From Sphingomonadales bacterium (GTDB taxonomy: Bacteria; Pseudomonadota; Alphaproteobacteria; Sphingomonadales; Sphingomonadaceae), in the NCBI GenBank assembly GCA_017309275.1, contig JAFKLT010000035.1, positions 62,001 through 126,000 on the forward strand: DNA of 64,000 nucleotides, written 5' to 3'. A program made the position numbers and the translations under genes. Below are positions 1-64,000 of the stretch, piece after piece. How positions within the stretch are numbered: position 1 is the stretch's first letter; each line of letters begins with the position of its first letter. Below the pieces are notes generated by a model that did no database searches, was not told the DNA's origin, and saw only the letters and a program-made list of their open reading frames with translations.

Positions 1-11
1 ATCATCTTCAT
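1..11 (-). CDS. Possible 5' end of a gene running off the left edge
   Basis: Reading the minus strand, a purine-rich stretch GGGGAAGGAGAC lies directly before ATG AAG ATG at the window edge. This is a good ribosome binding site and start codon for a gene that continues outside the window, in the same direction as fumC. Only three codons are visible, so nothing can be said about its product. Confidence 0.35.
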
Positions 12-41
12 GTCTCCTTCCCCTCTTTAATCCCCCAAAGG

Positions 42-1442
42 CTATTCGGGTTCCGGCCCCAGCATCGTACGCGGATCGACGACGCGATCGAACGTCGCGC
101 CATCGACATAGCCAAGGTCGAGCGCGGCGTCGCGCAAGGTCGACCCCGTTTCATGCGCATGCTTCGCGATCTTGGCGGCCTTGTCATAGCCGATCTCGGG
201 CGCGAGCGCGGTGACGAGCATCAGCGACCGGCTCATCAACTCGTCGATCCGCGCGCGATTGGGTTCGATCCCGACGACGCAATGTTCGGTAAAGCCCGTC
301 ATGCCGATGCTCAGCAGTTCGATGGACCGTAACACGTTCGATCCGATCAGCGGCTTGAAGACATTGAGCTCAAGATGCCCCTGAAGTCCGCCAACGGTCA
401 CCGCCTGATGGTTGCCGATCACCTGCGCGGCGACCATGGTCAGCATCTCGCACTGGGTCGGGTTTACCTTGCCTGGCATGATCGAACTGCCGGGTTCGTT
501 CGCGGGCAGGTCGAGTTCGCCCAGCCCGGCACGCGGACCCGAGCCGAGCAGGCGGATGTCGTTCGCGATCTTGGTCAGTGCCACCGCAAGGGTGTTCAAC
601 GCGCCGGAGAAAAAGACGAGGCCGTCGTTCGATGCGAGCGCTTCGAACTTGTTGCGCGCGGGCTCGAAGGCGATCCCGGTGCTCGCCGACAATTGGTCGG
701 CCATCGCCTTGTCGAAGCCTGCGGGCGCGTTCAGCCCCGTGCCAACCGCGGTGCCGCCCTGCGCCAGCTTGCAGACATTGTGCGCCAGCGCGCCTTCGAT
801 GCGCGCGCGGCATGCGATCAACTGCGCGACATAGCCCGAAAATTCCTGGCCGAGCGTCAACGGCGTCGCATCCTGCAGGTGCGTGCGGCCGATCTTGACG
901 ATGTCGCCCCATGCAGCGGTCTTCGCCGACAGCGCGTCGGTAAGCTGGATCAGGGCGGGGAGCAGCCGCGCCGTCGTTTCGACCGCGACGGCGACATGCA
1001 GGGCGGTCGGGAAGCTGTCGTTCGAGGACTGCCCCATGTTGACATGGTCGTTGGGGTGAACGGGCGCCTTGCCGCCGCGCTTGCCCGATAGCCTTTCGTT
1101 GGCGATGCCCGCGATCACTTCGTTCGCGTTCATGTTCGACTGGGTGCCGCTGCCCGTTTGCCAGATCGCGAGCGGAAACTGGTCGTCGAACTCGCCGGCG
1201 ACGATGGCTTCGGCCGATGCGGCGATCGCTTCGGCCAGCGTGGCATCGAGCCCGTGGTCGCGATTGACGCGCGCTGCCGCGCCCTTGATCCGGGCGAGCG
1301 CATGGACGATCGGCATCGGCATCCGTTCGTGCGCGGGAAAGGCGAAATTGTGCCGGCTGCGTTCGGTCTGCGCGCCCCAATAGGCCGTGGCTGGAACCTC
1401 GATCTCGCCGATGCTGTCGCTCTCGGTTCGCGTTTCGCTCAT
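42..1442 (-). CDS. fumC: Fumarate hydratase class II
   Basis: Catalyses reversible hydration of fumarate to L-malate in the TCA cycle; cytosolic homotetramer in the class II (iron-independent) family. The protein starts [18 protein letters not shown] and carries the family signature [16 protein letters not shown] of the fumarase/aspartase superfamily, plus the substrate-site segments [14 protein letters not shown] and [16 protein letters not shown]. At 466 residues it has the usual family length. The start at 1442 was chosen because the open frame upstream is unlike the family and because this ATG overlaps the stop of the upstream small membrane gene by ATGA, suggesting translational coupling. 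Confidence 0.96.
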
Positions 1443-1753
1443 GCTATCAGCATCCTCGTCACCAGCACGGCACCCGCCCACATCATCGCGACGATGCCCA
1501 GAAATTGCCAATAGCCGCCTTCGCCGACACGGCGGCGAAGCCAGGCGGCGGCAAGCCAGGCCAGCACGAGCGCGGGTGTCAGGACCAGAAGGCTGAAGCG
1601 CAACAGCCCGTCGGCAATTTGTCCCCGCGCATATCCGCCGCTGAGATAGGCATAGCCCTCGACCCCCCACCAAAAGGCGGCGGTCAGCACCAACATCCCT
1701 GCGAGAGCCCAGAATTGCCAGAAACGGCTGGGAGGCCAGTTGGGGCCACCCAT
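1439..1753 (-). CDS. Small membrane protein of unknown function
   Basis: A 104-residue protein with three probable membrane segments: one near residues 12-32 ([17 protein letters not shown]), one near 48-68 ([23 protein letters not shown]) and one at the C-terminus ([19 protein letters not shown]). No catalytic motif is visible. It lies between sspB and fumC on the same strand, overlapping the fumC start by four bases and starting three bases after the sspB stop, so the three genes probably form one transcript. I do not recognise the family; the overlap and membrane pattern support a real gene. Confidence 0.75.
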
Positions 1754-1756
1754 GAC

Positions 1757-2239
1757 CTAACGCTTCTTGCCGAAGTCCACGGTCACGACATTCGATCCAT
1801 CCTCGGTCGAAACCTCGGGGCGATCATTGTCGGCTTCATCGTGCGGCCCGGGCTCGTTATTCTCGTCGTCGCTGACCTGGAATTGCAGGCCGAAATCGAC
1901 CGAAGGATCGACGAAAGCGGTGATCGCCGCATAGGGGATCACAAGGATCGACGGCGTCTGGTTGAACGAGAGGCCGACGCTGAAATAATCTTCCTCGACC
2001 GTCAGATCCCAAAAGCGGTTCTGCAGCACGATCGTCATCTCGTCCGGGAATTTGGCGACCAGATGGGCCGGAATATCGACCCCCGGCGCCTGCGTCTTGA
2101 ACGTGATATAGAAATGATGCTCGCCCGGCAGGCTGTCCGATCCCTCGATTTGCGAGAGCACGCGGCCGACCACGGCGCGCAGCGCATCCTGCACGATTTC
2201 GTCATAGGGAATCAGGCTGTCGCGGACATCGTCACTCAT
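1757..2239 (-). CDS. sspB: SspB-family ClpXP adaptor
   Basis: A 160-residue protein beginning [23 protein letters not shown]. The central part ([37 protein letters not shown] ... [11 protein letters not shown] in the usual order) matches the alphaproteobacterial SspB fold, which binds the ssrA tag. The acidic linker is followed by the C-terminal [10 protein letters not shown], the type of short tail that SspB uses to contact the ClpX N-domain. SspB delivers ssrA-tagged proteins from stalled ribosomes to ClpXP. The start at 2239 was preferred over a longer in-frame extension that is not family-like. It is divergent from hisB. Confidence 0.9.
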
Positions 2240-2345
2240 GCGCGGGGGATGAACGCCGCGCGGGCGATGGTCAAGGGGGTCGAGGGGGGATCGAAGCGAG
2301 GAGAGTCTCCTTGCACCGGGAAAAAATGGCTCTATGGGGTCGGCC

Positions 2346-2933
2346 ATGCGAACCGCCACCGTCCAGCGCACGACCAAGGAAACGGATATCGCGATCACCG
2401 TCAATCTTGACGGTACGGGCGATTATTCGGTGTCCACCGGCATCGGCTTTCTCGATCATATGGTCGAACAATTGTCGCGCCATTCGTTGATCGACATTTC
2501 GATGGCGGTGAAGGGCGATCTTCATATCGATCAGCACCACACGGTCGAAGATTCGGCGCTCGCGCTTGGCGAGGCGGTGGTGAAGGCGCTCGGCGACAAG
2601 CGCGGCATCGCCCGTTATGGCGAAGCGCACGCGCCGATGGACGAAACGCTGACGCGTTGCGTGCTCGACATCTCGGGCCGTCCGCACTGCGTCTATAAAT
2701 CCAGCTTCTCGCAGCCGCGGCTTGGCGAGATGGATACCGAGATGTTCCCGCACTGGTTCCACAGCTTTGCGCAGACCGCCGGGATCACGCTGCACATCGA
2801 GACGCTGTATGGCGAGAATAATCATCATATCGCCGAAAGCATGTACAAGGCATTGGCACGCGCGTTGCGCCAGGCGGTCGAGATCGATCCGCGCAAGGGC
2901 GATGCCATCCCCTCGACCAAGGGGGTCCTCTAG
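2346..2933 (+). CDS. hisB: Imidazoleglycerol-phosphate dehydratase
   Basis: Sixth step of histidine biosynthesis: removes water from imidazole glycerol phosphate to give imidazole acetol phosphate. The metal-binding histidine clusters are present: [26 protein letters not shown] and [17 protein letters not shown]. At 195 residues it is a monofunctional dehydratase, not the bifunctional enterobacterial HisB. I chose ATG 2346 ([15 protein letters not shown]) because family members usually begin there and GGGG lies six bases upstream; ATG 2334 in frame is an alternative. First gene of hisB-hisH-hisA-hisF. Confidence 0.96.
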
Positions 2934-2942
2934 GACCGGTCC

Positions 2943-3551
2943 ATGAGCGCCATTGCCCTGATCGACTATGGCGCCGGCAATCTCCGTTCGGTGCATAATG
3001 CGCTCGTCGCGGCGGGGGCCGACGGTGTCGCCGTTACCGCCGATCCCGACGTCGTCGCCCGCGCCGACCGGATCGTGCTGCCCGGCGTCGGGGCCTTCGC
3101 ATCCTGCATGCAGGGCCTGTCCGCGATTCCAGGTCTGGTCGAGGCGATGGAGCGTCGCGTTCGGGTGGATGGCGCGCCGTTCCTGGGCATCTGCGTCGGC
3201 ATGCAGCTTCTTGCCGATGCGGGCGAAGAACATGGACGCCATCAGGGGCTTGGCTGGATCGGCGGCACCGTCCGCGCGTTCGACCCGCAGCCCGGCCTGC
3301 GTATCCCGCATATGGGCTGGAACGACGTCGTGCCGACCTTCGCCCATCCGGTGATCGCCGCGGGGGAGGCCTATTATCTTCATGGCTATCACTTTTCCGA
3401 TGCCGTCCATGTGGCGGCGACGAGCAGCCATGGCGGCACCTTCACCGCAGCCGTTGCGCGCGACAATATCGTCGGTGTCCAGTTCCACCCCGAAAAAAGC
3501 CAGGCCTATGGCCTCGCGACGCTTGAAAGGTTCCTGACGTGGCGGCCCTGA
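2943..3551 (+). CDS. hisH: Imidazole glycerol phosphate synthase, glutamine amidotransferase subunit
   Basis: Class I glutamine amidotransferase that supplies ammonia to HisF. The nucleophile cysteine is in [11 protein letters not shown], and the His-Glu pair is in VQFHPEKSQ near the C-terminus. The N-terminus [18 protein letters not shown] is typical. At 202 residues it is full length. It starts nine bases after hisB and its 3' end overlaps the hisA start by 13 bases, consistent with one translationally coupled operon. Confidence 0.96.
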
Positions 3552-4273
3552 CCATCTTTCCCGCGATCGACCTCAAGGGCGGGCAGGTGGTGCGGCTGGC
3601 CGAAGGCGACATGGCGCGCGCGACGATCTATGGCGACGATCCGGCGGCCCAGGCGCGGCAGTTCGCCGACGCGGGCGCGACGCACCTGCACGTCGTCGAT
3701 CTCGACGGCGCCTTTGCGGGCGAAAGCGTCAACGGCGCGGCGGTCGAAAGCATCATCGCGGCCTTTCCCGGCAAGGTTCAGGTCGGTGGCGGCATCCGCA
3801 GCCGCGAAGGCGTCGACCGCTGGCTCGCGCTCGGTGTCGAGCGGGTGATCATCGGCACCGCGGCGCTGAAGGACCCTGAGTTCGTGAAATCGGCCGCGCG
3901 CGATCTGCCCGGGCGGATCGTCGTAGGGGTCGATGCGCGCGACGGCATGGTCGCGACCGAGGGCTGGGCCGATGTCTCCGACGTGCGCGTCGAGGATCTG
4001 GCCCGCCGGTTCGAGGATGCGGGTGTCGCGGCCCTGCTGTTCACCGACGTCGGCCGCGACGGATTGCTCAAGGGCTGCAATGTCGAGGCGACCGTCGCGC
4101 TCGCTCGGGCCGTCGACATTCCGGTCATCGCATCGGGCGGCGTCGCCGACATCAACGACATCCACGCGCTGCGCCCGCATGTCGCCAACGGTATCGAGGG
4201 CGTGATCACCGGCCGCGCGCTGTACGACGGCCGGCTCGACCTGGCCGAGGCGATCGCGGCAGGGCGCGGCTGA
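3539..4273 (+). CDS. hisA: Phosphoribosylformimino-5-aminoimidazole carboxamide ribotide isomerase
   Basis: TIM-barrel Amadori isomerase of histidine biosynthesis. Begins with GTG at 3539 ([20 protein letters not shown]), inside the end of hisH. The two catalytic aspartates are in AIDLKGG and in LFTDVGRDG, and the two phosphate-binding half-barrel motifs are seen as QVGGGIRS and ASGGVAD. At 244 residues it is full length. It ends one base into the hisF start (TGATG overlap). Confidence 0.95.
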
Positions 4274-5037
4274 TGACCGTCCGCGTCCGCGTCATCCCCT
4301 GCCTGGACGTGGCCGACGGACGCGTCGTGAAGGGGGTCAATTTCGTCGACCTGCGCGATGCCGGCGATCCCGTAGAGGCTGCGCGCGCCTATGACGCCGC
4401 GGGCGCCGACGAACTGTGCTTCCTCGACATTTCGGCCAGCCACCAGGGACGCGGCACGCTGCTCGACATGGTCGCCCGCACGGCCGAGGTCTGCTTCATG
4501 CCGCTGACGGTCGGCGGGGGCGTGCGCAGCGCCGAGGATGCGCGCGCGCTGCTTCTTGCGGGCGCCGACAAGGTGGCAGTCAACAGCGCCGCCGTCGCGC
4601 GCCCCGAACTGGTCGCCGATATCGCGGACCGCTTTGGAAGCCAGTGCGCGGTCGGCAGCATCGACGCCCGCCGGGTGGAAGACGGCCGCTGGGAAATCTT
4701 CACGCACGGCGGCCGCAAGCCGACCGGCATCGACGCGGTCGCGCATGCCGTGAAGCTGGCCGAACTCGGCGCGGGCGAACTGCTCGTCACCAGCATGGAT
4801 CGTGACGGCACGAAGGACGGCTACGACCTGACGCTGACCCGGGCGATCGCCGACGCGGTCAGCGTACCGGTGATCGCGAGCGGCGGCGTGGGCAACCTCG
4901 ACCATCTCGTCGCCGGAATTGTCGAGGGCCATGCGAGCGCGGTCCTGGCCGCCAGCATCTTTCACTTCGGCGAAGCAACGATCGCCGAGGCGCATGCGCG
5001 GCTTGCCGGCGCGGGACTTCCTGTCCGCCGTCACTAA
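4273..5037 (+). CDS. hisF: Imidazole glycerol phosphate synthase, cyclase subunit
   Basis: Cyclase partner of HisH that makes imidazole glycerol phosphate and AICAR. The start [19 protein letters not shown] carries the first catalytic aspartate, and [10 protein letters not shown]-type sequence ([13 protein letters not shown]) the second; TVGGGVRS and ASGGVGN are the phosphate-binding halves. 254 residues, full length. In many alphaproteobacteria hisE follows hisF; here the next gene is an antiporter, so hisE must be elsewhere. Confidence 0.96.
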
Positions 5038-5089
5038 ATAACTGGGGCATGGGGGTGGTCATGCGGGGAGGTGCCTGCAATAGAAGCCT

Positions 5090-6172
5090 ATGACCAAAAA
5101 GCTCCGCATCGCCGACCGCACCAACGATATTTTCCCGATACTCGGCTTCGTCGCCGCGATGGCGAGCCTTGCCATGCCGCTCAACGCCTGGCTGGTCGCG
5201 GTTATCCTTGCGGGCGCGGTCATTGCGGCGGTCCATCATGCGGAAGTCATCGCGCACCGCGTCGGCGAACCTTTCGGTACGCTGATCCTGGCGCTGGCGG
5301 TGACGGTGATCGAGGTCGGGCTGATCCTGACGCTGATGCAGGCCGAGCCCGAAAAGGCACAGACGCTGGCGCGCGATACGGTGTTCGCGGCGGTGATGGT
5401 CATCTTGAACCTGCTGATGGGCCTCTGCCTGCTCGCGGGCAGCATCCGGCATCACGAACAGCGGTTCCAGCGCACCGGCATCGGCGCCGCGCTCGCGACG
5501 CTCACGGTACTCACGATCGTGACGCTGGTGCTTCCCAATTTCACCTCGAGCGTGCCCGGCCCCTTTTATTCGTCGACCCAGCTCGGCTTCGTCGCGGCGG
5601 TGTCGTTGATCCTCTACAGCACCTTCGCGCTGGTCCAGACGGTGCGGCACCGCGACTATTTCCTACCCGATGGCGAGGCGCATGACGAACCCGACGCGCA
5701 TGCGGAGCCGCCGAGCGTCCAACGCACCGCGGTTTCGGGCGCGCTGCTGCTCGCCAGCCTGTTTGCTGTCGTCCTGCTCGCAAAGAATCTATCGCCCGTG
5801 ATGGGCGCGTTGCTCGCCGAATGGGGTGCGCCGCCGGCGGTACTCGGCGTGCTGATCGCCGCCCTCATTCTGGCTCCCGAAGGCCTGGCGGCGGTGCGCG
5901 CGGCAAAGGCCGATCGCCTGCAGACCAGCCTCAACCTGGCGCTGGGCTCGGCGCTGGCGACGATCGGTCTCACCATTCCGGCGGTCGCGATCCTGTCGAT
6001 CGTGACCGACCTGCCGATCAGCCTCGGCCTCGATGCGAAGTCGACCGTGCTGCTGTTCCTGTCGCTGATCGTATCAGTCCAGACGCTGGCCAACGGCCGC
6101 ACGACGGTGCTGCAGGGGGTTATTCATTTGATGTTGTTCGCCATCTACCTGTTCACGACTTTCGTGCCGTAG
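5090..6172 (+). CDS. chaA: ChaA-type calcium/cation:proton antiporter
   Basis: Inner-membrane cation/proton exchanger of 360 residues with about eleven hydrophobic segments. The first acidic signature of the CaCA superfamily, HRVGEPFGTLILALAVTVIEVGLI, is at residues 60-83, and the second, APEGLAAVRAAKADRLQTSLNLALGSALATIGLT, is at about 262-295. The hydrophilic loop in the middle (DGEAHDEPDAHAEPP) is the usual cytoplasmic acidic loop. The E. coli homologue exports Na+, K+ and Ca2+ at alkaline pH. It lies 52 bases after hisF, probably with its own promoter; the ribosome binding site is weak. Confidence 0.88.
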   Translation: MTKKLRIADRTNDIFPILGFVAAMASLAMPLNAWLVAVILAGAVIAAVHHAEVIAHRVGEPFGTLILALAVTVIEVGLILTLMQAEPEKAQTLARDTVFAAVMVILNLLMGLCLLAGSIRHHEQRFQRTGIGAALATLTVLTIVTLVLPNFTSSVPGPFYSSTQLGFVAAVSLILYSTFALVQTVRHRDYFLPDGEAHDEPDAHAEPPSVQRTAVSGALLLASLFAVVLLAKNLSPVMGALLAEWGAPPAVLGVLIAALILAPEGLAAVRAAKADRLQTSLNLALGSALATIGLTIPAVAILSIVTDLPISLGLDAKSTVLLFLSLIVSVQTLANGRTTVLQGVIHLMLFAIYLFTTFVP

Positions 6173-6180
6173 AGCGGCGA

Positions 6181-7317
6181 TCAGCTTTTCCGGACGAATA
6201 CCGTTCCCGCCGAATAGCCCGCGCCGAACGAACAGATCAGGCCGGTATCGCCCGCCACCATGTCCTCGTGATTCAGGTGGAAGGCGATGATCGACCCCGC
6301 GCTCGAGGTGTTGCCATAGGTGTCGAGCACGGTCGGACTTTCGTCCTCGCTCGCCTCATGCCCCAGCACGCGGTGCGCGATCAGGCGGTTCATGTTGGTA
6401 TTCGCCTGATGCAGCCACAGGCGGCGCATGTCGCCGCCCTCCAGGCCCAGCAATTCCATCTGCTCGACGATCAGGTTGGCGACCCACGGCACGACCTCCT
6501 TGAAGACCTTGCGCCCTTCCTGGACGAAAAGCTTGTCGCTCTTCGGTCCCGATTGGTCGATGCCGCCGTGGCCGCGGTTGAGGAAGCCGAAATTGTTGCG
6601 GATGTTGTTGCTGAACTGCGTCTTGAGCTTGGTGCCCAGAATGTCCCAATAGCCGGCGGGGGCGATCGCCTTGTCCTCGACCAGGATCGCGGTCGCGACG
6701 TCGCCGAAGATAAAATGGCTGTCGCGGTCGCGCCAGTTCAGATGGCCCGAACAGATTTCGGGGTTCACGACCAGCACGCTCTTCGCATGACCCGCGCGGA
6801 TATAATCGGCGGCGGTCTGGATACCGAACGTCGCCGACGAGCAGGCGACATTCATGTCGAAACCAAAGCCGTCGATGCCCAGCGCATCCTGAATTTCGAC
6901 CGCCATCGCGGGATAGGGGCGCTGCATGTTCGACGCGGCGCACAGGACGGCGTCGACGTCGGCCGCGTCGCGGCCAGCGCGGGCCAGCGCATCGCGGGCC
7001 GCCAGAACGCCGATCTCGGCCAGGATCGACAGCTCGTCGTTGCCGCGTTCGGGCAGGCGCGGCGCCATATGCACAGGGTCGAGAATTCCCGCCTTGTCGA
7101 CGACGAATCGCGATCCGATGCCGCTGGCCTTTTCGATGAATTCGACGCTCGATTCAGCGAGTTCGACCACGTCGCCCGCTGCGATCGCATCTGCATTTTC
7201 CCTATTGTGCAGTGCAACATACTGGTTAAAACTGGCGACAAGTTCTTCGTTGGTGATGCGTTCGGCGGGGGTGAAAAGGCCGGTCGATGAAATGACCGGT
7301 TGCGGTGCTTGCGACAT
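6181..7317 (-). CDS. 3-oxoacyl-ACP synthase III (KASIII) family protein
   Basis: Thiolase-fold condensing enzyme of 378 residues starting MSQAPQPVISSTGLFTPAERITNEEL. The catalytic cysteine is in NVACSSATFGIQTAADYI, the histidine in LWLHQANTNMNRLI and the asparagine in YGNTSSAGSI, the C-H-N triad of KASIII. It is longer than E. coli FabH (about 317) because of an insertion between residues about 30 and 70, and it belongs to the FabH-like group widespread in proteobacteria. It may prime fatty acid synthesis or make another beta-keto product. It is convergent with chaA; the start at 7317 excludes an unlikely upstream extension. Confidence 0.88.
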   Translation of the reverse strand: MSQAPQPVISSTGLFTPAERITNEELVASFNQYVALHNRENADAIAAGDVVELAESSVEFIEKASGIGSRFVVDKAGILDPVHMAPRLPERGNDELSILAEIGVLAARDALARAGRDAADVDAVLCAASNMQRPYPAMAVEIQDALGIDGFGFDMNVACSSATFGIQTAADYIRAGHAKSVLVVNPEICSGHLNWRDRDSHFIFGDVATAILVEDKAIAPAGYWDILGTKLKTQFSNNIRNNFGFLNRGHGGIDQSGPKSDKLFVQEGRKVFKEVVPWVANLIVEQMELLGLEGGDMRRLWLHQANTNMNRLIAHRVLGHEASEDESPTVLDTYGNTSSAGSIIAFHLNHEDMVAGDTGLICSFGAGYSAGTVFVRKS

Positions 7318-7508
7318 GGCGGTCCTGCATGCTTTGTTTTTCGAAGGCACGCTGATTAAGCCCGGTCGCGGCGGCGCGCAACGCCCCACAAGCTCGCTGA
7401 ACAATTCCCGGCATCATGGTTAACCTGCCACTAACCATTCCGGTGGCAGACTGTCAGATGCAAGCCTCCGGGGGGACGGCTCCCCGGGCGCTGTGCGGGA
7501 GCATGACC

Positions 7509-8060
7509 ATGGCGACGCGTTCAGGACCGGCCGCAGGTGACCTGTCCATTGCAGAGATCAAGGAATTCGCGGGTTTTCCCGCAGCGACCCAGCGGTACAT
7601 CCGCCGGTCGCTCGACATCGGGCTCGAACGCGAGGATGCGATCTCCCGCTGGTCGCGCGATGTGGTCGAGGAAACCGCGATCCGCGTTCAGGCCCGCGTC
7701 TATCAGCGGCTGGGCGACATTCGCGCGCATATCCCGGACGACAGCGGCCTCGACGCCCTCGAAGGTTTCATGGCGCCGCTGGTCGCGGTGTCGGCGTTCG
7801 ATCTGGGGCAGGACCGCATCCACGGCTTTGCGCCGTATCGCTTTCTTTATGAGCGGCTGCTCGGCGCGCATGCGCGGCCCTGGCTGCCGGGCGCCTTCTG
7901 CGCCGCGGCATCGCTGCCGCACCTGCATCCGGACAAGCGCAAGGCGCTGCTCCAGTCGATAAGCGAAGCCGCCGCGACGGCGCCGGGCTGGTCGGCGCGC
8001 GAGCCGAGCTTCTATCCCGAGTGGGTCGACAAGATCGACGAGACCAAGCCGGCGAACTGA
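7509..8060 (+). CDS. Conserved hypothetical protein
   Basis: A soluble protein of 183 residues (MATRSGPAAGDLSIAEIKEF...) with no signal peptide and no recognised motif. I chose ATG 7509 because GGGAG lies seven bases upstream; in-frame ATGs at 7416 and 7503 are alternatives. Codon use matches the surrounding core genes. It is divergent from the KASIII gene and convergent with the TSUP permease. Function unknown. Confidence 0.6.
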   Translation: MATRSGPAAGDLSIAEIKEFAGFPAATQRYIRRSLDIGLEREDAISRWSRDVVEETAIRVQARVYQRLGDIRAHIPDDSGLDALEGFMAPLVAVSAFDLGQDRIHGFAPYRFLYERLLGAHARPWLPGAFCAAASLPHLHPDKRKALLQSISEAAATAPGWSAREPSFYPEWVDKIDETKPAN

Positions 8061-8082
8061 ACGCGAAGCCCGTCCCTTGTGC

Positions 8083-8125
8083 GATCCCCGGCGAAGGTCG
8101 GGGGCCCCGGCTTTTGCCGGGGATC
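8083..8125. repeat. Imperfect palindrome between convergent genes
   Basis: Arms GATCCCCGGC (8083-8092) and GCCGGGGATC (8116-8125) are perfect complements, with further partial pairing inside. It sits in the 106 bases between two convergent stop codons, where it could act as a bidirectional terminator. A related half-site, GCCTTTTGCCGGGAATCGC, occurs near 8970-8990, before the TSUP gene, suggesting a dispersed intergenic repeat. Confidence 0.5.
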
Positions 8126-8166
8126 ACGATGTCCGTAGCCGGTTCGGCCGGACCCGATCGCGGCCT

Positions 8167-8934
8167 TTACATCAGCGCGCGATAGAGACCGAAGGCGCTG
8201 GTCGCGGTCAGCACCACGCCGACCAGGGTCAGCATCAGCTTGACCGAGAAGCGCTTGGCCATGAAGGCGCCCAGCGGCGCGGCCAGCACGCCGCCGATCA
8301 GCAGGCCGAGCGTGGCGCCCGCAATATCGGCGAAGCCCAGGTTCCAGATAAAGGTCGCCGACACCGCCAGCGTCAGGAAAAATTCGACGCTGTTCACCGT
8401 GCCGACCACCTTGCGCGGCTCGGCACCCTGGACCAGCAGGTTGGAGGTGACGACCGGGCCCCAGCCGCCGCCGCCGGCAGCATCGAGGAAACCGCCGACC
8501 AGCCCCAGCGGCGCAATCACCGTCGGCTTCTGGATCTTTGGCGGGTACAGGATGCCGCGGACAAGCAGCCAGATGCCGATCGCGACCAGATAGGCGAGCA
8601 CGAAGGGCTTCACGATATCGGCGTGGAGCGACGTCAGCACATAAGCGCCCAGCACGCCGCCGATCACGCCCGGGATCAGCAATTTCCAGAAAAGCGGCCA
8701 TTCGATGTTCCGGTGGAGCAGGTGGCTGATCCCCGAAACCGCGGTCGTGAACACCTCGACGACATGGATGCGCGCCGATGCGGTTGCCGGCGGAACGCCC
8801 ATCACCGCGACGAGCAGCGTGTTGCAGATGACGCCAAACGCCATGCCCAGCGCGCCGTCGACAAGCTGCGCGGCAAACCCGATCAGGATGAAGGGCAGGA
8901 TCGCAGAGAAGTCGATGGACGCAATTTCAAGCAT
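8167..8934 (-). CDS. TSUP (TauE/SafE) family membrane permease
   Basis: A 255-residue inner-membrane protein with seven to eight hydrophobic segments. It has the paired TSUP repeats, each with a glycine-rich motif: GFAAQLVDGALGMAFGV near residue 18 and GLVGGFLDAAGGGGWGPVVTSNLLV near residue 130. The family exports or imports sulfur-containing anions and small organic acids; the substrate here cannot be read from sequence. Convergent with the preceding hypothetical gene. Confidence 0.85.
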   Translation of the reverse strand: MLEIASIDFSAILPFILIGFAAQLVDGALGMAFGVICNTLLVAVMGVPPATASARIHVVEVFTTAVSGISHLLHRNIEWPLFWKLLIPGVIGGVLGAYVLTSLHADIVKPFVLAYLVAIGIWLLVRGILYPPKIQKPTVIAPLGLVGGFLDAAGGGGWGPVVTSNLLVQGAEPRKVVGTVNSVEFFLTLAVSATFIWNLGFADIAGATLGLLIGGVLAAPLGAFMAKRFSVKLMLTLVGVVLTATSAFGLYRALM

Positions 8935-9055
8935 GTCTTCATCCCAAGTAATTTAATTGAGAACGGGCTGCCGCCTTTTGCCGGGAATCGCTAGCCCAAT
9001 TTTTCTGCTGGCGGTGAAGGGATTTGTTTCTGCACCCGATAGCAACCCTATCCCA

Positions 9056-9985
9056 TCACAATCCGGTCACGTCGCCAGGCAGGAATTCGCGCACATAATC
9101 GATGAAGGCGCGCAGCTTGGGCATCACCTGCTTGCGGCTGGGGTAATAGAGGAAGAGGCCCGAGGTCGAGCTGGCGAATTCGGTCAGCACGAGTTCCAGC
9201 TCGCCCGCCTCGACCATCGCCTTTGCGACCGGTTCGGCCAGCATGCTCATCGCGATGCCGCTGCGCATCGCCACCGTCGCGGCGATCCAGTCGTTGACGA
9301 TCACCGGTCCGGTCACCGCCACGTCGAATTCGCGATTTCCCTTTTCGAAGGTCCAGGGCATCAGCCCGCCCGACGCGAGCCGGAAGCGGACGCAGCGATG
9401 ATTGCGCAGGTCCTCCAGCGTTTCGGGGCGGCCATATTTTTCCAGATACGCGGGCGCCGCCGCGACGACGAAGCGGAACGGGCCGGTCAGGCGGACCGCG
9501 ATGACGTCGGCGTCGAGCGATTCCCCCATCCGGACCCCGGCGTCGAACCCCCCGGCGCTGAGTTCGGAGAGCGCGTCGTCGGCGTAAATTTCCAGCTCGA
9601 TCTCGGGATAGGCTTCGCAGAAGCCCGCGATGATCGGCTCGAACAGCGGCTGAACCGCCCCGCGCATCAGGTTGATGCGCAGCCGTCCGGCGGGTCGGTT
9701 GCCAAGATTGCGGGCCGCTTCATAGGCGTCGGCCAGCCCCGAATAGGCGGGCGCGGCGCGTTCGAGGAACATTTCGCCCGCCTGCGTCAGCCCGACGCTG
9801 CGCGTCGTGCGCATGAAAAGCGGTGCGCCGATGCGCGCCTCCAGCCCCTTTATGGTCTGGCTGATGGCCGAGGGTGACACGCCCAGGTCGGCCGCGGCGG
9901 CGGAAAAGCTACGCCTTTCCGCGACACGCAGGAAAGCTTCGATCCCGTCGAGCGCCCCATGGGGGATTGTTAAATCCTGCTTCAA
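9056..9985 (-). CDS. LysR-family transcriptional regulator
   Basis: 309 residues. The N-terminal winged helix-turn-helix is at residues 13-72 (IEAFLRVAERRSFSAAAADLGVSPSAISQTIKGLEARIG), followed by the periplasmic-binding-protein-like effector domain (residues 95-300, with GRLRINL and AGFDAGVRMGE-like sequence). It belongs to the LysR group usually divergent from oxidoreductase or permease genes. Its nearest neighbours are the TSUP gene downstream and a divergent small exported protein, so it may control either. Confidence 0.88.
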   Translation of the reverse strand: MKQDLTIPHGALDGIEAFLRVAERRSFSAAAADLGVSPSAISQTIKGLEARIGAPLFMRTTRSVGLTQAGEMFLERAAPAYSGLADAYEAARNLGNRPAGRLRINLMRGAVQPLFEPIIAGFCEAYPEIELEIYADDALSELSAGGFDAGVRMGESLDADVIAVRLTGPFRFVVAAAPAYLEKYGRPETLEDLRNHRCVRFRLASGGLMPWTFEKGNREFDVAVTGPVIVNDWIAATVAMRSGIAMSMLAEPVAKAMVEAGELELVLTEFASSTSGLFLYYPSRKQVMPKLRAFIDYVREFLPGDVTGL

Positions 9986-10068
9986 AGCACTTGCAGATTA
10001 TAGAGGATTATATAAGCGCGCAAGCGCGACTAAAAAGGTTGCACAACGAAACGAAAGGAACCTCTCCC

Positions 10069-10401
10069 ATGGCCAATCAGCTCTCCTCTTTCCGCCGCTT
10101 TCCCGCCGCTTTCGCGATCGTCGCGGCTTCGGCTCTCGCCTTCACCGGTCTGATCGCATCGACGACGCCGGCTTATGCACAGAGCGGCGACTATCGCTGC
10201 GCCGGTCTTGCCGACCAGGCCGTTACCGCCGCCGAAGGCGCGAACGCAGGCCAGAAGGCGAACGCCAAGCGCTTCGTCTCGACCGGCAAGAAGCTTTGCG
10301 AAGCCGGCAACGAACGCGCCGCAGCCAAGCAGTTCCGCGCCGCACTCAAGGTTGCCGGCGTCGCCGAAGTCGAAGCCGACAGCCAGATGGCCTCGCGCTA
10401 A
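10069..10401 (+). CDS. Small exported protein, unknown function
   Basis: 110 residues. AAAGGAACC lies about ten bases before ATG 10069, which decides the start. The first 40 residues form a Sec signal peptide (basic RRF, hydrophobic core AFAIVAASALAFTGLIAS, cleavage after AYA). The mature domain is small and alanine-rich, with two cysteines (YRCAGL and KKLCEAG) that could form a disulfide, and a short tetratricopeptide-like helix pair (NERAAAKQFRAALKVAGV). A strong hairpin terminator follows. Periplasmic location is inferred; the function is not known. Confidence 0.75.
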   Translation: MANQLSSFRRFPAAFAIVAASALAFTGLIASTTPAYAQSGDYRCAGLADQAVTAAEGANAGQKANAKRFVSTGKKLCEAGNERAAAKQFRAALKVAGVAEVEADSQMASR

Positions 10402-10460
10402 GACATACTGACACCAATCTCCGGTCCGCCCTCTCCCTCTCCAGGCGGGCCCCACTAACT

Positions 10461-10497
10461 GGGGCGGCACTCATAACGAGGCCGCCCCATTTGTTTT
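10461..10497 (+). terminator. Rho-independent terminator after the small exported protein
   Basis: Perfect 8-bp stem GGGGCGGC (10461-10468) and GCCGCCCC (10481-10488) with a 12-base loop, followed by ATTTGTTTT. It lies between the small exported gene and the stop codon of the convergent penicillin-binding protein gene. Confidence 0.75.
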
Positions 10498-10500
10498 GCG

Positions 10501-12558
10501 CTATTGCGGCGGTGTCGCCTGTGACGGCGGCGTCTGCGGCGGCCGGTCGCCGACCGGCAGGCGCAGGTCGACGCGCGTGCCGCCGATCTCGGTGCTGATC
10601 ACCGCATCGCCGTTCTTCACCTCGATACTCGTCTTGTCGGCAACCGGGATCGCTGGAATGTCGGGGATGTCGAGCGGCTGGACGGGGCCGCCCGGGTCGG
10701 TTGCGCGCGGCGACGGTGCCTTCGTCGGGATCGCCTTGCCGCTCGCCTGGATCATGAAGTCGCGCCATATCCGGGCCGGCACGCCGCCGCCGGCGATTCC
10801 GTGCGGCGAATTATCGTCGTTGCCGATCCAGATGCCGACGACCAGGCCGTTAGCATAGCCGACGAACAGCGCGTCGCGATTGTCCTGGCTGGTGCCGGTC
10901 TTGCCGAAATTGGCCTGCGGCAGCCGCGCCGCGCGCCCGGTGCCGCGATTGACCGCGGCGCGCAGCATCTGTTCGATATCGTCGTGCACGCGCGACCCGA
11001 AATGATCGGGGCCGAAGAAGAAGCTCTCGAACCACCCGGCTTCGTCTTCCTTGAAGGCGTGGGGAACGACCGGATAGCTGTTCGCCGCGACCGCCGCATA
11101 GGCGGCCGTGAGTTCGAGCAGCGTCATGCTGGAGGTGCCGAGCGCCAGGCTGGGATCGCCGCGCGCCAGCGGCGAGGTGACGCCAAGGTCGCGCGCCATG
11201 CGGATCACCTTGTCGTCGCCGACCTCGCGAAGCAGCCGCACCGCGGCGACGTTGCTGGATGTCGCAAAGGCGTCTTCCAGGCTGATCTTGTCCGAATAGG
11301 CGCCGCCGGAATTCTTGGGCTGATAGGAACCTGCCGTGATCGGCCTGTTGTCGATCATGTCCTCGGGGTTCCAGCCGTCCTTCAGCGCGGCGAGATAGAC
11401 GAACAGCTTGAAGGTCGACCCGGGCTGACGCCGTGCCTGCGTCACCCGGTTGAAGGGCGATGCGGCATAGTCGCGGCCGCCGACCATCGCGACGACTTCG
11501 CCATTCGGGCGCATCGCGACGAGCGCGACCTGCGCCTTGCCGACGCCCGCCCGCGCGGTGACGCGGCGCGCGATTCCCTGAAGCCGGGCGTCCAGCGTCG
11601 TGCGGATCGTCTGCCGCGAATAGCCGACATCGCTGAGCTTGCGGGCCTCGGGCAGCGCCCAGTCGGCGAAATAGGTGCCGGTGGGCAGGTCGTTGCGGTT
11701 GCGCACGTCGATACGCGGCGGGCGGATCGCCCGCGCCTCGGCGGGGGTGATATAGCCGGTATCGGCCATCGCCCCAACGACCAGCTTCATCCGCTTCGCC
11801 GCCAGGTCGGGGTTCTTGGTCGGCGCGAGGCGCGACGGCGCCTGAACCAGCCCGGCGAGCATCGCCGCCTGCGCGGGCGTCAGCTTTTCGGGCTGGCGCG
11901 AGAAATAATGCAGCGACGCGGCGCGCAGGCCATAGGTGTTGTCCCCGAAATAGGCGTTGGACAGATAGCGTTCGAGTATCTCGTCCTTCGACAGCCAGGC
12001 CTCGAGCCAGAAGGCGATCAGCGCCTCGCGCGCCTTGCGCCCCAGCGTGCGCTTCGGCGTCAGAAAGGTGAATTTCGCGAGCTGCTGGGTGATCGTGCTG
12101 CCGCCTTGCGGCCGTCCGCCCGACACATTCGCCCAGACCGCGCGCGCGACGCTGCGCGGATCGACGCCCCAATGGCTGTAAAAGCGCCGGTCCTCGATCG
12201 CCAGGAACGCGCCGGTCACATGTTTGGGCAGCTTCGTCACATCGACGGGCTTGTCGACGATCGCCCCCATGCGCGCGATCGGCGTGCCGTCGGACGCCAG
12301 CAGCGTGATTTCCGGCGGCGCGATCGGCTCCAGCGATTTCGACAGCGGCGCAGTCAGCGCAAGCCAGCCGACGAGCAGGATGAAGGCGATGGAAAAGATC
12401 GCGAAACCGCGCGAGATGCGGCGCGTCCATTTCCGGCGGCGCGATTCCCCGACCGGCGCATGCGCCGTCGTCCCCGGAATACCCGTTTCGGGATAAGCCA
12501 TGCCCGTCGTTTCGGGGGGCGGAGCGGCGGGTTTGCGAAATGAAAACATGCTCGGCAT
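10501..12558 (-). CDS. Class A penicillin-binding protein (bifunctional transglycosylase/transpeptidase)
   Basis: Peptidoglycan synthase of 685 residues. A cytoplasmic basic stretch (RRRKWTRRISRG) precedes one membrane anchor (FAIFSIAFILLVGWLAL, residues 51-67). The GT51 transglycosylase domain has AIEDRRFYSHWGVD and GGSTITQQLAKFTF. The transpeptidase domain has the three serine-acyltransferase motifs: PGSTFK (SxxK), SSN in FATSSNVAAV, and KTGTS. It is related to PBP1A/PBP1C, but without the long insert of typical PBP1A. The proline-rich C-terminus is probably disordered. No division operon surrounds it. Confidence 0.93.
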   Translation of the reverse strand: MPSMFSFRKPAAPPPETTGMAYPETGIPGTTAHAPVGESRRRKWTRRISRGFAIFSIAFILLVGWLALTAPLSKSLEPIAPPEITLLASDGTPIARMGAIVDKPVDVTKLPKHVTGAFLAIEDRRFYSHWGVDPRSVARAVWANVSGGRPQGGSTITQQLAKFTFLTPKRTLGRKAREALIAFWLEAWLSKDEILERYLSNAYFGDNTYGLRAASLHYFSRQPEKLTPAQAAMLAGLVQAPSRLAPTKNPDLAAKRMKLVVGAMADTGYITPAEARAIRPPRIDVRNRNDLPTGTYFADWALPEARKLSDVGYSRQTIRTTLDARLQGIARRVTARAGVGKAQVALVAMRPNGEVVAMVGGRDYAASPFNRVTQARRQPGSTFKLFVYLAALKDGWNPEDMIDNRPITAGSYQPKNSGGAYSDKISLEDAFATSSNVAAVRLLREVGDDKVIRMARDLGVTSPLARGDPSLALGTSSMTLLELTAAYAAVAANSYPVVPHAFKEDEAGWFESFFFGPDHFGSRVHDDIEQMLRAAVNRGTGRAARLPQANFGKTGTSQDNRDALFVGYANGLVVGIWIGNDDNSPHGIAGGGVPARIWRDFMIQASGKAIPTKAPSPRATDPGGPVQPLDIPDIPAIPVADKTSIEVKNGDAVISTEIGGTRVDLRLPVGDRPPQTPPSQATPPQ

Positions 12559-13337
12559 TCCGTATTACATCAGCAACACAGCATAGGCAAATGCCTTCGC
12601 CGCGTGCGATTTAGACGCGCCGATAGCGGAAATACCAGACTTCATGTGACAAGTCAATCATGCTATTGAAATAGAATGACTTTTAACAGAATTTTGACCT
12701 CCAAAAATTGGCCAGCAATCACCCAGCAATCACCGTTTTCAGGAGCGAAAAAACCTCGTGGCCACGCGCAAATCTGCTCTTCGATCGGACCTTTCCAAGA
12801 CCAATCTTGACGACTCTCTGATGGCGAAGGTCACCGGTTCAAATCCTGTAGGTTGCCTCTCATATCCTCCCTCAGTTAACCTCTCCAAGGTCGCGACAAG
12901 TACCGTGCCGTGGGTAAGAATCTGGTGCCTCTCATCAGAAAATTGGATCAGTTCAGGCTAGCACCGCCGGACAGGATCAGACGATCTAGCGATCGCCGGT
13001 ATCGCAGCGCGCAACCCCGCTGGCGCAGCTTTGGACGGCATACTCCAATTAGATCCATTTTCGGTCGCAGTTTTGGTTGCTGATTGCGGTCGATCTGTTG
13101 GAAATAGGCGCGCGCCCGTACAGTCAACTGGGCGAGTGACCGGGTTCCGCCACGTATGTCCAGGCAATTGCTAAAGGTGGTGGTACGTGCTCCAGACGCG
13201 CGTTTCCTTTGCTCGGTCACTTTTTCGCGATGCAACGCCTAGAATAATAATTGGATTATTAAATAGTAGCGCTCTGACGCGAGGCATACTTTTCAACTGC
13301 GACTCATCTTGGTCGCAACCTTGAAAAGGAACGTGAC
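12559..13337. other. Gene-poor junction with a tRNA-like T-arm
   Basis: About 780 bases with lower GC and no convincing gene. A direct repeat CAGCAATCACC occurs twice at about 12712-12734. At about 12830-12860 the sequence GGTTCAAATCC resembles the T-loop and stem of a tRNA 3' end, with one stem mismatch; no complete cloverleaf could be folded. A hairpin, TGCGAC (13298-13303) and GTCGCA (13312-13317), lies just before the lasso precursor gene. The short open frames here lack ribosome sites and family features. It separates core genes from the lasso locus and may mark an old insertion boundary. Confidence 0.45.
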
Positions 13338-13469
13338 ATGAAAACGCATGACGACATCATCGATCTCGGCGCCGCCCAGGACGAAACCCTCGGCGCGCTG
13401 CCGTCGGGCCAGCAGGACGTACAGCCCGGGGACAAGTTTATCCTCGGCGGCATCAGCGCCGACGATTGA
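13338..13469 (+). CDS. Lasso peptide precursor
   Basis: A 43-residue peptide, preceded by AAAAGGAA eight bases before ATG 13338. The leader of 18 residues is MKTHDDIIDLGAAQDETL; it contains the DLG...T-x-G pattern of alphaproteobacterial lasso leaders, with the conserved Thr at position -2. The predicted core has 25 residues, begins GALPSGQQD and ends GGISADD. Gly1 and Asp9 are placed to form a nine-residue macrolactam ring, leaving a 16-residue tail that contains a bulky Phe16 as a possible plug. The ending resembles my recollection of the sphingopyxin and sphingonodin cores. It is followed at once by the B and C maturation genes. No second precursor was found. Confidence 0.9.
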   Translation: MKTHDDIIDLGAAQDETLGALPSGQQDVQPGDKFILGGISADD

Positions 13470-14170
13470 CTGACGCGTGGCGTGCAGTCCTCGCACTGCA
13501 CGCCACCGCTCCGTCGCGCGCTTCCATGATGAATGTCATCACTTCAGCTGCCACGCATTGGTGCAGAGTCGGCGGCACCTTCGTCTTTCTGGACTTGTCC
13601 CGCGATCGCTATTTCATGCTTGAGCAAAGTGCGGCTGATCGCTTTTCCCGGATTGTCGCCGGAGCGCAAGAGGAGGGTGACAATGATTGGCTTGCCGCAC
13701 GCGGCTTGCACCATCTGGCGCCGCCGGTCGATCAATCTAGTTCCGAAAGGATCGCTCCGACCAGCAGTGTTCTCGAGGAGCCAAATCTCGAAAGGGCTTC
13801 GGCGGTTGAGACAGCCCGTTCGGTATGGGTCCTGGCCCTAGCTCAGCGGCATGTTCGGAAACTCGCTCTAATGGAAATTCTGCCTAATCTTTTGCACGGC
13901 GTGCCAGTAGCTCCGCACGTTCAACGGTCGGATGCACGCCAGGTAGCCGCGGCGTTTAAGCGAGCGCGTCACTATTTTTCCGGCATGGATGAATGCCTCA
14001 GCCGCGGCGTTGCAATGCGCCGTGTGCTGGCCGGAAAGGGGTGCGAGGCCCGGCTGGTGATCGGCGTAACTTTGCCATTCGCCGCGCATTGCTGGGTGCA
14101 GCTGGGCTCGGCGGTATTGACCGATCCGCTCGATGTGGTGACCCCCTACACACCGATATTGGTCGCCTGA
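13466..14170 (+). CDS. Lasso peptide maturation protein B: RRE plus transglutaminase-like leader peptidase
   Basis: Removes the precursor leader so that the freed Gly1 can be cyclised. The N-terminal part (residues 30-80, CRVGGTFVFLDLSRDRYFML) is a PqqD-like RiPP recognition element that binds the leader; the C-terminal part is a papain/transglutaminase-fold peptidase. Counting from TTG 13466, the triad is Cys177 (DECLSRGVAM), His208 (PFAAHCWVQL) and Asp220 (VLTDPLD). The TTG start overlaps the precursor stop; ATG 13526 is an equally plausible start that keeps both domains. The stop overlaps the C gene start (ATGA). Confidence 0.9.
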   Translation: MTDAWRAVLALHATAPSRASMMNVITSAATHWCRVGGTFVFLDLSRDRYFMLEQSAADRFSRIVAGAQEEGDNDWLAARGLHHLAPPVDQSSSERIAPTSSVLEEPNLERASAVETARSVWVLALAQRHVRKLALMEILPNLLHGVPVAPHVQRSDARQVAAAFKRARHYFSGMDECLSRGVAMRRVLAGKGCEARLVIGVTLPFAAHCWVQLGSAVLTDPLDVVTPYTPILVA

Positions 14171-15891
14171 TGCCGGGGTACTTTCGCATCGAGATTTCCG
14201 AGGCGTCGGGACAGGCTGATCGTGACAATGGCGAAGCGGACCCACCCGCCTTATCGCTTCCAGGCGCTCGGCTCTGGTGCGATCGACAGCCGCTTGCCCT
14301 GGGTGGGCATGGATATCTGATCGGCCACCTGTTCGAGCGAGGCGAAATGAGCCGCCGCGTGTTGGATCTGCATGAAACGGCGGTAACCAGAATGGCGGCG
14401 TCTAGCGGCCGGTCGCTCGTGTCCGACTATTGGGGCGGCTATGTGTCCATCTTGGCGCGGCCCGGTGGAGGTCTCGCGATATTTCGCGACCCGTCCGGGT
14501 TGTTGCCCGTCTATTACCGCGCCGATGGGGCGGGCGTCACAGCGTCGAGCGACGCTGCCGATCTCGGCAGACGTGGCGGCGTCGATTATCCGGCAGTTGC
14601 GCGGTTTCTGGCTAATGGAGGCGCGCCTAGCCGAGAAACCTGCCTCGAAGGTGTCCAGGTACTGCTTCCAGGGGAATGTCTGATCATTACTTCGGGATCG
14701 CGTCGTCTGGAAAGCTGGTGGTCACCGTGGGATTGGACGCAGGTCCCCCACAAGCGGTTCGAGGTGGCCGCCCGTAAGCTTCGCGCCGTGGCGCTCGACT
14801 GTATCGAAAGCTGGGCGTCCTGCTTTGATTCCATATTGACCGGCGTATCTGGCGGCCTCGATTCCTCGATTGTCGCCGGCGCCGCATCTCGCCGCGCCGC
14901 CGCGCTTCATTGCCTGACGATGATCGAAGACGATGCGATTGGCGATGAGCGCCGCTATGCTTCCATTCTCGCCAAGGCGATTGGCGTTCCCTTGCTTGAA
15001 GCCCACTATGACCTCGGCAAGGTTGAGATTGATCGCGCCGTGGCGCCGCACCACCCTTGGCCGCACGCGCCATTCTACATGCAGGCAATCGCGTCGGCTC
15101 ATGAAGAGCTCCGCCGCGAGCATCAAATCGATGCCTTCTTCTCGGGCAATGGCGGGGACAATATCTTCTGTGCGATCCGCAGCGCCTCGCCGTTCGTCGA
15201 TCGTTTCATGGCGCAGGGACCGCGTCACGGGCTTTTCGACACCCTGCGCGATTTGAGCGATCTGACGGGAGCCAGCGGTGCGACCATCTTGCGGCACGCC
15301 TGGGATCGCTATCGTGACTGCAGCCGGCCCGTAAAACTTCATCGCGACACTTCCGGGCTTTCTTCCGCCGCGATCGCCGAGCTGGATGTGCCGAGGCCGC
15401 CCCATCCATGGATGGAAGCGCCCGAAGGCACGCCGCCCGGCAAGGCGGCGCATGTCAGGCTGCTGGCGCGCGCGCATCGCAGCATCGAGCTGTATCCCCG
15501 CCGCTCCCATCCGCAGCATGTCGCGCCGCTCCTGTCGCAACCAATCGTCGAAACATGCCTGTCAATCCCGACATGGCAGTGGATCGAGGGCGGCAGGGAT
15601 CGCGCCGTCGCTCGGGCGGCATTCAAATCCATCGTCCCTGTGCAATTATTGCGCCGCACGTCCAAGGGCGGGCCGGGCGGCTTCATGCAGCGCATATTCC
15701 AGGCGAACGCGGAACATGCCGGCGACCTGCTGCGCACTGGCCTGCTGGCGCGGGCCGGTCTGCTCGACCTCAGGACCTTGGAAGGAGCCTCGCAGCCGAC
15801 GGTGGCGGGCTTCGAAAAGGCGCAGCGCATCCTCGCACTTTGCGCGGCGGAAAGCTGGGTTCGTTGGTGGACGGATGTTCGCGCGTCATAA
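14170..15891 (+). CDS. Lasso peptide cyclase C (asparagine synthetase-like)
   Basis: 573 residues. It activates the side chain of Asp9 of the core with ATP and closes the macrolactam on Gly1. The N-terminal glutaminase-like domain (residues 1-190) has DYWGGYVSILARPGG and RDPSGLLPVYY but no catalytic N-terminal cysteine, as in lasso cyclases. The synthetase domain carries the PP-loop SGGLDS at 227-232 and FFSGNGGDNIF, a typical pyrophosphate-binding segment. Start ATG 14170 overlaps the B stop by four bases. It ends two bases from the stop of the convergent isopeptidase gene. Confidence 0.93.
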   Translation: MPGYFRIEISEASGQADRDNGEADPPALSLPGARLWCDRQPLALGGHGYLIGHLFERGEMSRRVLDLHETAVTRMAASSGRSLVSDYWGGYVSILARPGGGLAIFRDPSGLLPVYYRADGAGVTASSDAADLGRRGGVDYPAVARFLANGGAPSRETCLEGVQVLLPGECLIITSGSRRLESWWSPWDWTQVPHKRFEVAARKLRAVALDCIESWASCFDSILTGVSGGLDSSIVAGAASRRAAALHCLTMIEDDAIGDERRYASILAKAIGVPLLEAHYDLGKVEIDRAVAPHHPWPHAPFYMQAIASAHEELRREHQIDAFFSGNGGDNIFCAIRSASPFVDRFMAQGPRHGLFDTLRDLSDLTGASGATILRHAWDRYRDCSRPVKLHRDTSGLSSAAIAELDVPRPPHPWMEAPEGTPPGKAAHVRLLARAHRSIELYPRRSHPQHVAPLLSQPIVETCLSIPTWQWIEGGRDRAVARAAFKSIVPVQLLRRTSKGGPGGFMQRIFQANAEHAGDLLRTGLLARAGLLDLRTLEGASQPTVAGFEKAQRILALCAAESWVRWWTDVRAS

Positions 15892-15893
15892 GG

Positions 15894-18077
15894 CTATCGC
15901 CGCTCGGCGCCTCGCGTCTGCACACACCTTGTTTTCCATTGCGCCGCCATTTTCGCCCAGCGGTCGAATGCGCCTCTGTCATCCAGATCCCGGTCGCGCC
16001 GATCGCGAAGCCAGAAGTCGAACCACGCCAGATTCTCTTGCATCGCGCGCAGCCGATTGGAGGGGATGTGAAACAGATGGGTCTCATCGGTGGCGGTGGT
16101 CTCGCCAGGATAGAGACTGATCTGCGCAGGAACCTTTGCTTCGCGCAGCGCGGCGTAGAAATCGATCGCTCCCGCAAAGGGAGAAGCCATTTGCTGAAGG
16201 ACCGGAGCACACGCCCTATCGGCACGGAGCGAGGGCGACAGCTGGCGATAGGCGTCGAGGTAACGACCTGAAGGTGGGCCGCCGAAGACGGCGTGATACC
16301 CGTCTTTCGGATCTGAATAGGATGCGGGTTCAAGATAATTCCCGTCCCCGCTGGAAGCAGCGCGAAACATCTCCGATTGGGTCATCGCGACATTCACCAT
16401 CTGCGATCCCCGACTGTACCCGGCAATGCCAATGCGGTCGGGATCGACAATGCCTTCGCTTGCCAACTCGGCGATCGCGTCTTCAAAACTATAGACGCCG
16501 TTGATCCAGATCAGCTCGCGCAGCTTTTCGGGACCGAGTGTGCCTGGGCCGCCCGACCATATCATATAGGCGTGCCAAAGCTCAGCCTGCTGCCGAGCCG
16601 AGGGGTCGTTCATGAGAATGACGACATATCCGCGCTCGGCGAACAGCTGAGCGGGGTAGTTCCATTGCAGATCGACGTTCGCGAAGCGCTCGTCCGCATC
16701 GCTGCCATGAGTGATGATGATCGCCGGGTAGCGACTGCTTGTCTGGTAATTGCGAGGCCAGACGATGAATCCGGTCGATCGGTAGCCGAGCCGGTTTGTC
16801 CATTGATGCGGCGTGACGCGCAACGGTGCGATCGAATCATGAGCAGCGGAGAGCGGAGCGATGGCCTGCACGCGCCCGTCTTTCGGTTCGACACGGACGA
16901 ACCGTGGCGCCTGGTTCAGCCCTTCCTCGACGCAAATGCCCCACGCGAGATCCTCGCGAAAGTCGCAGGCCGTCAAGCTGCCGGGGCGGATCAGCGACGT
17001 TGCGTGCCGACCGGTAAGCAAAACCAACCCGTACCGTGGATGCGAGGTCGTTCGCACCCCCAGCAGCGCGCTTAGCCCATCCCCCGAGAGCCAATTTCCT
17101 GCCGAACGCGGGTCGCCGATGTAATAGGGCTGGCGACCATAGTGAGTTTTTCGGCCATCGGTGTGCGTCTCCGTGAGGGCAAGCGTCCTGCCGAAACCCT
17201 CGCTTGCAAGAGTTCCGCCATTCGGGCCGCGCACCAGACCGATCGCCGGAAAACCCGAACTTTCCTGAATGGGCCGGCTGGCGTTGGTGACAAAGCTCCA
17301 GGAAAAGGTCCCGATGCCGTCGGCCCGCTCCGCATCGGATTGCTCTAACTGGTAGCGCGGCCCTTCGTCGGTCCATTCGACATGGCCGCCATAATAGAAA
17401 GCAAGCCGGTCGCCCGATGGCCGCGATGCGACCAGCCAGTCTTCGCCCGTCGCCGACCGTATGCGCAGTTCTACGATCGCCCGGACCGGCGCGCGACGCC
17501 GATTGCGCTGGCTAACCACCGCGTCGTCGATGGCAACATTGGCCGGTTCCGAACTTGGCTTTAGCGTGGCGTACCAAAGCCATTGTCCGTCGGGAGACCA
17601 GTCGTGATATAAAATCCCGATCCGGCGCGGCGCACCGCTTCGCACGGCGAACAGCGCGCCTTCGGTCTGGCCGACGGTAACCTTCGCATCGCGCACCAGC
17701 AGCGGTTTGATCGTCCCTTCGGCGTCGAGCGCATAGAGCTGAAGCTCGTCGCCCCGATCTAGCAGTAGGCTCCAGCCCGTGCCGTTCGGCAACGGTCGGA
17801 GCTGCTCTGCGCTCGCCGCGCGCAGAATCTCGCGCGAGGCGCGCGAGCGCAGGTCAAACAGATGAAGAATTGAGACGGTCTCATTCTTTTGGAGATCCGC
17901 TCGCCGTTCGAGATAGGCGAGCGACTTGCCGTCGCTCGCCAAGCTCAATTCGAACTCCGCCGGGACGGTCACCACATCTTCGAGCGTCCAGCGCCGACCT
18001 TCCTCCGCGACGGCCGTCCCGCTGTTAGCGAGACCGACCAACAGAAGAAGCGGCCATAGGCGGATGCTACCAGTCAT
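15894..18077 (-). CDS. Lasso peptide isopeptidase (prolyl-oligopeptidase family)
   Basis: Serine peptidase of 727 residues that in related clusters linearises the threaded lasso peptide by cutting its isopeptide bond. A signal peptide (WPLLLLVGLANSGTAVAEE) predicts periplasmic location. The middle is a beta-propeller-like region (residues 30-430), followed by the alpha/beta-hydrolase domain. The nucleophile is Ser555 in GIAGYSRGSQ; the histidine is at 667 or 670 in ETHLFHIPSNR. The start overlaps the 3' end of the TonB receptor gene by 11 bases, so the two are co-expressed. This is the AtxE type known from the astexin locus. Confidence 0.9.
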   Translation of the reverse strand: MTGSIRLWPLLLLVGLANSGTAVAEEGRRWTLEDVVTVPAEFELSLASDGKSLAYLERRADLQKNETVSILHLFDLRSRASREILRAASAEQLRPLPNGTGWSLLLDRGDELQLYALDAEGTIKPLLVRDAKVTVGQTEGALFAVRSGAPRRIGILYHDWSPDGQWLWYATLKPSSEPANVAIDDAVVSQRNRRRAPVRAIVELRIRSATGEDWLVASRPSGDRLAFYYGGHVEWTDEGPRYQLEQSDAERADGIGTFSWSFVTNASRPIQESSGFPAIGLVRGPNGGTLASEGFGRTLALTETHTDGRKTHYGRQPYYIGDPRSAGNWLSGDGLSALLGVRTTSHPRYGLVLLTGRHATSLIRPGSLTACDFREDLAWGICVEEGLNQAPRFVRVEPKDGRVQAIAPLSAAHDSIAPLRVTPHQWTNRLGYRSTGFIVWPRNYQTSSRYPAIIITHGSDADERFANVDLQWNYPAQLFAERGYVVILMNDPSARQQAELWHAYMIWSGGPGTLGPEKLRELIWINGVYSFEDAIAELASEGIVDPDRIGIAGYSRGSQMVNVAMTQSEMFRAASSGDGNYLEPASYSDPKDGYHAVFGGPPSGRYLDAYRQLSPSLRADRACAPVLQQMASPFAGAIDFYAALREAKVPAQISLYPGETTATDETHLFHIPSNRLRAMQENLAWFDFWLRDRRDRDLDDRGAFDRWAKMAAQWKTRCVQTRGAERR

Positions 18078-20604
18078 GCCGAACCGTGACGCTCAGGAAG
18101 CGGCCAATTGCTGACCCGTTCGTCGTGTCAAACGGAGCATCGAAAGGCGAGGTGGTGAAGATCGGCTCCGGCTTGCTGTTGAAGACATTCTGTGCGCTCA
18201 GCGCAACTTCCGTGCCTGCGCCGAGCCGCAATCGGCCGGTCAGGTCAAGCGTTGTCGATCCGCTAAGTTTGATGGCTGCCGGACGACGATTGTCCGTGAC
18301 GCTCGCGCTGTGATTGAGAAAGGCCGCGAGCGAGAAGGCCTTGTCGCTCAGCGTGAGCCCGCCGCGCGCCCGAAAATGCGGCGGGCGGAAGATTGTTCCC
18401 GCGAGGTCGGTCACCGGCAGGCCGGGAAGCAATTGCTGACTGCTGTCGAGCCAGGTGGCTCCGGCGTTCAGGCTCAGCTGCCGGTCGCTGCCAAGCTGGG
18501 CATCATATCGTACCGCGATGTCGACGCCGCGATATTTCTGCCGCGCGATATTGCGGTCGCGAGCATCGAGGAAGGCGACGACGCGCGCCGGGTCGTAGGG
18601 AGACCCCGTAATGTTCTGGAGCCCGCCATCGGCACCGGCGAAGATGGTGTCGAGCAGGGCCGGCGCAGGATTTAAGGTAACGAGATCAGCAAAGATCGGA
18701 TTGTTCAGAACCCCGGCGCCCGAGGCGAGCGGCGGCGCAACGCGATCCTTATAGTCGATCCGAAAATAGCTTGCCGAAACCTCAAGACCATGGAGCGGTT
18801 TCACGGTCGCGCTGAAGGTCCAGTTTTCGGAGCGTTCAGGCTCGAGCTGGTCGTTCGGCCCGAGAGCATAAGCGACGGTCGAACCAGCGGGAAATCCCTG
18901 GCCGAAGCCGCCGACCGGCACGAGCAGCGCAACATAGCCGGAATATTGTTGATAGAGCGTCGGAAGTTTGAAGGATTTGCCCCATGACACCCCCAGCCGG
19001 ACCTGCTCGACCGGATCATAGACGAAGCTCAGCTTCGGGGTGACGATGTCGCCGGAGTCCGAATAATCCTCATAGCGCAGCGCCCCGGTCAGCGAAGCGC
19101 GGTGCGCAAAGGCCAGATCCTGATCGGGGTCCGCGATCGGCAGTAAAAGCTCGCCATAGGCGAAATGATTGCGGCGCGAGCGTGAAAAGCTGCGGGTTCC
19201 GATTTCGGATTTGAAACGGTTGGTGCGATAGCCGCCGCCAAAGGCCAGTCGCGCGGGGCCCGCGGGGAGCTCGAACAGCGACCCCTCCAGTCCCGCCTCC
19301 ACCGCGATATTCCGGTTGAAGAAGTGCCGCGCGGTGGCAGTGCTCGGCGCGCCGCCGCTGAAGTTCTGGCTGATGCCATCGGTCGTGTCGGTGCCGAAAA
19401 ACGCGCCCGCTTTCAGCTTCCAATTGGCCGACAGTGCGGCCGACAGCGTCGGTGCGACGCCAAATGTTTCGAACTTGGTGCGCGCCTCAAGCCCTGAGTT
19501 TCGGAGCGGCTGAGCGACCGTGAAACCGGTCGCCGACTCCATCCTTCCGCGCTTGTAAATAAGATCGGCAGCCAGGGTGACGCCGCCGCCAAGCGACTGG
19601 TGACCGCTCAGCAGAACCGCGTGTCGGCGAAGGGCAGGGAAGAGCGTCGAATCGGGGTTGTTGGCGAAGGCATAGCTGCGATCTTTCGCCCGGATCGCGG
19701 TACCGTGCGAATAATCATAGGCCGCGATGATGCCGCCGTCCGACCAGCGCGATCCGCCGAGAAGATTATATTGGTGCTGGAAATTGCCGCCGTCGGTCGA
19801 AAGGCCGAGCCGGGCGCTGGTCGATACGCCCTTATAGTCGCGCTTGAGAAGAATATTGACGACCCCGGCGACCGCGTCGGCGCCGTAGATGGCCGATGCC
19901 CCATCGGCCACGACCTCAACGCGGTCGACCGCCGCGATGGGAATGGCGCTGACGTCGATCACCGAATTGACGCTGCTGTAGGCAAAGCGATTGCCGTTGA
20001 TCAGCGTCAGTGTCGCATTGGGACCGATACCGCGCAGGTTGAAAGTCGATGCGCCATTGGCGTTCACGTTTTCATTCGCGGCGCCTTGCGAATTTCCGAT
20101 CCCGGGATTCTGGCCGCCGCCGAAATTCTGCGGCAAGCTGCGCGCCACCTCGCCAAGATCGGCATGGCCGGAGTTGCGGATGTCTTCCGAGGTCACCCGG
20201 ATCACAGGGGTTGCCGTGGGCGCGCCCGTGATCCGTGACCCCGTCACGACAATCGGCTCGGCCTCGGTCGCGGCGGCATTTTCGGCGGAGGCGAGTCTGG
20301 AAATGACCACCGAGCCGACCTCGAACCTTGCGGTGAGCCCGCTACCTTTGAGGAGCGCCTCGATTGCTTCGCGGCTCGTCAGCTCGCCTTTCAACGGCGG
20401 CGCAGTCTTTCCATCAAGATCGCGCGACGATGCGTAGAGCTCGATGTCGGCAATCGTGGCAGCGCTGCGCAGCGCGTCGTCGAGATCCTGCGCGGGCATA
20501 TCGTAGGGCTGGCGCTGTTGCTGCATGGCCAGCGCAACCGTAGGTGAAAAACAGGTGGCACTGCCGACCAGCAGCGCGACCAGCGAACGGGACTTCTTCA
20601 ACAT
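18067..20604 (-). CDS. TonB-dependent receptor with STN signalling domain
   Basis: Outer-membrane transporter of 845 residues. Signal peptide VALLVGSATCFSPTVALA; then an STN domain (YDMPAQDLDDALRSAATIADIELYASS ... LLKGSGLTARFEVG in order), which contacts FecR-type regulators; a TonB box-like EPIVVTGSRI; a plug with NLRGIGPNATLTLINGNRF and VVADGASAIYGADAVAGVVNI; and a 22-strand barrel ending in an aromatic residue (VTVRHDW). ATG 20604 was preferred to GTG 20610 because GGGGGAG is five bases upstream. It probably imports the lasso peptide or its cognate ligand for cleavage by the isopeptidase. Confidence 0.92.
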   Translation of the reverse strand: MLKKSRSLVALLVGSATCFSPTVALAMQQQRQPYDMPAQDLDDALRSAATIADIELYASSRDLDGKTAPPLKGELTSREAIEALLKGSGLTARFEVGSVVISRLASAENAAATEAEPIVVTGSRITGAPTATPVIRVTSEDIRNSGHADLGEVARSLPQNFGGGQNPGIGNSQGAANENVNANGASTFNLRGIGPNATLTLINGNRFAYSSVNSVIDVSAIPIAAVDRVEVVADGASAIYGADAVAGVVNILLKRDYKGVSTSARLGLSTDGGNFQHQYNLLGGSRWSDGGIIAAYDYSHGTAIRAKDRSYAFANNPDSTLFPALRRHAVLLSGHQSLGGGVTLAADLIYKRGRMESATGFTVAQPLRNSGLEARTKFETFGVAPTLSAALSANWKLKAGAFFGTDTTDGISQNFSGGAPSTATARHFFNRNIAVEAGLEGSLFELPAGPARLAFGGGYRTNRFKSEIGTRSFSRSRRNHFAYGELLLPIADPDQDLAFAHRASLTGALRYEDYSDSGDIVTPKLSFVYDPVEQVRLGVSWGKSFKLPTLYQQYSGYVALLVPVGGFGQGFPAGSTVAYALGPNDQLEPERSENWTFSATVKPLHGLEVSASYFRIDYKDRVAPPLASGAGVLNNPIFADLVTLNPAPALLDTIFAGADGGLQNITGSPYDPARVVAFLDARDRNIARQKYRGVDIAVRYDAQLGSDRQLSLNAGATWLDSSQQLLPGLPVTDLAGTIFRPPHFRARGGLTLSDKAFSLAAFLNHSASVTDNRRPAAIKLSGSTTLDLTGRLRLGAGTEVALSAQNVFNSKPEPIFTTSPFDAPFDTTNGSAIGRFLSVTVRHDW

Positions 20605-20701
20605 TATCACTCCCCCATTTCCTCGGCCGTGCTTCAGGCAGGCGGCCAGTGGGGGTGCGTTGACGGGGCGAAGGGGAGCCCCTTAGTCTTGGGTGAAAAA
20701 A

Positions 20702-21691
20702 TTATCGGCGGCGAAGATGGATGGCTCTCGCCGTGCGTTCGACCCTGAGACCGAACAGGGTTGCGATCCGTTCAGCGAAAGCATCGGTCTCGCTAAGATG
20801 GAAGCGGCCGGAAACCTCAAGCGCGGCGCTCGCCGCATCGTCGATCACGATCGGGATGACGGCATAGCGATTGGCCTCGGCAACCAGTCGGTCGAGCCTT
20901 ATCGAACGATATTCGGCCCAGCCTTCGGGCCAATTTGCGGGAATGTCCGATGCTTGGGCCATGCCGAGCTGCAACTTGCCATCACGTCGGTAGGTCAGCG
21001 TCTTTCCCTGTGACAGCTCCGTCGCAGAGCCGGTTTTCGCGCCTGCGCGCAGGTCGGCTTCGCCCCGCCGGAGGACCGCGCTGACCGTTCCGGTCTCGTC
21101 GAGGCTCAGATCGATCTCGGCATTGTTCGCGATTGTCGTGCCTCGCCCCGCGTCAATATGAAGCGGGATATCCTGCCTGGCGATGGTCAGACGGACCCGG
21201 CCCCTTATCAGGCGGACGCTGCGGTCGCCGGCTGCGAACGCGACGTCCAGCCGGCTGTCGGTATCGAGCGTCGCGCTCGAGCCGTCGGCAAGCCGGAACG
21301 TGCGGATTTCGCCGCGCTGCGTGATCAGGGGTTCGGCGGCGCGCGCGATCGAGGCGCTGCCGGGCTGGCCGGGAAGGGAGGCGCCTCCAGCCCCGATTGC
21401 TACAATCAGGAGTGCAATTGCCGTCGCGGCGGCGCCCCATGGCAGCCAGCCGCGTACCCGGCCCCGCCGCGCTTCGGCATGGCTCGTTCCGTGGCGCTGC
21501 GATGTTTTGAGAACCGCCAAGGCCGCCATCCGGTGTTCGGCGCGGCGGTAGGCTTCGCCATGATCGGCCGATGCGAGGAGCCACGCTTCAAATTCTCCGC
21601 GGAGCGCGTCGGCGTCCTCGCCGCGCATCTTGATCAGCCAAGCCTGAGCTACTTCATCGACGGGATAGTCGCCGCCGTTTGTGCTGGTCAT
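20702..21691 (-). CDS. FecR-family anti-sigma/signal transducer
   Basis: 329 residues. The N-terminal cytoplasmic domain (DUF4880: AQAWLIKMRGEDADALRGEFEAWL with HGEAYRRAEHRM) binds the sigma factor; one membrane segment (AAATAIALLIVAIGAGGASL, residues 86-105) follows; the periplasmic FecR domain (TQRGEIRTFRLADGSSATLDTDSRL in order) and C-terminal DUF4974 domain receive the signal from the STN domain of the receptor. It overlaps the sigma factor gene by four bases and lies 98 bases before the receptor gene. Confidence 0.92.
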   Translation of the reverse strand: MTSTNGGDYPVDEVAQAWLIKMRGEDADALRGEFEAWLLASADHGEAYRRAEHRMAALAVLKTSQRHGTSHAEARRGRVRGWLPWGAAATAIALLIVAIGAGGASLPGQPGSASIARAAEPLITQRGEIRTFRLADGSSATLDTDSRLDVAFAAGDRSVRLIRGRVRLTIARQDIPLHIDAGRGTTIANNAEIDLSLDETGTVSAVLRRGEADLRAGAKTGSATELSQGKTLTYRRDGKLQLGMAQASDIPANWPEGWAEYRSIRLDRLVAEANRYAVIPIVIDDAASAALEVSGRFHLSETDAFAERIATLFGLRVERTARAIHLRRR

Positions 21692-22317
21692 CGGCCGCTG
21701 TCCACCACCTTAGAAATCTGACTGAGCGCCTTCATCATATGATATTCCACCGTCGCGATGCTGATGCCAAGCAATTCATGTATCTCGCGATAACTGAGTT
21801 CGTCCACCCGATGCATCAGGAAAACGCGGCGCGTTTTTGGCGGCATGGCGTCAACCGCCGTTTCATACAATCGCAGCAGGTCCGCGGCTTCGAGATTCCA
21901 CTCCTGCGCCGCAGGCGTCGCGCCGTCGCGCTCCTCGCGAAGCGGAAAGAAGGTCGCCCGCGCGGACTTCTGGCGCCGCGCTCGATCAATGAGGAGATTT
22001 TGGGCGATGCGGCGAAGGAACCCGCCCGGATTGACGAGCTGGTGACGCTGCGTGCTGCCCGCCGCGCGCGCGAAGACTTCCTGCACCAGATCCGGTGCTT
22101 CCTCCGATCCCGCTTTGCGGCTCAGGAAATGGAAGAGCGACGTGCGATGCGTCCGATATATCGCGTCCAGATCGTGCCCGGCTTCAGGCCGCTCCTCGAC
22201 CGGCGGCGGACGATCGGCCGGATGCGAATGGCAGGCCGATGACACCGAAAAGGGGTGACGCGGCGGGGCGCGGTCGCCGCAGGTACAGGGAGACACGACA
22301 AATATTCCCGGAGGCAC
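21688..22317 (-). CDS. FecI-like ECF sigma factor
   Basis: 209 residues if GTG 22317 is the start; the first 45 residues are not family-like and the real start may be an inner GTG. Sigma-2 covers DLDAIYRTHRTSLFHFLSRKAG and DLVQEVFARAAG; sigma-4 covers MPPKTRRVFLMHRVDELSYREIHELLGISIATVEYHM with its helix-turn-helix. With FecR and the STN receptor it forms the usual cell-surface signalling cascade, here placed to respond to the lasso peptide. Start codon uncertain; family certain. Confidence 0.9.
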   Translation of the reverse strand: MPPGIFVVSPCTCGDRAPPRHPFSVSSACHSHPADRPPPVEERPEAGHDLDAIYRTHRTSLFHFLSRKAGSEEAPDLVQEVFARAAGSTQRHQLVNPGGFLRRIAQNLLIDRARRQKSARATFFPLREERDGATPAAQEWNLEAADLLRLYETAVDAMPPKTRRVFLMHRVDELSYREIHELLGISIATVEYHMMKALSQISKVVDSGR

Positions 22318-22453
22318 GAGTGGGACCAGCCGGCTTCCGCCAGAGACCCGTCTCCCAGTGCTGTGCCGCCGTTTGGTCGCTCGCGCGATCCATGGACCGG
22401 TTGGGCCGCCGGTCCGGTCAGGGACTGGCGCATATGATGCCTGGCGAAATATT

Positions 22454-22487
22454 CCGCGCAGGAGCTGCCAGCGATGCTCCTGCGCGG
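22454..22487. terminator. Perfect 12-bp inverted repeat after the gntR gene
   Basis: CCGCGCAGGAGC (22454-22465) and GCTCCTGCGCGG (22476-22487) pair perfectly around a 10-base loop. It lies in the 233 bases between the gntR stop and the sigma factor start. It could end the luxI operon transcript, although no T-run follows on either strand; it may also be an operator for the sigma factor gene. Confidence 0.45.
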
Positions 22488-22550
22488 TCGAATCATGTCA
22501 ATTCTGGATGGCTCTGACAAGCTAAAGTGTCACCCCGTCGCTACGGATGC

Positions 22551-23162
22551 TCAGGGCTGGCGGCCTGGATGCCCGCCAAGCGCCCGGGCGTAGTTCGCCG
22601 CTTCATGCGCGCGCCTCTCGTGATAGCGGAGCATGAGGTTGCGGACTTGCGCCTGTGGCTCGACATCGGCGACCGCAGTCGCGATCGCTTCGAGCTCCGC
22701 CTCCACATCGGCGAGGATCGTCGCGTCGAATTGCCGCGATAGCTGAAGCCGGTCGCCAATTGCGGCGATGCCCGCGACAATCTCGCTGTTCGACGAGCGT
22801 TCGGCGATCGCCAGGAACAGATCGGCAACGCGATCGGGATAGGGCTGGTCAGCGGGGACCGACGTCGCCGATCCTTTTGGCGCCGTCGCGAGCGCAGCGA
22901 GCAACAGGATCAGATGCAGCTCGAGCAGATCGCGAAACTCGGTCTCGGTCAGCCGATGGACGTGAAAGCCCTCGCCTGGGGTAAAATCGACCATCCGCTC
23001 GCCATTGAGCCGGTAAAGGCTATCGCGCACCGGGGTCACACTGACCCCGAGATCGTCGGCGAGACGGGCCGCCTCGATCCGGGTGCCGCTCGCCCATTCC
23101 CCGGCCATCAGCCGACGCTTGATCGCCTCATAAGTCGGCTCGAACACATGCGCCGGACTCAT
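22551..23162 (-). CDS. GntR-family transcriptional regulator
   Basis: 203 residues. The winged helix-turn-helix is at residues 8-70 (YEAIKRRLMAGEWASGTRIEAARLADDLGVSVTPVRDSLYRL), with the GntR wing GERMVDFTPGEGFHV. The C-terminal part is helical and resembles a short FCD-type ligand domain without an obvious full metal site. It starts inside the stop of the dioxygenase gene (ATGA), making it the last gene of luxI-phyH-gntR. A regulator encoded in an AHL synthase operon could sense the product of the neighbouring dioxygenase. Confidence 0.82.
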   Translation of the reverse strand: MSPAHVFEPTYEAIKRRLMAGEWASGTRIEAARLADDLGVSVTPVRDSLYRLNGERMVDFTPGEGFHVHRLTETEFRDLLELHLILLLAALATAPKGSATSVPADQPYPDRVADLFLAIAERSSNSEIVAGIAAIGDRLQLSRQFDATILADVEAELEAIATAVADVEPQAQVRNLMLRYHERRAHEAANYARALGGHPGRQP

Positions 23163-24037
23163 TGGCCGTTCCTTTCGGCAGCGGCGAATTCGGCGACGGC
23201 ATCGGCTTGGTCGGGAAGCAATTCGTCGATTGCGCCGATATGATCTGGCCGGTCATCTTTCAGCAGTACCGAGGGGCATTGGCCTTCATAGTTGCCGAGA
23301 TTGGGGCGGTGCTGCGCATAACCGGCGAGCGCGGCGAGTTCAGGCGGAAACGTCTTGGCGATCTCGGGCGGGTAAGCGAGCCACAAATTCTCATAGGGCT
23401 TCAGCCATCCCAGGCTATAGCTGACGAGCACACCGCGCCGGACTTCTTGGCTGAGGTTCGAGCCCGCCCCGTGCGCAGTCGATCCCAGAAAGCAGATCGC
23501 TGCGCCCGGCTTGCCTTCGGCGAAAATGGGCGGGCCAAGATCAGATTTCGCCATCCCCTTCACGCCGTGGCTCTTCGGAAAGATGCGCGTTGCGCCGTTT
23601 TCTTTTGTGAAGGGTGTCAGCGGCCAGAGGACGTTGACGAGATATTCCTGGGTGCCGTCGGCGCCGCGCCACATATCCTGGTCGCGGTGCGGGAACTGCC
23701 GCACTTCGCCCGGATGGATTTCGATCGCCTGTGTGAGGTTGAGCTGGATCCGGTCGCAGCCGGTGCCGAGAATGGTCTCCACGGCAGAAAGGATGAGCGG
23801 GTTGAGTACCAGTGCGGCCATGTGCTCCGATCGCTTGAGCAGGCCGCCGAAGCGCTTTGTGCGGCGGCCGTAGAAATTGCCTTCACAAAAGGGCGTCGCG
23901 GCGAAGATGGGGTCGAGATCCCTTGCGAGCGCATGGACACGCGCGACCGCCTCGTTGCGAATTATGCAATAGCCTTTGCGGCGCAGCTCCTCGAAGAGCA
24001 GGCCAGGCAGATCGGCTTCGGTCAGATCCTTTTTCAT
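23159..24037 (-). CDS. Phytanoyl-CoA dioxygenase (PhyH) family protein
   Basis: Predicted Fe(II)/2-oxoglutarate dioxygenase of 292 residues, starting MKKDLTEADLPGLLFEELRR. The metal triad is visible as HRDQDMW (His and Asp in HxD) and a distal His in GSTAHGAGSN; the 2-oxoglutarate-binding Arg is probably in EVRRGVLVSYSLGW. PhyH enzymes hydroxylate acyl chains or small metabolites. The start ATG 24037 overlaps the luxI stop by four bases and the stop overlaps the gntR start, so it is translated together with the AHL synthase. A role in modifying an acyl signal is possible but not shown. Confidence 0.85.
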   Translation of the reverse strand: MKKDLTEADLPGLLFEELRRKGYCIIRNEAVARVHALARDLDPIFAATPFCEGNFYGRRTKRFGGLLKRSEHMAALVLNPLILSAVETILGTGCDRIQLNLTQAIEIHPGEVRQFPHRDQDMWRGADGTQEYLVNVLWPLTPFTKENGATRIFPKSHGVKGMAKSDLGPPIFAEGKPGAAICFLGSTAHGAGSNLSQEVRRGVLVSYSLGWLKPYENLWLAYPPEIAKTFPPELAALAGYAQHRPNLGNYEGQCPSVLLKDDRPDHIGAIDELLPDQADAVAEFAAAERNGQ

Positions 24038-24660
24038 CGCCCCGCCTCCCCGCCTTCTTCGAACTTGAGGACAAGCGGCGCATAGGTGCCGGTGCGCTGC
24101 AATCCGGGGAGCGTATCCTCGTCGATCGCTATGCTGAGGGCGACTATCCGGCACGCGCTATCCCGGTGAACGGGACCCAGCGTGCGGCATGTCCAGCCAA
24201 ATTTGCTGATCGTGTGATACCAACCGGCTTCTGCGACACCGACATATTCGCCTATGCCGTGGCGGAGAGCATAGTCCGCCAGCGCGGTGACCAACTGGTT
24301 GCGCGCGTCGCGGCGCTCGGTGGGCGTTTGTCCGGGGTCGAGGCAGAAGCGACTGATCTCCCACACGCCTTCACCGGACGGCGCCCCGTCGGCGCAAAGA
24401 TGCGAATAGATGTCGCCGAGCAGGTGCGGCGCCGTGGTTGGCAGCAGCCGCGCCGACGCCCGGTGGCGCAGATCATCGGGATCGAGCAGGATCAGGTACC
24501 GCGCGTCCGGGGTGTCGAATTGGTCGAGCTCGAAGCGGCCGTCGAGGGCAGGCAAATCCCATTGCAGCTTGTCGATGAAGACCTGCTTGCGGGCGGCGAA
24601 CATGGCGCGAAGCGCCGCATTCCCGGGCGCATCCTGCGCCCGCGTGGATTGAGTGATCAT
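24034..24660 (-). CDS. luxI: Acyl-homoserine-lactone synthase, LuxI family
   Basis: 208 residues; makes an N-acyl-homoserine lactone from SAM and an acyl-ACP. Family residues are present: RKQVFIDKLQWDL near the N-terminus, the acidic pair in FELDQFDTPDARYLI, and Arg in RASARLLPT, with WEISRFCLDP and LGPVHRD further on. ATG 24660 is preceded by AAGGAACC. It lies 99 bases after luxR on the same strand with a palindrome between them. The acyl chain length cannot be told from sequence. Confidence 0.9.
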   Translation of the reverse strand: MITQSTRAQDAPGNAALRAMFAARKQVFIDKLQWDLPALDGRFELDQFDTPDARYLILLDPDDLRHRASARLLPTTAPHLLGDIYSHLCADGAPSGEGVWEISRFCLDPGQTPTERRDARNQLVTALADYALRHGIGEYVGVAEAGWYHTISKFGWTCRTLGPVHRDSACRIVALSIAIDEDTLPGLQRTGTYAPLVLKFEEGGEAGR

Positions 24661-24717
24661 GATGGTTCCTTGGCTTGTCGGTGCCAGGATCAGACCATCA
24701 TTCCCACCGCGCGGCTA

Positions 24718-24733
24718 TGCCCAGAAATGGGCA
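24718..24733. promoter_or_regulatory. Candidate lux box upstream of luxI
   Basis: Perfect 6-bp inverted repeat TGCCCA-GAAA-TGGGCA, 16 bases, about 58 bases before the luxI start in the luxR-luxI gap. Its position and symmetry suit a LuxR-family binding site and imply positive feedback on luxI-phyH-gntR. The sequence differs from the classical Vibrio box. Confidence 0.55.
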
Positions 24734-24759
24734 ATCCCGGGACGATTTATGTGCGAGCG

Positions 24760-25515
24760 TCAGAGCGGGCGCCACCAGTCATAGACATCCGAAAAGCCGA
24801 TGACGCCGTCGAACAGGGCGCAGAGGATCAGCATTTGCCGACAAGGCACTGAATAGCGCTCGCGCGCGATCTTGAGATGACGGACCACGGTCTCTTCGCT
24901 GATGCCGAGGATGCTGGCGGTCTCGCCAGCAGTCTTGCCGCGGGCGGACCAGAGCACGCATTCGCGCTGCCGCTCGGTCAGCGCCGCCCGCGGAGTATAG
25001 GAGCCTGTCCCGATGAGCTGCCGCGCCGCGGCGAGCGCCACGGCGCCGACGATCTCGGCGGCGTGGAGCATCTCGAGCGGGATCCTGGCATTGGGAGCGA
25101 CGGCAAAGGAGCAGCTTCCGGTCGCTTCGCCAGGCAAGTGCCGCGGCACCGTGAAGCCGTCGCCGATTCCGCTCTCGCGGGCGACCTTCAGCAACTGCCG
25201 GTCACCGCGAGAAAGCGGGATGTAGTGATCGACATTGCGCCATTGAAAACCCGTCATGGATTTTTCGCCGGCGCGCCGGATCGGGTCGGTGCCGCTGAGA
25301 TCGAAGCCGACATAGACATTCGCCCAGGCGTCGGGATAATTATGCACGAGCATCGATGCACCCTCGCCGCCGCCGCCGCGGCGATCGAAGGCGAGCGCGA
25401 AAAGATCAAATCCCATGCGGTCGGCGGCGTTCGACAGGGCGGCAAAGAGCCGTTCTTCCTTGTCGGCGCCTGATATGTCGTGTGCGAGTTCCTCCGTCAG
25501 ATTAAAATGCTTCAC
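24760..25515 (-). CDS. luxR: LuxR-family quorum-sensing regulator
   Basis: 251 residues from a GTG start. The N-terminal autoinducer-binding domain contains NYPDAWANVYVGFDLSGTDPI (the W, Y and D residues that line AHL pockets), then FQWRNVDHYIPLSRGD. The C-terminal GerE-type helix-turn-helix begins LTERQRECVLWSARGKTAGETASILGISEETVVRHL. The pocket residues argue for a true AHL receptor, with the luxI product as the likely ligand. It is the first gene of the four-gene unit. Confidence 0.92.
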   Translation of the reverse strand: MKHFNLTEELAHDISGADKEERLFAALSNAADRMGFDLFALAFDRRGGGGEGASMLVHNYPDAWANVYVGFDLSGTDPIRRAGEKSMTGFQWRNVDHYIPLSRGDRQLLKVARESGIGDGFTVPRHLPGEATGSCSFAVAPNARIPLEMLHAAEIVGAVALAAARQLIGTGSYTPRAALTERQRECVLWSARGKTAGETASILGISEETVVRHLKIARERYSVPCRQMLILCALFDGVIGFSDVYDWWRPL

Positions 25516-25793
25516 GTCGATTCATCGGCCGCCGACGCGTTCCCGACCCGTCCGCCCGCGATCCGCTCCATGGCTCATCGCTCCCGTTTCCTCTCCGGGA
25601 GACAATGAAGTTGGACAAGCTGCGCGATGGTCCTCGCACTGCGGCGGGCGGGTGATACCTCAGCCTCTATACGCAATGCCGATCGCCTCTTCGGTGTAAC
25701 GACAGGAAATCACCTGATAAAGCGGCTTGGTGCACCAATCGGACCCAGATTGACACCTAATGCCTTAATACGCCGACCGCGGCGGAGCCGGCG

Positions 25794-26699
25794 TCACGCA
25801 CCGGCGGCATCTGGAGTCGAAGTGGCGATCGAAACGTCATGGGCAAGCAGTCGTTCGCAGCTCGGCGCGACAAGGCCCCAGACCGCGTCGATCACGGCGG
25901 AGAATGTCACGCCTTCAAGCTCAAGGCTCGCGGCATAGGCATCCCATTGCCGCCGCTTGTCGCCGTCTTCGAACATGGCAGCCGAGAGCCCCGGCGGACG
26001 GTCAGCCGGGATCGGCGTGCCGCGTCGATCGAATGTCGCCGCAAGTGCTGCGTCGAGCGCTTGAGCATTGATGTCGCAGGCCTGCGGAATCGCCCAGAGG
26101 TCGTAGAAATCCTTCATGCGACCATTGGCGATCCCGAGCGCTACCATCGCCTGAAATTTCTCTGCGATGACGCTTGTCGGCGAATAGGTGCGGATCTCCG
26201 GATCGGGAAAGTCCAGCAGCGTCGCGAAGGAAGTCGGCGGCGCCGGATCCGAGAGGGCGTCGCCAAAGCCGAGGTCGATCGTGATCGGGATGCGCGTTCG
26301 TTCGAGAAAGGCGGTCGTTGTTAGCCGCATGCCGCCATATTCGGCTCCCTCGCGGATCGGCCGCGCGGTGAGTGCGTCGATATCGAAAGTCAGCCCGTCA
26401 GCCGCCTCGATTTTCATGATCGCGCCGAAATCCGCTATCAGCCGTTCGGCGCTTGCATCGCCGAAGGCGAGAAAGTCGGCGTCGCGGGTGACTCGATTAT
26501 CGTCTTCGAGCCAGAGCGTGACGAGAAGACCGCCTTTGAGAATGAACTGGTCCCGTAGCGGCGAGAGCGACAGTCGGTAAAGCAGGCGCTCGAGCGCGAA
26601 GCGAACGAGCAGAACGTCGAAGGGCTGACGCTCCTTGCGCGCCAATTGGAGCAGCCGGTCCTTGACCGAGGCTGCCAGATTGACGGGTGCCTTAGCCAT
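25794..26699 (-). CDS. AbiEii/AbiGii-family nucleotidyltransferase toxin
   Basis: 301 residues from ATG 26699. The DNA polymerase beta-like nucleotidyltransferase motifs are in FILKGGLLVTLW and RVTRDADFLAFG (the metal aspartates), with the AbiEii segments IPITIDLGFGD and VIAEKFQAMVALGIANGRMKDFYDLWAI (E-K and K-D-x-x-D). In type IV toxin-antitoxin pairs this enzyme blocks growth, for some homologues by modifying tRNA 3' ends. It overlaps the antitoxin gene by eight bases. This and the antitoxin are separate from the second AbiEii pair near 51 kb. Confidence 0.92.
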   Translation of the reverse strand: MAKAPVNLAASVKDRLLQLARKERQPFDVLLVRFALERLLYRLSLSPLRDQFILKGGLLVTLWLEDDNRVTRDADFLAFGDASAERLIADFGAIMKIEAADGLTFDIDALTARPIREGAEYGGMRLTTTAFLERTRIPITIDLGFGDALSDPAPPTSFATLLDFPDPEIRTYSPTSVIAEKFQAMVALGIANGRMKDFYDLWAIPQACDINAQALDAALAATFDRRGTPIPADRPPGLSAAMFEDGDKRRQWDAYAASLELEGVTFSAVIDAVWGLVAPSCERLLAHDVSIATSTPDAAGA

Positions 26700-27309
26700 T
26701 GAAGCTGAGCGCCTCGAGATAGGGCTGCATTCGCTTCCAGACCCCGCCCGCTGCCGCGGCCTCGGCGATGTCACCGGGACTCGTCTTGCGCTGGTCGAGC
26801 GCTGCGCGCAGACTCTCGACCGCAACCGAGCGATCGACGAGGCGCGGATTACGGAACAGGTCGGCCAGCGTTTTGGGAACCGAATAGATGGGAACATCGA
26901 CCCCGGCGACCTTGTGATGCTCGATCCCCTGGCGTCGATATTTGTCGGCGAGGCGGACGATCCGGACAGGCGGATAATCGATGACCGGTGCCCAGTCGCT
27001 GGGTCCTATTGCTACCCAGACCCGCCGCGGCATCTGGTCGGTGAGCCCGTGGAAAGCGAGCGCCGATACCATGGCGATAACCCCGTTCGGGATGCGCTTG
27101 GTGATTTCGGCGAGGCCTTGGTCGGTGTCGATCGGCGCGCCGTGAAGCTGATAGAGTCCTCGCGCGATACGGTCGATGTCGCCACTGTCGACCGCGCGAG
27201 CGATGGTTTCGGGTGCCACGCCTGCGGCGCGTAGCTCGCGCGCGCGCAGGATCGGATGCGCGCCAAAGAGCGCTCGAAGCGTCTCGCCTTGCGTTATCGA
27301 TGTGTGCAT
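26692..27309 (-). CDS. AbiEi-family antitoxin and autorepressor
   Basis: 205 residues. The N-terminal winged helix (ARELRAAGVAPETIARAVDSGDIDRIARGLYQL) is the AbiEi DNA-binding domain; the C-terminal domain (ALAFHGLTDQMPRRVWVAIG, SVPKTLADLFR) is of the AbiEi type. It neutralises the toxin gene that follows with an eight-base overlap. The ATG (27307-27309) lies inside one arm of a long inverted repeat, consistent with autorepression. Confidence 0.9.
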   Translation of the reverse strand: MHTSITQGETLRALFGAHPILRARELRAAGVAPETIARAVDSGDIDRIARGLYQLHGAPIDTDQGLAEITKRIPNGVIAMVSALAFHGLTDQMPRRVWVAIGPSDWAPVIDYPPVRIVRLADKYRRQGIEHHKVAGVDVPIYSVPKTLADLFRNPRLVDRSVAVESLRAALDQRKTSPGDIAEAAAAGGVWKRMQPYLEALSFNG

Positions 27310-27359
27310 GTGACAAAACCTCTAACTTAAATGCGATGTATCATAGGTTTTGTCACATG
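27307..27359. promoter_or_regulatory. Inverted-repeat operator of the AbiE pair
   Basis: Arms CATGTGACAAAACCT (27307-27321) and AGGTTTTGTCACATG (27345-27359) are a perfect 15-bp inverted repeat with a 23-base AT-rich spacer that probably holds the promoter. The proximal arm includes the abiEi start codon. AbiEi proteins are known to bind paired inverted repeats cooperatively and repress their own operon. Confidence 0.8.
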
Positions 27360-27438
27360 TCATGCAATGATTATGGCGTTCGGAGATGGCCCCGATTCCA
27401 CTATTTCCTACATTCACCGGTCATGGCATGCCGGTCAG

Positions 27439-27564
27439 ATGGATCAGGAACCGAAATGGAAATCGCGCGCGCTGGCGATCGAATTCTGGTTCGCCGCTGT
27501 TCTCGTCGGCGGCTCCTTCATTGCCGGCCTCATCGGCGCGATCCGGTCGCTATTCGGCGGGTGA
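27439..27564 (+). CDS. Possible small single-pass membrane protein
   Basis: A 41-residue frame starting MDQEPKWKSRALAIEFWF with one membrane segment (AAVLVGGSFIAGLIGAI) and a short tail. It is divergent from abiEi and convergent with the SRAP gene. A start further upstream at 27331 would add non-family-like residues. The ribosome binding site is weak (GGTCAG), so this is a guess based on the amphipathic layout. Confidence 0.35.
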   Translation: MDQEPKWKSRALAIEFWFAAVLVGGSFIAGLIGAIRSLFGG

Positions 27565-27586
27565 CGTCGCCCCGCTATCCAGCTTC

Positions 27587-28234
27587 TCAAAGGAGCGTCG
27601 GGGCATACGCGCTCGGGGGCTTGCGGCTGAACCACGGGACGTCGGTCCGCTCAACCTCCAACCGGCTTGCCGGATATTGGGTAACGAGCTTCATTGCCTC
27701 CTCAGCCGAAGCTTGCAGCCAGGCGTCATGATCGGCGGCGTGAAGAATGACCGGCATCCGGTCGTGAATGTCGAACAGCTCCTCGGTCGCATCGACCATC
27801 ACCATCGTATAGCAATCGCCCCACTCGTTGGTCGGACGCCAGAGCCCGGCGCAGGCGGCGAGCGGCTGGTCGACGACGCTTAGCCAGGTTCGCGTCATCT
27901 TGCCCTTCTCGCCTTCGGCTTCGGCGAAGGCCGTGATCGGGATCAGACAGCGCTGGGCGGGATTGGTAAACCATGTTCGCCAGAAGGTCATCAGCTTGTC
28001 GTCGCGGGCATTGTTGACGGGCTTGGGCTTGCTCGTCGGTTTCATATGCTTGAGCCGCACCGGGAAGCCCCAGGTCATCGACTGGAGCGCGCGCGTGCCC
28101 GCGTCGTCACGGACCACAAATCCTTGTCCGCCGGGATAGACTTCGCCGGGTTGCGCATTGGTGAGCGGACGCCGCGCACCGAACGCCGAGGCCACTTCGG
28201 CGACCGAAGCCTTGAGGGTCACGAGATTGCACAT
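27587..28234 (-). CDS. yedK: SOS response-associated peptidase (SRAP), YedK/HMCES family
   Basis: 215 residues. The catalytic Cys2 (MCNLVTLK) forms a thiazolidine crosslink with abasic sites in single-stranded DNA. Other active-site parts are present: NNARDDKL, RCLIPITAFAEAEGEKGK (catalytic Glu) and IHDRMPVIL (His). It shields abasic sites at stalled forks. It is the last gene of a four-gene run that begins with a LexA box at 29320, which fits its name and role. Confidence 0.93.
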   Translation of the reverse strand: MCNLVTLKASVAEVASAFGARRPLTNAQPGEVYPGGQGFVVRDDAGTRALQSMTWGFPVRLKHMKPTSKPKPVNNARDDKLMTFWRTWFTNPAQRCLIPITAFAEAEGEKGKMTRTWLSVVDQPLAACAGLWRPTNEWGDCYTMVMVDATEELFDIHDRMPVILHAADHDAWLQASAEEAMKLVTQYPASRLEVERTDVPWFSRKPPSAYAPTLL

Positions 28235-28262
28235 GGCGGCGAGTCCCCTTGGGTGGTTTCGG

Positions 28263-28775
28263 TCAGGCCGCGCCGAGCATTTCGTCGAAATTCTGCTGGA
28301 TCGGCGGCATGATGCTGAAGCTATTCTTGGGGAAAGGTCGCAACATGTCCAGCGGCGGCCGCGCCCCCATCAACCAGTCGAACCAGTCCTCGGGGCGGAC
28401 CACGCCGACGTGGCGATCCTTGTGCGGCGCCAGATCGTCATAGGCCGGGACGGTGAGCACCGCGAAGCTCTCAGGCCACAGGCGGTGCGCCGGACGCCAG
28501 ACCGCTGCGATGCAGAAGAAAGGCTCGTCGCTGATGAGGCTTGCGGCGTAGATCGTCTTGCCGCGCTTCACGAGGCCGAACTCATTGGCGAGCAGCAGAC
28601 AGGGGCGATCAATGATCGCGGTCTCGGACTTCAGGAGCGGGATCTGGAATATATCGGCATCGCGCGAGGGCAGCCCCCACAGCATCTCCTTCTCGCATTC
28701 GCGCTGGCCGTTCCACACCATCACGCGGTGGAGCTTGCCGATGCCGACCAGCGCGTCGTCCGTCTCGATATCCAT
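28263..28775 (-). CDS. Diverged SRAP-like protein lacking the catalytic cysteine
   Basis: 170 residues from ATG 28775 (MDIETDDALVGIGKLHRVMVWNG). Its order of segments follows SRAP: MLWGLPSR, RPCLLLANEFGLVKRGK, FCIAAVWRPAHRL, SFAVLTVPAYDDLAPHKDRHVGVV and WFDWLMG. The N-terminal MC start of active SRAP proteins is absent, and the HDRMPVIL element is replaced by KDRHVGVV. It therefore probably binds DNA or partners without forming the Cys2 crosslink. It lies 28 bases before the canonical SRAP gene and 11 after the cysteine-rich gene. The assignment rests on fold-level pattern matching. Confidence 0.7.
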   Translation of the reverse strand: MDIETDDALVGIGKLHRVMVWNGQRECEKEMLWGLPSRDADIFQIPLLKSETAIIDRPCLLLANEFGLVKRGKTIYAASLISDEPFFCIAAVWRPAHRLWPESFAVLTVPAYDDLAPHKDRHVGVVRPEDWFDWLMGARPPLDMLRPFPKNSFSIMPPIQQNFDEMLGAA

Positions 28776-28786
28776 GAACTCAGTCC

Positions 28787-29116
28787 TCAGGCGCGGAAAC
28801 GGCTGAGCGCGCGCTTCCATTCGCGTTCTTCGGGCATCGGCAGGGCGATGTCATCGGGGCTCGGGTCGACGAGCTCGATCCGCACCGGGCGGACGCGCTT
28901 GCCCGTCCGCGCGCCGCAGCGAACACACCAGAATTTCTGGCACGCCTTGACGAGATTGCCGTCCCACATCCTGCACTCGAAGCGCCACCAGATCCCATAG
29001 GGATTGAACGTCGCACTATGCCCGCAGCGGCAAACGGGCTTGATCGCCCGAAACCAGGCCGCGGCCTCGAAGACATGCGTGGCGCGATGCTGTCCGTCCT
29101 TTGTCCATCCGCCCAC
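28787..29116 (-). CDS. Cysteine-rich protein, probable zinc ribbon
   Basis: 109 residues from GTG 29116, just after the DUF6771 stop. Cysteines occur in CRCGHSATF, RFECRMWDG, ACQKFWCVRCGARTGKRVRP, giving two CxC/CxxC pairs suited to zinc binding, followed by a basic tract. The longer open frame upstream overlaps DUF6771 in another frame and is not credible. It is probably a DNA- or RNA-binding accessory of the SOS-linked operon; I do not recognise the family. Confidence 0.6.
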   Translation of the reverse strand: MGGWTKDGQHRATHVFEAAAWFRAIKPVCRCGHSATFNPYGIWWRFECRMWDGNLVKACQKFWCVRCGARTGKRVRPVRIELVDPSPDDIALPMPEEREWKRALSRFRA

Positions 29117-29117
29117 G

Positions 29118-29309
29118 TCACAGGGAGAGTCCAAGCTGGTCGGGGCTTGCGGGCTCCGCGCCGGCACGGACGCTCTCGACGATCGCACGGGCGAGTTCGA
29201 ACGCGGCCTCGACACGGATGTGATTCGTCGGCGCGGTGATACCCACGCGCGCCCAGCCAGGGGCGGAAAGGATGGTCTCTGCGACTCGGGCAGTATCGAT
29301 ATTGTCCAT
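29118..29309 (-). CDS. DUF6771-family small protein
   Basis: 63 residues beginning MDNIDTARVAETILSAPGWARVGIT, the pattern of a small sphingomonad family of unknown function. It is the first gene after the LexA-type box, and its start is 10 bases from that box. The cysteine-rich gene begins two bases before its stop, in another frame. Confidence 0.7.
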   Translation of the reverse strand: MDNIDTARVAETILSAPGWARVGITAPTNHIRVEAAFELARAIVESVRAGAEPASPDQLGLSL

Positions 29310-29319
29310 GCCCTAATGA

Positions 29320-29334
29320 GAACATAGAGAGAAC
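29320..29334 (-). promoter_or_regulatory. LexA (SOS) box
   Basis: On the minus strand the sequence reads GTTC TCTCTAT GTTC, an exact match to the direct-repeat LexA operator of alphaproteobacteria (GTTC-N7-GTTC). It lies immediately before the DUF6771 start and the run of genes ending in SRAP. LexA bound here would block transcription until DNA damage. Confidence 0.82.
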
Positions 29335-29543
29335 AATTTGGCAAGTGGGTGACCGGGACAGCGCGGGCGGCCTGCGTGGTCAGCGGGCGCTTGCTGCCGC
29401 TGCCGCCCGTCGCCGCCCGGTCCGGGGCGCGCGGCCGCCACCGGCAACGCCAGAAACCGGCGAGGAAGAGATGGCCCGCCCCTGGGCGGCGGACCGCGCG
29501 CGGCGAGAGAGGCTCGCCGCCGGTCGCCCCAGGAGAAAGTACC

Positions 29544-29945
29544 ATGAAACTCTTGACCCCCGCGCTCGAGGCGCAGCTTCGCGCCAATCTGGCCACCCGG
29601 ATCGACACGCTTTCGCGCGGCGAACGCGAGCCGGACCCCAAACCGGTCGTCCGCCTGTTCAGCCCCGTCGGCGCGGCGACCTGGCTCGCGACCGAGATCG
29701 ATGCGGACGGTATTTTCTTCGGCCTCGCCGATCTCGGCTTCGGCTGCCCCGAACTCGGCAGCTTCGCGCTGTCCGAACTCGAGTCCGTCCGCCTTCCGTT
29801 CGGCCTCACGATCGAACGCGACCTCCACTTCACGGCAAGCCACCCGCTATCGGCTTATGCCGAAGCGGCGCGGCGAGCGGGGTCGATCGTGTTGGGGGAG
29901 CAAAGGCTCCGGCGCGCGGTCGAACGACTTTCGGGGCGCGGCTGA
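29544..29945 (+). CDS. DUF2958-family protein
   Basis: 133 residues (MKLLTPALEAQLRANLATRI...). Contains FSPVGAATWLATEIDADG and FGLADLGFGCPELGSFALSELESVRLPFGLTIERDL, the DUF2958 signature common on plasmids and integrative elements. AGGAGAAAG lies before ATG 29544. Function unknown. It is the first gene of the mobile-element backbone and is followed by the ParB-like gene after a GC-rich 124-base leader. Confidence 0.87.
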   Translation: MKLLTPALEAQLRANLATRIDTLSRGEREPDPKPVVRLFSPVGAATWLATEIDADGIFFGLADLGFGCPELGSFALSELESVRLPFGLTIERDLHFTASHPLSAYAEAARRAGSIVLGEQRLRRAVERLSGRG

Positions 29946-30069
29946 CGCGCCTGGCCGCCTGCCGGGACCGCCACGCGCGGCCCCCGGGAGGAAGAGGGGG
30001 GCTGGCGCCTTCGTGACGGGTCCAGGAGCCGGGAGAGTGTCTCGCGGCGGCCCGTCATGGAGAAAGCCC

Positions 30070-32196
30070 ATGGCCAGACAGGCCCCGAAACTCATCCTCA
30101 GCCCGTCGCGCGACATCCCGTTCGACCGGCTGTTTCTCTCCCAGTCCAATGTCCGGCGGGTGAAAGCCGGCGTGTCGGTCGAGGCGCTCGCCGACGATAT
30201 CGACCGGCGAACCCTGCTCCAGAGCCTCAACGTCCGGCCCGAACGCGACGCCTCGGGAAAGGAGACGGGCCGCTATGAAATACCGGCCGGGGGGCGGCGC
30301 TATCGCGCGCTCGAACTGCTGGTGAAGCGGAAGCGTCTCGCGAATGATGCGCCAATCCCCTGCGTCGTGCGCGCGGCGGACAGCGATATTCTCGCCGAGG
30401 ACGACAGTTTCGCCGAAAATGCCATGCGCGAGAGCCTCCATCCGCTCGACCAGTTTCGCGCGATGCAGGCGATGGTCGACAAGGGCGACGATGTCGAGGC
30501 GATCGCGGCGCATCATTTCACCACCCCCGCGGTCGTGCGCCAGCGGCTGAAGCTCGCCGCGGTGTCACCGAAGCTCCACGACATCTATGCCGACGACGGG
30601 ATGACGCTCGACCAGTTGATGGCCTTCACCGTCGCCGACGATCATCAGCGCCAGGAGGAGCTCTGGGCGCAGCTCGATCACAGTTTCAACAAGAGCCCCG
30701 GCTTCATCCGCCAGAAACTCACCGAGGACAGCGTAAGGGTCACCGACAAGCGCGCAGCGTTCGTCGGCGTCGATACCTATGTCACGGCAGGCGGCGGCGT
30801 GGTGCGCGACTTGTTTGAGGCCGACGGAGGCGGCTGGCTCACCGACCCGGCGCTGCTCGACCGGCTGGTCGACGAAAGATTGAAAGCTGAAGGCGAGCGC
30901 ATTCTCGCCGAGGGCTGGAAATGGGTGACCACCTCGATCGACCTGCCGTGGGACGCGACGCGCGACCTGCGCGCGATCGACCGCACGGAGGTCCCGATGA
31001 CCGACGATGAACAGGCCCGCGTCGCCGCACTCGAGGCTGAAAGCGAGGCGCTTTGCGAGCAATGGTCCGAGGTGCCGGACGTGCCCGCCGAAGTGCATGC
31101 GCGGATCGATGCCATCGACGCCGAACTCGGCGCGCTCGTCGACCGCCCGCTCGTCTTCGATCCCGCCGAGATGGGACGCGCTGGCGCCTTCGTCTCGATC
31201 GACCGCGACGGATCGGTGCGGAACGAGCGCGGGTTCGTGCGGGCTGAGGACGAGCCGGAGCGGGAACTGGCCGATGGCGAGGCTGATCCGGAAACGGAAG
31301 CAGGGGGCGAAGGGTCCGGCCTGCGTGGCGGCGGGGATGGCGATCACGTCATACCGCCTGTGGGCAGCGATGGCGAAGACGAATCCGATGCGCTGCGTCC
31401 GCTTCCCGATCGCCTCGTGTCGGATCTCACCGCATGGCGCACGCTCGCGCTCCAGGACGCCTTTGCCCAGGATCCGGCCATTGCCTTCGCTGCGGTGCTC
31501 CATGCCCTTGTTCTCGGCTGTTTCTATTCCGCTACCCGCGAAAGTTGCGTCGAGATCGCGGCGAACCGCGTCTATTTCAGCAACGCGCCGACGAACCTGC
31601 GCGATTGCGCGCCGGCGCAGGCGATCGACGCGCGCGCGTCGGCATGGAAAGAGCGGCTCCCGCAGGACGACAAGGAGCTTTGGGACTTTCTGCTGACCCT
31701 CGACGGCGAGGAGCAGGCGAAACTCCTCGCGCACTGCACCTCGCTCTGCGTCAATGCCCAGGCCGAGATCGTTCCCAAATACGACAATGGCCGCATCTCG
31801 GCGCACGGCGTGGCGCGCCGGATCGCGCACAGCGATGTGCTGGCGCGGGCGGTTGGGCTCGATCTCGTTGCAGCGGGCTGGCGGCCGACGGTCGAGGGCT
31901 ATTTCCGCTCGGTGACGAAACCGCGGATCCTCGCCGACGTCGCCGAGGCGCGCGGGACGCAATTTGCCGAGATGATCGATCATCTCAAGAAGGCCGACAT
32001 GGCGCGCGAGGCGGAACGGCTTCTCGAAGATGCGGCCTGGCTTCCTGAGCCGATGCGCACGCCGGGGCTCGACGATGCTGAACTCGGCGACGCGGAGGGC
32101 GATCCCGCCGACTCAGAATTGCCTCCTTTCCTTGCCGAGGATGCAGTCGAACTGGACGGCGCGAACGACGCCGAACTGCCTGTCGCGGCCGAATAA
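30070..32196 (+). CDS. ParB/Spo0J-family protein, long form
   Basis: 708 residues. The ParB N-terminal nuclease-like domain is at about residues 15-115 (NVRRVKAGVSVEALADDI, GRYEIPAGGRRYRALELL, FAENAMRESLHPLDQFRAM), then a KorB-like helix-turn-helix (IAAHHFTTPAVVRQRLKLAAVSP). The rest (residues 250-700) is a large acidic extension of unknown role. Such long ParB proteins occur in sphingomonad plasmids and ICEs, not with a ParA partner. No parA is next to it, so a role in plasmid partition is not certain; a priming or nuclease role is possible. Confidence 0.88.
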   Translation: MARQAPKLILSPSRDIPFDRLFLSQSNVRRVKAGVSVEALADDIDRRTLLQSLNVRPERDASGKETGRYEIPAGGRRYRALELLVKRKRLANDAPIPCVVRAADSDILAEDDSFAENAMRESLHPLDQFRAMQAMVDKGDDVEAIAAHHFTTPAVVRQRLKLAAVSPKLHDIYADDGMTLDQLMAFTVADDHQRQEELWAQLDHSFNKSPGFIRQKLTEDSVRVTDKRAAFVGVDTYVTAGGGVVRDLFEADGGGWLTDPALLDRLVDERLKAEGERILAEGWKWVTTSIDLPWDATRDLRAIDRTEVPMTDDEQARVAALEAESEALCEQWSEVPDVPAEVHARIDAIDAELGALVDRPLVFDPAEMGRAGAFVSIDRDGSVRNERGFVRAEDEPERELADGEADPETEAGGEGSGLRGGGDGDHVIPPVGSDGEDESDALRPLPDRLVSDLTAWRTLALQDAFAQDPAIAFAAVLHALVLGCFYSATRESCVEIAANRVYFSNAPTNLRDCAPAQAIDARASAWKERLPQDDKELWDFLLTLDGEEQAKLLAHCTSLCVNAQAEIVPKYDNGRISAHGVARRIAHSDVLARAVGLDLVAAGWRPTVEGYFRSVTKPRILADVAEARGTQFAEMIDHLKKADMAREAERLLEDAAWLPEPMRTPGLDDAELGDAEGDPADSELPPFLAEDAVELDGANDAELPVAAE

Positions 32197-32230
32197 TCGG
32201 CTTCCGCCCATCACTGACAATCGAACCTCG

Positions 32231-32264
32231 GACCCGGCAGCGATGCCGGGCCGGGCCCTTTTTT
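32231..32264 (+). terminator. Rho-independent terminator after the ParB-like gene
   Basis: Stem CCCGGCA (32233-32239) and TGCCGGG (32244-32250) with loop GCGA, then CCGGGCCC and a run of six T. It lies 36-68 bases after the ParB stop and before the next gene's leader. Confidence 0.7.
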
Positions 32265-32321
32265 GGAGACCTGACATGAATAATTCAAATCCCATTCGCC
32301 GCTCCAACGATGGAGGCTGTC

Positions 32322-32828
32322 ATGGCTGATCGCGTTCCCGCATCGATCGAGATCGGCGGCGAAATCTCTGCTCCAGTTTTCGCAGAGCTGCTCCATATCA
32401 TCGCCTTTGAGGGCCTGTCGCCCGAATGGGGCGGCGAGCCCTTCGACGCCGAAAGCCGCGTCGTGGGCCAGCCGCTCGCGCTGTTCGACGAGAGTTGCGC
32501 CTGGGGCAAGATCGACAATCTCGAGGCCTTCTGCGTCGAGAAAAGTCTGCCCTTTGTCCGTTGGTCGGGCAGCTATCCCGGCGAATGGTCGCCCGAGCGG
32601 CTCGTCTACCGCGGCTCGGGTACGGTCGACAGCTATATGATCGATGAAAGCGACCGGGTCCTGCTCGATCGCCGTCTGCTCGTCGAGCTCGGCTCGATCG
32701 AGGCTGCGATGGCCTATTTCGACACCGCGGAATTCGCAGTGCCGCCGCTGGTTGTCGAGGGCGATCCGCCGCCGGTACCGGCGGCGGCGGAAAGCGCGGC
32801 CGCACCGCGGGAGGCGAGCCATGGCTGA
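32322..32828 (+). CDS. Hypothetical mobile-element protein
   Basis: 168 residues from ATG 32322 (MADRVPASIEIGGEI), with GGAGG seven bases upstream that decides the start. It is acidic and soluble, with SWSGSYPGEWSPERLVYRGSGTV-like segments and no known motif. The next gene starts inside its end (8-base overlap). Probably an accessory protein of the element. Confidence 0.7.
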   Translation: MADRVPASIEIGGEISAPVFAELLHIIAFEGLSPEWGGEPFDAESRVVGQPLALFDESCAWGKIDNLEAFCVEKSLPFVRWSGSYPGEWSPERLVYRGSGTVDSYMIDESDRVLLDRRLLVELGSIEAAMAYFDTAEFAVPPLVVEGDPPPVPAAAESAAAPREASHG

Positions 32829-33321
32829 TTATTTTTCCCAGACCGTTATCCGTCCGGATATCCCGCGCACTGCGATGACCGCGCTCGAATATAAGGTTCT
32901 CGGCCAGATATTCGATCATGAGGATGTCGGCGACGATGTCTATTTCTGCGCCGGCCATGGTCCGAACGATCTGCTGTTCCTGGACCTCGCGGAGGTGAAG
33001 GCGCTGCTCACCGAAGATGACGGTGTCGCAAGCGGCCTTGCCGATCTCGTCCGGCAGGAGATTGCCAAATGCGATGCCGACGATGCCGAGCTCGAACTCG
33101 ATATGTCGGCGATCGGCTTCGAGGGCATTTTCCAGGACATCGTTCAGCGGTCGGCGCTCGACCATGTCGAGGTCGAGGCCGCATGGACCTGCTCGAAAAT
33201 GCGGCCCGACGGTTTCGGCGGCGCCGCGACGCTGATCACGGCGGACGATATCGAAGCGGTCTCGACGGCGGGATGGCTTGAGGAGGCCATCGCCCGTCTG
33301 TCGGGCGATGCCCCTGACTGA
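32821..33321 (+). CDS. Hypothetical mobile-element protein
   Basis: 166 residues from ATG 32821 (MADYFSQTVIRPDIPRTAMTALEYKVLGQIFDHEDVGDD), with GGGAGGCG just upstream. Acidic, soluble, no recognised motif; there are two cysteines (FCAGHG, WTCSKM) and a C-terminal helical part. It overlaps the previous gene and is followed by a terminator, so the pair forms a small operon. Confidence 0.7.
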   Translation: MADYFSQTVIRPDIPRTAMTALEYKVLGQIFDHEDVGDDVYFCAGHGPNDLLFLDLAEVKALLTEDDGVASGLADLVRQEIAKCDADDAELELDMSAIGFEGIFQDIVQRSALDHVEVEAAWTCSKMRPDGFGGAATLITADDIEAVSTAGWLEEAIARLSGDAPD

Positions 33322-33350
33322 CGCCTGTCCAGACCATCGTTCACCGACTG

Positions 33351-33386
33351 CGAAAGCCCGGCCCGCGCGCCGGGCTTTCGCCTTTT
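33351..33386 (+). terminator. Rho-independent terminator
   Basis: Perfect 12-bp stem CGAAAGCCCGGC (33351-33362) and GCCGGGCTTTCG (33369-33380), loop CCGCGC, then CCTTTTC. It ends the transcript of the two hypothetical genes before it. Confidence 0.85.
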
Positions 33387-33414
33387 CTGGCTCTTGACGC
33401 GAGAGGAAGATGTC

Positions 33415-34059
33415 ATGCCCTCGATTATCCAAACGACCGTGTGTTGCCTTGATGAACTGCCCGAGGCCGCAAAGGAGAAGGCACGCGCCTGGTATCGCGA
33501 AGGCGGTTTCGACTATGACTGGTTCGAATTTGTTTATGAGGACTTCGAGCGCGTCTGCGACATATTGGGGGTCCGTCTCGACATGACCTCGGTGCGCCTC
33601 TTCGGCGGCGGGACGCGCCGGAAGCCCTGCATTTGGTTTTCCGGCTGCTGGAGCCAGGGTGACGGCGCCTGTTTCGAAGGCGATTACAGTTACGCCAAGG
33701 GCGCGTTGGCGACGATCCGCCGCTACGCGCCCAAGGATGTCGAACTTCATCGCATCGCCGATGCCCTTGGCTCGATTCAGCGCCGCAACTTCTATCAGCT
33801 TAGCGCGCGCATTGGCCATCGCGGTCGCTATTATCACGAATATAGCATGGACATTGTCGTCGAGCGCGACAGCCCCGTCGTCCAGGATATGACGGCTGAC
33901 GCCGAAGAGGATGTAAGCGAGGCGCTGCGCGACCTGGCCCGCTGGCTCTACGGGCGGCTCGATGACGAATATGAGCATCTGACGTCCGACGCGGCGATCG
34001 ACGAGATGATCCGCCTCAACGAATATGGCTTCACCGAGGATGGGGTTCGCTTCGGTTGA
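33415..34059 (+). CDS. Phage/plasmid-type conserved hypothetical protein
   Basis: 214 residues (MPSIIQTTVCCLDELPEAAKEKARAW). The core RKPCIWFSGCWSQGDGACFEGDYSY is a recurrent pattern in phage and plasmid proteins often annotated as antitoxin-like or hypothetical, but no function is proven. GAGAGGAAGATGTC precedes ATG 33415. It stands alone between a terminator and the large strawberry-notch gene. Confidence 0.75.
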   Translation: MPSIIQTTVCCLDELPEAAKEKARAWYREGGFDYDWFEFVYEDFERVCDILGVRLDMTSVRLFGGGTRRKPCIWFSGCWSQGDGACFEGDYSYAKGALATIRRYAPKDVELHRIADALGSIQRRNFYQLSARIGHRGRYYHEYSMDIVVERDSPVVQDMTADAEEDVSEALRDLARWLYGRLDDEYEHLTSDAAIDEMIRLNEYGFTEDGVRFG

Positions 34060-34152
34060 GAGGGAGAGGCGGGGCCGGGAGGGGGAACCCCCGGATCCTG
34101 GAGAGAGCAGCGGGCGGTTCATTCCTGCCCCGCTCTCCTGAGGATTTCAGCC

Positions 34153-37100
34153 ATGCATATGACCTTCCCCGATGCGGCGCGCGGCGCCGCGGCGGCCGCT
34201 CGTCCCAGCTCGGTCGCGCCAGCTTCCCGGCGCCTGCTCGATGCCGCTCAGGCGCTTCAGCCTCTGCTCGAGGCGGGCCACCCCTTTTCCACGGCCCAGC
34301 TGCGCGAGGCGATGGCACGCGCCTTTGGCGCGAGCGATGCTGCCGGTGCGTGGGACTGGAAGGCGGCTTATGATGCGTGCGAGGCGGCGCAGATCCTGCT
34401 GCTTCGCCGCTACGGCGGCGCGCTTGCGACGCAAAACCGCTCGCCGCAACGCGTGCTTGCGATGTGGGAGCGACTTGCCGCGCGCATTCCCACCCAGACG
34501 CGCCGCTCAGAGGAAGGCCAGTCACTCCAGCAATTCTCGACGCCTTTGCCGCTCGCCTTTGTGGCGGCGCACGCGGCCTCGATCCATGCCGGAGACCGCG
34601 TGCTCGAACCCTCGGCCGGGACAGGCATGCTCGCGATCCACGCCGAACTTGCGGGGGCGAGCCTCGCGCTCAACGAGTTGGCCGACGGTCGCGCCGAGCT
34701 TCTCGAGCTACTGTTTCCCGCCGTGCCAATCACGCGTCATGATGGCGCGTCGATCGACGACCGCCTCGACGCTTCTTTCGTCCCCGACGTCGTCCTCATG
34801 AACCCGCCCTTCTCCGCCACGGCGCACGTCGACCGCCCGATGCGAGGCACTGCACTTCGCCATATCGCCTCCGCGCTCGCGCGGCTCCGCGACGGCGGTC
34901 GGCTGGTCGCGATCATGGGGGCGAATTGCGCACCCGATGCCGCGGCCTTCCGCGCGGGGTTCGTCGGGTTACAGGAGCGGGCGACGATCCTGTTCTCCGC
35001 CGCGATCGCTGGAAAAGTCTACGCCAAGCACGGCACCACGACCGCGACGCGACTGCTTGTTATCGACAAGGTACCCGTGGCCGATCCATCGATGCTGCCG
35101 GCGAGCCATGGCGAAGCGCCCGACCTGGCGACGCTTCTTGCCTGGGTGACCAGCCATGTTCCGCCGCGGCCTGCCCCGCCGCCCCCTGCGCCAACAGCGG
35201 CAATGCCATTCATGCGCGACGCAGCGGCTTCTCGGGGGCCTCTTGCCAGGGGAGCCACGCGTCCGGAGAAGACCGCGCGCGTCGCTTCGGGCGAGCTTGT
35301 CTATGAGACGATCGAGTGGTCACCGCCCGTCGGACAACTTGGCGAGGCGATCTACGAGCCCTATGCGCTCCAGTCCTTGCGCATTGCGGGGGCGTCTCCC
35401 CATCCGACCGCGCTCGTCCAGTCGGCGGCGATGGCGTCGGTCGCGCCGCCGCGCCCTTCCTATCGGCCGCATCTTCCCGAAAATCTCGTTAGCGACGGCC
35501 TCCTGTCCGACGCGCAGCTGGAATCGGTCATCTACGCCGGCGAGGCCCATGCCGGTCATTTGTCGGGCGCCTGGACGGTCGACGAGACCGCGGATGTCGT
35601 GAGTGCGGCGAGCGACGATAATGAGGCAGCGGTCCAGTTCCGGCGCGGCTGGTTCCTTGGCGACGGCACCGGCGCCGGCAAGGGCCGACAGGTCGCGGGG
35701 ATCATTCTCGACAACTGGTTGAAGGGCCGGCGCCGCGCGCTCTGGATCTCGAAGTCGGACAAGCTGCTCGAGGACGCGCAGCGCGACTGGTCGGCGCTCG
35801 GGCAGGAGCGCCTGCTCGTCACGTCGCTGTCGCGCTTCCGCCAGGGTACGCCGGTCCGGCTTGCCGAAGGCATCCTCTTCACCACCTATGCGACGCTTCG
35901 CTCGCAGGGCCGCGAGGGCAAGGCGAGCCGCATCGAGCAGATCGCCGAATGGCTCGGGCCTGACTTCGACGGCGCGATCATTTTCGATGAAGCCCATGCG
36001 ATGGCCAATGCGGCGGGTGGAAAGGGCGAGCGCGGCGACCAGAAACCGTCGCAGCAGGGGCGAGCGGGATTGCGACTTCAGCACGCGCTTCCCGACGCGC
36101 GCATCGTCTATGTCTCCGCGACAGGGGCGACGACGGTGCAGAACCTCGCCTATGCGCAGCGGCTCGGCCTGTGGGGCGGGAACGACTTTCCGTTCGCTTC
36201 GCGCAGCGAGTTCGTCGCCGCGATCGAGCAGGGCGGCGTGGCGGCAATGGAGGTGCTCGCGCGCGACCTCAAGGCGCTCGGCCTCTACGCGTCACGGTCG
36301 CTGTCGTTCGATGGGGTCGAATATGAGCTGCTCGAACATAAGCTCACCGACGAGCAGCGACGCATCTACGACAGCTATGCCGGTGCCTTCCAGGTCATCC
36401 ACAACAATCTCGCCGCGGCGATGGAGGCGGCGGGGGTGACGAGCGCCGAGCATGGCACGCTCAATGCGCAGGCGAAATCGGCGGCGCGATCGGCATTCGA
36501 GAGCACCAAGCAGCGCTTCTTCAACCATCTCATCACCGCGATGCAGACCCCGAGCGCCATCGCAAGCATCGCTCGCGACATTGAGGCGGGCCATGCGGCC
36601 GTCGTCCAGATCGTCTCGACTGGGGAAGCGTTGCAGGAGCGCCGGCTCGCCGAGATCCCGGTGGAGGATTGGGGCGACGTGTCGGTCGACATCACCCCGC
36701 GCGAATATGTGCTCGATTATCTCGCGCACGGCTTTCCGGTCCAATTGTTCGAACCCTGCACCGACGGCGAGGGCAATCTTGCGTCGCGGCCCGCTTATGA
36801 CGAGGCCGGCAATCAGATCGTCAGCCGCGAGGCGTGCCGGCGGCGCGACGCGATGATCGAGAAGCTCGCCGCGTTGCCGCCGGTGCCGGGCGCGCTCGAT
36901 CAGATCGTCCAGCATTTCGGGACCGAGACGGTCGCCGAGGTGACGGGGCGCTCGCGTCGCATTGTCCCGCGGACGGGCGACGACGGAGATGTGCGTTTTG
37001 CGGTCGAGACCCGCCCCGGCAGTGCGAACATTGGCGAGACCCACGCCTTCATGGACGACGAGAAGCGCATCCTTGTCTTCTCGGAGGCCGGGGGAACGGG

Positions 37101-38505
37101 CCGCTCCTATCATGCCGATCTCGGCGCCAAGAACCAGCGGCGGCGCATTCACTATCTGCTCGAGGCAGGATGGAAAGCGGATGCCGCGATCCAGGGCTTC
37201 GGGCGGACAAATCGAACGAACCAGAAGCAGCCACCGATGTTTCGTCCGGTGTCGACCGACGTCAAGGCGCAGAAGCGCTTCATATCGACGATCGCGCGGC
37301 GGCTCGATTCGATGGGGGCGATCACGCGCGGCCAGCGCCAGACGGGCGGGCAGAATATGTTCCGGCCCGAGGACAATCTGGAATCCTTCTATGCCCGCGA
37401 TGCGCTGCGCCAACTCTATCTTCTGATCGTGAATGCCAAGGTCGAGGGCTGTTCGCTGCTGACGTTCGAAAGTGCGACGGGGCTGTCGTTGCTCGATATC
37501 GATGGCTGCCTGCGCGAGGAACTGCCGCCGATCACCACCTTCCTCAATCGCATGCTTGCCCTCACGATCGACCTCCAGAACATCCTGTTCGAGGCCTTCG
37601 AGGGTCTGCTCGTGCATCGCATCGAGGCGGCGGTTGCTGCGGGAACCTATGAGATCGGCCTCGAAACCCTGCGCGCCGAGAGCTTCGCGGTGAACGCACG
37701 GCAGACGATCTACACCCATCCCGGCACCGGGGCGGCGACGCAGCTTCTGACGATCGAGCGCAAGGAGCGGGTGCTGCCGCTCGATCTTGACGATGCACTG
37801 GCGCTCGTCCGCGAACGCGGCGGCGAACTGCTTGTGAACCAGCGCTCGCAGCGTGCTGCGGTGAAGCTCGGGGCGCGCAGCGTGATCGATGACGATGGCG
37901 CAATCCACCGCCGCGTGCGGCTCCATCGGCCCCTCGACGCCAGCCACATGCTGCTCGCCGATTTCGTCATGAGCCATTGGCAGCCTGCCGACCGCGATCA
38001 GTTCGCCGATGTCTGGAAGGCCGAACTGGCGGACATTCCGGATTACGAGACGTCGACCCTGCACATGGCGTCGGGCTTGCTGCTGCCGATCTGGCGGCTG
38101 CTGCCAAAGGAATCGTCGCGCGTCTACCGGCTCCAGACCGACGAGGGCGAACGCATCATCGGGCGCAAGGTCTCGCCGGGCTGGGTGGCATCGGTGATCC
38201 GCGACACGCCGTGCGACCTCCCAAAAGACGAAGCGTGGCAACTTCTGCAAAAGGGCGAGGCTGTCTTGCACCTTGCGGAAGGCCAGATGCTGCGCCGCGT
38301 TCGCGCCATGAACGACTGGCGGATCGAGCTGTCCGGCTTCAACGATCTTGGTGTTGACCGGCTGAAGGCATTTGGCTTGATTTCCGAAATCGTCTCGTGG
38401 CAACTGAAGCTCTACGTGCCGGCAGGGGCTGCTGGCGCCGACGTGTTCGCGCGGCTGGTTGATCGATTTCCGATCCAGCGGATCGCGGATCGCAAGGCCG
38501 CCTGA
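34153..38505 (+). CDS. Strawberry-notch-type methylase/helicase
   Basis: 1450 residues. The N-terminal methyltransferase-like domain has motif I VLEPSAGTGMLA (about residue 152) and NPPF (about 216). The central strawberry-notch DEAH helicase domain has Walker A GTGAGKGR (about 505), Walker B IIFDEAHAM (about 612) and VSATGATTV. The helicase C domain has VFSEAGGTGRSYHADLGAKNQ and GFGRTNRTNQ. Mobile elements carry this architecture, perhaps for anti-restriction or element maintenance. The NPPF motif suggests N6-adenine or similar methylation. ATG 34153 or 34159 could start it. The toprim gene follows 12 bases after. Confidence 0.92.
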   Translation: MHMTFPDAARGAAAAARPSSVAPASRRLLDAAQALQPLLEAGHPFSTAQLREAMARAFGASDAAGAWDWKAAYDACEAAQILLLRRYGGALATQNRSPQRVLAMWERLAARIPTQTRRSEEGQSLQQFSTPLPLAFVAAHAASIHAGDRVLEPSAGTGMLAIHAELAGASLALNELADGRAELLELLFPAVPITRHDGASIDDRLDASFVPDVVLMNPPFSATAHVDRPMRGTALRHIASALARLRDGGRLVAIMGANCAPDAAAFRAGFVGLQERATILFSAAIAGKVYAKHGTTTATRLLVIDKVPVADPSMLPASHGEAPDLATLLAWVTSHVPPRPAPPPPAPTAAMPFMRDAAASRGPLARGATRPEKTARVASGELVYETIEWSPPVGQLGEAIYEPYALQSLRIAGASPHPTALVQSAAMASVAPPRPSYRPHLPENLVSDGLLSDAQLESVIYAGEAHAGHLSGAWTVDETADVVSAASDDNEAAVQFRRGWFLGDGTGAGKGRQVAGIILDNWLKGRRRALWISKSDKLLEDAQRDWSALGQERLLVTSLSRFRQGTPVRLAEGILFTTYATLRSQGREGKASRIEQIAEWLGPDFDGAIIFDEAHAMANAAGGKGERGDQKPSQQGRAGLRLQHALPDARIVYVSATGATTVQNLAYAQRLGLWGGNDFPFASRSEFVAAIEQGGVAAMEVLARDLKALGLYASRSLSFDGVEYELLEHKLTDEQRRIYDSYAGAFQVIHNNLAAAMEAAGVTSAEHGTLNAQAKSAARSAFESTKQRFFNHLITAMQTPSAIASIARDIEAGHAAVVQIVSTGEALQERRLAEIPVEDWGDVSVDITPREYVLDYLAHGFPVQLFEPCTDGEGNLASRPAYDEAGNQIVSREACRRRDAMIEKLAALPPVPGALDQIVQHFGTETVAEVTGRSRRIVPRTGDDGDVRFAVETRPGSANIGETHAFMDDEKRILVFSEAGGTGRSYHADLGAKNQRRRIHYLLEAGWKADAAIQGFGRTNRTNQKQPPMFRPVSTDVKAQKRFISTIARRLDSMGAITRGQRQTGGQNMFRPEDNLESFYARDALRQLYLLIVNAKVEGCSLLTFESATGLSLLDIDGCLREELPPITTFLNRMLALTIDLQNILFEAFEGLLVHRIEAAVAAGTYEIGLETLRAESFAVNARQTIYTHPGTGAATQLLTIERKERVLPLDLDDALALVRERGGELLVNQRSQRAAVKLGARSVIDDDGAIHRRVRLHRPLDASHMLLADFVMSHWQPADRDQFADVWKAELADIPDYETSTLHMASGLLLPIWRLLPKESSRVYRLQTDEGERIIGRKVSPGWVASVIRDTPCDLPKDEAWQLLQKGEAVLHLAEGQMLRRVRAMNDWRIELSGFNDLGVDRLKAFGLISEIVSWQLKLYVPAGAAGADVFARLVDRFPIQRIADRKAA

Positions 38506-38517
38506 AGGAGCCCCGCT

Positions 38518-39564
38518 ATGGAAAGTCCGGTCCGTGAACTTGCGCGTCGTCTCGGTGAAAATGCCGAGGCGGCGTGCCGCCAATACCTCTCGAACGGTCG
38601 CCGCGAAGGCCATTATTGGATGGTCGGCGATAAGGGCAATGCGCTTGGGCGCAGTCTTTATGTGCGTCTCGCCGATGGCGATGGTCGCCGCACGGCGGGC
38701 AAATGGACTGACGCCGCGACTGGCGATCATGGTGACCTGCTCGACATCATCGCCGCCAGCTGCGCGCATACGAACCTCGCTGAAACGCTCGCCGAGGCGC
38801 GGCGATTTCTGAGCTTGCCTCCATCCGACGCGGGCACGCAGGGGCCGCGTCCGCGTCCGCGCCGGGCGCCCGCTGGCAGCCCGGAGGCGGCAGCGCGGCT
38901 TTGGGCGGCGTCGAAGCCCATCGCTGGGACACCTGTGCGCACCTATCTGGCGGGCCGTGCGCTTCGGCACGTCGGCGATGTGCCCGCGCTGCGATGCCAC
39001 CCGCACTGCTATTATCGCCGGTCGGAGGAGGATGGCCCGTCGGTCAAGTCGGCCTATCCGGCGATGATCGCTGCGGTGACCGACCTCGGCGGCTCGCTCA
39101 TGGGCGTTCATCGCACATGGCTTGATCCGCACCAATCGACCAAGGCGCCCGTGGCTTATCCGCGGCGCGCGATGGGGCATTTGTTGGGTCATGGCGTCCG
39201 CTTCGGGCTCTCGGGCGAGGTCATGGCATTCGGTGAGGGCATCGAAACCATGCTCTCGCTGCGCGAAATCGCCCCGGCACTACCGCTCATCGCCGGGCTG
39301 TCGGCCGCCCATCTCGCGGCGCTGGAATTTCCTGCGCCGCTTCGCCGCCTCTATGTTGCCCGCGAACGGGATGCAGCGGGACGCGCTGCATTCGCCGCTC
39401 TTGCCGAGCGAGCCGTCCAGCTAGGGATCGATATCCTGCCGCTCGATCCGGCGCTGGACGATCTGAACAGCGATCTTATGCAGATGGGCCATTCGCAGCT
39501 CGTCGCTTCGATCGCCCCGCAGATGCACGTCGTCGATGCCGAGCGGATGCTCGATGCAGCCTGA
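38518..39564 (+). CDS. Toprim-domain (primase-like) protein
   Basis: 348 residues. The N-terminal zinc-ribbon-like or CHC2-type region is degenerate (residues 1-100), then a toprim domain (GEVMAFGEGIETMLSLREIAPALPLIAGLSAAHLAAL with the catalytic Glu, and VARERDAAGRAA with acidic residues). It follows the strawberry-notch gene by 12 bases, a pairing common in proteobacterial integrative elements, and may prime or unwind DNA during transfer. Confidence 0.86.
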   Translation: MESPVRELARRLGENAEAACRQYLSNGRREGHYWMVGDKGNALGRSLYVRLADGDGRRTAGKWTDAATGDHGDLLDIIAASCAHTNLAETLAEARRFLSLPPSDAGTQGPRPRPRRAPAGSPEAAARLWAASKPIAGTPVRTYLAGRALRHVGDVPALRCHPHCYYRRSEEDGPSVKSAYPAMIAAVTDLGGSLMGVHRTWLDPHQSTKAPVAYPRRAMGHLLGHGVRFGLSGEVMAFGEGIETMLSLREIAPALPLIAGLSAAHLAALEFPAPLRRLYVARERDAAGRAAFAALAERAVQLGIDILPLDPALDDLNSDLMQMGHSQLVASIAPQMHVVDAERMLDAA

Positions 39565-40002
39565 TCGCGCCTGGCGCCAGCGGCGCAACGCCTCCAGCAG
39601 CGCGGCGGCGAATTGGGACGTCGCAATCGCGCGCGCCATCCTCATGATGCCCGAAATCCCATAGTTGTTTCGGAAAGCGGTGTGTCACCTCGCCGCGGGG
39701 ATCGGATCAAGCCGGTCCGGGAAGGGGAAGCCCGATCAGCCTGTTCTCGGGAGGCCGCGCCTCGGCCTTCGCTGGAGGGCGACTGCGGCAGCGTGCGCGG
39801 GCCGTGCAATGGCTCTGCTCGCGGCTATTTTCCGCCGGGGCTGGCGCCCCTTTGCATCGCGAAACAAAATAGCCGCGAGCCCGCCATCCTTCGCTGGCGC
39901 TTCGGCCGCGCGGGGTGCCGCGCGGTGCGAACCCGCACCCGCCGCCGCCGAGGCGTCGCCGCGAAGGCCGCGAGAGGCGCGGCCCCAGACAAGAGAAATG
40001 AC
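39565..40002. other. Non-coding GC-rich gap
   Basis: 438 bases with no convincing gene. The longer open frames here are alanine/arginine-rich read-throughs with no start site or family match. AGAGAAATGAC just before 40003 serves as the leader of the DUF2493 gene. No transfer origin could be recognised by eye. Confidence 0.5.
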
Positions 40003-40941
40003 ATGATCGACCTGTCAGACCTTCCCGAACGCGGCGAACCGCAGCAACCCGGCGCCAGCGCCTACCTCCTCCAGGAAATGCAGCTTTACGGTCATAGGCC
40101 CTATGAGGACGAACCCGACGCACGGCCGCTTCCAGACGACCGGCTCGCTGGCGGCGCCGTCGCCGATATCTTCGACGCATTGGCGGGCTGCCTGGTCGAT
40201 ACCCGCATCGAGCCCGATCTTGAAGATCTGCTCTGGGGCATCGTCAATATCTTTCACCGCGCCGGCGAACGGATCGAGCGCGAGCTCGACCGCAACGAAC
40301 AGGCGCAGCGCGAACTCCAGCGCGAGCAGGATGGAAGCGAAATTCGCTCGGTCGAACTCGAGCGCGCGATCGCCGAGGGCATCACGATGATCGAGCGGCG
40401 CGACACGATGGAATTTTTCCGCGAATGCGCCGCCGAGCAGTTCCGCATCCATGCCCGCAAGGCCTGGACCCCGCGCACTGGGTCGCGCGTCCGTCACAAG
40501 ACGATGACCGCGGCGATGATCGACAGCCGCGACTTCATGGACAAACGCCTCCGCGAAAAGGCCCAGGCCCTGATCCCCGAGGGAACGCGCATCGCCTTCA
40601 GCGGCGGACCGGCGTGCAACGATCACCGCCACATCTGGTCGGCGCTCGACAAGGTTCATGCGCGTCATGCCGACATGGTGCTGATGCATGGTGCGACGCC
40701 AACCGGCGCCGAGCGCGCTGCGGCCTGCTGGGCCGATGCGCGCGGCGTGCCGCAGGTAGCGTTCCGGCCCGACTGGAACCGGCACAAGAAAGCGGCGCCG
40801 TTCAAGCGCAACGAGCGGCTGATCGATGCGATGCCCGCCGGGCTGGTCGTCTTTTCGGGCACCGGCATCCAGGACAATCTTGTCGACAAGGCGCGGGCGT
40901 TCGGCATTCCGGTCTGGGATTTTCGGCTCAAGGAAGCCTGA
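40003..40941 (+). CDS. DUF2493-domain protein
   Basis: 312 residues. The first half (residues 1-170) is helical with a long coiled stretch (ERIERELDRNEQAQRELQREQ). The C-terminal DUF2493 domain (IAFSGGPACNDHRHIWSALDKVHARHADMVLMHGATPTGAERAAACWADARGV in order) is a Rossmann-like SLOG-superfamily fold that may bind nucleotides or derivatives. Common next to toprim genes in integrative elements. It is the last backbone gene before the cargo region. Confidence 0.87.
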   Translation: MIDLSDLPERGEPQQPGASAYLLQEMQLYGHRPYEDEPDARPLPDDRLAGGAVADIFDALAGCLVDTRIEPDLEDLLWGIVNIFHRAGERIERELDRNEQAQRELQREQDGSEIRSVELERAIAEGITMIERRDTMEFFRECAAEQFRIHARKAWTPRTGSRVRHKTMTAAMIDSRDFMDKRLREKAQALIPEGTRIAFSGGPACNDHRHIWSALDKVHARHADMVLMHGATPTGAERAAACWADARGVPQVAFRPDWNRHKKAAPFKRNERLIDAMPAGLVVFSGTGIQDNLVDKARAFGIPVWDFRLKEA

Positions 40942-41003
40942 GTTGTCGATTTGGATCTGACGGCGCTTGCCATCCGGCGAGCAGGATTACAGGATGAAAA
41001 TCA

Positions 41004-41933
41004 ATGAAAACCGATCTCGATCATCTTCCGGCGAACAAGCAGCGCGAGCTCGAACGTGTGAAGGCGATCATCTTCGAAGAATTCGAGGATGCGATCGCGC
41101 TCGGCACCATGGGCTGGAAAAAGAAGGGTCGGATCGACAAGGTCATCCTCTACGGCAGCTATGCGCGCGGTGGCTGGGTCGACGAGCCGCACACCGCAAA
41201 GGGCTATCGTTCGGACTTCGATCTCCTGATCATCGTCAACGACAAGCGGTTGACCGACAAGATCGACTTCTGGTCGAAGCTCGACGACCGGCTGACCCGC
41301 GAGCTTGCGATCGACAAGACGCTGCACACGCCGGTCAACTTCATCGTCCACACGCTGCAGGAAGTGAACGATGGGCTGGCTCACGGCCGCTATTTCTTCA
41401 TGGACGTCGCGGGCGACGGGATCGCGCTCTACGAATATGACGACAAGGAATTGCACAAGCCGAAGCCCAAGACGCCCGAGCAGGCGCTGGCGATGGCGCA
41501 GGAATATTTCGACGAGTGGTTTCCGCTCGCCATGCAGCGGTTCGAGCTGTCCAAGATGGGCCGCGAAAAAGGGTTTCTGAAGCCCGCCGCGTTTGACCTC
41601 CATCAGAGCAGTGAGTTTCTCTATCATTGCGTGCTCTTGGTCTGCAATTTTTACACGCCCCACGTCCACAACCTGGGATTTTTGCGCACGCAAGCCGAGC
41701 GATTAAACATGCGGCTTGTCGATGTTTGGCCGCGCGAGGTGAAGGCAGACCGCGCGCGCTTCGAGAAGCTCAAGGAAGCCTATGTGAAGGCTCGCTACTC
41801 CAAACATTATCGAATCAGCGAAGAAGAATTGCTCTGGCTGGCTGGACGCGTGGAGGAGCTGGGCCGCGCCGTGCATGCCATCTGCTCTGAACGGATAGCG
41901 AACCTTGAAGAAGCTGTGCAGGCTCCGGAGTAG
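41004..41933 (+). CDS. MNT nucleotidyltransferase - HEPN fusion protein
   Basis: 309 residues. The N-terminal minimal nucleotidyltransferase has GSYARGGWVDE and SDFDLLIIV (metal aspartates), and a C-terminal HEPN-type domain follows. HEPN toxins usually carry an R-x4-6-H RNase motif; here RYSKH (about 268-272) fits a short variant. In separate-gene systems the MNT protein AMPylates and inactivates HEPN, so this single chain may be a self-regulated toxin-antitoxin. It starts 62 bases after the DUF2493 gene. Confidence 0.85.
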   Translation: MKTDLDHLPANKQRELERVKAIIFEEFEDAIALGTMGWKKKGRIDKVILYGSYARGGWVDEPHTAKGYRSDFDLLIIVNDKRLTDKIDFWSKLDDRLTRELAIDKTLHTPVNFIVHTLQEVNDGLAHGRYFFMDVAGDGIALYEYDDKELHKPKPKTPEQALAMAQEYFDEWFPLAMQRFELSKMGREKGFLKPAAFDLHQSSEFLYHCVLLVCNFYTPHVHNLGFLRTQAERLNMRLVDVWPREVKADRARFEKLKEAYVKARYSKHYRISEEELLWLAGRVEELGRAVHAICSERIANLEEAVQAPE

Positions 41934-41942
41934 ACCCGGCAC

Positions 41943-42830
41943 ATGCGCGTTCGTGACTTCTTCCTTCTCGTCGCCGTGTGCCTGATCTGGGCATTCAACA
42001 ATGTCCTGAGCAAGATTATAGTAACGGACTGGGCGGTCCCGCCGCTTTTCTATGCGGCGCTACGCTTTGCGGTCGTCGCGATGGTCATGTGGCCATGGTT
42101 GCTGCCGATGCCGCGGCCGGCATGGCGGATTGTTGCCATCGCCCTGTGCCTGGGCGGCGGAAGCTTTTCACTACTTTTCGTCGGTTTGCAGACTGTCTCA
42201 CCTTCTGAGGCCGCGATTATTCTGCAGCTCGGTGTCCCCTTTACCATGCTGCTCTCGGTGCTGGTGCTCGGCGAGCGTATCTACTAGCGCCGCGGACTGG
42301 GCATCGCGCTGACATTGGTCGGCGTGCTGATCGTGACCTGGCGGCCCGGTGGACTTTCGCTTTCGACGGGGCTCTGGTTCGTCGCCGCCAGCGCCTTCGC
42401 CGGCGCCGCTGGCGCGGTGCTGATGAAGCAGGTTGATGGCGTCAAACCGTTCCGCTTTCAGGCCTGGGTGGGACTGGTGTCGGCGACCGTTCTGACACTC
42501 GCTTCGATCTTGCTTGAAGACGGTCAATGGACGGCGGCGACGACCACTGGACGGCCGCTTGTCGCCGCTGTCGTATTCACGGCGCTGATCGTGTCGGTCG
42601 GTGCGCACTCCGTCTATTACCACCTCATCGACCGCTATGAAGCGAACTTGCTCGCACCGCTGACATTGATGACGCCGCTCGCGACGATCGGGCTCGGTGT
42701 GCTGATCACCCACGATCATTTCGATATGCGGATGGCTATCGGCGGCGGGCTGGCAATGCTCGGTGCGTTGATCGTGGCGCTGCGGCGCAAACCAGCGACG
42801 AAATTGCTTGTCGAACGGGAGCTGCGATAG
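41943..42830 (+). pseudogene. EamA/DMT-family transporter, interrupted by an in-frame stop
   Basis: The two frames 41943-42287 and 42288-42830 are in the same reading frame and together encode a full DMT transporter with ten membrane segments (VRDFFLLVAVCLIWAFNNVL ... VSPSEAAIILQLGVPFTMLLSVLVLGERIY, then RRGLGIALTLVGVLIVTW). The break is a single TAG at 42285-42287 at the point where family members have tryptophan before RR (GER..WRR), so a TGG-to-TAG change is the simplest cause. It starts nine bases after the MNT-HEPN gene. Unless suppressed, only the first half would be made. Confidence 0.85.
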
Positions 42831-43224
42831 TCGGGGAAATTCGATCCGCATCGCGCGTATGGTGAAGAGTTGCTGCGACGGTCGTTAACCGATGGCGGGG
42901 GGGGGGGGCGATGCAAGATACGTGTCAGAACTCTGGCTAAAGTGATTTTGTGTTGCGCCAATGCATCAGTCACGCGTAATTCCGTTACGGAATACTGATT
43001 TCGATGGCGTGCATTTTTTGCTGCTGTATGCGCCCCGATGCGACCCAAAAGGAGGGCTCCTCCATTCAACTTTGGCGGCCTTTTAGGCCGCCTTTTTTGT
43101 ATGTCGGCTTTGCGCCTGTTTGTCGCTGTCCAAGTGAAAGAAGCGCGGATCCGAAAGCGGTCATTCATGGACTCGGCCCAATTGGCTATTGGCTGGCACT
43201 CCGTTTCTCGGCAATTCTAGCGCG
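42831..43224. other. Non-coding region with poly-G tract and terminator-like hairpin
   Basis: 394 bases without a gene. It contains a run of twelve G at 42897-42908, a small palindrome ATTCCG-TTA-CGGAAT near 42980, and a terminator at 43074-43098. The region could hold a small RNA ending at that terminator, but no promoter could be assigned. Confidence 0.4.
43074..43098 (+). terminator. Rho-independent terminator
   Basis: Stem GGCGGCC (43074-43080) and GGCCGCC (43086-43092), loop TTTTA, then TTTTTT. It precedes the DUF2971 gene, and may end transcription from the transporter or from an unknown upstream RNA. Confidence 0.85.
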
Positions 43225-43881
43225 ATGCGCGTTTACCACTTCGTCAACTGCGAATACGGTCTCCAGGACATCGCCCGAAGGCGGTTGAAAGTCGCGACTC
43301 TCGCTGACGTGAATGACCCGTTCGAGATGCTTTCGTTGAACCTGAAAGATAGTGGTCTCCGCGCCACCTTGGGCAAGGCCCGAAAGGAATTCGGTGAGCG
43401 GCGGGGCATGCTGTGCTTCAGCCGAGGCTGGCGCAACCCGGTTCAGTGGAGCCACTATGCAGACCATCACCGCGGGTTGTGCCTGGGCTTCGACGTGCCT
43501 GACCGGCTGCTGCGGGATGTGCAGTACCGGAAGTCCCGCGCCGCCGTCGATGCCACCGTCATCGATGCGCCCGGGTTCGACATGGGATCATTCGTGCTGA
43601 AAGCGCTGGACGTGAAGTTTGTCCATTGGACCTACGAGGATGAAGTGCGCATGATCGTCGACCTCGAAACCTATGATGATGCGTGCCGGATCTGGTATCG
43701 CGGCTTCGATGGCGACCTAGTCCTGCGGGAGGTCATCGTAGGCGCCGACTGCCCCGCGACGCGCGCTCAGGTCGCAGAGGCGCTTGGCGATGGGGCGCGG
43801 GGGGTTGTAGCGCACAAGGCGCGCCTGGCATTCGGGACGTATCGCGTAGTTACGCAGCGGAGGGAGGATCTGTGGCAGTAA
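43225..43881 (+). CDS. DUF2971-family protein
   Basis: 218 residues from ATG 43225 (MRVYHFVNCEYGLQDIARRRLKVATLADVNDPFEML). The segments LCFSRGWRNPVQWSHYADHHRGLCLGFDVP and FVHWTYEDEVRMIVDL match DUF2971, a family often found near defence genes and of unknown activity. GCGCGATG provides the start. Its stop overlaps the next gene, whose GTG at 43872 sits before it; the two must be translated together. Confidence 0.85.
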   Translation: MRVYHFVNCEYGLQDIARRRLKVATLADVNDPFEMLSLNLKDSGLRATLGKARKEFGERRGMLCFSRGWRNPVQWSHYADHHRGLCLGFDVPDRLLRDVQYRKSRAAVDATVIDAPGFDMGSFVLKALDVKFVHWTYEDEVRMIVDLETYDDACRIWYRGFDGDLVLREVIVGADCPATRAQVAEALGDGARGVVAHKARLAFGTYRVVTQRREDLWQ

Positions 43882-45530
43882 TGGGTGGTTCGGAAGGCGA
43901 GGCGAGGGCCGAGGGCGATGGCGTTCCCGTCGTCTTGGATCTTCCTAACGATGAACTCGGCGCTGCGGCTGAAGGGCTTTTCATCTATCTTTGCCCGCGC
44001 GCGCTTATCGTCTGTAACAAGAGTGACCGCGACCGTTCGGGATGGGATTTCGTCGTGGACCTGCCTATGCAGGACGGCATCCTGGACCAGCGCAGCAAGA
44101 CGACCTGTCATGTCCAGCTAAAGGCCACGAAGTCGGTCGGGACTGGCAATGTCCAACTGCGATTGTCCGCCGCGGACTTGCTTGCGAAAAGCCCGCTTCT
44201 CGCGGTCATCATCGTCTTCAGGATGAGGCCCGATGGCACGCCGATCAGGGGCTATGTCGTCCATCTTCTCGGCGCGCCGCTTGAGAAACTGCTCCGCAGG
44301 TTGAGGCACGAGCAATTCATCGGAAACCGCGATATCAACCGACAGTCGATCTCCTTCGACTACCGCAAGCTCGGCCACCCCTTTGAGGTAACGCCGCAGG
44401 GCCTTCGCGCAGCGATCGAACGGGCATGCGGCCCAGATCCTGCCGCCTATTCAGCCGAGAAGCTCGGCCAGCTCGCGGAACTGGGTTACGGTGATGACCG
44501 CATCGTCGGCGACGTCTTCTTCAGACCGGACAGCGACGAGCAGCTGACCCGCGTCGTGCTCGGCATGGTTCCGCTGAAGCCGTTGGCTATTCAGGCCTTC
44601 GACAATCGCTTCGATATGCCGGTGCCCTATGATCACGACATGCTGAACGCGGTTGAGGAGATCATGCTTTCGCCTCCCTCAGCCGGTGGTTGCGAGATCG
44701 TGGTGACCGGCGCGCCACTGACCCCGCCTGCTACCTTCCACGCCGAGATATTCTTCGCGCCTCCCTTCGACGCGCGCCTGCGGATGCTCATCCGTCACGC
44801 CGACTTCAGCTTCCTGTTCCATGAGCGCGAGGCGGATTTCGAGACCAAGGGCATCTTCGAGCAGGGCGGCCGGACGCTCGACGACCTCGTGATGCTGCTC
44901 CGCGCAATGGCCAACCTCGCCTCGGGCGAAGGTGCAATCGTAATGAGCGGTGACGACGGTCGCTTTGGCCCGATCAAACTGCCTATGAGCAATGTGCTAA
45001 CCGGCCCCGACGTCGAGGACCTGCCGGCGCTTTACAAGATCGCCTCCGATTGGCGGCGGTTGCTTGAACTGGCCGGCGTGCGATCCAAGGCCTCCCTCGC
45101 GATTGGTGACCTGTGGGACAGCCGCTGGATCCAGCTGGCTGCGGATCTGCTTCTTCGGGCAAAGCCAGAGGCTCGGTTCGCATTCGACACGGATACAATC
45201 GCGGGGGATGGGGGCGCCTTAAAGGCGATCTACTTCAACAGTGCCGAGCTCGCGGGCGACGGCATTAGCTACGGCGTTGAGATTGAACTTCAGCCCACCA
45301 CGCGTGATCAGCGCGTCTACAGTTCGGTATCCTTTCGACCAATTGACGTGCGGCCGATGGTCCCCGATCTCTATGAGTACATGGAGGAGCTTGCATCACG
45401 ATATGAGCATCCAATCATGATTCACCCCGATCACCTGCGGGAGGTCGGTCCGGAGCGGCTTGAGGTCGCCGAAGCCGTAGGTAACGGATCGGATTCTGGT
45501 CGGGAAACGCCGCTCCCTAGCCGTCAATGA
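43872..45530 (+). CDS. Large protein with DUF4365-like nuclease-fold N-terminus
   Basis: 552 residues from GTG 43872, chosen because GGGAGG is five bases upstream and the start lies within the DUF2971 gene. The N-terminal region (residues 15-100) has CNKSDRDRSGWDFVVDLPM and HVQLKATKSVG: an acidic residue followed by QxK, as in PD-(D/E)xK-like DUF4365 domains. The rest (residues 150-540) matches no family I know and looks globular. The pair with DUF2971 may be a two-gene defence module. Function is inferred from fold pattern and context only. Confidence 0.68.
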   Translation: MAVMGGSEGEARAEGDGVPVVLDLPNDELGAAAEGLFIYLCPRALIVCNKSDRDRSGWDFVVDLPMQDGILDQRSKTTCHVQLKATKSVGTGNVQLRLSAADLLAKSPLLAVIIVFRMRPDGTPIRGYVVHLLGAPLEKLLRRLRHEQFIGNRDINRQSISFDYRKLGHPFEVTPQGLRAAIERACGPDPAAYSAEKLGQLAELGYGDDRIVGDVFFRPDSDEQLTRVVLGMVPLKPLAIQAFDNRFDMPVPYDHDMLNAVEEIMLSPPSAGGCEIVVTGAPLTPPATFHAEIFFAPPFDARLRMLIRHADFSFLFHEREADFETKGIFEQGGRTLDDLVMLLRAMANLASGEGAIVMSGDDGRFGPIKLPMSNVLTGPDVEDLPALYKIASDWRRLLELAGVRSKASLAIGDLWDSRWIQLAADLLLRAKPEARFAFDTDTIAGDGGALKAIYFNSAELAGDGISYGVEIELQPTTRDQRVYSSVSFRPIDVRPMVPDLYEYMEELASRYEHPIMIHPDHLREVGPERLEVAEAVGNGSDSGRETPLPSRQ

Positions 45531-45602
45531 CCTCAACGGTTCCGGTTTATCGGCTTGATGGACCGCGGACGCCCTGAGCTCGCAACTTACACTTCGCACC
45601 TT

Positions 45603-45953
45603 CTACCCGGGTGGCTTCGTCGATTTGCTGGCGAGAACTTCGATGAACTTCTCTGCAATATCGAGATCATAGGAATTCAACCCGTCCAGATGCTTTTGGA
45701 GCTTCTGCGCAGCCACGGACGTGCCCACATCCTCGCTGCGCCCGAGCAGATAGTCGGTCGTAACATCGAGCGCGTCGGCGAGCCTCAGCAGATTGTCGAA
45801 AGATGGTTTGCGACCGCCACCTTCGAAATGCGAGATCGAACTTGCCGGGAGGCCAGTTTTTTTTGCTAGGTCGCCTTGGCTGATTTTCCTTGCATCACGG
45901 GCACTTGCAAGCCGGGCCCGGAAAATCTCACCTGATCCGCTGTTATCGGTCAT
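45603..45953 (-). CDS. XRE-family transcriptional regulator
   Basis: 116 residues. The N-terminal helix-turn-helix (residues 12-70: ARLASARDARKISQGDLAKKTGLPASSISHFEGGGRKPSFDNLLRLADALDVTTDYLLG) is of the cro/C1 type, followed by a short helical tail. It is divergent from the ubiquitin-like operon and shares its 119-base intergenic region, so it most likely represses that operon and itself. Confidence 0.92.
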   Translation of the reverse strand: MTDNSGSGEIFRARLASARDARKISQGDLAKKTGLPASSISHFEGGGRKPSFDNLLRLADALDVTTDYLLGRSEDVGTSVAAQKLQKHLDGLNSYDLDIAEKFIEVLASKSTKPPG

Positions 45954-45974
45954 GGCGATTTCGCGATGAATATA

Positions 45975-46038
45975 TTGACATAAACGACATGTTTCCTATT
46001 TTAGCGTTATCGACACGATCATCATGTCGAAAACGTCA
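45975..46038 (+). promoter_or_regulatory. Promoter and candidate XRE operators of the Ubl operon
   Basis: TTGACA (45975-45980) and TATTTT (45997-46002) with 16 bases between form a reasonable -35/-10 promoter for the Ubl operon. A quasi-palindrome TGACATAAACGACA overlaps the -35 (45976-45989), and a second, TGTCGAAAACGTCA, lies downstream at 46025-46038; both have TG-N-C...G-N-CA symmetry and TTGAC/CGACAT halves in opposite orientation. These are candidate sites for the divergent XRE regulator. Confidence 0.55.
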
Positions 46039-46072
46039 ACAAGGCGCAAGTGCCTTCGTATGGAGAAATGTT

Positions 46073-46750
46073 GTGACGAACGAGAATTCCATGTCTGGGC
46101 GCTTTGCGATCACGATCGACGGCGTCGAACATCTGCTGAGCGACCCACTGGTCAAGGGCCGCGACCTGCTCGAAATCGCGGGCCGTATCCCGGTCGACGA
46201 GCATCTGCTCTTCTATCGCCAGGGCGACGGGTTGCTCGAAGACATCAACCTCGCTGAAGAAATCGACCTTCGCGCGAGCGGCAAGGAAGAGTTCAGCTCG
46301 GTGAAGGCCGACCGCCTCTTCTTCCTTGTCGTCGACGGGCGCCGTTTCCCTTGGGGTAAGGATGAGATCAGCGGCGCGGAACTCCGCGTTCTCGCGCTAG
46401 TGCCGGCGGCTAAGGATATCTTTTTCGACCCGAAGGGCGGCAGGGACGACCTCGTCGAGGATACCGAGAGCGTCACCCTCAAGGGCAAGGAGGTCGAGCA
46501 CTTCTACACTGCCGACCGCTCGGACGAACCGCGTTACGTCAATGTTGACCTCAACGGGGACAAGGTCCGGATCCTCGCCGGCGACTATACGACCGAAACG
46601 TTGAAGGACGCGCTCGGCGTATCGGCTGATCTCGACCTCGACGTCGTCGACAAGCAGGGCAGCTTCCGCACCCTGCAGCCCGGCGAGGCGATCCGCGTGA
46701 TCGCCCGCATGAAGTTCGTCAGCCACGTTCGCCAGGGCGGCTCCTCGTGA
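46073..46750 (+). CDS. Triple ubiquitin-like domain protein (multi-ubiquitin family)
   Basis: 225 residues from GTG 46073, with GGAGA six bases before; ATG 46091 is the alternative. Three tandem beta-grasp Ubl domains can be read, at about residues 11-80 (FAITIDGVEHLLSDPLVKGR), 81-150 (LFFLVVDGRRFPWG) and 151-225 (RYVNVDLNGDKVRILAGDY). The C-terminus ends HVRQGGSS, a Gly-Gly motif followed by two residues, as in ubiquitin precursors that must be trimmed. It is the first gene of the E2-JAB-E1 operon and the likely conjugated modifier. Whether the chain stays intact is unknown. Confidence 0.88.
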   Translation: MTNENSMSGRFAITIDGVEHLLSDPLVKGRDLLEIAGRIPVDEHLLFYRQGDGLLEDINLAEEIDLRASGKEEFSSVKADRLFFLVVDGRRFPWGKDEISGAELRVLALVPAAKDIFFDPKGGRDDLVEDTESVTLKGKEVEHFYTADRSDEPRYVNVDLNGDKVRILAGDYTTETLKDALGVSADLDLDVVDKQGSFRTLQPGEAIRVIARMKFVSHVRQGGSS

Positions 46751-47076
46751 ATGCCGAAGATCAGTTCGACCGCATCAAGGCCATCTACCCGGATGCGGTC
46801 GCGCTGGTCGAAGGTGGCCGTACCTTCGTCCATCTGCCCGGGCTGGTGATCGCGACGCGGGCGGGACCGGTGACGCGCGATGCGCTGCTCTGCCCTCACG
46901 AGCATAGCGGCTATAAGACGCGGCTCTTCCTTAACGCCGCCGTTCCCGGTCATCTCGCAAACTGGACCCAGCACAATCTCTTCACCCGGAACTGGTTTTG
47001 CTGGTCCTGGAACTACATCGAGGCAGAACAGCCATGGACTTCCATCCTTGCAAATCATCTGGCGGCCTTCCGGTGA
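46747..47076 (+). CDS. E2-like ubiquitin-conjugating enzyme (Prok-E2_E type)
   Basis: 109 residues from GTG 46747, overlapping the Ubl stop. The small UBC-like fold has the segments LPGLVIATRAGPVTRDALLCPHEHSG and NWTQHNLFTRNWFCWSWNYIEAEQPW. The candidate catalytic cysteine is Cys85 (WFCWSW), with His76 nearby; Cys49 is the other possibility. This family is short compared with eukaryotic E2 enzymes. In the operon it should take the Ubl from the E1 and pass it to a target. Confidence 0.82.
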   Translation: MNAEDQFDRIKAIYPDAVALVEGGRTFVHLPGLVIATRAGPVTRDALLCPHEHSGYKTRLFLNAAVPGHLANWTQHNLFTRNWFCWSWNYIEAEQPWTSILANHLAAFR

Positions 47077-47582
47077 ACGTCCATTTCAAGATCCGCGCCC
47101 CGCTTCTCGACGCCATTCGAGGCGACTTGAGGCGGCGTCACGCCTTCGCATATGAGCGCGTTGGCTGGATTTCGGCGGGCGTGTCGCGCATCGGCGATGG
47201 CAGCCTATTTCTCCTCGCGCAGGATTATCACCCGGTCGAGGACGCCGACTATATCGACGACCCGAGCGTCGGCGCGATGATGGGGTCAAAGGCAATCCGC
47301 AAGGCGCTGCAGCGCAGCTACCAGTCGCGGACTGCGGCGCTGCACGTCCATATGCACGAACATCGCGGCCGTCCCGGGTTCAGCGGCACTGACATTCGCG
47401 AGAATGCGAAGTTCGTGCCCGACTTCTTCAACGTCGCCGCACATGTACCGCATGGCGCGATCGTGCTGAGCGCCGACAATATAGCGGGAGACCTCTGGCT
47501 TGCGCGTGGTCAGGGACCGCTCCCCATTGCCCGGTTCACCGCGGTCGGCGCCACCCTCTGGATGGAAGGAGCGATGTCATGA
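47073..47582 (+). CDS. JAB/JAMM metalloprotease (deubiquitinase-like)
   Basis: 169 residues from GTG 47073, overlapping the E2 stop. The zinc site is complete: Glu28 (FAYERVGW), histidines 93 and 95 (LHVHMHEHRGR), Ser104 and Asp107 (GFSGTDIREN), the JAMM pattern H-x-H-x8-S-x2-D. It probably trims the two residues after Gly-Gly of the Ubl protein or removes Ubl from targets. The start of the E1 gene overlaps its stop. Confidence 0.88.
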   Translation: MNVHFKIRAPLLDAIRGDLRRRHAFAYERVGWISAGVSRIGDGSLFLLAQDYHPVEDADYIDDPSVGAMMGSKAIRKALQRSYQSRTAALHVHMHEHRGRPGFSGTDIRENAKFVPDFFNVAAHVPHGAIVLSADNIAGDLWLARGQGPLPIARFTAVGATLWMEGAMS

Positions 47583-48487
47583 GCCGCTATGACCGGCAGG
47601 ATTTTCTGGGGCCGGACAGCGACGCCCGGCTCCGCGCCGTGACGATCGGCATCGTCGGCCTCGGCGGCGGCGGTTCGCATGTGGTGCAGCAGCTCGCCCA
47701 TCTGGGAATCGGGGGCTTCGTCTGCGTCGATCCCGATATCGTCGAGGACAGCAATCTCAACCGCCTCGTCGGTGCAACCGCCGCCGACGCCGAGAACGCG
47801 ACGCCGAAAGCGGATGTCGCCGAACGAATGGTGCGCGGGCTCGTCGCGGCGCCGCGTTTCCTTGCTCTTGCATGCAGGTGGCAGGATGCAACCGAGGCGC
47901 TCGCCGAATGCGACATCATCGTCGGCGGCGTCGATTCCTACCGCGAACGGAGCGAACTCGAAGCCTTCTGCCGCCGGATGATGATCCCCTGTATCGATAT
48001 GGGCATGGACGTTCACGACCTCGGCGATCAATTCGCGATCGGCGGCCAGGTCATCCTGTCTTCCCCGGGCGGGCCATGCCTCTGGTGCCTTGGCGTTCTC
48101 ACCGACGCGCGGCTTGAGCAAGAGGCGCAGAAATATGGCGCCGCCGGCGGCAAACCGCAGGTGGTCTGGCCGAACGGCGTGCTGGCGTCGTTGGCCGTGG
48201 GCCTCGTCATGCAACTGCTGCTGCCGTGGATGCGCGAACCCGTCGCCAGCGTCTACCTCGAATATGATGGCAATCGTCATCAGGTCGCGACAAGCAATCG
48301 CTTAAAGGCGGTCGCCGGGCAAACATGTCGGCACCATGGCGCATGCGAGACCGGTGACCCGCTGTTCGATGTTCGACGTCCGGCGCCGGCAAGGCAGTCA
48401 GAAACGGAACGGGAGGAGACGCGCGTGGCGCCGACCAGCGGATCGTGGTGGCGCCGCCTGTTAAGCCAGCTTGGCGTCCGAATCTGA
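47579..48487 (+). CDS. E1-like ThiF-family activating enzyme
   Basis: 302 residues. The adenylation domain has the nucleotide-binding loop GIVGLGGGGSHVVQQLAHLGIG, DPDIVEDSNLNRL (Asp/Arg for ATP) and GGVDSYRERSELEAFCRR. Zinc-site cysteines are in GPCLWCLG and TCRHHGAC. It would adenylate the C-terminal glycine of the Ubl and load it on the E2. ATG 47579 overlaps the JAB stop. The C-terminal 50 residues are basic and tail-like. Its 3' end overlaps the convergent protease gene by 27 bases. Confidence 0.9.
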   Translation: MSRYDRQDFLGPDSDARLRAVTIGIVGLGGGGSHVVQQLAHLGIGGFVCVDPDIVEDSNLNRLVGATAADAENATPKADVAERMVRGLVAAPRFLALACRWQDATEALAECDIIVGGVDSYRERSELEAFCRRMMIPCIDMGMDVHDLGDQFAIGGQVILSSPGGPCLWCLGVLTDARLEQEAQKYGAAGGKPQVVWPNGVLASLAVGLVMQLLLPWMREPVASVYLEYDGNRHQVATSNRLKAVAGQTCRHHGACETGDPLFDVRRPAPARQSETEREETRVAPTSGSWWRRLLSQLGVRI

Positions 48488-50140
48488 CCCGGCGTCCGGC
48501 ACTTCGCACTGGTCGAAGTCGGGCCAATTGCGGACCTTGGGCAGGAAGGGTTCGGCTTCGTCGGTCGTCCGGAAAATGAGGTTATAAGTCTGGGTCGGGC
48601 TGTCGGCGTCAAACGTCCAGAACATCGAAAGCCCGGGCACCTGGACGATCAGCATGCTCTCGCCGAACTTGCTGCCTGTCGCGTCGACGACGACATGGGC
48701 ACGCACCTTCCGCTGGCACTGGTCGAAACCGCGAAGATCGTCGGGAAGCGAGAATTCGGTCACCCACACGTAGCGTGGATATTGGTGTCGGAAGATTTCG
48801 AACTTGAAGATATCGGGAAGCCGATTGCGGAGCGTCCTGCCCTTATAACGCCAGCCATAGGTAAGATAGGTCCGCGCCACGAGTCTTGAAGGCGAAACCG
48901 CAAAAAAGGAGGGATCGACGGCGATCGCCTTGCCGAGTGCAGCACTGCCTTCGCCGGCGCGCATGCGGGCGAGTTCGCGATACTCTTCGATGCGCTCGAC
49001 GCAGCTCGCAAGAAAGTCGCGGCTCAGTGTTTCGGCAACTTCGCCGGTCATGAACACCTTCCCGGGCAGCGGCGTCACTGAATAAACCGCATCCTCTTCG
49101 AGCGTCCACGGATAGGCACCGGGCGCGCCCGCCTCCAGCGCGTCGTCCTTGTAGACCGGCAGGCGGCAGACCGGCCCCCTCTGGTCGTCGGCGACGATGA
49201 GATGCGAAATCAGTTCGGCCGAGGTCGGGTCATCGGGCAGGTCGTCATCGCCGCGTTCGCGCATCACCCGGCCGATGGCAACGACAGCATGGCCGACCGT
49301 CGCGCCGTCCCGGCCCTTTAGCCCGATCAGCACTGGGATGCCGGAATCGAGATAACGACCAATCACCTCATGCAGAGGCTTGATGCCGACCCCTTGTTCG
49401 ACCGCGGCCTTGCCGAGATCGAAGACCGGATGACGGTCCATCGCCCGTAGCGCCCGGATTATGTTGTCGGGCCTCAGGAACTCCGATCCGGCGGGAAGTG
49501 AGCGGGTCACGAAATTGTCTGTGGGCTTCAGCGCCGCATCATTGATGTCAGGCATCGAGAACCAGGGTCCGCCATGCGCGCGATGGAAATGGCGTCCTGC
49601 CATCCAGATTGCCGCCTGCGCGCAGGCGCCGACGCGTGTGTCTTGCTGGGTGAGCGGGAATCCCGTGACAGTAAGGTCAGCCCCCACGAGGTGAACGGGA
49701 TAATCCGCCGTTACGTCGATGATCGTCGAGGGGTCGGAAGCAATCGCAGCTGCCGAGATTACCGCCGCTGCAACCGGCGCGTGGGAAACGGGGCGCAGCA
49801 CCACAAAGCCAAGATAGTCGTCGTCATGTGAAGCGACCTCGCGCGACAGGCCTTCGGGGCTATCGACCTTGCCGAGATACGAAAGGTCACACCCGAAGAA
49901 GTGGAGACGCTGGCAATATTTGAGATAGGGATGGAATAGGGTCGAATAGAAGGCCGAATAGGCGGCGGAGAAGTCGCGGTCGATATAGGCCCGCTCGAGG
50001 AGATAGGCCTTCGCACCCGCCTCCCTGTAATCGCGTAGCAATTGTTGCAGCAGCGCGGACTCGTCGGCCCCCACCAATTCGGCCAATTCAGTCCAGTCGT
50101 CTTCGCCGAGCAGGGGTCCTACCTGGATTTGAGCCTGCAT
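48461..50140 (-). CDS. Papain/C39-like cysteine protease, convergent with the Ubl operon
   Basis: 559 residues. Residues 155-325 carry a papain-like triad pattern: TQQDTRVGACAQAAIWMAGR (Gln166 and candidate Cys173), GHAVVAIGRV (His284), and ISHLIVADDQ (Asp318 or 319). The flanking N-terminal 150 and C-terminal 230 residues match no family I recognise. Convergence with, and 27-base overlap with, the E1 gene suggest that the two units were inherited together. It could be a deubiquitinase-like effector or regulator of the system; substrate unknown. The C39-like assignment is by motif only. Confidence 0.68.
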   Translation of the reverse strand: MQAQIQVGPLLGEDDWTELAELVGADESALLQQLLRDYREAGAKAYLLERAYIDRDFSAAYSAFYSTLFHPYLKYCQRLHFFGCDLSYLGKVDSPEGLSREVASHDDDYLGFVVLRPVSHAPVAAAVISAAAIASDPSTIIDVTADYPVHLVGADLTVTGFPLTQQDTRVGACAQAAIWMAGRHFHRAHGGPWFSMPDINDAALKPTDNFVTRSLPAGSEFLRPDNIIRALRAMDRHPVFDLGKAAVEQGVGIKPLHEVIGRYLDSGIPVLIGLKGRDGATVGHAVVAIGRVMRERGDDDLPDDPTSAELISHLIVADDQRGPVCRLPVYKDDALEAGAPGAYPWTLEEDAVYSVTPLPGKVFMTGEVAETLSRDFLASCVERIEEYRELARMRAGEGSAALGKAIAVDPSFFAVSPSRLVARTYLTYGWRYKGRTLRNRLPDIFKFEIFRHQYPRYVWVTEFSLPDDLRGFDQCQRKVRAHVVVDATGSKFGESMLIVQVPGLSMFWTFDADSPTQTYNLIFRTTDEAEPFLPKVRNWPDFDQCEVPDAGSDSDAKLA

Positions 50141-50158
50141 TCAGCGATTGCCTCCCGA

Positions 50159-50350
50159 TCAGCCGCGGTTCGCGCCGACGACGAAATTTCCGAGTCGCTG
50201 TTCTGCCGCGAGCGTCAGCTCTTCGAGCCGTTCGATTTCTTCGACGGCCTTCTTCGATGGTCGAAGATTGAAGTGCTTGAATTCCTTGCGATTGGAAATC
50301 TCTACACGTCCGTAGGTATTGTCCGCGAGTAACTTTATACCATTTTTCAT
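50159..50350 (-). CDS. Small charged protein, unknown function
   Basis: 63 residues from ATG 50350, preceded by a very strong GGAGGACCC. It reads MKNGIKLLADNTYGRVEI and then a lysine/glutamate-rich helix (KAVEEIERLEELTLAAEQRLGNF). It ends 18 bases before the protease gene start, on the same strand, so the two probably form one transcript. A long hairpin lies before it. It may be a regulator or a protein carrier, but no family is recognised. Confidence 0.68.
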   Translation of the reverse strand: MKNGIKLLADNTYGRVEISNRKEFKHFNLRPSKKAVEEIERLEELTLAAEQRLGNFVVGANRG

Positions 50351-50361
50351 GGGTCCTCCTC

Positions 50362-50407
50362 GCGAATCGAACGCGCCCTGCCGGGCCGGCAGGGCGCAAT
50401 GATTCGC
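50362..50407. repeat. Long interrupted palindrome before the small charged gene
   Basis: The inner arms GCGCCCTGCCGG (50373-50384) and CCGGCAGGGCGC (50386-50397) pair perfectly around one base. Outer arms GCGAATC (50362-50368) and GATTCGC (50401-50407) extend the structure. It lies 12 bases before the small gene's start, next to its ribosome binding site, and could be a cruciform operator, a transcript-end hairpin, or a structured leader that hides the ribosome site. Confidence 0.75.
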
Positions 50408-50547
50408 TTTCGCTACGAAACACAGGGCGAGTCGGCAATGAATATCGCCGCCGTTTAGCCCCAAAACTGCAGTATTCCTTAAAGGCCGCACGACTTTCTG
50501 CGAACCGGTTGGGAATTTCTGTTCCGAATCCAGTTGGATGTCGGCGA

Positions 50548-51588
50548 TCATTGGCCGTTCACCTTGGCTTCGATTTTCTCGGTGGTTGCGATGATTTCGT
50601 CGAAGGCTGGAGCCTTGCCGAAGATCATTGCCTCGGTTGCGGCATAGTCGCGCCGCAGCGCCTCGCGCATCGCCTTGGCCGGCGCGAGGCTGAAACTTCC
50701 TTTCGCCGCTGAGGCGAGGTCGAAGTCGGGTCGATTGAAGAACATGCGGGCATGACGCACGCAGTCGGCGCCAAGTTCATCCTTCTCCATCGCTTCGCGG
50801 CCAAGCGTGGTATCCGCAAGGCAGTGAAGGTCATAATAGTGGCGCGATATACGCTGGCCCTCATTCTTGAGGACGCCTCGGCGATCGAACCAACTGCGCA
50901 GCCCGTGCGCGATGACGATCTTGTCCCAGAAGGTCCGCTCGGCGTCGATCGTCGTTACTTCGGCAACCGCGAGATCTAGATCCGGCAACTCTTCGGCGAC
51001 ATAGGGCGTGACCGTGGCTTTGCCGTTCGGATCGAGCGCCGATTTGGCACCAGATTCGATGCGGACGGCTGGCTTGATATAGCTCGCTTCGTCATGTTCG
51101 AGCGACGGATACCAGACTAGCAGGGTCTGGGAGTCGCGGTCGGCCTTGTCGATCTCTACGCGTCCCGCGCCGTTCGTGGCCTCGGCGAGGCGCGCCGCGA
51201 TATCGGTCTGGAGAGGACCGGTGATATAAGTGCTGCAGGCGTCCCGGATGGCGTCGAGTCTCGCTTCACGCTTTTTGCCCGACAACGCTTCGAGCTCGTC
51301 GACGCTCGCGGCTTCGCCGAGATCGTCCCTGTATATGGTGACGTCGATATCCTCGGAAAAGCGCTTGATGAGGCCGTGCGCCTTCGAAAGCGAGGTGCCG
51401 CCCTTGAAGAGCAGCCGTGGCTGGTCGGCGCTGCGCTCATGATAGAGCTGGTCCAGCGTCCAGCAGACCCAGAAATCCTTCTCGACATTGCCGAGCGGCG
51501 TGCCAAGCCGGTTCGCGGCCGACAGGAACAGGTCCCGGCGATCGGCTTCTCTCGACCCGATGATCTGCTGGTAGCCGGCGCGGGTCAC
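50548..51588 (-). CDS. AbiEii-family nucleotidyltransferase toxin, second copy
   Basis: 346 residues. The nucleotidyltransferase core is seen in LLFKGGTSLSKAHGLIKRFSEDIDVTIYRDD (GG-S and DxD metal ligands) and later ERTFWDKIVIAHGLRSWF and ISRHYYDLHCLAD. It differs strongly from the copy near 26 kb. It overlaps the stop of the DUF6088 gene by four bases. Growth-inhibiting nucleotidyl transfer is expected from the family. Confidence 0.9.
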   Translation of the reverse strand: MTRAGYQQIIGSREADRRDLFLSAANRLGTPLGNVEKDFWVCWTLDQLYHERSADQPRLLFKGGTSLSKAHGLIKRFSEDIDVTIYRDDLGEAASVDELEALSGKKREARLDAIRDACSTYITGPLQTDIAARLAEATNGAGRVEIDKADRDSQTLLVWYPSLEHDEASYIKPAVRIESGAKSALDPNGKATVTPYVAEELPDLDLAVAEVTTIDAERTFWDKIVIAHGLRSWFDRRGVLKNEGQRISRHYYDLHCLADTTLGREAMEKDELGADCVRHARMFFNRPDFDLASAAKGSFSLAPAKAMREALRRDYAATEAMIFGKAPAFDEIIATTEKIEAKVNGQ

Positions 51589-52253
51589 GCGCGCCGCACC
51601 TTGGCCGGCGTGACGAGTTCGCGGAGGAAGTCCTGCATCCAGATCGGAAGTGCGGCGAGGCCGTCCTTCAAGTCCTTGCGAAGGGTCCGGCCGTGCCTTG
51701 GGTCCAACAATATCGCGGAGAGCGCGTCATAGACGCGAGTGCGCTCCTCTTCGCTGCGGTCGATCACATCCTTGAGCCAATAGAGTGCTTGCACGATTCG
51801 CATTGCAGGGCGGCCAGCCCAATAGAGGCGGCTCGGAGCGGCGTGCTTGAAGGTGATTTCTTGGTTGCCGAGCGTGATCGGTTTCAGCCGCGCATCCACC
51901 AAGACCTCGATCCGCGCCGGCACAGCCGTCGTCAGGCCGAGGTCGTTAGCGGCTGTCATGCCGTCGACAACCATGCGGGCTTGGTCCCGGCGAATGACCG
52001 CCTCGATGACCGCGCGATAATCGGGGACCGAGGGCTTGCCCGTAAGTTCGTTGTGGACGGGGCGATCGTAGAGCCCTCGATCGATGCGGCGGAGTTCGCC
52101 AGCCTTGGTCAGACGCTGTAAATTCTTGTCGATGACCTGCCGGTTGCCGAGGTCGCTGAAGTCTGCCGGGGTCCATGCTTGGCCCAGCTTTCGCTTTACT
52201 CGGCGCATGATGTTCCTGCCCACATCATCGTCGGCTCCGGACGATTTCCCCAT
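51585..52253 (-). CDS. DUF6088/AbiEi-like antitoxin and DNA-binding protein
   Basis: 222 residues if ATG 52253 (MGKSSGADDDVGRNIMRRV) starts it; ATGs at 52208 (good GGCAGGA site) and 52256 are alternatives. The winged helix (TPADFSDLGNRQVIDKNLQRLTKAGELRRIDRGLYDRP) is the DNA-binding part, and the C-terminal domain (AANDLGLTTAVPARIEVLVDARL) resembles AbiEi. It precedes the AbiEii toxin with a four-base overlap, making a type IV toxin-antitoxin pair. The operator array starts immediately upstream. Confidence 0.86.
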   Translation of the reverse strand: MGKSSGADDDVGRNIMRRVKRKLGQAWTPADFSDLGNRQVIDKNLQRLTKAGELRRIDRGLYDRPVHNELTGKPSVPDYRAVIEAVIRRDQARMVVDGMTAANDLGLTTAVPARIEVLVDARLKPITLGNQEITFKHAAPSRLYWAGRPAMRIVQALYWLKDVIDRSEEERTRVYDALSAILLDPRHGRTLRKDLKDGLAALPIWMQDFLRELVTPAKVRRA

Positions 52254-52255
52254 CA

Positions 52256-52394
52256 TGTCCGAAGCATGATACATTTTTCGGACAATGTCTATTTTAATTT
52301 GTCCGAAGCATGTCACTTCGTTCGGACGGCAATGTCCGAACCATGATGTAAACTTCAGACAGCTATGTCCGAAGCATGTTGCACTCTTCGGACA
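52256..52394. promoter_or_regulatory. Array of four dyad operators upstream of the DUF6088/AbiEii pair
   Basis: Four inverted repeats of one form, TGTCCGAA - 13 bases - TTCGGACA, at 52256-52284, 52300-52328, 52333-52361 and 52366-52394. Two have one arm change (TTCGGACG and TTCAGACA). All begin with TGTCCGAA and have a 13-base spacer. Left ends are 44, 33 and 33 bases apart, that is near whole helical turns, so bound proteins could face the same side. This is a strong candidate for cooperative autorepression by the DUF6088 protein. Confidence 0.88.
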
Positions 52395-52552
52395 GACAGA
52401 ATGGCGCCGCGCCCAGCCTGTGGACCTTCAGCAGGAAGCCTCAAATCCTCTACTGCAAAAACCGGATTCCATTCGCACGGATTATGTGAGATTCAGCTTC
52501 ACGAAAATTCGGTTGTCTAATCGATTTCGAGACGGGGCAAAGCAGAACGACA

Positions 52553-53290
52553 ATGGCTGATCACAGCGCAATAGAGTGGACCGACGCTACGTGGAACCCC
52601 GTCACAGGTTGCACGAAGATCACCGCTGGATGCGATAACTGCTATGCCGCGCGCTTCTCCGAGCGGTTCCGTGGAGTGCCGGGCCATCCCTTCGAAAACG
52701 GGTTTGACCTGACCCTCCGGCCCGAGCGCTTGGATCAGCCACTGCGCTGGCGCCGTGGACGGATGATTTTCGTAAACTCGATGAGCGATCTCTTCCATAA
52801 GGCCATACCGACATCCTTCATCGATCGGATATTCGACACGATGGAGGCGGCCAATTGGCACACGTACCAGGTCCTGACCAAGCGGAGCCCGAGGCTCCGG
52901 GACTATATGAATGGCCGCTATGCCGACAGAAGCCCGCCCGCGCACATATGGGTAGGCGTATCCGTCGAAGACCAGAAAGGCGCGGCGCGGGTTGCCCATC
53001 TTCGTGCGGCCAAATCCGCAGTCCGCTTTCTATCGGTGGAACCTCTCATAGGCTCTGTAGGCCCTATTGACCTGAAGGACATACACTGGGTCATAGCGGG
53101 CGGAGAAAGCGGTCCCAATGCCCGCGTGATGCGGATCGAGTGGGCACGGGAGATACGCGACGCGTGCCGAGAACAGCGCGTGCCTTTCTTCTTCAAACAA
53201 TGGGGCGGATTTCGACCAAAGTCTGGCGGACGGGAGCTTGATGGCCGCGAGTGGAGTGAGTGGCCCCGCCTGACGCGGGCGGCCGGCTAA
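52553..53290 (+). CDS. DUF5131 (phage Gp37/Gp68) protein with three-Cys motif
   Basis: 245 residues. MADHSAIEWTDATWNPVTGCTKITAGCDNCYAARFSERF carries the CX6CX2C three-cysteine motif (Cys20, 27, 30), similar to radical-SAM-like iron-sulfur sites. Later parts (MSDLFHKAIPTSFIDRIFDTM, VLTKRSPRLRDY, WVGVSVEDQ, SVEPLIGSV, IAGGESGPNARVM) are the usual DUF5131 order, and PFFFKQWGG is near the C-terminus. TAA of this gene is followed at once by ATG of tcmP. Function not established; suspected nucleic acid or defence role. Confidence 0.9.
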   Translation: MADHSAIEWTDATWNPVTGCTKITAGCDNCYAARFSERFRGVPGHPFENGFDLTLRPERLDQPLRWRRGRMIFVNSMSDLFHKAIPTSFIDRIFDTMEAANWHTYQVLTKRSPRLRDYMNGRYADRSPPAHIWVGVSVEDQKGAARVAHLRAAKSAVRFLSVEPLIGSVGPIDLKDIHWVIAGGESGPNARVMRIEWAREIRDACREQRVPFFFKQWGGFRPKSGGRELDGREWSEWPRLTRAAG

Positions 53291-54460
53291 ATGCTCGATC
53301 CGCGCTGGTACGATGGTCGGGAACAGGCGCTGGTGAAGCACACGTTCCTCGATACCTATATGCCGGCCCAAATTCCCAAGATCGTCAGCTGGGCAAACGA
53401 ATTCACCTATGTCGATCTCTTTGCCGGACCGTGGCAGTCAAAGAGCGGCGATTATTCGGACACATCGTTTGGAATTGCCCTCCGCAGGATGACGGAAGCC
53501 AAAGCGAAGCAGGCGGAACTCGGCCGTAAAGTGACCATGGTGGCTCACCTCGTTGAGAAAGATCCCGCTAATTTTGCAGAGCTAATCGACGCCGTAAAGC
53601 GCTTTCCCGACGTTGAAATACATTGTCACCCGGGTCAGGCCGAGGATCACGCATCCGCAATCGCGACCGCCATTCCTGCGAGAGCCTTCCGGTTCGTCGT
53701 CATAGACCCCAAAGGTGTTCCCGACGTTCGGAAGTTTCGATGCTTGATCTCGCCGGATCGAACGGAAGTTCTCATGAATTTCATGTTCCAATTCGCAAAC
53801 CGCTTTGCGGGATCACAGGATCGGATGCCGACACTCGAAGGATGGCTCGGCGATCTGCAAGAAAATGGCGGTTGGAGAGCGGAGTTCGCTGAACTGCGCG
53901 GATCCGAAAGAGAAGCGGCCATTTCCGAGCGCGCCCGCCAAGCGTTGCGGCGCATGGGGGACTATAAATTCGCGCCGGCGTTAACCGTCGACGAGACGGC
54001 GGTCGATCGGCCCTTGTACAAGCTCATTTACCTGACTCGGCACCCAGCCGGCATCAAGGTGTTCCGTGACGCACACAGAAAGTCTCTCGAGACCCAAGCG
54101 ACCTACAAATCGGCGAAAAAGGCGGAGACGCGGAGGGTTGCAAGCGGAATGAACGACATGTTTGCTGGCCAATCTGCCATGGAACCGGGCGAGCGAAGCG
54201 CTCGCGAAATATCCCAAGGCGAGGCGGCCGCGCGGTCAACGATGCTTCAAATCCTGTCGGAGAGCTCGGCCGATTTGAAATGGAAAGATGTCTGGCCGCG
54301 TGTGTTGGATCTTTGCGCGGTTACTTACGGCGCCCTCGGTAACATAGCTAACGACTTAAGGAAGCGCGGGCTCATAATTGTCCCTGCGTGGAGCGGCGAC
54401 GTGTTGAGGCGCCCGAAGGATGATTTCTCTATCAAAATTGCTCCACACCTCGCGCCTTAA
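53291..54460 (+). CDS. tcmP: Three-Cys-motif partner protein TcmP
   Basis: 389 residues. The family signature FTYVDLFAGPWQSK and TMVAHLVEKDPANFAEL are like a methyltransferase-fold nucleotide-binding site, followed by VVIDPKGVPDVRKF and LMNFMFQFANRF. The family is named for its partnership with the three-Cys (DUF5131) protein, encoded immediately upstream. The C-terminal half has a helical region and a likely winged helix (DLCAVTYGALGNIANDLRKRGLI). It probably acts as a complex with DUF5131. Confidence 0.93.
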   Translation: MLDPRWYDGREQALVKHTFLDTYMPAQIPKIVSWANEFTYVDLFAGPWQSKSGDYSDTSFGIALRRMTEAKAKQAELGRKVTMVAHLVEKDPANFAELIDAVKRFPDVEIHCHPGQAEDHASAIATAIPARAFRFVVIDPKGVPDVRKFRCLISPDRTEVLMNFMFQFANRFAGSQDRMPTLEGWLGDLQENGGWRAEFAELRGSEREAAISERARQALRRMGDYKFAPALTVDETAVDRPLYKLIYLTRHPAGIKVFRDAHRKSLETQATYKSAKKAETRRVASGMNDMFAGQSAMEPGERSAREISQGEAAARSTMLQILSESSADLKWKDVWPRVLDLCAVTYGALGNIANDLRKRGLIIVPAWSGDVLRRPKDDFSIKIAPHLAP

Positions 54461-54530
54461 GGAGCGGCGTCCCCTTTTCATCCCAGGAAACTAAAACCTG
54501 TCGGTCTGCTTGCGGCCAGTTCTGCTTTTC

Positions 54531-54806
54531 CTACCGCTCGGCTTTGCCTGCGGTCGGCACTTGGTGGATCATCGCGGCGTCGATCATGGCTCGATAGATT
54601 CTTCCGACTTCATCTTTGCTAACGTGGCCAGCCTCGAGCGCTGCGGCGCTGATCATCGTCATGTCGGGTTCGCGAAGAGCCATGATCGCGGCCTGTGCCT
54701 CCGGCAAATAGTCTTCCCAAAGCGACTTGCCATCCATCCGCGCATTGGGTGGATTTGCATCCAACTCGCAAAGTGCGCGGGCGACTCGTTCTAGGCCGGA
54801 GGTCAT
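54531..54806 (-). CDS. Hypothetical protein
   Basis: 91 residues from ATG 54806 (MTSGLERVARALCELDANPPNARMDGKSLWEDYLPEAQAAIMALRE). Helical, no recognised motif. The form resembles short helical proteins in sphingomonad and phage genomes. Convergent with tcmP. The longer upstream frame was rejected because its start has no ribosome site. Confidence 0.6.
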   Translation of the reverse strand: MTSGLERVARALCELDANPPNARMDGKSLWEDYLPEAQAAIMALREPDMTMISAAALEAGHVSKDEVGRIYRAMIDAAMIHQVPTAGKAER

Positions 54807-54937
54807 GACGCGAGAATAACATAGAACGTCGACCTGATATGGGGGGATTTCGGTGTTTCTCACGATCAAATCGAGTCGATCCCGTGGTCCGACATCGGTG
54901 ACTTTCCAAAAACTCGGTCCCTCTCTACAGCCGCCTA

Positions 54938-55162
54938 ATGGCTAGACGCTCAACCATTGCAGAACGTGTCGAGGCGCTCGTCCGGCGAATGGATGGGGCG
55001 CCCCTTTGCGACGAATGCATTACAGACCGGCTCGACCTTTCTTCGGTGTCACAGGCAAGCGTCGCCACCGGAGCAGCTGCCGGCGTCGGAGGATTTGAGC
55101 GGCTCAAAGAGCCATGCGGCCTTTGCGGCGAGCCGCGGCACGTCATTCGTTACAAAGGCTGA
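54938..55162 (+). CDS. Small zinc-binding-like protein
   Basis: 74 residues: MARRSTIAERVEALVRRMDGAPLCDECITDRL then a divergent middle, ending EPCGLCGEPRHVIRYKG. Two CxxC pairs (CDEC and CGLC) suggest a zinc ribbon. The form is common as a hypothetical protein on sphingomonad plasmids. It is probably a DNA-binding accessory protein. Confidence 0.75.
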   Translation: MARRSTIAERVEALVRRMDGAPLCDECITDRLDLSSVSQASVATGAAAGVGGFERLKEPCGLCGEPRHVIRYKG

Positions 55163-55439
55163 ACTTCGCAATTCGCCGCGGAAAGATCGAGCGCGGCTGA
55201 ATGGGCGTGCTCTGGCGCCGGCAGGCGGCGCCAGGGGCCGCGCGTTATCTTGGGCCGCGCAGCGCACTTGGCTCGCTATCCTTGCCGGACGGCGGCTGGC
55301 CCACAGGCCCGCGCGCACGCCGCCCGGCTGCGGCCTCGCCAAGAGCGCGTTTGCCTTTGCGCGCTTCGCGCGGTTCTTTGACGCCTTGCGATAGTTACGG
55401 GGTTTGAATCGATCGGCGGTCGGCACTACGGATCCCGCA
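55163..55439. other. GC-rich non-coding gap
   Basis: 277 bases with very high GC and short palindromes (for example GGCGCCGGCAGGCGGCGCC near 55215). No gene is supported. It might contain regulatory or transfer sequences, but nothing could be identified. Confidence 0.4.
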
Positions 55440-55871
55440 ATGATATTCAGTCTGTTCCTGCTCGCCTCGGTCGTTCCGGCCGGCCAATCCTTCACCTGCA
55501 CCCCCGTCGCAGTCTGGGATGGCGATGGGCCGATCTGGTGCGCGGAAGGTCCGCATGTTCGCCTTTCCGGGGTCGCCGCACGCGAAATGAATGGCAGCTG
55601 CAGTTCAGCGCATCCCTGTCCGGACGCCGATCCGGTCGCGGCGCGCGATCATCTCGTCGGCCTGCTCGGGACGCCGCAAGGGCGGAACCGGACTGGCCAT
55701 ATTCTCGTGCGCGGACCGGCCATGCGCTGCCTATCGCGCGGCGGGGCCGGCGGCACCCGCACCGCCGCCTTCTGCACATCGCCCCGGTCGGGCGATATCT
55801 CCTGTGCGATGACCCGCAGCGGCCTCACCGCGCGCTGGGACAAATATTGGGGTGCGCATCGCTGCGATTGA
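55440..55871 (+). CDS. Thermonuclease-family-like exported protein
   Basis: 143 residues from ATG 55440. A signal peptide (IFSLFLLASVVPAGQS) is followed by FTCTPVAVWDGDGPIWCAEGPHVRLSGVAAREMNG, the start of an SNase-like OB-fold (the DGDT-type motif is altered to DGDGP and the catalytic Arg is in HVRLSG). Further cysteines (CSSAHPC, MRC, FCTS, HRC) suggest several disulfides. Similar secreted proteins appear on integrative elements. Whether it has nuclease activity is unclear because the active-site residues are incomplete. Confidence 0.65.
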   Translation: MIFSLFLLASVVPAGQSFTCTPVAVWDGDGPIWCAEGPHVRLSGVAAREMNGSCSSAHPCPDADPVAARDHLVGLLGTPQGRNRTGHILVRGPAMRCLSRGGAGGTRTAAFCTSPRSGDISCAMTRSGLTARWDKYWGAHRCD

Positions 55872-56127
55872 TCGGACCGGATCGGGCGGGTGGGTCAGGT
55901 GGACCGGCCTTTGAGTCCGGCGCGGATCGTTGAATGGACGCGGCGGCAGCTCTCTCTCAGTTGCTCAAGGCCACCCCTTTTCTGTCGCCTTTCTGCGGGC
56001 CCGGCTCGCCTCTGGCCGTCAACCCCATGCGGGGTTCGCCCTCGCGTTCCGCTCGGTGACGGCAGCTCGCGGTCCCTTCTTCTGGCGCCATCGGGGATGT
56101 CCCCCGAGCAACCGAAGGAGAAAGTCC

Positions 56128-56448
56128 ATGCCCACCATCGCCAACCTCAACGTCAAGGCCGACGGCAGCTTCGAAGGCACGCTCGCCACCCTCAACGTCA
56201 CCGCGCAGATCGCGATTGTCCCGAACGGCCGCAAGGCCAAGGACAACGAACCCGATTATCGCATCCTCAGCCGCAAGAACGGCTTCGAACTTGGCGCAGC
56301 CTGGGTCAAGACCGCCAAATCGACCGGCGCCGAATATATCGCAGTGACGATGTCAGCCCCCGAGTTCGGGACCATCTACGGCAATGTCGCAAACGCCCCC
56401 GGCGACGACCCGATGAAAAAGGTCATCATCTGGAACCCGCCTGCCTGA
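56128..56448 (+). CDS. DUF736-family protein
   Basis: 106 residues (MPTIANLNVKADGSFEGTLATLNVTAQIAIVP), with AAGGAGAAAG before ATG 56128. DUF736 proteins (YRILSRKNGFELGAAWVKT, YIAVTMSAPEF) are a hallmark of proteobacterial integrative conjugative elements and plasmids, usually near S26 peptidase and ParA genes. Function unknown. Followed by two hairpins. Confidence 0.93.
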   Translation: MPTIANLNVKADGSFEGTLATLNVTAQIAIVPNGRKAKDNEPDYRILSRKNGFELGAAWVKTAKSTGAEYIAVTMSAPEFGTIYGNVANAPGDDPMKKVIIWNPPA

Positions 56449-56457
56449 CGGGCACCC

Positions 56458-56524
56458 CGGCTCCGCCTTCGGGCGGAGCCGATTGATTTCATCACGTGAA
56501 GGCGGTCCTCTGGGCCGCCTTTTC
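56458..56524 (+). terminator. Two tandem hairpins after the DUF736 gene
   Basis: The first is a perfect 10-bp stem CGGCTCCGCC (56458-56467) and GGCGGAGCCG (56472-56481) with a TTCG tetraloop, followed by ATTGATTT. The second is AAGGCGG (56499-56505) and CCGCCTT (56515-56521) with a nine-base loop, followed by TTCG. Either would end the DUF736 transcript. Confidence 0.75.
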
Positions 56525-56920
56525 GTGTCTTGTGCTGACGAGTGTGGGTTTCCGGGGCCCGGCACTCGGTTATCCTCCTTTTCGGCGACTGGGCTGTCGC
56601 AGACGACGAGTGCCGCGCATGTTGCGAACGGCAGAATGTCGACAGGTCTTCGAAATGAAAGGTCAGCGAGGGGGCCGGGACGCGGCGGCGAACCGGGGGC
56701 GGGTGGGGCGTGGGGGCTCTGCCGCATGGGATCGGGCCATACCCGCTCTCGATTGCCGCTGATCCCTTGGCCGAGGCCAGGCCTCCTTCAATCAACCCGT
56801 GAAGGGTCCCCACGCTTCGCTCGGGCCGCGGCTTCGCGCGCGGTGATTGCGGCCTGTCCCCGTCCGGCGGGGCGCCTGTCGAGCGGGAATGGCCCGCTCC
56901 CAAGGACAGGAGTTGATCCC
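56525..56920. other. Non-coding gap before the trb genes
   Basis: 396 bases with no supported gene. One frame is open through it into the next small gene, but its sequence is low-complexity and without family resemblance. The expected trbB-trbL genes are absent, so this may be a deletion scar. Confidence 0.4.
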
Positions 56921-57052
56921 ATGCCGCTTTCCACCGCCCAGTCGCTCGGATGGAGCCTCGCCCGGACCATGATGACCGTGATCATCCTCATCGAGACCAG
57001 CGCCGGATATTCGGTCATGCCGCTCGACTGGTCGAAGGAACTCAGCCAATGA
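56921..57052 (+). pseudogene. Small frame, possible trbF C-terminal remnant
   Basis: 43 residues from ATG 56921 (CAGGAG 8-13 bases before). The end, AGYSVMPLDWSKELSQ, resembles the C-terminus of TrbF proteins (pattern ...GxYVxxxxWSREL...), which normally precede trbG. The first 20 residues (MPLSTAQSLGWSLARTMMTV) do not. Its stop overlaps the trbG start. I read it as the scar of a deletion that removed most of trbF; it may still be translated and couple trbG. Confidence 0.5.
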
Positions 57053-57903
57053 CGCGATATCCTCTGCTTCCGATCGCACTCGGAGCCATGCTGTCCCTCC
57101 TTGCGGCGCCCGCCGCGGCGAGCGAGGCCGCCGATCCCCGCCAGCGCGTCGGCCGCGCCAACGCCGAGGCGCGCGTGCAGCCCGACCGGCAAGGCTATCG
57201 GAACGCCATCCAGCAATATGCCTGGTCCGAAGGCGCGCTCTTTCAGGTCTATGCTGCGCCAGGGCAGGTCACCGATATCGTCCTTCAGGAAGGCGAACAG
57301 CTCGTCGGCCCGGGGCCGGTCGCCGCGGGCGACACGGTGCGCTGGATCATCGGCGATACGGTCAGCGGGACCGGGGCCCGGCGGCGCGTGCATATTCTGG
57401 CGAAACCCACCCGATCCGATATCGCCACGAATCTCATCATCAACACCGACCGGCGCACCTATCATGTCGAGCTGCGCGCGACCGCCGCGGCCTATATGGC
57501 ATCGGTATCCTGGACCTATCCCGCCGATGAGCTGATCGCCTTGCAGCTTGCCGAGGCCGAGGCGGCGAGGGTGGCGCCCGTTGCCGGGGCGATCGATCTC
57601 GCCGCGCTCAACTTCCGCTACCGCATCGCAGGCGACAAGGCCGCGTGGCGGCCGGTGCGCGCCTTCGACGACTCGCGCCAGCTAATCATCGAATTCGGTG
57701 AGGATATCGCCACCGGCGATATGCCGCCACTCTTCGTCATCGGCGGCAGCGGCGAGGCAGAGCTTGTCAACTACCGGGTGCAGGGCCGCTACATGATCGT
57801 CGACCGCCTTTTCGAGCGCGGCGAACTCCGCTTGGGCGCCGGAAAGCAGGCCCGCGTCGTTCGGATCAAGCGTGAAATGCCGCGCCGCCGGGGGCGGTCG
57901 TGA
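57049..57903 (+). CDS. trbG: Conjugal transfer protein TrbG (VirB9 family)
   Basis: 284 residues with a Sec signal peptide (LLPIALGAMLSLLAAPAAASEA). The VirB9/TrbG beta-rich body is in YAWSEGALFQVYAAPGQVTDIVLQEGE and NLIINTDRRTYHVELRAT; the C-terminal VirB7-contacting domain has FNF-like LNFRYRIAGDKAAWRPVRAFDDSRQLIIEF. It is part of the outer membrane core of a type IV secretion system. The stop overlaps the trbI start. Confidence 0.93.
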   Translation: MTRYPLLPIALGAMLSLLAAPAAASEAADPRQRVGRANAEARVQPDRQGYRNAIQQYAWSEGALFQVYAAPGQVTDIVLQEGEQLVGPGPVAAGDTVRWIIGDTVSGTGARRRVHILAKPTRSDIATNLIINTDRRTYHVELRATAAAYMASVSWTYPADELIALQLAEAEAARVAPVAGAIDLAALNFRYRIAGDKAAWRPVRAFDDSRQLIIEFGEDIATGDMPPLFVIGGSGEAELVNYRVQGRYMIVDRLFERGELRLGAGKQARVVRIKREMPRRRGRS

Positions 57904-59132
57904 CCGGGCCGGCAAGCGAGGCGGTGGCGCCCGCCGACGTGCCGGAAGCGGGCGAGCGCACGGCGCCCGGCCCGGAGGTCGATCCTTTTCGGCTACGCGG
58001 CGACACGCCGCGGGTCATGCGGCTTTCGCGCAAGGCGCTCGCGATGATCGGCGCTGCCGGCGGCACCGCGATCGGCGGCGCTCTGCTCTGGGCGCTGCAA
58101 CCCGTAGCCCCGAAGACCGCCGAGAATCTCTACACGGCCGATGGAGCGAATCGCGCCGAAGTCGTCACCGGTGCGCCCGCCGACTATGGCAAGGTGCCGA
58201 AGCTCGGACCGCCGCTACCCGGCGATCTCGGGCGACCGATCGTCTCGGCGCAGCAGAACGGCGAGACGATCCCGGTGCCGCCGATGGGAAATCCGCCCGC
58301 CGGCGGGCGCTCACCCGCCGACAAGGCGCGCGATCGGGCGCGGCTGGAGCGCGAGGCCGCCACGGCGAGCCGGATATTCCTTGGAGGAGGGACCTCGGGC
58401 GCGCCGGTGGCAGACGCGCAGCGTGGATCGATCGAACCGTCCGCCGCGACCATGTCGGCACCCGAAGGCGGCGCGCGGACTCCGGCGGCGGCGCGGCGCG
58501 CCTTTCTCGCGGGCGGCTCCGCCGAACCGTTCGAGAGTGCCGAGCGCCTTCATGCGCCTGCTTCGCCATACATCCTTCAGGCGGGAAGTCTCATTCCGGC
58601 CGCGCTGATCACTGGGATCAGGTCCGACCTTCCCGGACAGGTCACGGCGCAGGTGACCCAGAATGTCTACGATAGCCCGACGGGTCGCATTCTCCTCATT
58701 CCGCAGGGTGCCCGGCTGATCGGCGACTATGACAGCGAAATATCCGTGGGGCAGGAGCGCGTCTTGCTGGCCTGGAACCGGTTGATCCTGCCCGGTGGCC
58801 GATCGATCCGGCTCGATCGTCAGCCCGGCGCCGATGCGCGGGGCATGGCGGGGATTGCCGATCGCACCGACCATCATTGGGGGTCGATGCTGCGCGCGGC
58901 GCTCGTCTCTTCGTTGCTCGGCGTCGGAGCCGAACTTGGCTCGGACGGGGATGATGCGCTCGTGCGGGCGCTTCGCGACGGGCCGCAGGATACGGTCAAC
59001 CAGTCGGGACGGCGGCTCGTCGAGCGTCAGATGAACATCCCGCCAACCCTCACGATCCGCCCCGGCTTCGCTTTGCGGGTCCTTGTCACACGCGATCTGA
59101 TACTCGAACCGCCGGCGGGTGCGGCCCCATGA
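57900..59132 (+). CDS. trbI: Conjugal transfer protein TrbI (VirB10 family)
   Basis: 410 residues from GTG 57900. Cytoplasmic N-terminus, one membrane segment (MIGAAGGTAIGGALLWAL, residues 49-66), a proline-rich periplasmic region, and the VirB10 beta-barrel domain (SLIPAALITGIRSDLPGQVTAQVTQNVYDS, LLIPQGARLIGDYDSEI). It spans the envelope and links the type IV secretion core to energising ATPases. The stop overlaps the DUF2274 start. The rest of the trb operon is not in the window. Confidence 0.94.
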   Translation: MTGPASEAVAPADVPEAGERTAPGPEVDPFRLRGDTPRVMRLSRKALAMIGAAGGTAIGGALLWALQPVAPKTAENLYTADGANRAEVVTGAPADYGKVPKLGPPLPGDLGRPIVSAQQNGETIPVPPMGNPPAGGRSPADKARDRARLEREAATASRIFLGGGTSGAPVADAQRGSIEPSAATMSAPEGGARTPAAARRAFLAGGSAEPFESAERLHAPASPYILQAGSLIPAALITGIRSDLPGQVTAQVTQNVYDSPTGRILLIPQGARLIGDYDSEISVGQERVLLAWNRLILPGGRSIRLDRQPGADARGMAGIADRTDHHWGSMLRAALVSSLLGVGAELGSDGDDALVRALRDGPQDTVNQSGRRLVERQMNIPPTLTIRPGFALRVLVTRDLILEPPAGAAP

Positions 59133-59350
59133 GCAAGCTGCGCCTAGGCCCCATCGCCGACGACAAGCCCGTGAAGCTGTCGATCGAATTGACGGGATCC
59201 CTCCATCGCGAATTGCTCGTCTATGCCGAGGTGCATGCGAAGGCTAATGGCCTCGCGGCGCCTATGGCGCCGGAAAAGATCGCGGTGCCGATGATCGAGC
59301 GCTTTATCGCGACCGATCGTGGATTTGCGACGGAACGGCGGCGGCGCTGA
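59129..59350 (+). CDS. DUF2274-family protein
   Basis: 73 residues (MSKLRLGPIADDKPVKLSIELTGSLHRELLVYAEVHAKANG), the small protein that typically follows trbI in integrative conjugative elements. It has a ribbon-helix-helix-like pattern (KLSIELTGSLHRELLVYAEVHA). ATG 59129 overlaps the trbI stop by four bases. It is the last recognisable gene of the element. Confidence 0.9.
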   Translation: MSKLRLGPIADDKPVKLSIELTGSLHRELLVYAEVHAKANGLAAPMAPEKIAVPMIERFIATDRGFATERRRR

Positions 59351-59429
59351 GTGTCTGCGGCGTCATCCTCACGTCGGTCAGGCGTGATCACCCATATGTG
59401 TTCGTTCAAACCGCTGGCGGCGGTGCGCC

Positions 59430-59469
59430 AAAAAAAAGACGCCCGCGCGATCGAAACCGTGCGGGCGTC
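59430..59469 (-). terminator. Rho-independent terminator, minus strand
   Basis: On the plus strand, eight A (59430-59437) precede a 9-bp stem GACGCCCGC (59438-59446) and GCGGGCGTC (59461-59469). Read from the minus strand this is a hairpin followed by eight T. The nearest minus-strand gene, the esterase, ends 238 bases away; the interval of 356 bases (59351-59706) has no other gene and could encode a small RNA. Confidence 0.7.
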
Positions 59470-59706
59470 AGATGAAGATCTCTGTTTCCTGAAAGGAAGA
59501 GCTCTTCTGGGTCGCACCGCGCGGATAGCGTCGCGAGCCGACCGATAATTGTACGGCAGCGCCAAAAGATACCCTGGAGCTCAAACCGTTGTCGGCTTTC
59601 GGTTAGTTTCAGTCAGAAACCCGGCGATCTCCGATCGGCCAAGACCAGCGATTCCCCTGAGTAGCGAACATTCCGGGGAGAGGGGGTCATTTCTTGCCCT
59701 ATTTGC

Positions 59707-60576
59707 TCAAAGAATTCCTGTGTCCTTTAGCCAATCTTCCACGAGCGTCGGCCATCGCTCAACGGGATGACGCAGCGGGCGCATGGCGAAGGCGTGCCCT
59801 CCCTTGGCAAAGAGATGGACTTCCGCTGGAACACCTGCCTCGTCCAGCGCTCGCGCATAGACTATGCTATTGCAAATCGGATCGACGGGATCGTCCCAAG
59901 CCTGAAGAAGAAATGTTGGCGGGGTCATCTTGGTAACTTTGATACCAGGATCAAGCGAGCCCCCCGATCTGCACAGGTGGCCTGGGAACATTGCGATGGC
60001 AAAATCGGGCCGGCTGCTCACTTTGTCTATTTCGTCGACCGGCTCATAAGCAGGTTCGAATATATTGCTGGTCTGCGCGACCAGATACCCTCCGGCTGAG
60101 AAGCCTATGACACCGATCTTGCGGGGGTTGATCTTGAGCTCGCTGGCGCGCGAGCGCACCAGGCGTATCGCACGCTGGGCGACCTGCAACGCAAGGAGGT
60201 GCTTGGGCGTCACTGCACAATGGCAGTCTTCATCATAATGGTGGCCGCTTTTGGGAACATGGTATTTGACGAGCACGCAAGTGGTGCCTCTTGAAGTCAG
60301 CCAGTCGCGAACTTCACTACCTTCCAGATCGATCGCGAGCTTGGAGAATCCTCCGCCGGGAAAAACCAGCATCGCTGTGCCATTGCCTGGTTGTTGGGCG
60401 GGAAACACCGTGAGAGTGGGCACAGTGACGTTGAAGGCGCCGGTAACCGGACGTCCGGCGAAGCGTTTCGGATTCGTTGCCGTTTCGCTATACTCTGGAG
60501 GAAGTTTGACATCCTCCATGTTCGGCGCCGCTCCAGGCCACGGTGGCGTCTGCTGATGGCCCGCTGGGGTTGCCAC
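59707..60576 (-). CDS. Alpha/beta-hydrolase (acetyl esterase/BD-FAE type), catalytic part
   Basis: 289 residues from a possible GTG (MATPAGHQQTPPWPGAAPNMEDVKLPPEYSE). The fold is complete: oxyanion FPGGGFSKLA, nucleophile elbow GVIGFSAGGYL, acidic residue in LLQAWDDPVDPICNS and catalytic histidine in FAKGGHAFAMRP. The family removes acyl or acetyl groups from carbohydrates or esters. A lipoprotein signal lies upstream in another frame, so this is probably the C-terminal part of a frameshifted exported lipoprotein. Confidence 0.8.
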   Translation of the reverse strand: MATPAGHQQTPPWPGAAPNMEDVKLPPEYSETATNPKRFAGRPVTGAFNVTVPTLTVFPAQQPGNGTAMLVFPGGGFSKLAIDLEGSEVRDWLTSRGTTCVLVKYHVPKSGHHYDEDCHCAVTPKHLLALQVAQRAIRLVRSRASELKINPRKIGVIGFSAGGYLVAQTSNIFEPAYEPVDEIDKVSSRPDFAIAMFPGHLCRSGGSLDPGIKVTKMTPPTFLLQAWDDPVDPICNSIVYARALDEAGVPAEVHLFAKGGHAFAMRPLRHPVERWPTLVEDWLKDTGIL

Positions 60577-60752
60577 ACGCCCTCCTCCCTGCCCTCAACG
60601 CTTGCCGTCTCGGGCATCTTTGTCGGGCCCTTAGCGTCAGGATCACGCGTCTCGGCCTCGCTGCAGCCAACAACGAAGCCTTGAAAGCACAAAAGGCCTG
60701 CTGGAATCACGCTTCGCTGCAATGAAATTCCGAACCGCCCCACATTCCGCAT
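60574..60752 (-). pseudogene. Lipoprotein signal segment out of frame with the esterase
   Basis: The frame from ATG 60752 (GAGGAAGCAGGAAA upstream) encodes MRNVGRFGISLQRSVIPAGL then LCFQGFVVGCSEAE, a signal peptide with a lipobox-like VVGC. It runs into the esterase out of frame by two bases at the CACAC stretch 60574-60578 (GTGTG on the coding strand). Removing one dinucleotide joins ...EGREEGV to ATPAGHQQTPP in frame. So a two-base expansion or a sequence error probably broke one gene of about 348 residues. Confidence 0.72.
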
Positions 60753-61449
60753 TTTCCTGCTTCCTCACCTCGGATCGCCACCGGAAAAATTTCTCCTGAC
60801 GACATCCAACCCTTAATTGACCGGGTGACCAAAGGATGATTTCTCGGGCTAGCGTCCAATTTTTTTAGGGACATGCCGTGGGTCGGCGATCAATCTCGCT
60901 AAACACGCGCCGCGCCTTTGAAGCCGCAGCGCGGTTGTCTGAACAACCTGAATAGTTCGATCGGGCAAGCACTGCTCGCGTCTCAGGCAGGGTGCGATAC
61001 TTTCGTCATCGGGTTGCGCAATGTGGTTGGGGGCAAAGCATTGATCCGGAGCATGTTCGGCTCGCTCTTGACGGCGGTACTGTTGCTCGCGCTGAGACCG
61101 GGCGCGTCCGCAGAGTTAGTTTTCGAGCCGCTTCCGCCCAGCCCGGAACTAAGCGACCGTCGGCAAAGTGCCTATGCCGGGTCCTCCAGCGAAAATCGTA
61201 CCTGATAGAACAGGTTGGTCCCATTGCCCGTCCGTACGGACGTTGCTGGGCTAAACGGCAGGCCGAGCTTCTTTATGTTTCCCTACTCATGGGGGAGTAT
61301 TAAAGCTGGATTGGCCGCATCGTGGGTCAGCTGACATGGGTCGATGGAGGGAGCGTCGTCGGTCGTCGTTTCGGGCCCTTGGCCGAAGCAGGAGTTTGGC
61401 AAATGGAATTAATGTTCGCCCCTCTCATGGTGGCGGGATCGCGCGCGCG
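60753..61449. other. Gap without recognisable genes
   Basis: About 700 bases. Two short frames (60918-61205 and 60992-61303) overlap each other and have no family features. No repeat, hairpin terminator or RNA gene was recognised. The promoters of the esterase and the MlaA-like gene should be here. Confidence 0.35.
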
Positions 61450-62484
61450 ATGAGCCCTGCAACCGTCGCCGCGCTTCTGTTTCTGTCCGGGGTAGCGCCG
61501 CCTCCGACCGACCTCGCATCCGAAAGCCAGACTGAGACCGAGTTGCAGCGGGTAGATGATCCCTCGGCCCCACCCGAGCCGCCGATCGTTGTGCCAGCAC
61601 TCGGCAACACCCCGCATCCCTCTTTAGCCGCGCCAGCAACCTCCGACGACGAGACTATGGCCGAAATGCCCTCGGCGCCCCATGATATTGTGGTGACGGC
61701 CCGTGGCGATGCGCCGCCGGGAGATCCGCTTCAAGCGGTCAATATTGCCTCTTATCGGGCGGTCCAGTCGATCGATGCGGCGCTCGTGGCCCCAGTCGCG
61801 ATGGGCTATCAAGGTATCGTACCCGAACCTGTTCGCGACGGGCTGGGCAATGCACTGCGTAACCTCAGCGAACCCGTCAATTTTCTGAACTTCCTGTTAC
61901 AGTTCAAGATCGGCAAGGCTGCCGAGACGCTCGGCCGTTTCGCCGTAAACACGACATTTGGTGTCGGCGGCCTTTTCGATGTCGCGAAGACAATGCCTTT
62001 CAATCTGCCTTACCGACGCAACGGCTTTGCCAATACATTGGGTTTCTACGGCGTCGAGCCCGGTCCCTATTTCTATCTTCCGCTTATCGGGTCGACGACA
62101 TTGCGCGATCTGGCGGGCAACAGCATTGACTTGCTCGTCGTGCCGACCGCGGTCGGCGCGCCTTTCGACCGCACGGCATATGCCGTTCCGACAACTGTGG
62201 TCAGGCAACTCAATGACCGCATCGAGGGCGACGCTCAAATCCAGCGCTTGCAACAGGAAAGCCTTGATCCCTATGTCGAGACACGGACCCTCTATCTGGA
62301 ACTGCGCAAACGCGAAATCGACGCATTGAAAGTTAGGCGCAGCGACCGCAATGGCGAGGCTGGACCTCAAACAGAAATCACGGTCAGCCAGACCGGGCCC
62401 TTGTCCGATCCAGAAGGTCTCATCTCCGTCGGCCCCCTTGAACTCGAGACGCCGACCTCGGACGGTTTGCCACCGCGACCTTAA
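61450..62484 (+). CDS. MlaA/VacJ-family protein
   Basis: 344 residues from ATG 61450 (MSPATVAALLFLSGVAPPP), a hydrophobic start without a lipobox cysteine, unlike typical MlaA lipoproteins. A Pro/Glu-rich linker leads to the MlaA domain at about residues 105-280: NEPVNFLNF-like segment, FAVNTTFGVGGLFDVAKTM and GVEPGPYFYLPLIGSTTLRDLAGN. MlaA takes phospholipids from the outer leaflet of the outer membrane for return to the inner membrane. A longer in-frame start at 61336 has no ribosome site. No other mla gene is near. Confidence 0.85.
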   Translation: MSPATVAALLFLSGVAPPPTDLASESQTETELQRVDDPSAPPEPPIVVPALGNTPHPSLAAPATSDDETMAEMPSAPHDIVVTARGDAPPGDPLQAVNIASYRAVQSIDAALVAPVAMGYQGIVPEPVRDGLGNALRNLSEPVNFLNFLLQFKIGKAAETLGRFAVNTTFGVGGLFDVAKTMPFNLPYRRNGFANTLGFYGVEPGPYFYLPLIGSTTLRDLAGNSIDLLVVPTAVGAPFDRTAYAVPTTVVRQLNDRIEGDAQIQRLQQESLDPYVETRTLYLELRKREIDALKVRRSDRNGEAGPQTEITVSQTGPLSDPEGLISVGPLELETPTSDGLPPRP

Positions 62485-63308
62485 CGCCAATGATGCACAT
62501 TTGGCGGGCGCGCAGAGAAGCCAAAGCGCTTCGAAATTTTGCTCGCACGGAACTCAAGCCGTCAACTGCAATCGCCGCGGTGAATCTCAATAAGCTTCCT
62601 CGCTGAAGTTTGGTCTTCCGGTTTCGGACGTGTCGAGACAAATGCCCACAACCGCTATCGGTTCGGCCATCGCGGATGAGTTTTTCGATCATGAACGCGT
62701 GCCTCGCGCTGTCTCCGACTGGCGTTCCCGAACTCGCCGATGGTCCCATGTCAAATGCTCGTCGCTTTGCGTGGGAACCGCTGGGCCTTCGCGTGGCAAG
62801 ATGCGCCGCGCGTCAGATGGGTGTTTTGCTCGCCGAATGGCTCAATTACCGCGCAAACCAGGCTGCCAGATTGGGATCTGGATATCTCTTTTCTGTTCAA
62901 AAATTATAGGTTCGCAAGCAAGCTTGGGAATATCGTGATCGATGCGGCGGCCAAGAGTGTCATGCTGCACTCGGCAATCAGGGGCCACAAACCGCCGCGA
63001 TGATCGTGCCGCCTCCGAACGCTGCCGGATTGATCGCGAGCTCGCGGTGCCGGAGACCAGCGTGCTTCCTACAAGTGCCCGTGGGCAACGGTCAGCGCGC
63101 CGTTCGCGTCGGTCGCATGCGACATCGCAAGCACAGGCCGCGAAATTCGGAGATCCTTGAGATGGCTCCAGATGACTTGCCTCTTTCCGTCGCAGATGCC
63201 CCCGTTTGGTGCCTTGGGCCTGGCGCATGGAAACCGGCGTCGGAGAAGGTTCCCCCGTCTCTCCGACGCCGCGATTTCTATGCGAGTTAGATTGGAACCG
63301 CTAAATCG
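62485..63308. other. Gap without recognisable genes
   Basis: 824 bases. Several overlapping short frames on both strands, none with a ribosome site and family-like sequence. The segment 62610-63290 may be decayed coding DNA, since it is open in more than one frame and its composition is uneven, but no parent gene could be named. No tRNA or insertion-sequence end was found. Confidence 0.35.
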
Positions 63309-64000
63309 TCAGAATTTTGCTCCGATGGCGACACCATAACGCCGCGGATCAAGAGTATAGATGTTTGTAAAATTACCGGAAGATGCATCGGTGACATAAA
63401 GTCCGGTAACCGAGTTGCTATCGAAAATATTCTGAACGAACCCCCGGACAAACCAGCGCTCGTCGGCGCCATTCAACTGTAAAACCGCATTTGCCTGGAC
63501 GAAAGGTTCGATACGATTAATCCTGCCGTTGAAGATATTGCCATATTGCTTTCCGGTAAGGGAAATGTCGACGCGGGGGACGAGTGTCATACCATTCCCA
63601 ACCTCTGCCGTGTACTGCACGCCCATCGAGACCTTGACATTCGGCGCTTGGGGCAATGTGTTGCCCTTGATGTTAACCTCGACGCCAGGACTCAATACCT
63701 GGATCCCGCTGTTCGCAGGGATAGCGCTCGCGAGGACACCGCAAATGCCGAACGCGCCGCTGGAGGCGATATTGCCGTCCGAAGGAAATTCCTGCGGTGC
63801 GCGAAGGCCGAGAGCCGCATTTACTCCCGCAACGAACGCATCAGCAACGCCAGGCGCAGGTCCCGTGACAGCGCAGTGCGCACCATTGCTGATGTCCTTG
63901 ATAATCACGGCATCAGGATCTCCGCCGCCCGGATCACGCGGATTGGAGAAGAATTGATCGCCGGCGACCTTGGCATTGAGATAGCTGAAGGACAGATTGA
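63309..64000 (-). CDS. TonB-dependent receptor, C-terminal part (continues past the window)
   Basis: The reading frame is open from 64000 to a stop at 63309 (about 230 codons). The upstream end reads LSFSYLNAKVAGDQFFSNP, then barrel strands (VSMGVQYTAEVGNGMTLVPRVDISLTGKQYGNIF, RWFVRGFVQNIFDSNSVTGLYV) and ends PRRYGVAIGAKF, with the terminal Phe of an outer-membrane barrel. The organisation fits the large sphingomonad family of TonB receptors. The N-terminus and substrate are outside the window. Confidence 0.88.
   Translation of the reverse strand, partial: NLSFSYLNAKVAGDQFFSNPRDPGGGDPDAVIIKDISNGAHCAVTGPAPGVADAFVAGVNAALGLRAPQEFPSDGNIASSGAFGICGVLASAIPANSGIQVLSPGVEVNIKGNTLPQAPNVKVSMGVQYTAEVGNGMTLVPRVDISLTGKQYGNIFNGRINRIEPFVQANAVLQLNGADERWFVRGFVQNIFDSNSVTGLYVTDASSGNFTNIYTLDPRRYGVAIGAKF

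Follow-up and report, generated by a model that had tools for sequence, protein, structure and literature searches.

In the clusters of isopeptidase-type lasso peptides, genes for a GntR regulator, a TonB transporter and a sigma/anti-sigma pair are nearly constant and a GntR-like gene precedes the precursor, according to the consulted part of PMC9266682, where the role of these peptides is called enigmatic. The consulted parts of that paper and of related literature offered no description of the signal that switches these peptides on. The structure paper for the isopeptidase entries 5jrk and 5jrl is cited in the consulted parts of PMC12670498 and PMC9266682. In Sphingomonas BPH, the source of Sphingocin, disruption of B has been linked with loss of phenanthrene use (PMC11006600, in the part consulted).

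Here we describe a relative of these clusters in the window, i.e. the whole 64,000-nucleotide stretch analysed. It very probably encodes the production of a class II lasso peptide of the isopeptidase type and is horizontally mobile, with the precursor gene A under a dedicated promoter and the whole cluster located at the end of a mobile element. The isopeptidase/receptor half, the control region and the mobile element go beyond the preliminary description, which dealt with A, B and C; to a specialist who knew only that description, the recent mobility and the lasso-specific control region would come as a surprise. The features are as follows.

12617..57027, no strand: window part of a putative mobile element, common to Sphingopyxis genomes with far more diverged flanks
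13243..13266, + strand: AT-rich element, candidate operator/upstream promoter part (repeat/dyad and 13-mer, association with lasso genes)
13283..13289, + strand: GGCATAC block, possible -10 region (consensus ggcaTA.C)
13298..13317, + strand: 5' hairpin TGCGAC-loop-GTCGCA before the ribosome-binding site (covariation)
13338..13469, + strand: lasso precursor A, leader 1-18, predicted core 19-43 (PF24178, identical copies, conservation)
13477..13506, + strand: 12-bp hairpin directly 3' of A (folding, covariation)
13526..14170, + strand: B, leader-binding domain and cysteine protease (PF13471 and NF033537, both above cut-off)
14170..15891, + strand: C, Asn-synthetase-like macrolactam cyclase (PF00733 above cut-off)
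15894..18077, - strand: lasso isopeptidase (related to 5jrk/5jrl and AtxE2)
18067..20610, - strand: TonB-dependent receptor (profile match)
20702..21691, - strand: FecR-like anti-sigma regulator (profile match)
21688..22317, - strand: ECF sigma factor (profile match)
22551..23162, - strand: GntR-type regulator, candidate binder of the AT-rich element (syntenic annotation; 79% identical homologue in the C74 locus)
56950-57903: CagX, conjugation-type, further on in the window
57900-59132: TrbI, conjugation-type, further on in the window

The precursor and its accompanying genes

The open reading frame at 13338-13469 (+) encodes 43 amino acids (MKTHDDIIDLGAAQDETLGALPSGQQDVQPGDKFILGGISADD) and is preceded by the Shine-Dalgarno sequence AAAAGGAA at 13324-13331, with six bases between its end and the ATG. 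The predicted core is GALPSGQQDVQPGDKFILGGISADD. Thr at -2 and Gly1 are both found and Cys is absent, as in class II, and Asp9 is the sole acidic residue among core positions 7-9, i.e. the Thr -2/Gly1/Asp9 arrangement put forward in the preliminary description is present in the translated frame. The leader would be cut after Leu18 and the core would carry a Gly1-Asp9 macrolactam ring, which gives a computed monoisotopic mass of 2466.203 Da for the predicted mature peptide after loss of water. Taken alone, the residue pattern is weak evidence for a lasso precursor, and its loose form T-x-G-(6-7)-[D/E] is fitted by two of the 314 ATG starts in the window that give 35-60 amino acids. A stands above chance because it matches a family model (Pfam PF24178, Subterisin, 32.6 bits with a cut-off of 27), adjoins B and C, has identical copies in other genomes (seven of 80 Sphingopyxis genomes, i.e. 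six besides its own) and is conserved with respect to genome G293; at the level of sequence, the proposed lasso precursor is confirmed. The NCBIfam benenodin model NF033522 remained below its cut-off (28.5 versus 33 bits), and a search with A against solved structures gave one match only, at E 0.13, which was treated as chance. The kind of lasso peptide is already known and the core of A is a new member of it; neither its ring sequence nor the three tail sequences occurred in the open-access literature text.

A protein search with the precursor gave 39 rows with E <= 0.01, distributed among 31 of the 80 Sphingopyxis genomes. Next to the identical copies come one genome at 95% and one at 88%. 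The copy in G293 is 88% identical (dN 0.068, dS 0.424), with three core positions changed, and is kept better than B (68%), C (76%) and the isopeptidase (73%); dN is well below dS for A, B and C alike. Three lasso loci were found in the host genome, on its contigs C32 (the cluster described here), C74 and C44; they give four precursor matches, of which one is under the cut-off. We take the core of one C74 precursor to be sphingopyxin I. The remark that the gene is so short that gene callers could miss it stood in part: the precursor of plasmid pMC4, 88% identical to A and the same as that of G293, is called, but it is named "hypothetical protein". A natural Thr-to-Ile change at position -2 was seen in the metagenome-assembled genome G450 (locus L061).

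That B and C genes follow A was borne out by the family models listed above; the two reading frames share one base. Cys157 and His188 of B are invariant in all 24 aligned B proteins. A structure predicted for B (mean pLDDT 91) found nothing at E <= 0.001 with Foldseek, the leader-binding domain of TbiB1 giving a weak match (probability about 0.8, E about 0.6), and no relative of the B and C sequences was found among solved structures. For the isopeptidase, the best solved relative is 5jrk/5jrl (711 residues aligned, E 2.3e-186), with a far weaker match to AtxE2 (E 1.3e-19). We take 5jrk/5jrl to be the sphingopyxin I isopeptidase, and this relationship, together with the C74 core, upholds the likeness to sphingopyxin that had been noted earlier. 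Neither the isopeptidase nor C reaches the cut-off of the lasso models named in NCBIfam; NF033523 gave 178.7 bits with a cut-off of 400. Regarding gene content, an isopeptidase, a TonB receptor and a FecR/sigma pair are present and no ABC transporter was found within 13338-22317, as in clusters of the isopeptidase type. Past the ECF sigma factor there are genes for the GntR regulator, a phytanoyl-CoA-type dioxygenase, a LuxI synthase and LuxR, with names taken from the syntenic annotated genes of pMC4.

The proposed control region of the precursor gene

The AT-rich element contains the repeat/dyad ATAAT-TGG-ATTAT at 13247-13259 and, at 13254-13266, the 13-mer GATTATTAAATAG, which lies about 71 nt 5' of the start codon of A. 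The comparison of upstream stretches took in pMC4 and 44 precursor genes belonging to the family; these genes had been gathered with a pattern demanding Thr at -2, so that the constancy of this residue is no evidence, and five ORFs fitting the pattern were removed by eye as spurious. When the 44 genes were joined by four signature hits, the consensus gAt.ATaaTc.GATTATaAAATgGa was present in 26 of the 48 rows, in the order AT-rich element, ggcaTA.C about 17 nt further on, hairpin and Shine-Dalgarno sequence. In the remaining 22 the AT-rich element is absent, altered or replaced; several rows show a block centred on TATAAAGTTCGGATA.

In the host genome, the exact 13-mer GATTATWAAATRG is found at two sites, 5' of A and 5' of the C74 precursor. 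In the 80 genomes it has 38 matches, spread across 30 of them, as opposed to one match for the control pattern read backwards. Inspection of every match placed 36 in front of a lasso precursor, the other two being L155 (start of an apparent ribosomal protein gene) and L158. Most of the 36 loci are those from which the motif was derived or copies of them, and counted from the first in-frame ATG they comprise 21 distinct precursor sequences. In 32 of the loci the start codon lies 69-75 nt away; in the other four the script took an earlier in-frame ATG at 55 nt, the usual start at 70 nt being also there. The 39 rows of the protein search include 27 of these loci and lack nine: G324, which was in the motif set, and eight new ones (L133, L136, L140, L145, L148, L150, L156, L157); three of the new ones, L136, L140 and L150, are identical to the G324 gene or nearly so. 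Restricted to matches without prior knowledge, eight out of ten are lasso genes. The exact 13-mer is missing from 12 of the 39 rows, and scans for sigma-70 promoters and terminators were at about chance level. No description of a lasso promoter signature was found in the titles and opening lines of abstracts of the open-access literature.

We infer that the AT-rich element is a dedicated promoter/operator of A, perhaps bound by the cluster-linked GntR protein. The 13-mer could instead be a remnant of common descent that was kept by chance, as close relationships are common among the 36 loci, which together provide just the 21 precursor sequences; this is unlikely, given that the 13-mer is retained although chromosomal DNA in the genus is about 80-89% identical, that its spacing is regular in 32 loci with a second start option in the other four, and that the stretch between it and the start codon is variable in sequence. 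As to the protein that reads a promoter/operator of this kind, binding by the GntR protein (22551-23162) is possible, if somewhat doubtful. In the C74 locus, a GntR homologue 79% identical to it and the exact 13-mer occur together; ten more of 53 loci have a GntR homologue at 27-37% and none of the ten has the exact 13-mer, as would be expected if operator and regulator change together. The link is weak, since loci with 1.5-kb flanks cannot reveal a distant GntR gene. The cluster's own ECF sigma factor might read the element in place of GntR, which we consider rather doubtful: two blocks about 17 nt apart have a promoter-like layout and FecR/ECF genes are part of such clusters (PMC9266682, consulted part), but the repeat/dyad would suit a dimeric regulator and GntR genes were found with several lasso loci.

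Two hairpins frame A. The one directly 3' of it (13477-13506) has a folding z of -2.97, and among 34 of the 44 genes 97.6% of the cells pair, eight of the 11 pairs show substitutions in both partners and none of 500 shuffles reaches any of five measures. Left out of this count were L007, L008, L018, L020, L024, L025, L034, L035, L038 and the second L064 gene, due to poor alignment or extra precursors, with L008 lacking a comparable hairpin. For the 6-bp stem of the 5' hairpin, 93.9% of the cells pair and the covariation score is 0.42 versus 0.21 in shuffles, in 30 of the 44 rows that were picked partly for showing it and are thereby biased towards structure; two of the five measures are not above the shuffles (54/500 and 216/500). 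Rfam returned a single sub-threshold match (E 0.11). We take the hairpin that was removed in the case of astexin-1 to be the one between A and B. Since this removal is tabulated as an expression strategy in the consulted part of PMC7549694, a hairpin in such clusters was already known. Masking of the Shine-Dalgarno sequence was considered as well, as single foldings had suggested an outer stem over this region, and found no support: in 44 rows, accessibility was not different from that after shuffling, 22 of them being below the mean of the controls (p 0.38).

The probable mobile element carrying the cluster

Up to position 10501 the window is 79-88% identical to genomes G462, G410 (Sphingopyxis italica DSM 25229) and G421 (strain LC363). 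From about 12617 on, identity to G462, G444, G410, G421, G455 and G427 (strain H053) is 95.6-100%, with the exception of the last piece of G462 (89.8%), and more distant copies are found in G293 (75-81%) and G450 (89%). The lasso cluster begins 0.7 kb inside this shared block, i.e. at one end. The block comprises 154.9 kb in G455 and 166.2 kb in G462, broken by deletions; it is about 97.6% identical or more (main piece 97.6%), as compared with 80-89% outside the block on the left side and 78-84% in the chromosome past its far end. Between 12650 and 20610 there are no differences from G410, G421 and G462 and one from G427. Because this 8-kb stretch is without differences while the flanks differ by 11-22%, the trait has evidently moved recently, as has the element itself, between Sphingopyxis species.

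The chromosomal neighbours of the block are separated by 170 kb in G462 and by 182 kb in G455, but by 7-11 kb in G419, G403, G407, G443, G465, G426, G402 and G365 (chosen examples and not a count; elsewhere they are further apart or on different contigs). A tyrosine integrase (440-aa open frame, PF00589 at 42.3 bits) is encoded about 4 kb from the far end, within the shared block of G455, G462 and G410. With a high-identity block between diverged flanks that are close together elsewhere, the block is probably an integrative conjugative element. There were no convincing end repeats, the right end being not placed to the base, no 9-base repeat for the element end in the window and no tRNA gene as insertion site in the window or in 13 further loci; a ParB domain on the element scored under its cut-off. 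The transfer genes identified in the window are CagX and TrbI only, at or past the departure from G455/G462. No description of a lasso cluster on such a conjugative-type element was found in open-access titles and opening lines of abstracts.

Several further observations were made on the element. Past 57027 the window departs from G455/G462 at CagX/TrbI, so that 57027-59132 may stem from a different lineage. Both in the C74 locus of the host (L102:10903-12186, PF00589) and on pMC4 (L124:9277-10572), lasso A has an integrase gene at a distance of 0.7-0.8 kb that points away from it; the ends of elements may be a recurrent location of lasso clusters. A gene with a Multiubiquitin domain, a gene without Pfam match and a ThiF/E1-like gene follow one another at 45890-48487 and look like a ubiquitin-like conjugation set, and two AbiE-type pairs are located at 25797-27309 (AbiEii + AbiEi) and 50551-52316 (AbiEii + DUF6088). 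From 20879 to about 23800 the window has a divergent allele that spans FecR, sigma, GntR and part of the dioxygenase gene and is 85.6-92.1% identical per 700-base bin to G421, G427 and G462. On its 3' side the DNA is identical to these genomes again. By its identity profile, this allele is a recombination patch.

The block could also be viewed as conserved chromosome or an assembly artefact, its near-identity being due to selection or contamination: the window shares homologous left-flank genes with G462, G410 and G421, end repeats were not found, and the carriers G444 and G450 are metagenome-assembled genomes. We regard this as very unlikely in the face of about 97.6% identity versus 78-89% in the flanks, the absence of differences at 12650-20610 in three genomes, the closeness of the flanks in genomes without the block, the single 3.67-Mb contig that holds the block in G462 and the related module on a conjugative plasmid. 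Decay of the cluster, with no peptide produced, is suggested by two deletions, 18058-24114 in G455 and 16558-23677 in the metagenome-assembled genome G444, by which receptor and regulators are lost and the isopeptidase gene is cut, A, B and C being retained; it is most improbable for the window, where all seven cluster genes are open and where, in the comparison with G293, dN stays well below dS for A, B and C. The two deletions differ and have 1-2 bases in common at their junctions.

Proposed working and comparison with known systems

For a recently mobile cluster with its own control region, the data computed here (the gene families and their order, their conservation, the pattern of mobility and the link between the 13-mer and lasso genes) can be read as follows, the conjectural steps being the chemistry, the role of the promoter, binding by GntR, peptide uptake and the signalling. 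Transcription of A would start from a promoter of its own, recognisable by the AT-rich element at 13243-13266, which would act as operator and upstream promoter part, with GGCATAC as the -10 block. Its mRNA would begin at or just before the 5' hairpin, the two hairpins framing a short message, and the 3' hairpin probably stabilises this message, keeping A above B and C. B would bind the leader and cut after Leu18, and C would couple the Gly1 amine with the Asp9 side chain. The TonB receptor may then re-import the peptide, the isopeptidase may open it, and FecR and the ECF sigma factor may respond to its uptake. It is a tentative generalization, for us nearly an even call, that sphingomonad lasso clusters share a control module, consisting of an AT-rich operator-promoter at an almost constant distance and two hairpins on either side of the precursor ORF, which moves together with the cluster on mobile elements and is governed by a cluster-linked GntR protein. 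If true, the lasso genes of one genome would form a private regulon that can be found from DNA alone. The 13-mer, with 36 of 38 matches at lasso genes, provides a promoter to test, a suggested regulator and precursors beyond the list from the protein search.

Among known systems, the benenodin/astexin-type isopeptidase clusters have the same gene set, whereas their GntR gene is 5' of the precursor (PMC9266682, consulted part) and here it is beyond the sigma gene. A hairpin is likewise present in the astexin-1 cluster (PMC7549694, consulted part), and here the conservation and covariation of the post-A hairpin have been measured; the 5' hairpin and the 13-mer were not met in the consulted parts of PMC7549694 or of other literature on such clusters. 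Sphingocin of Sphingomonas BPH shares the A-B-C set, the divergent isopeptidase and the TonB receptor, and differs in its core (PMC11006600, consulted part). On pMC4, a conjugative plasmid of Sphingopyxis indica, the region from A to ParB is syntenic with 76-78% identical DNA, but the module is plasmid-borne and an annotated integrase lies directly 5' of A. The sphingopyxin I cluster agrees in leader type, 9-residue ring, GGI-x-ADD ending, isopeptidase class and receptor, and differs in the sequence of ring and loop, its precursor being 47% identical to A.
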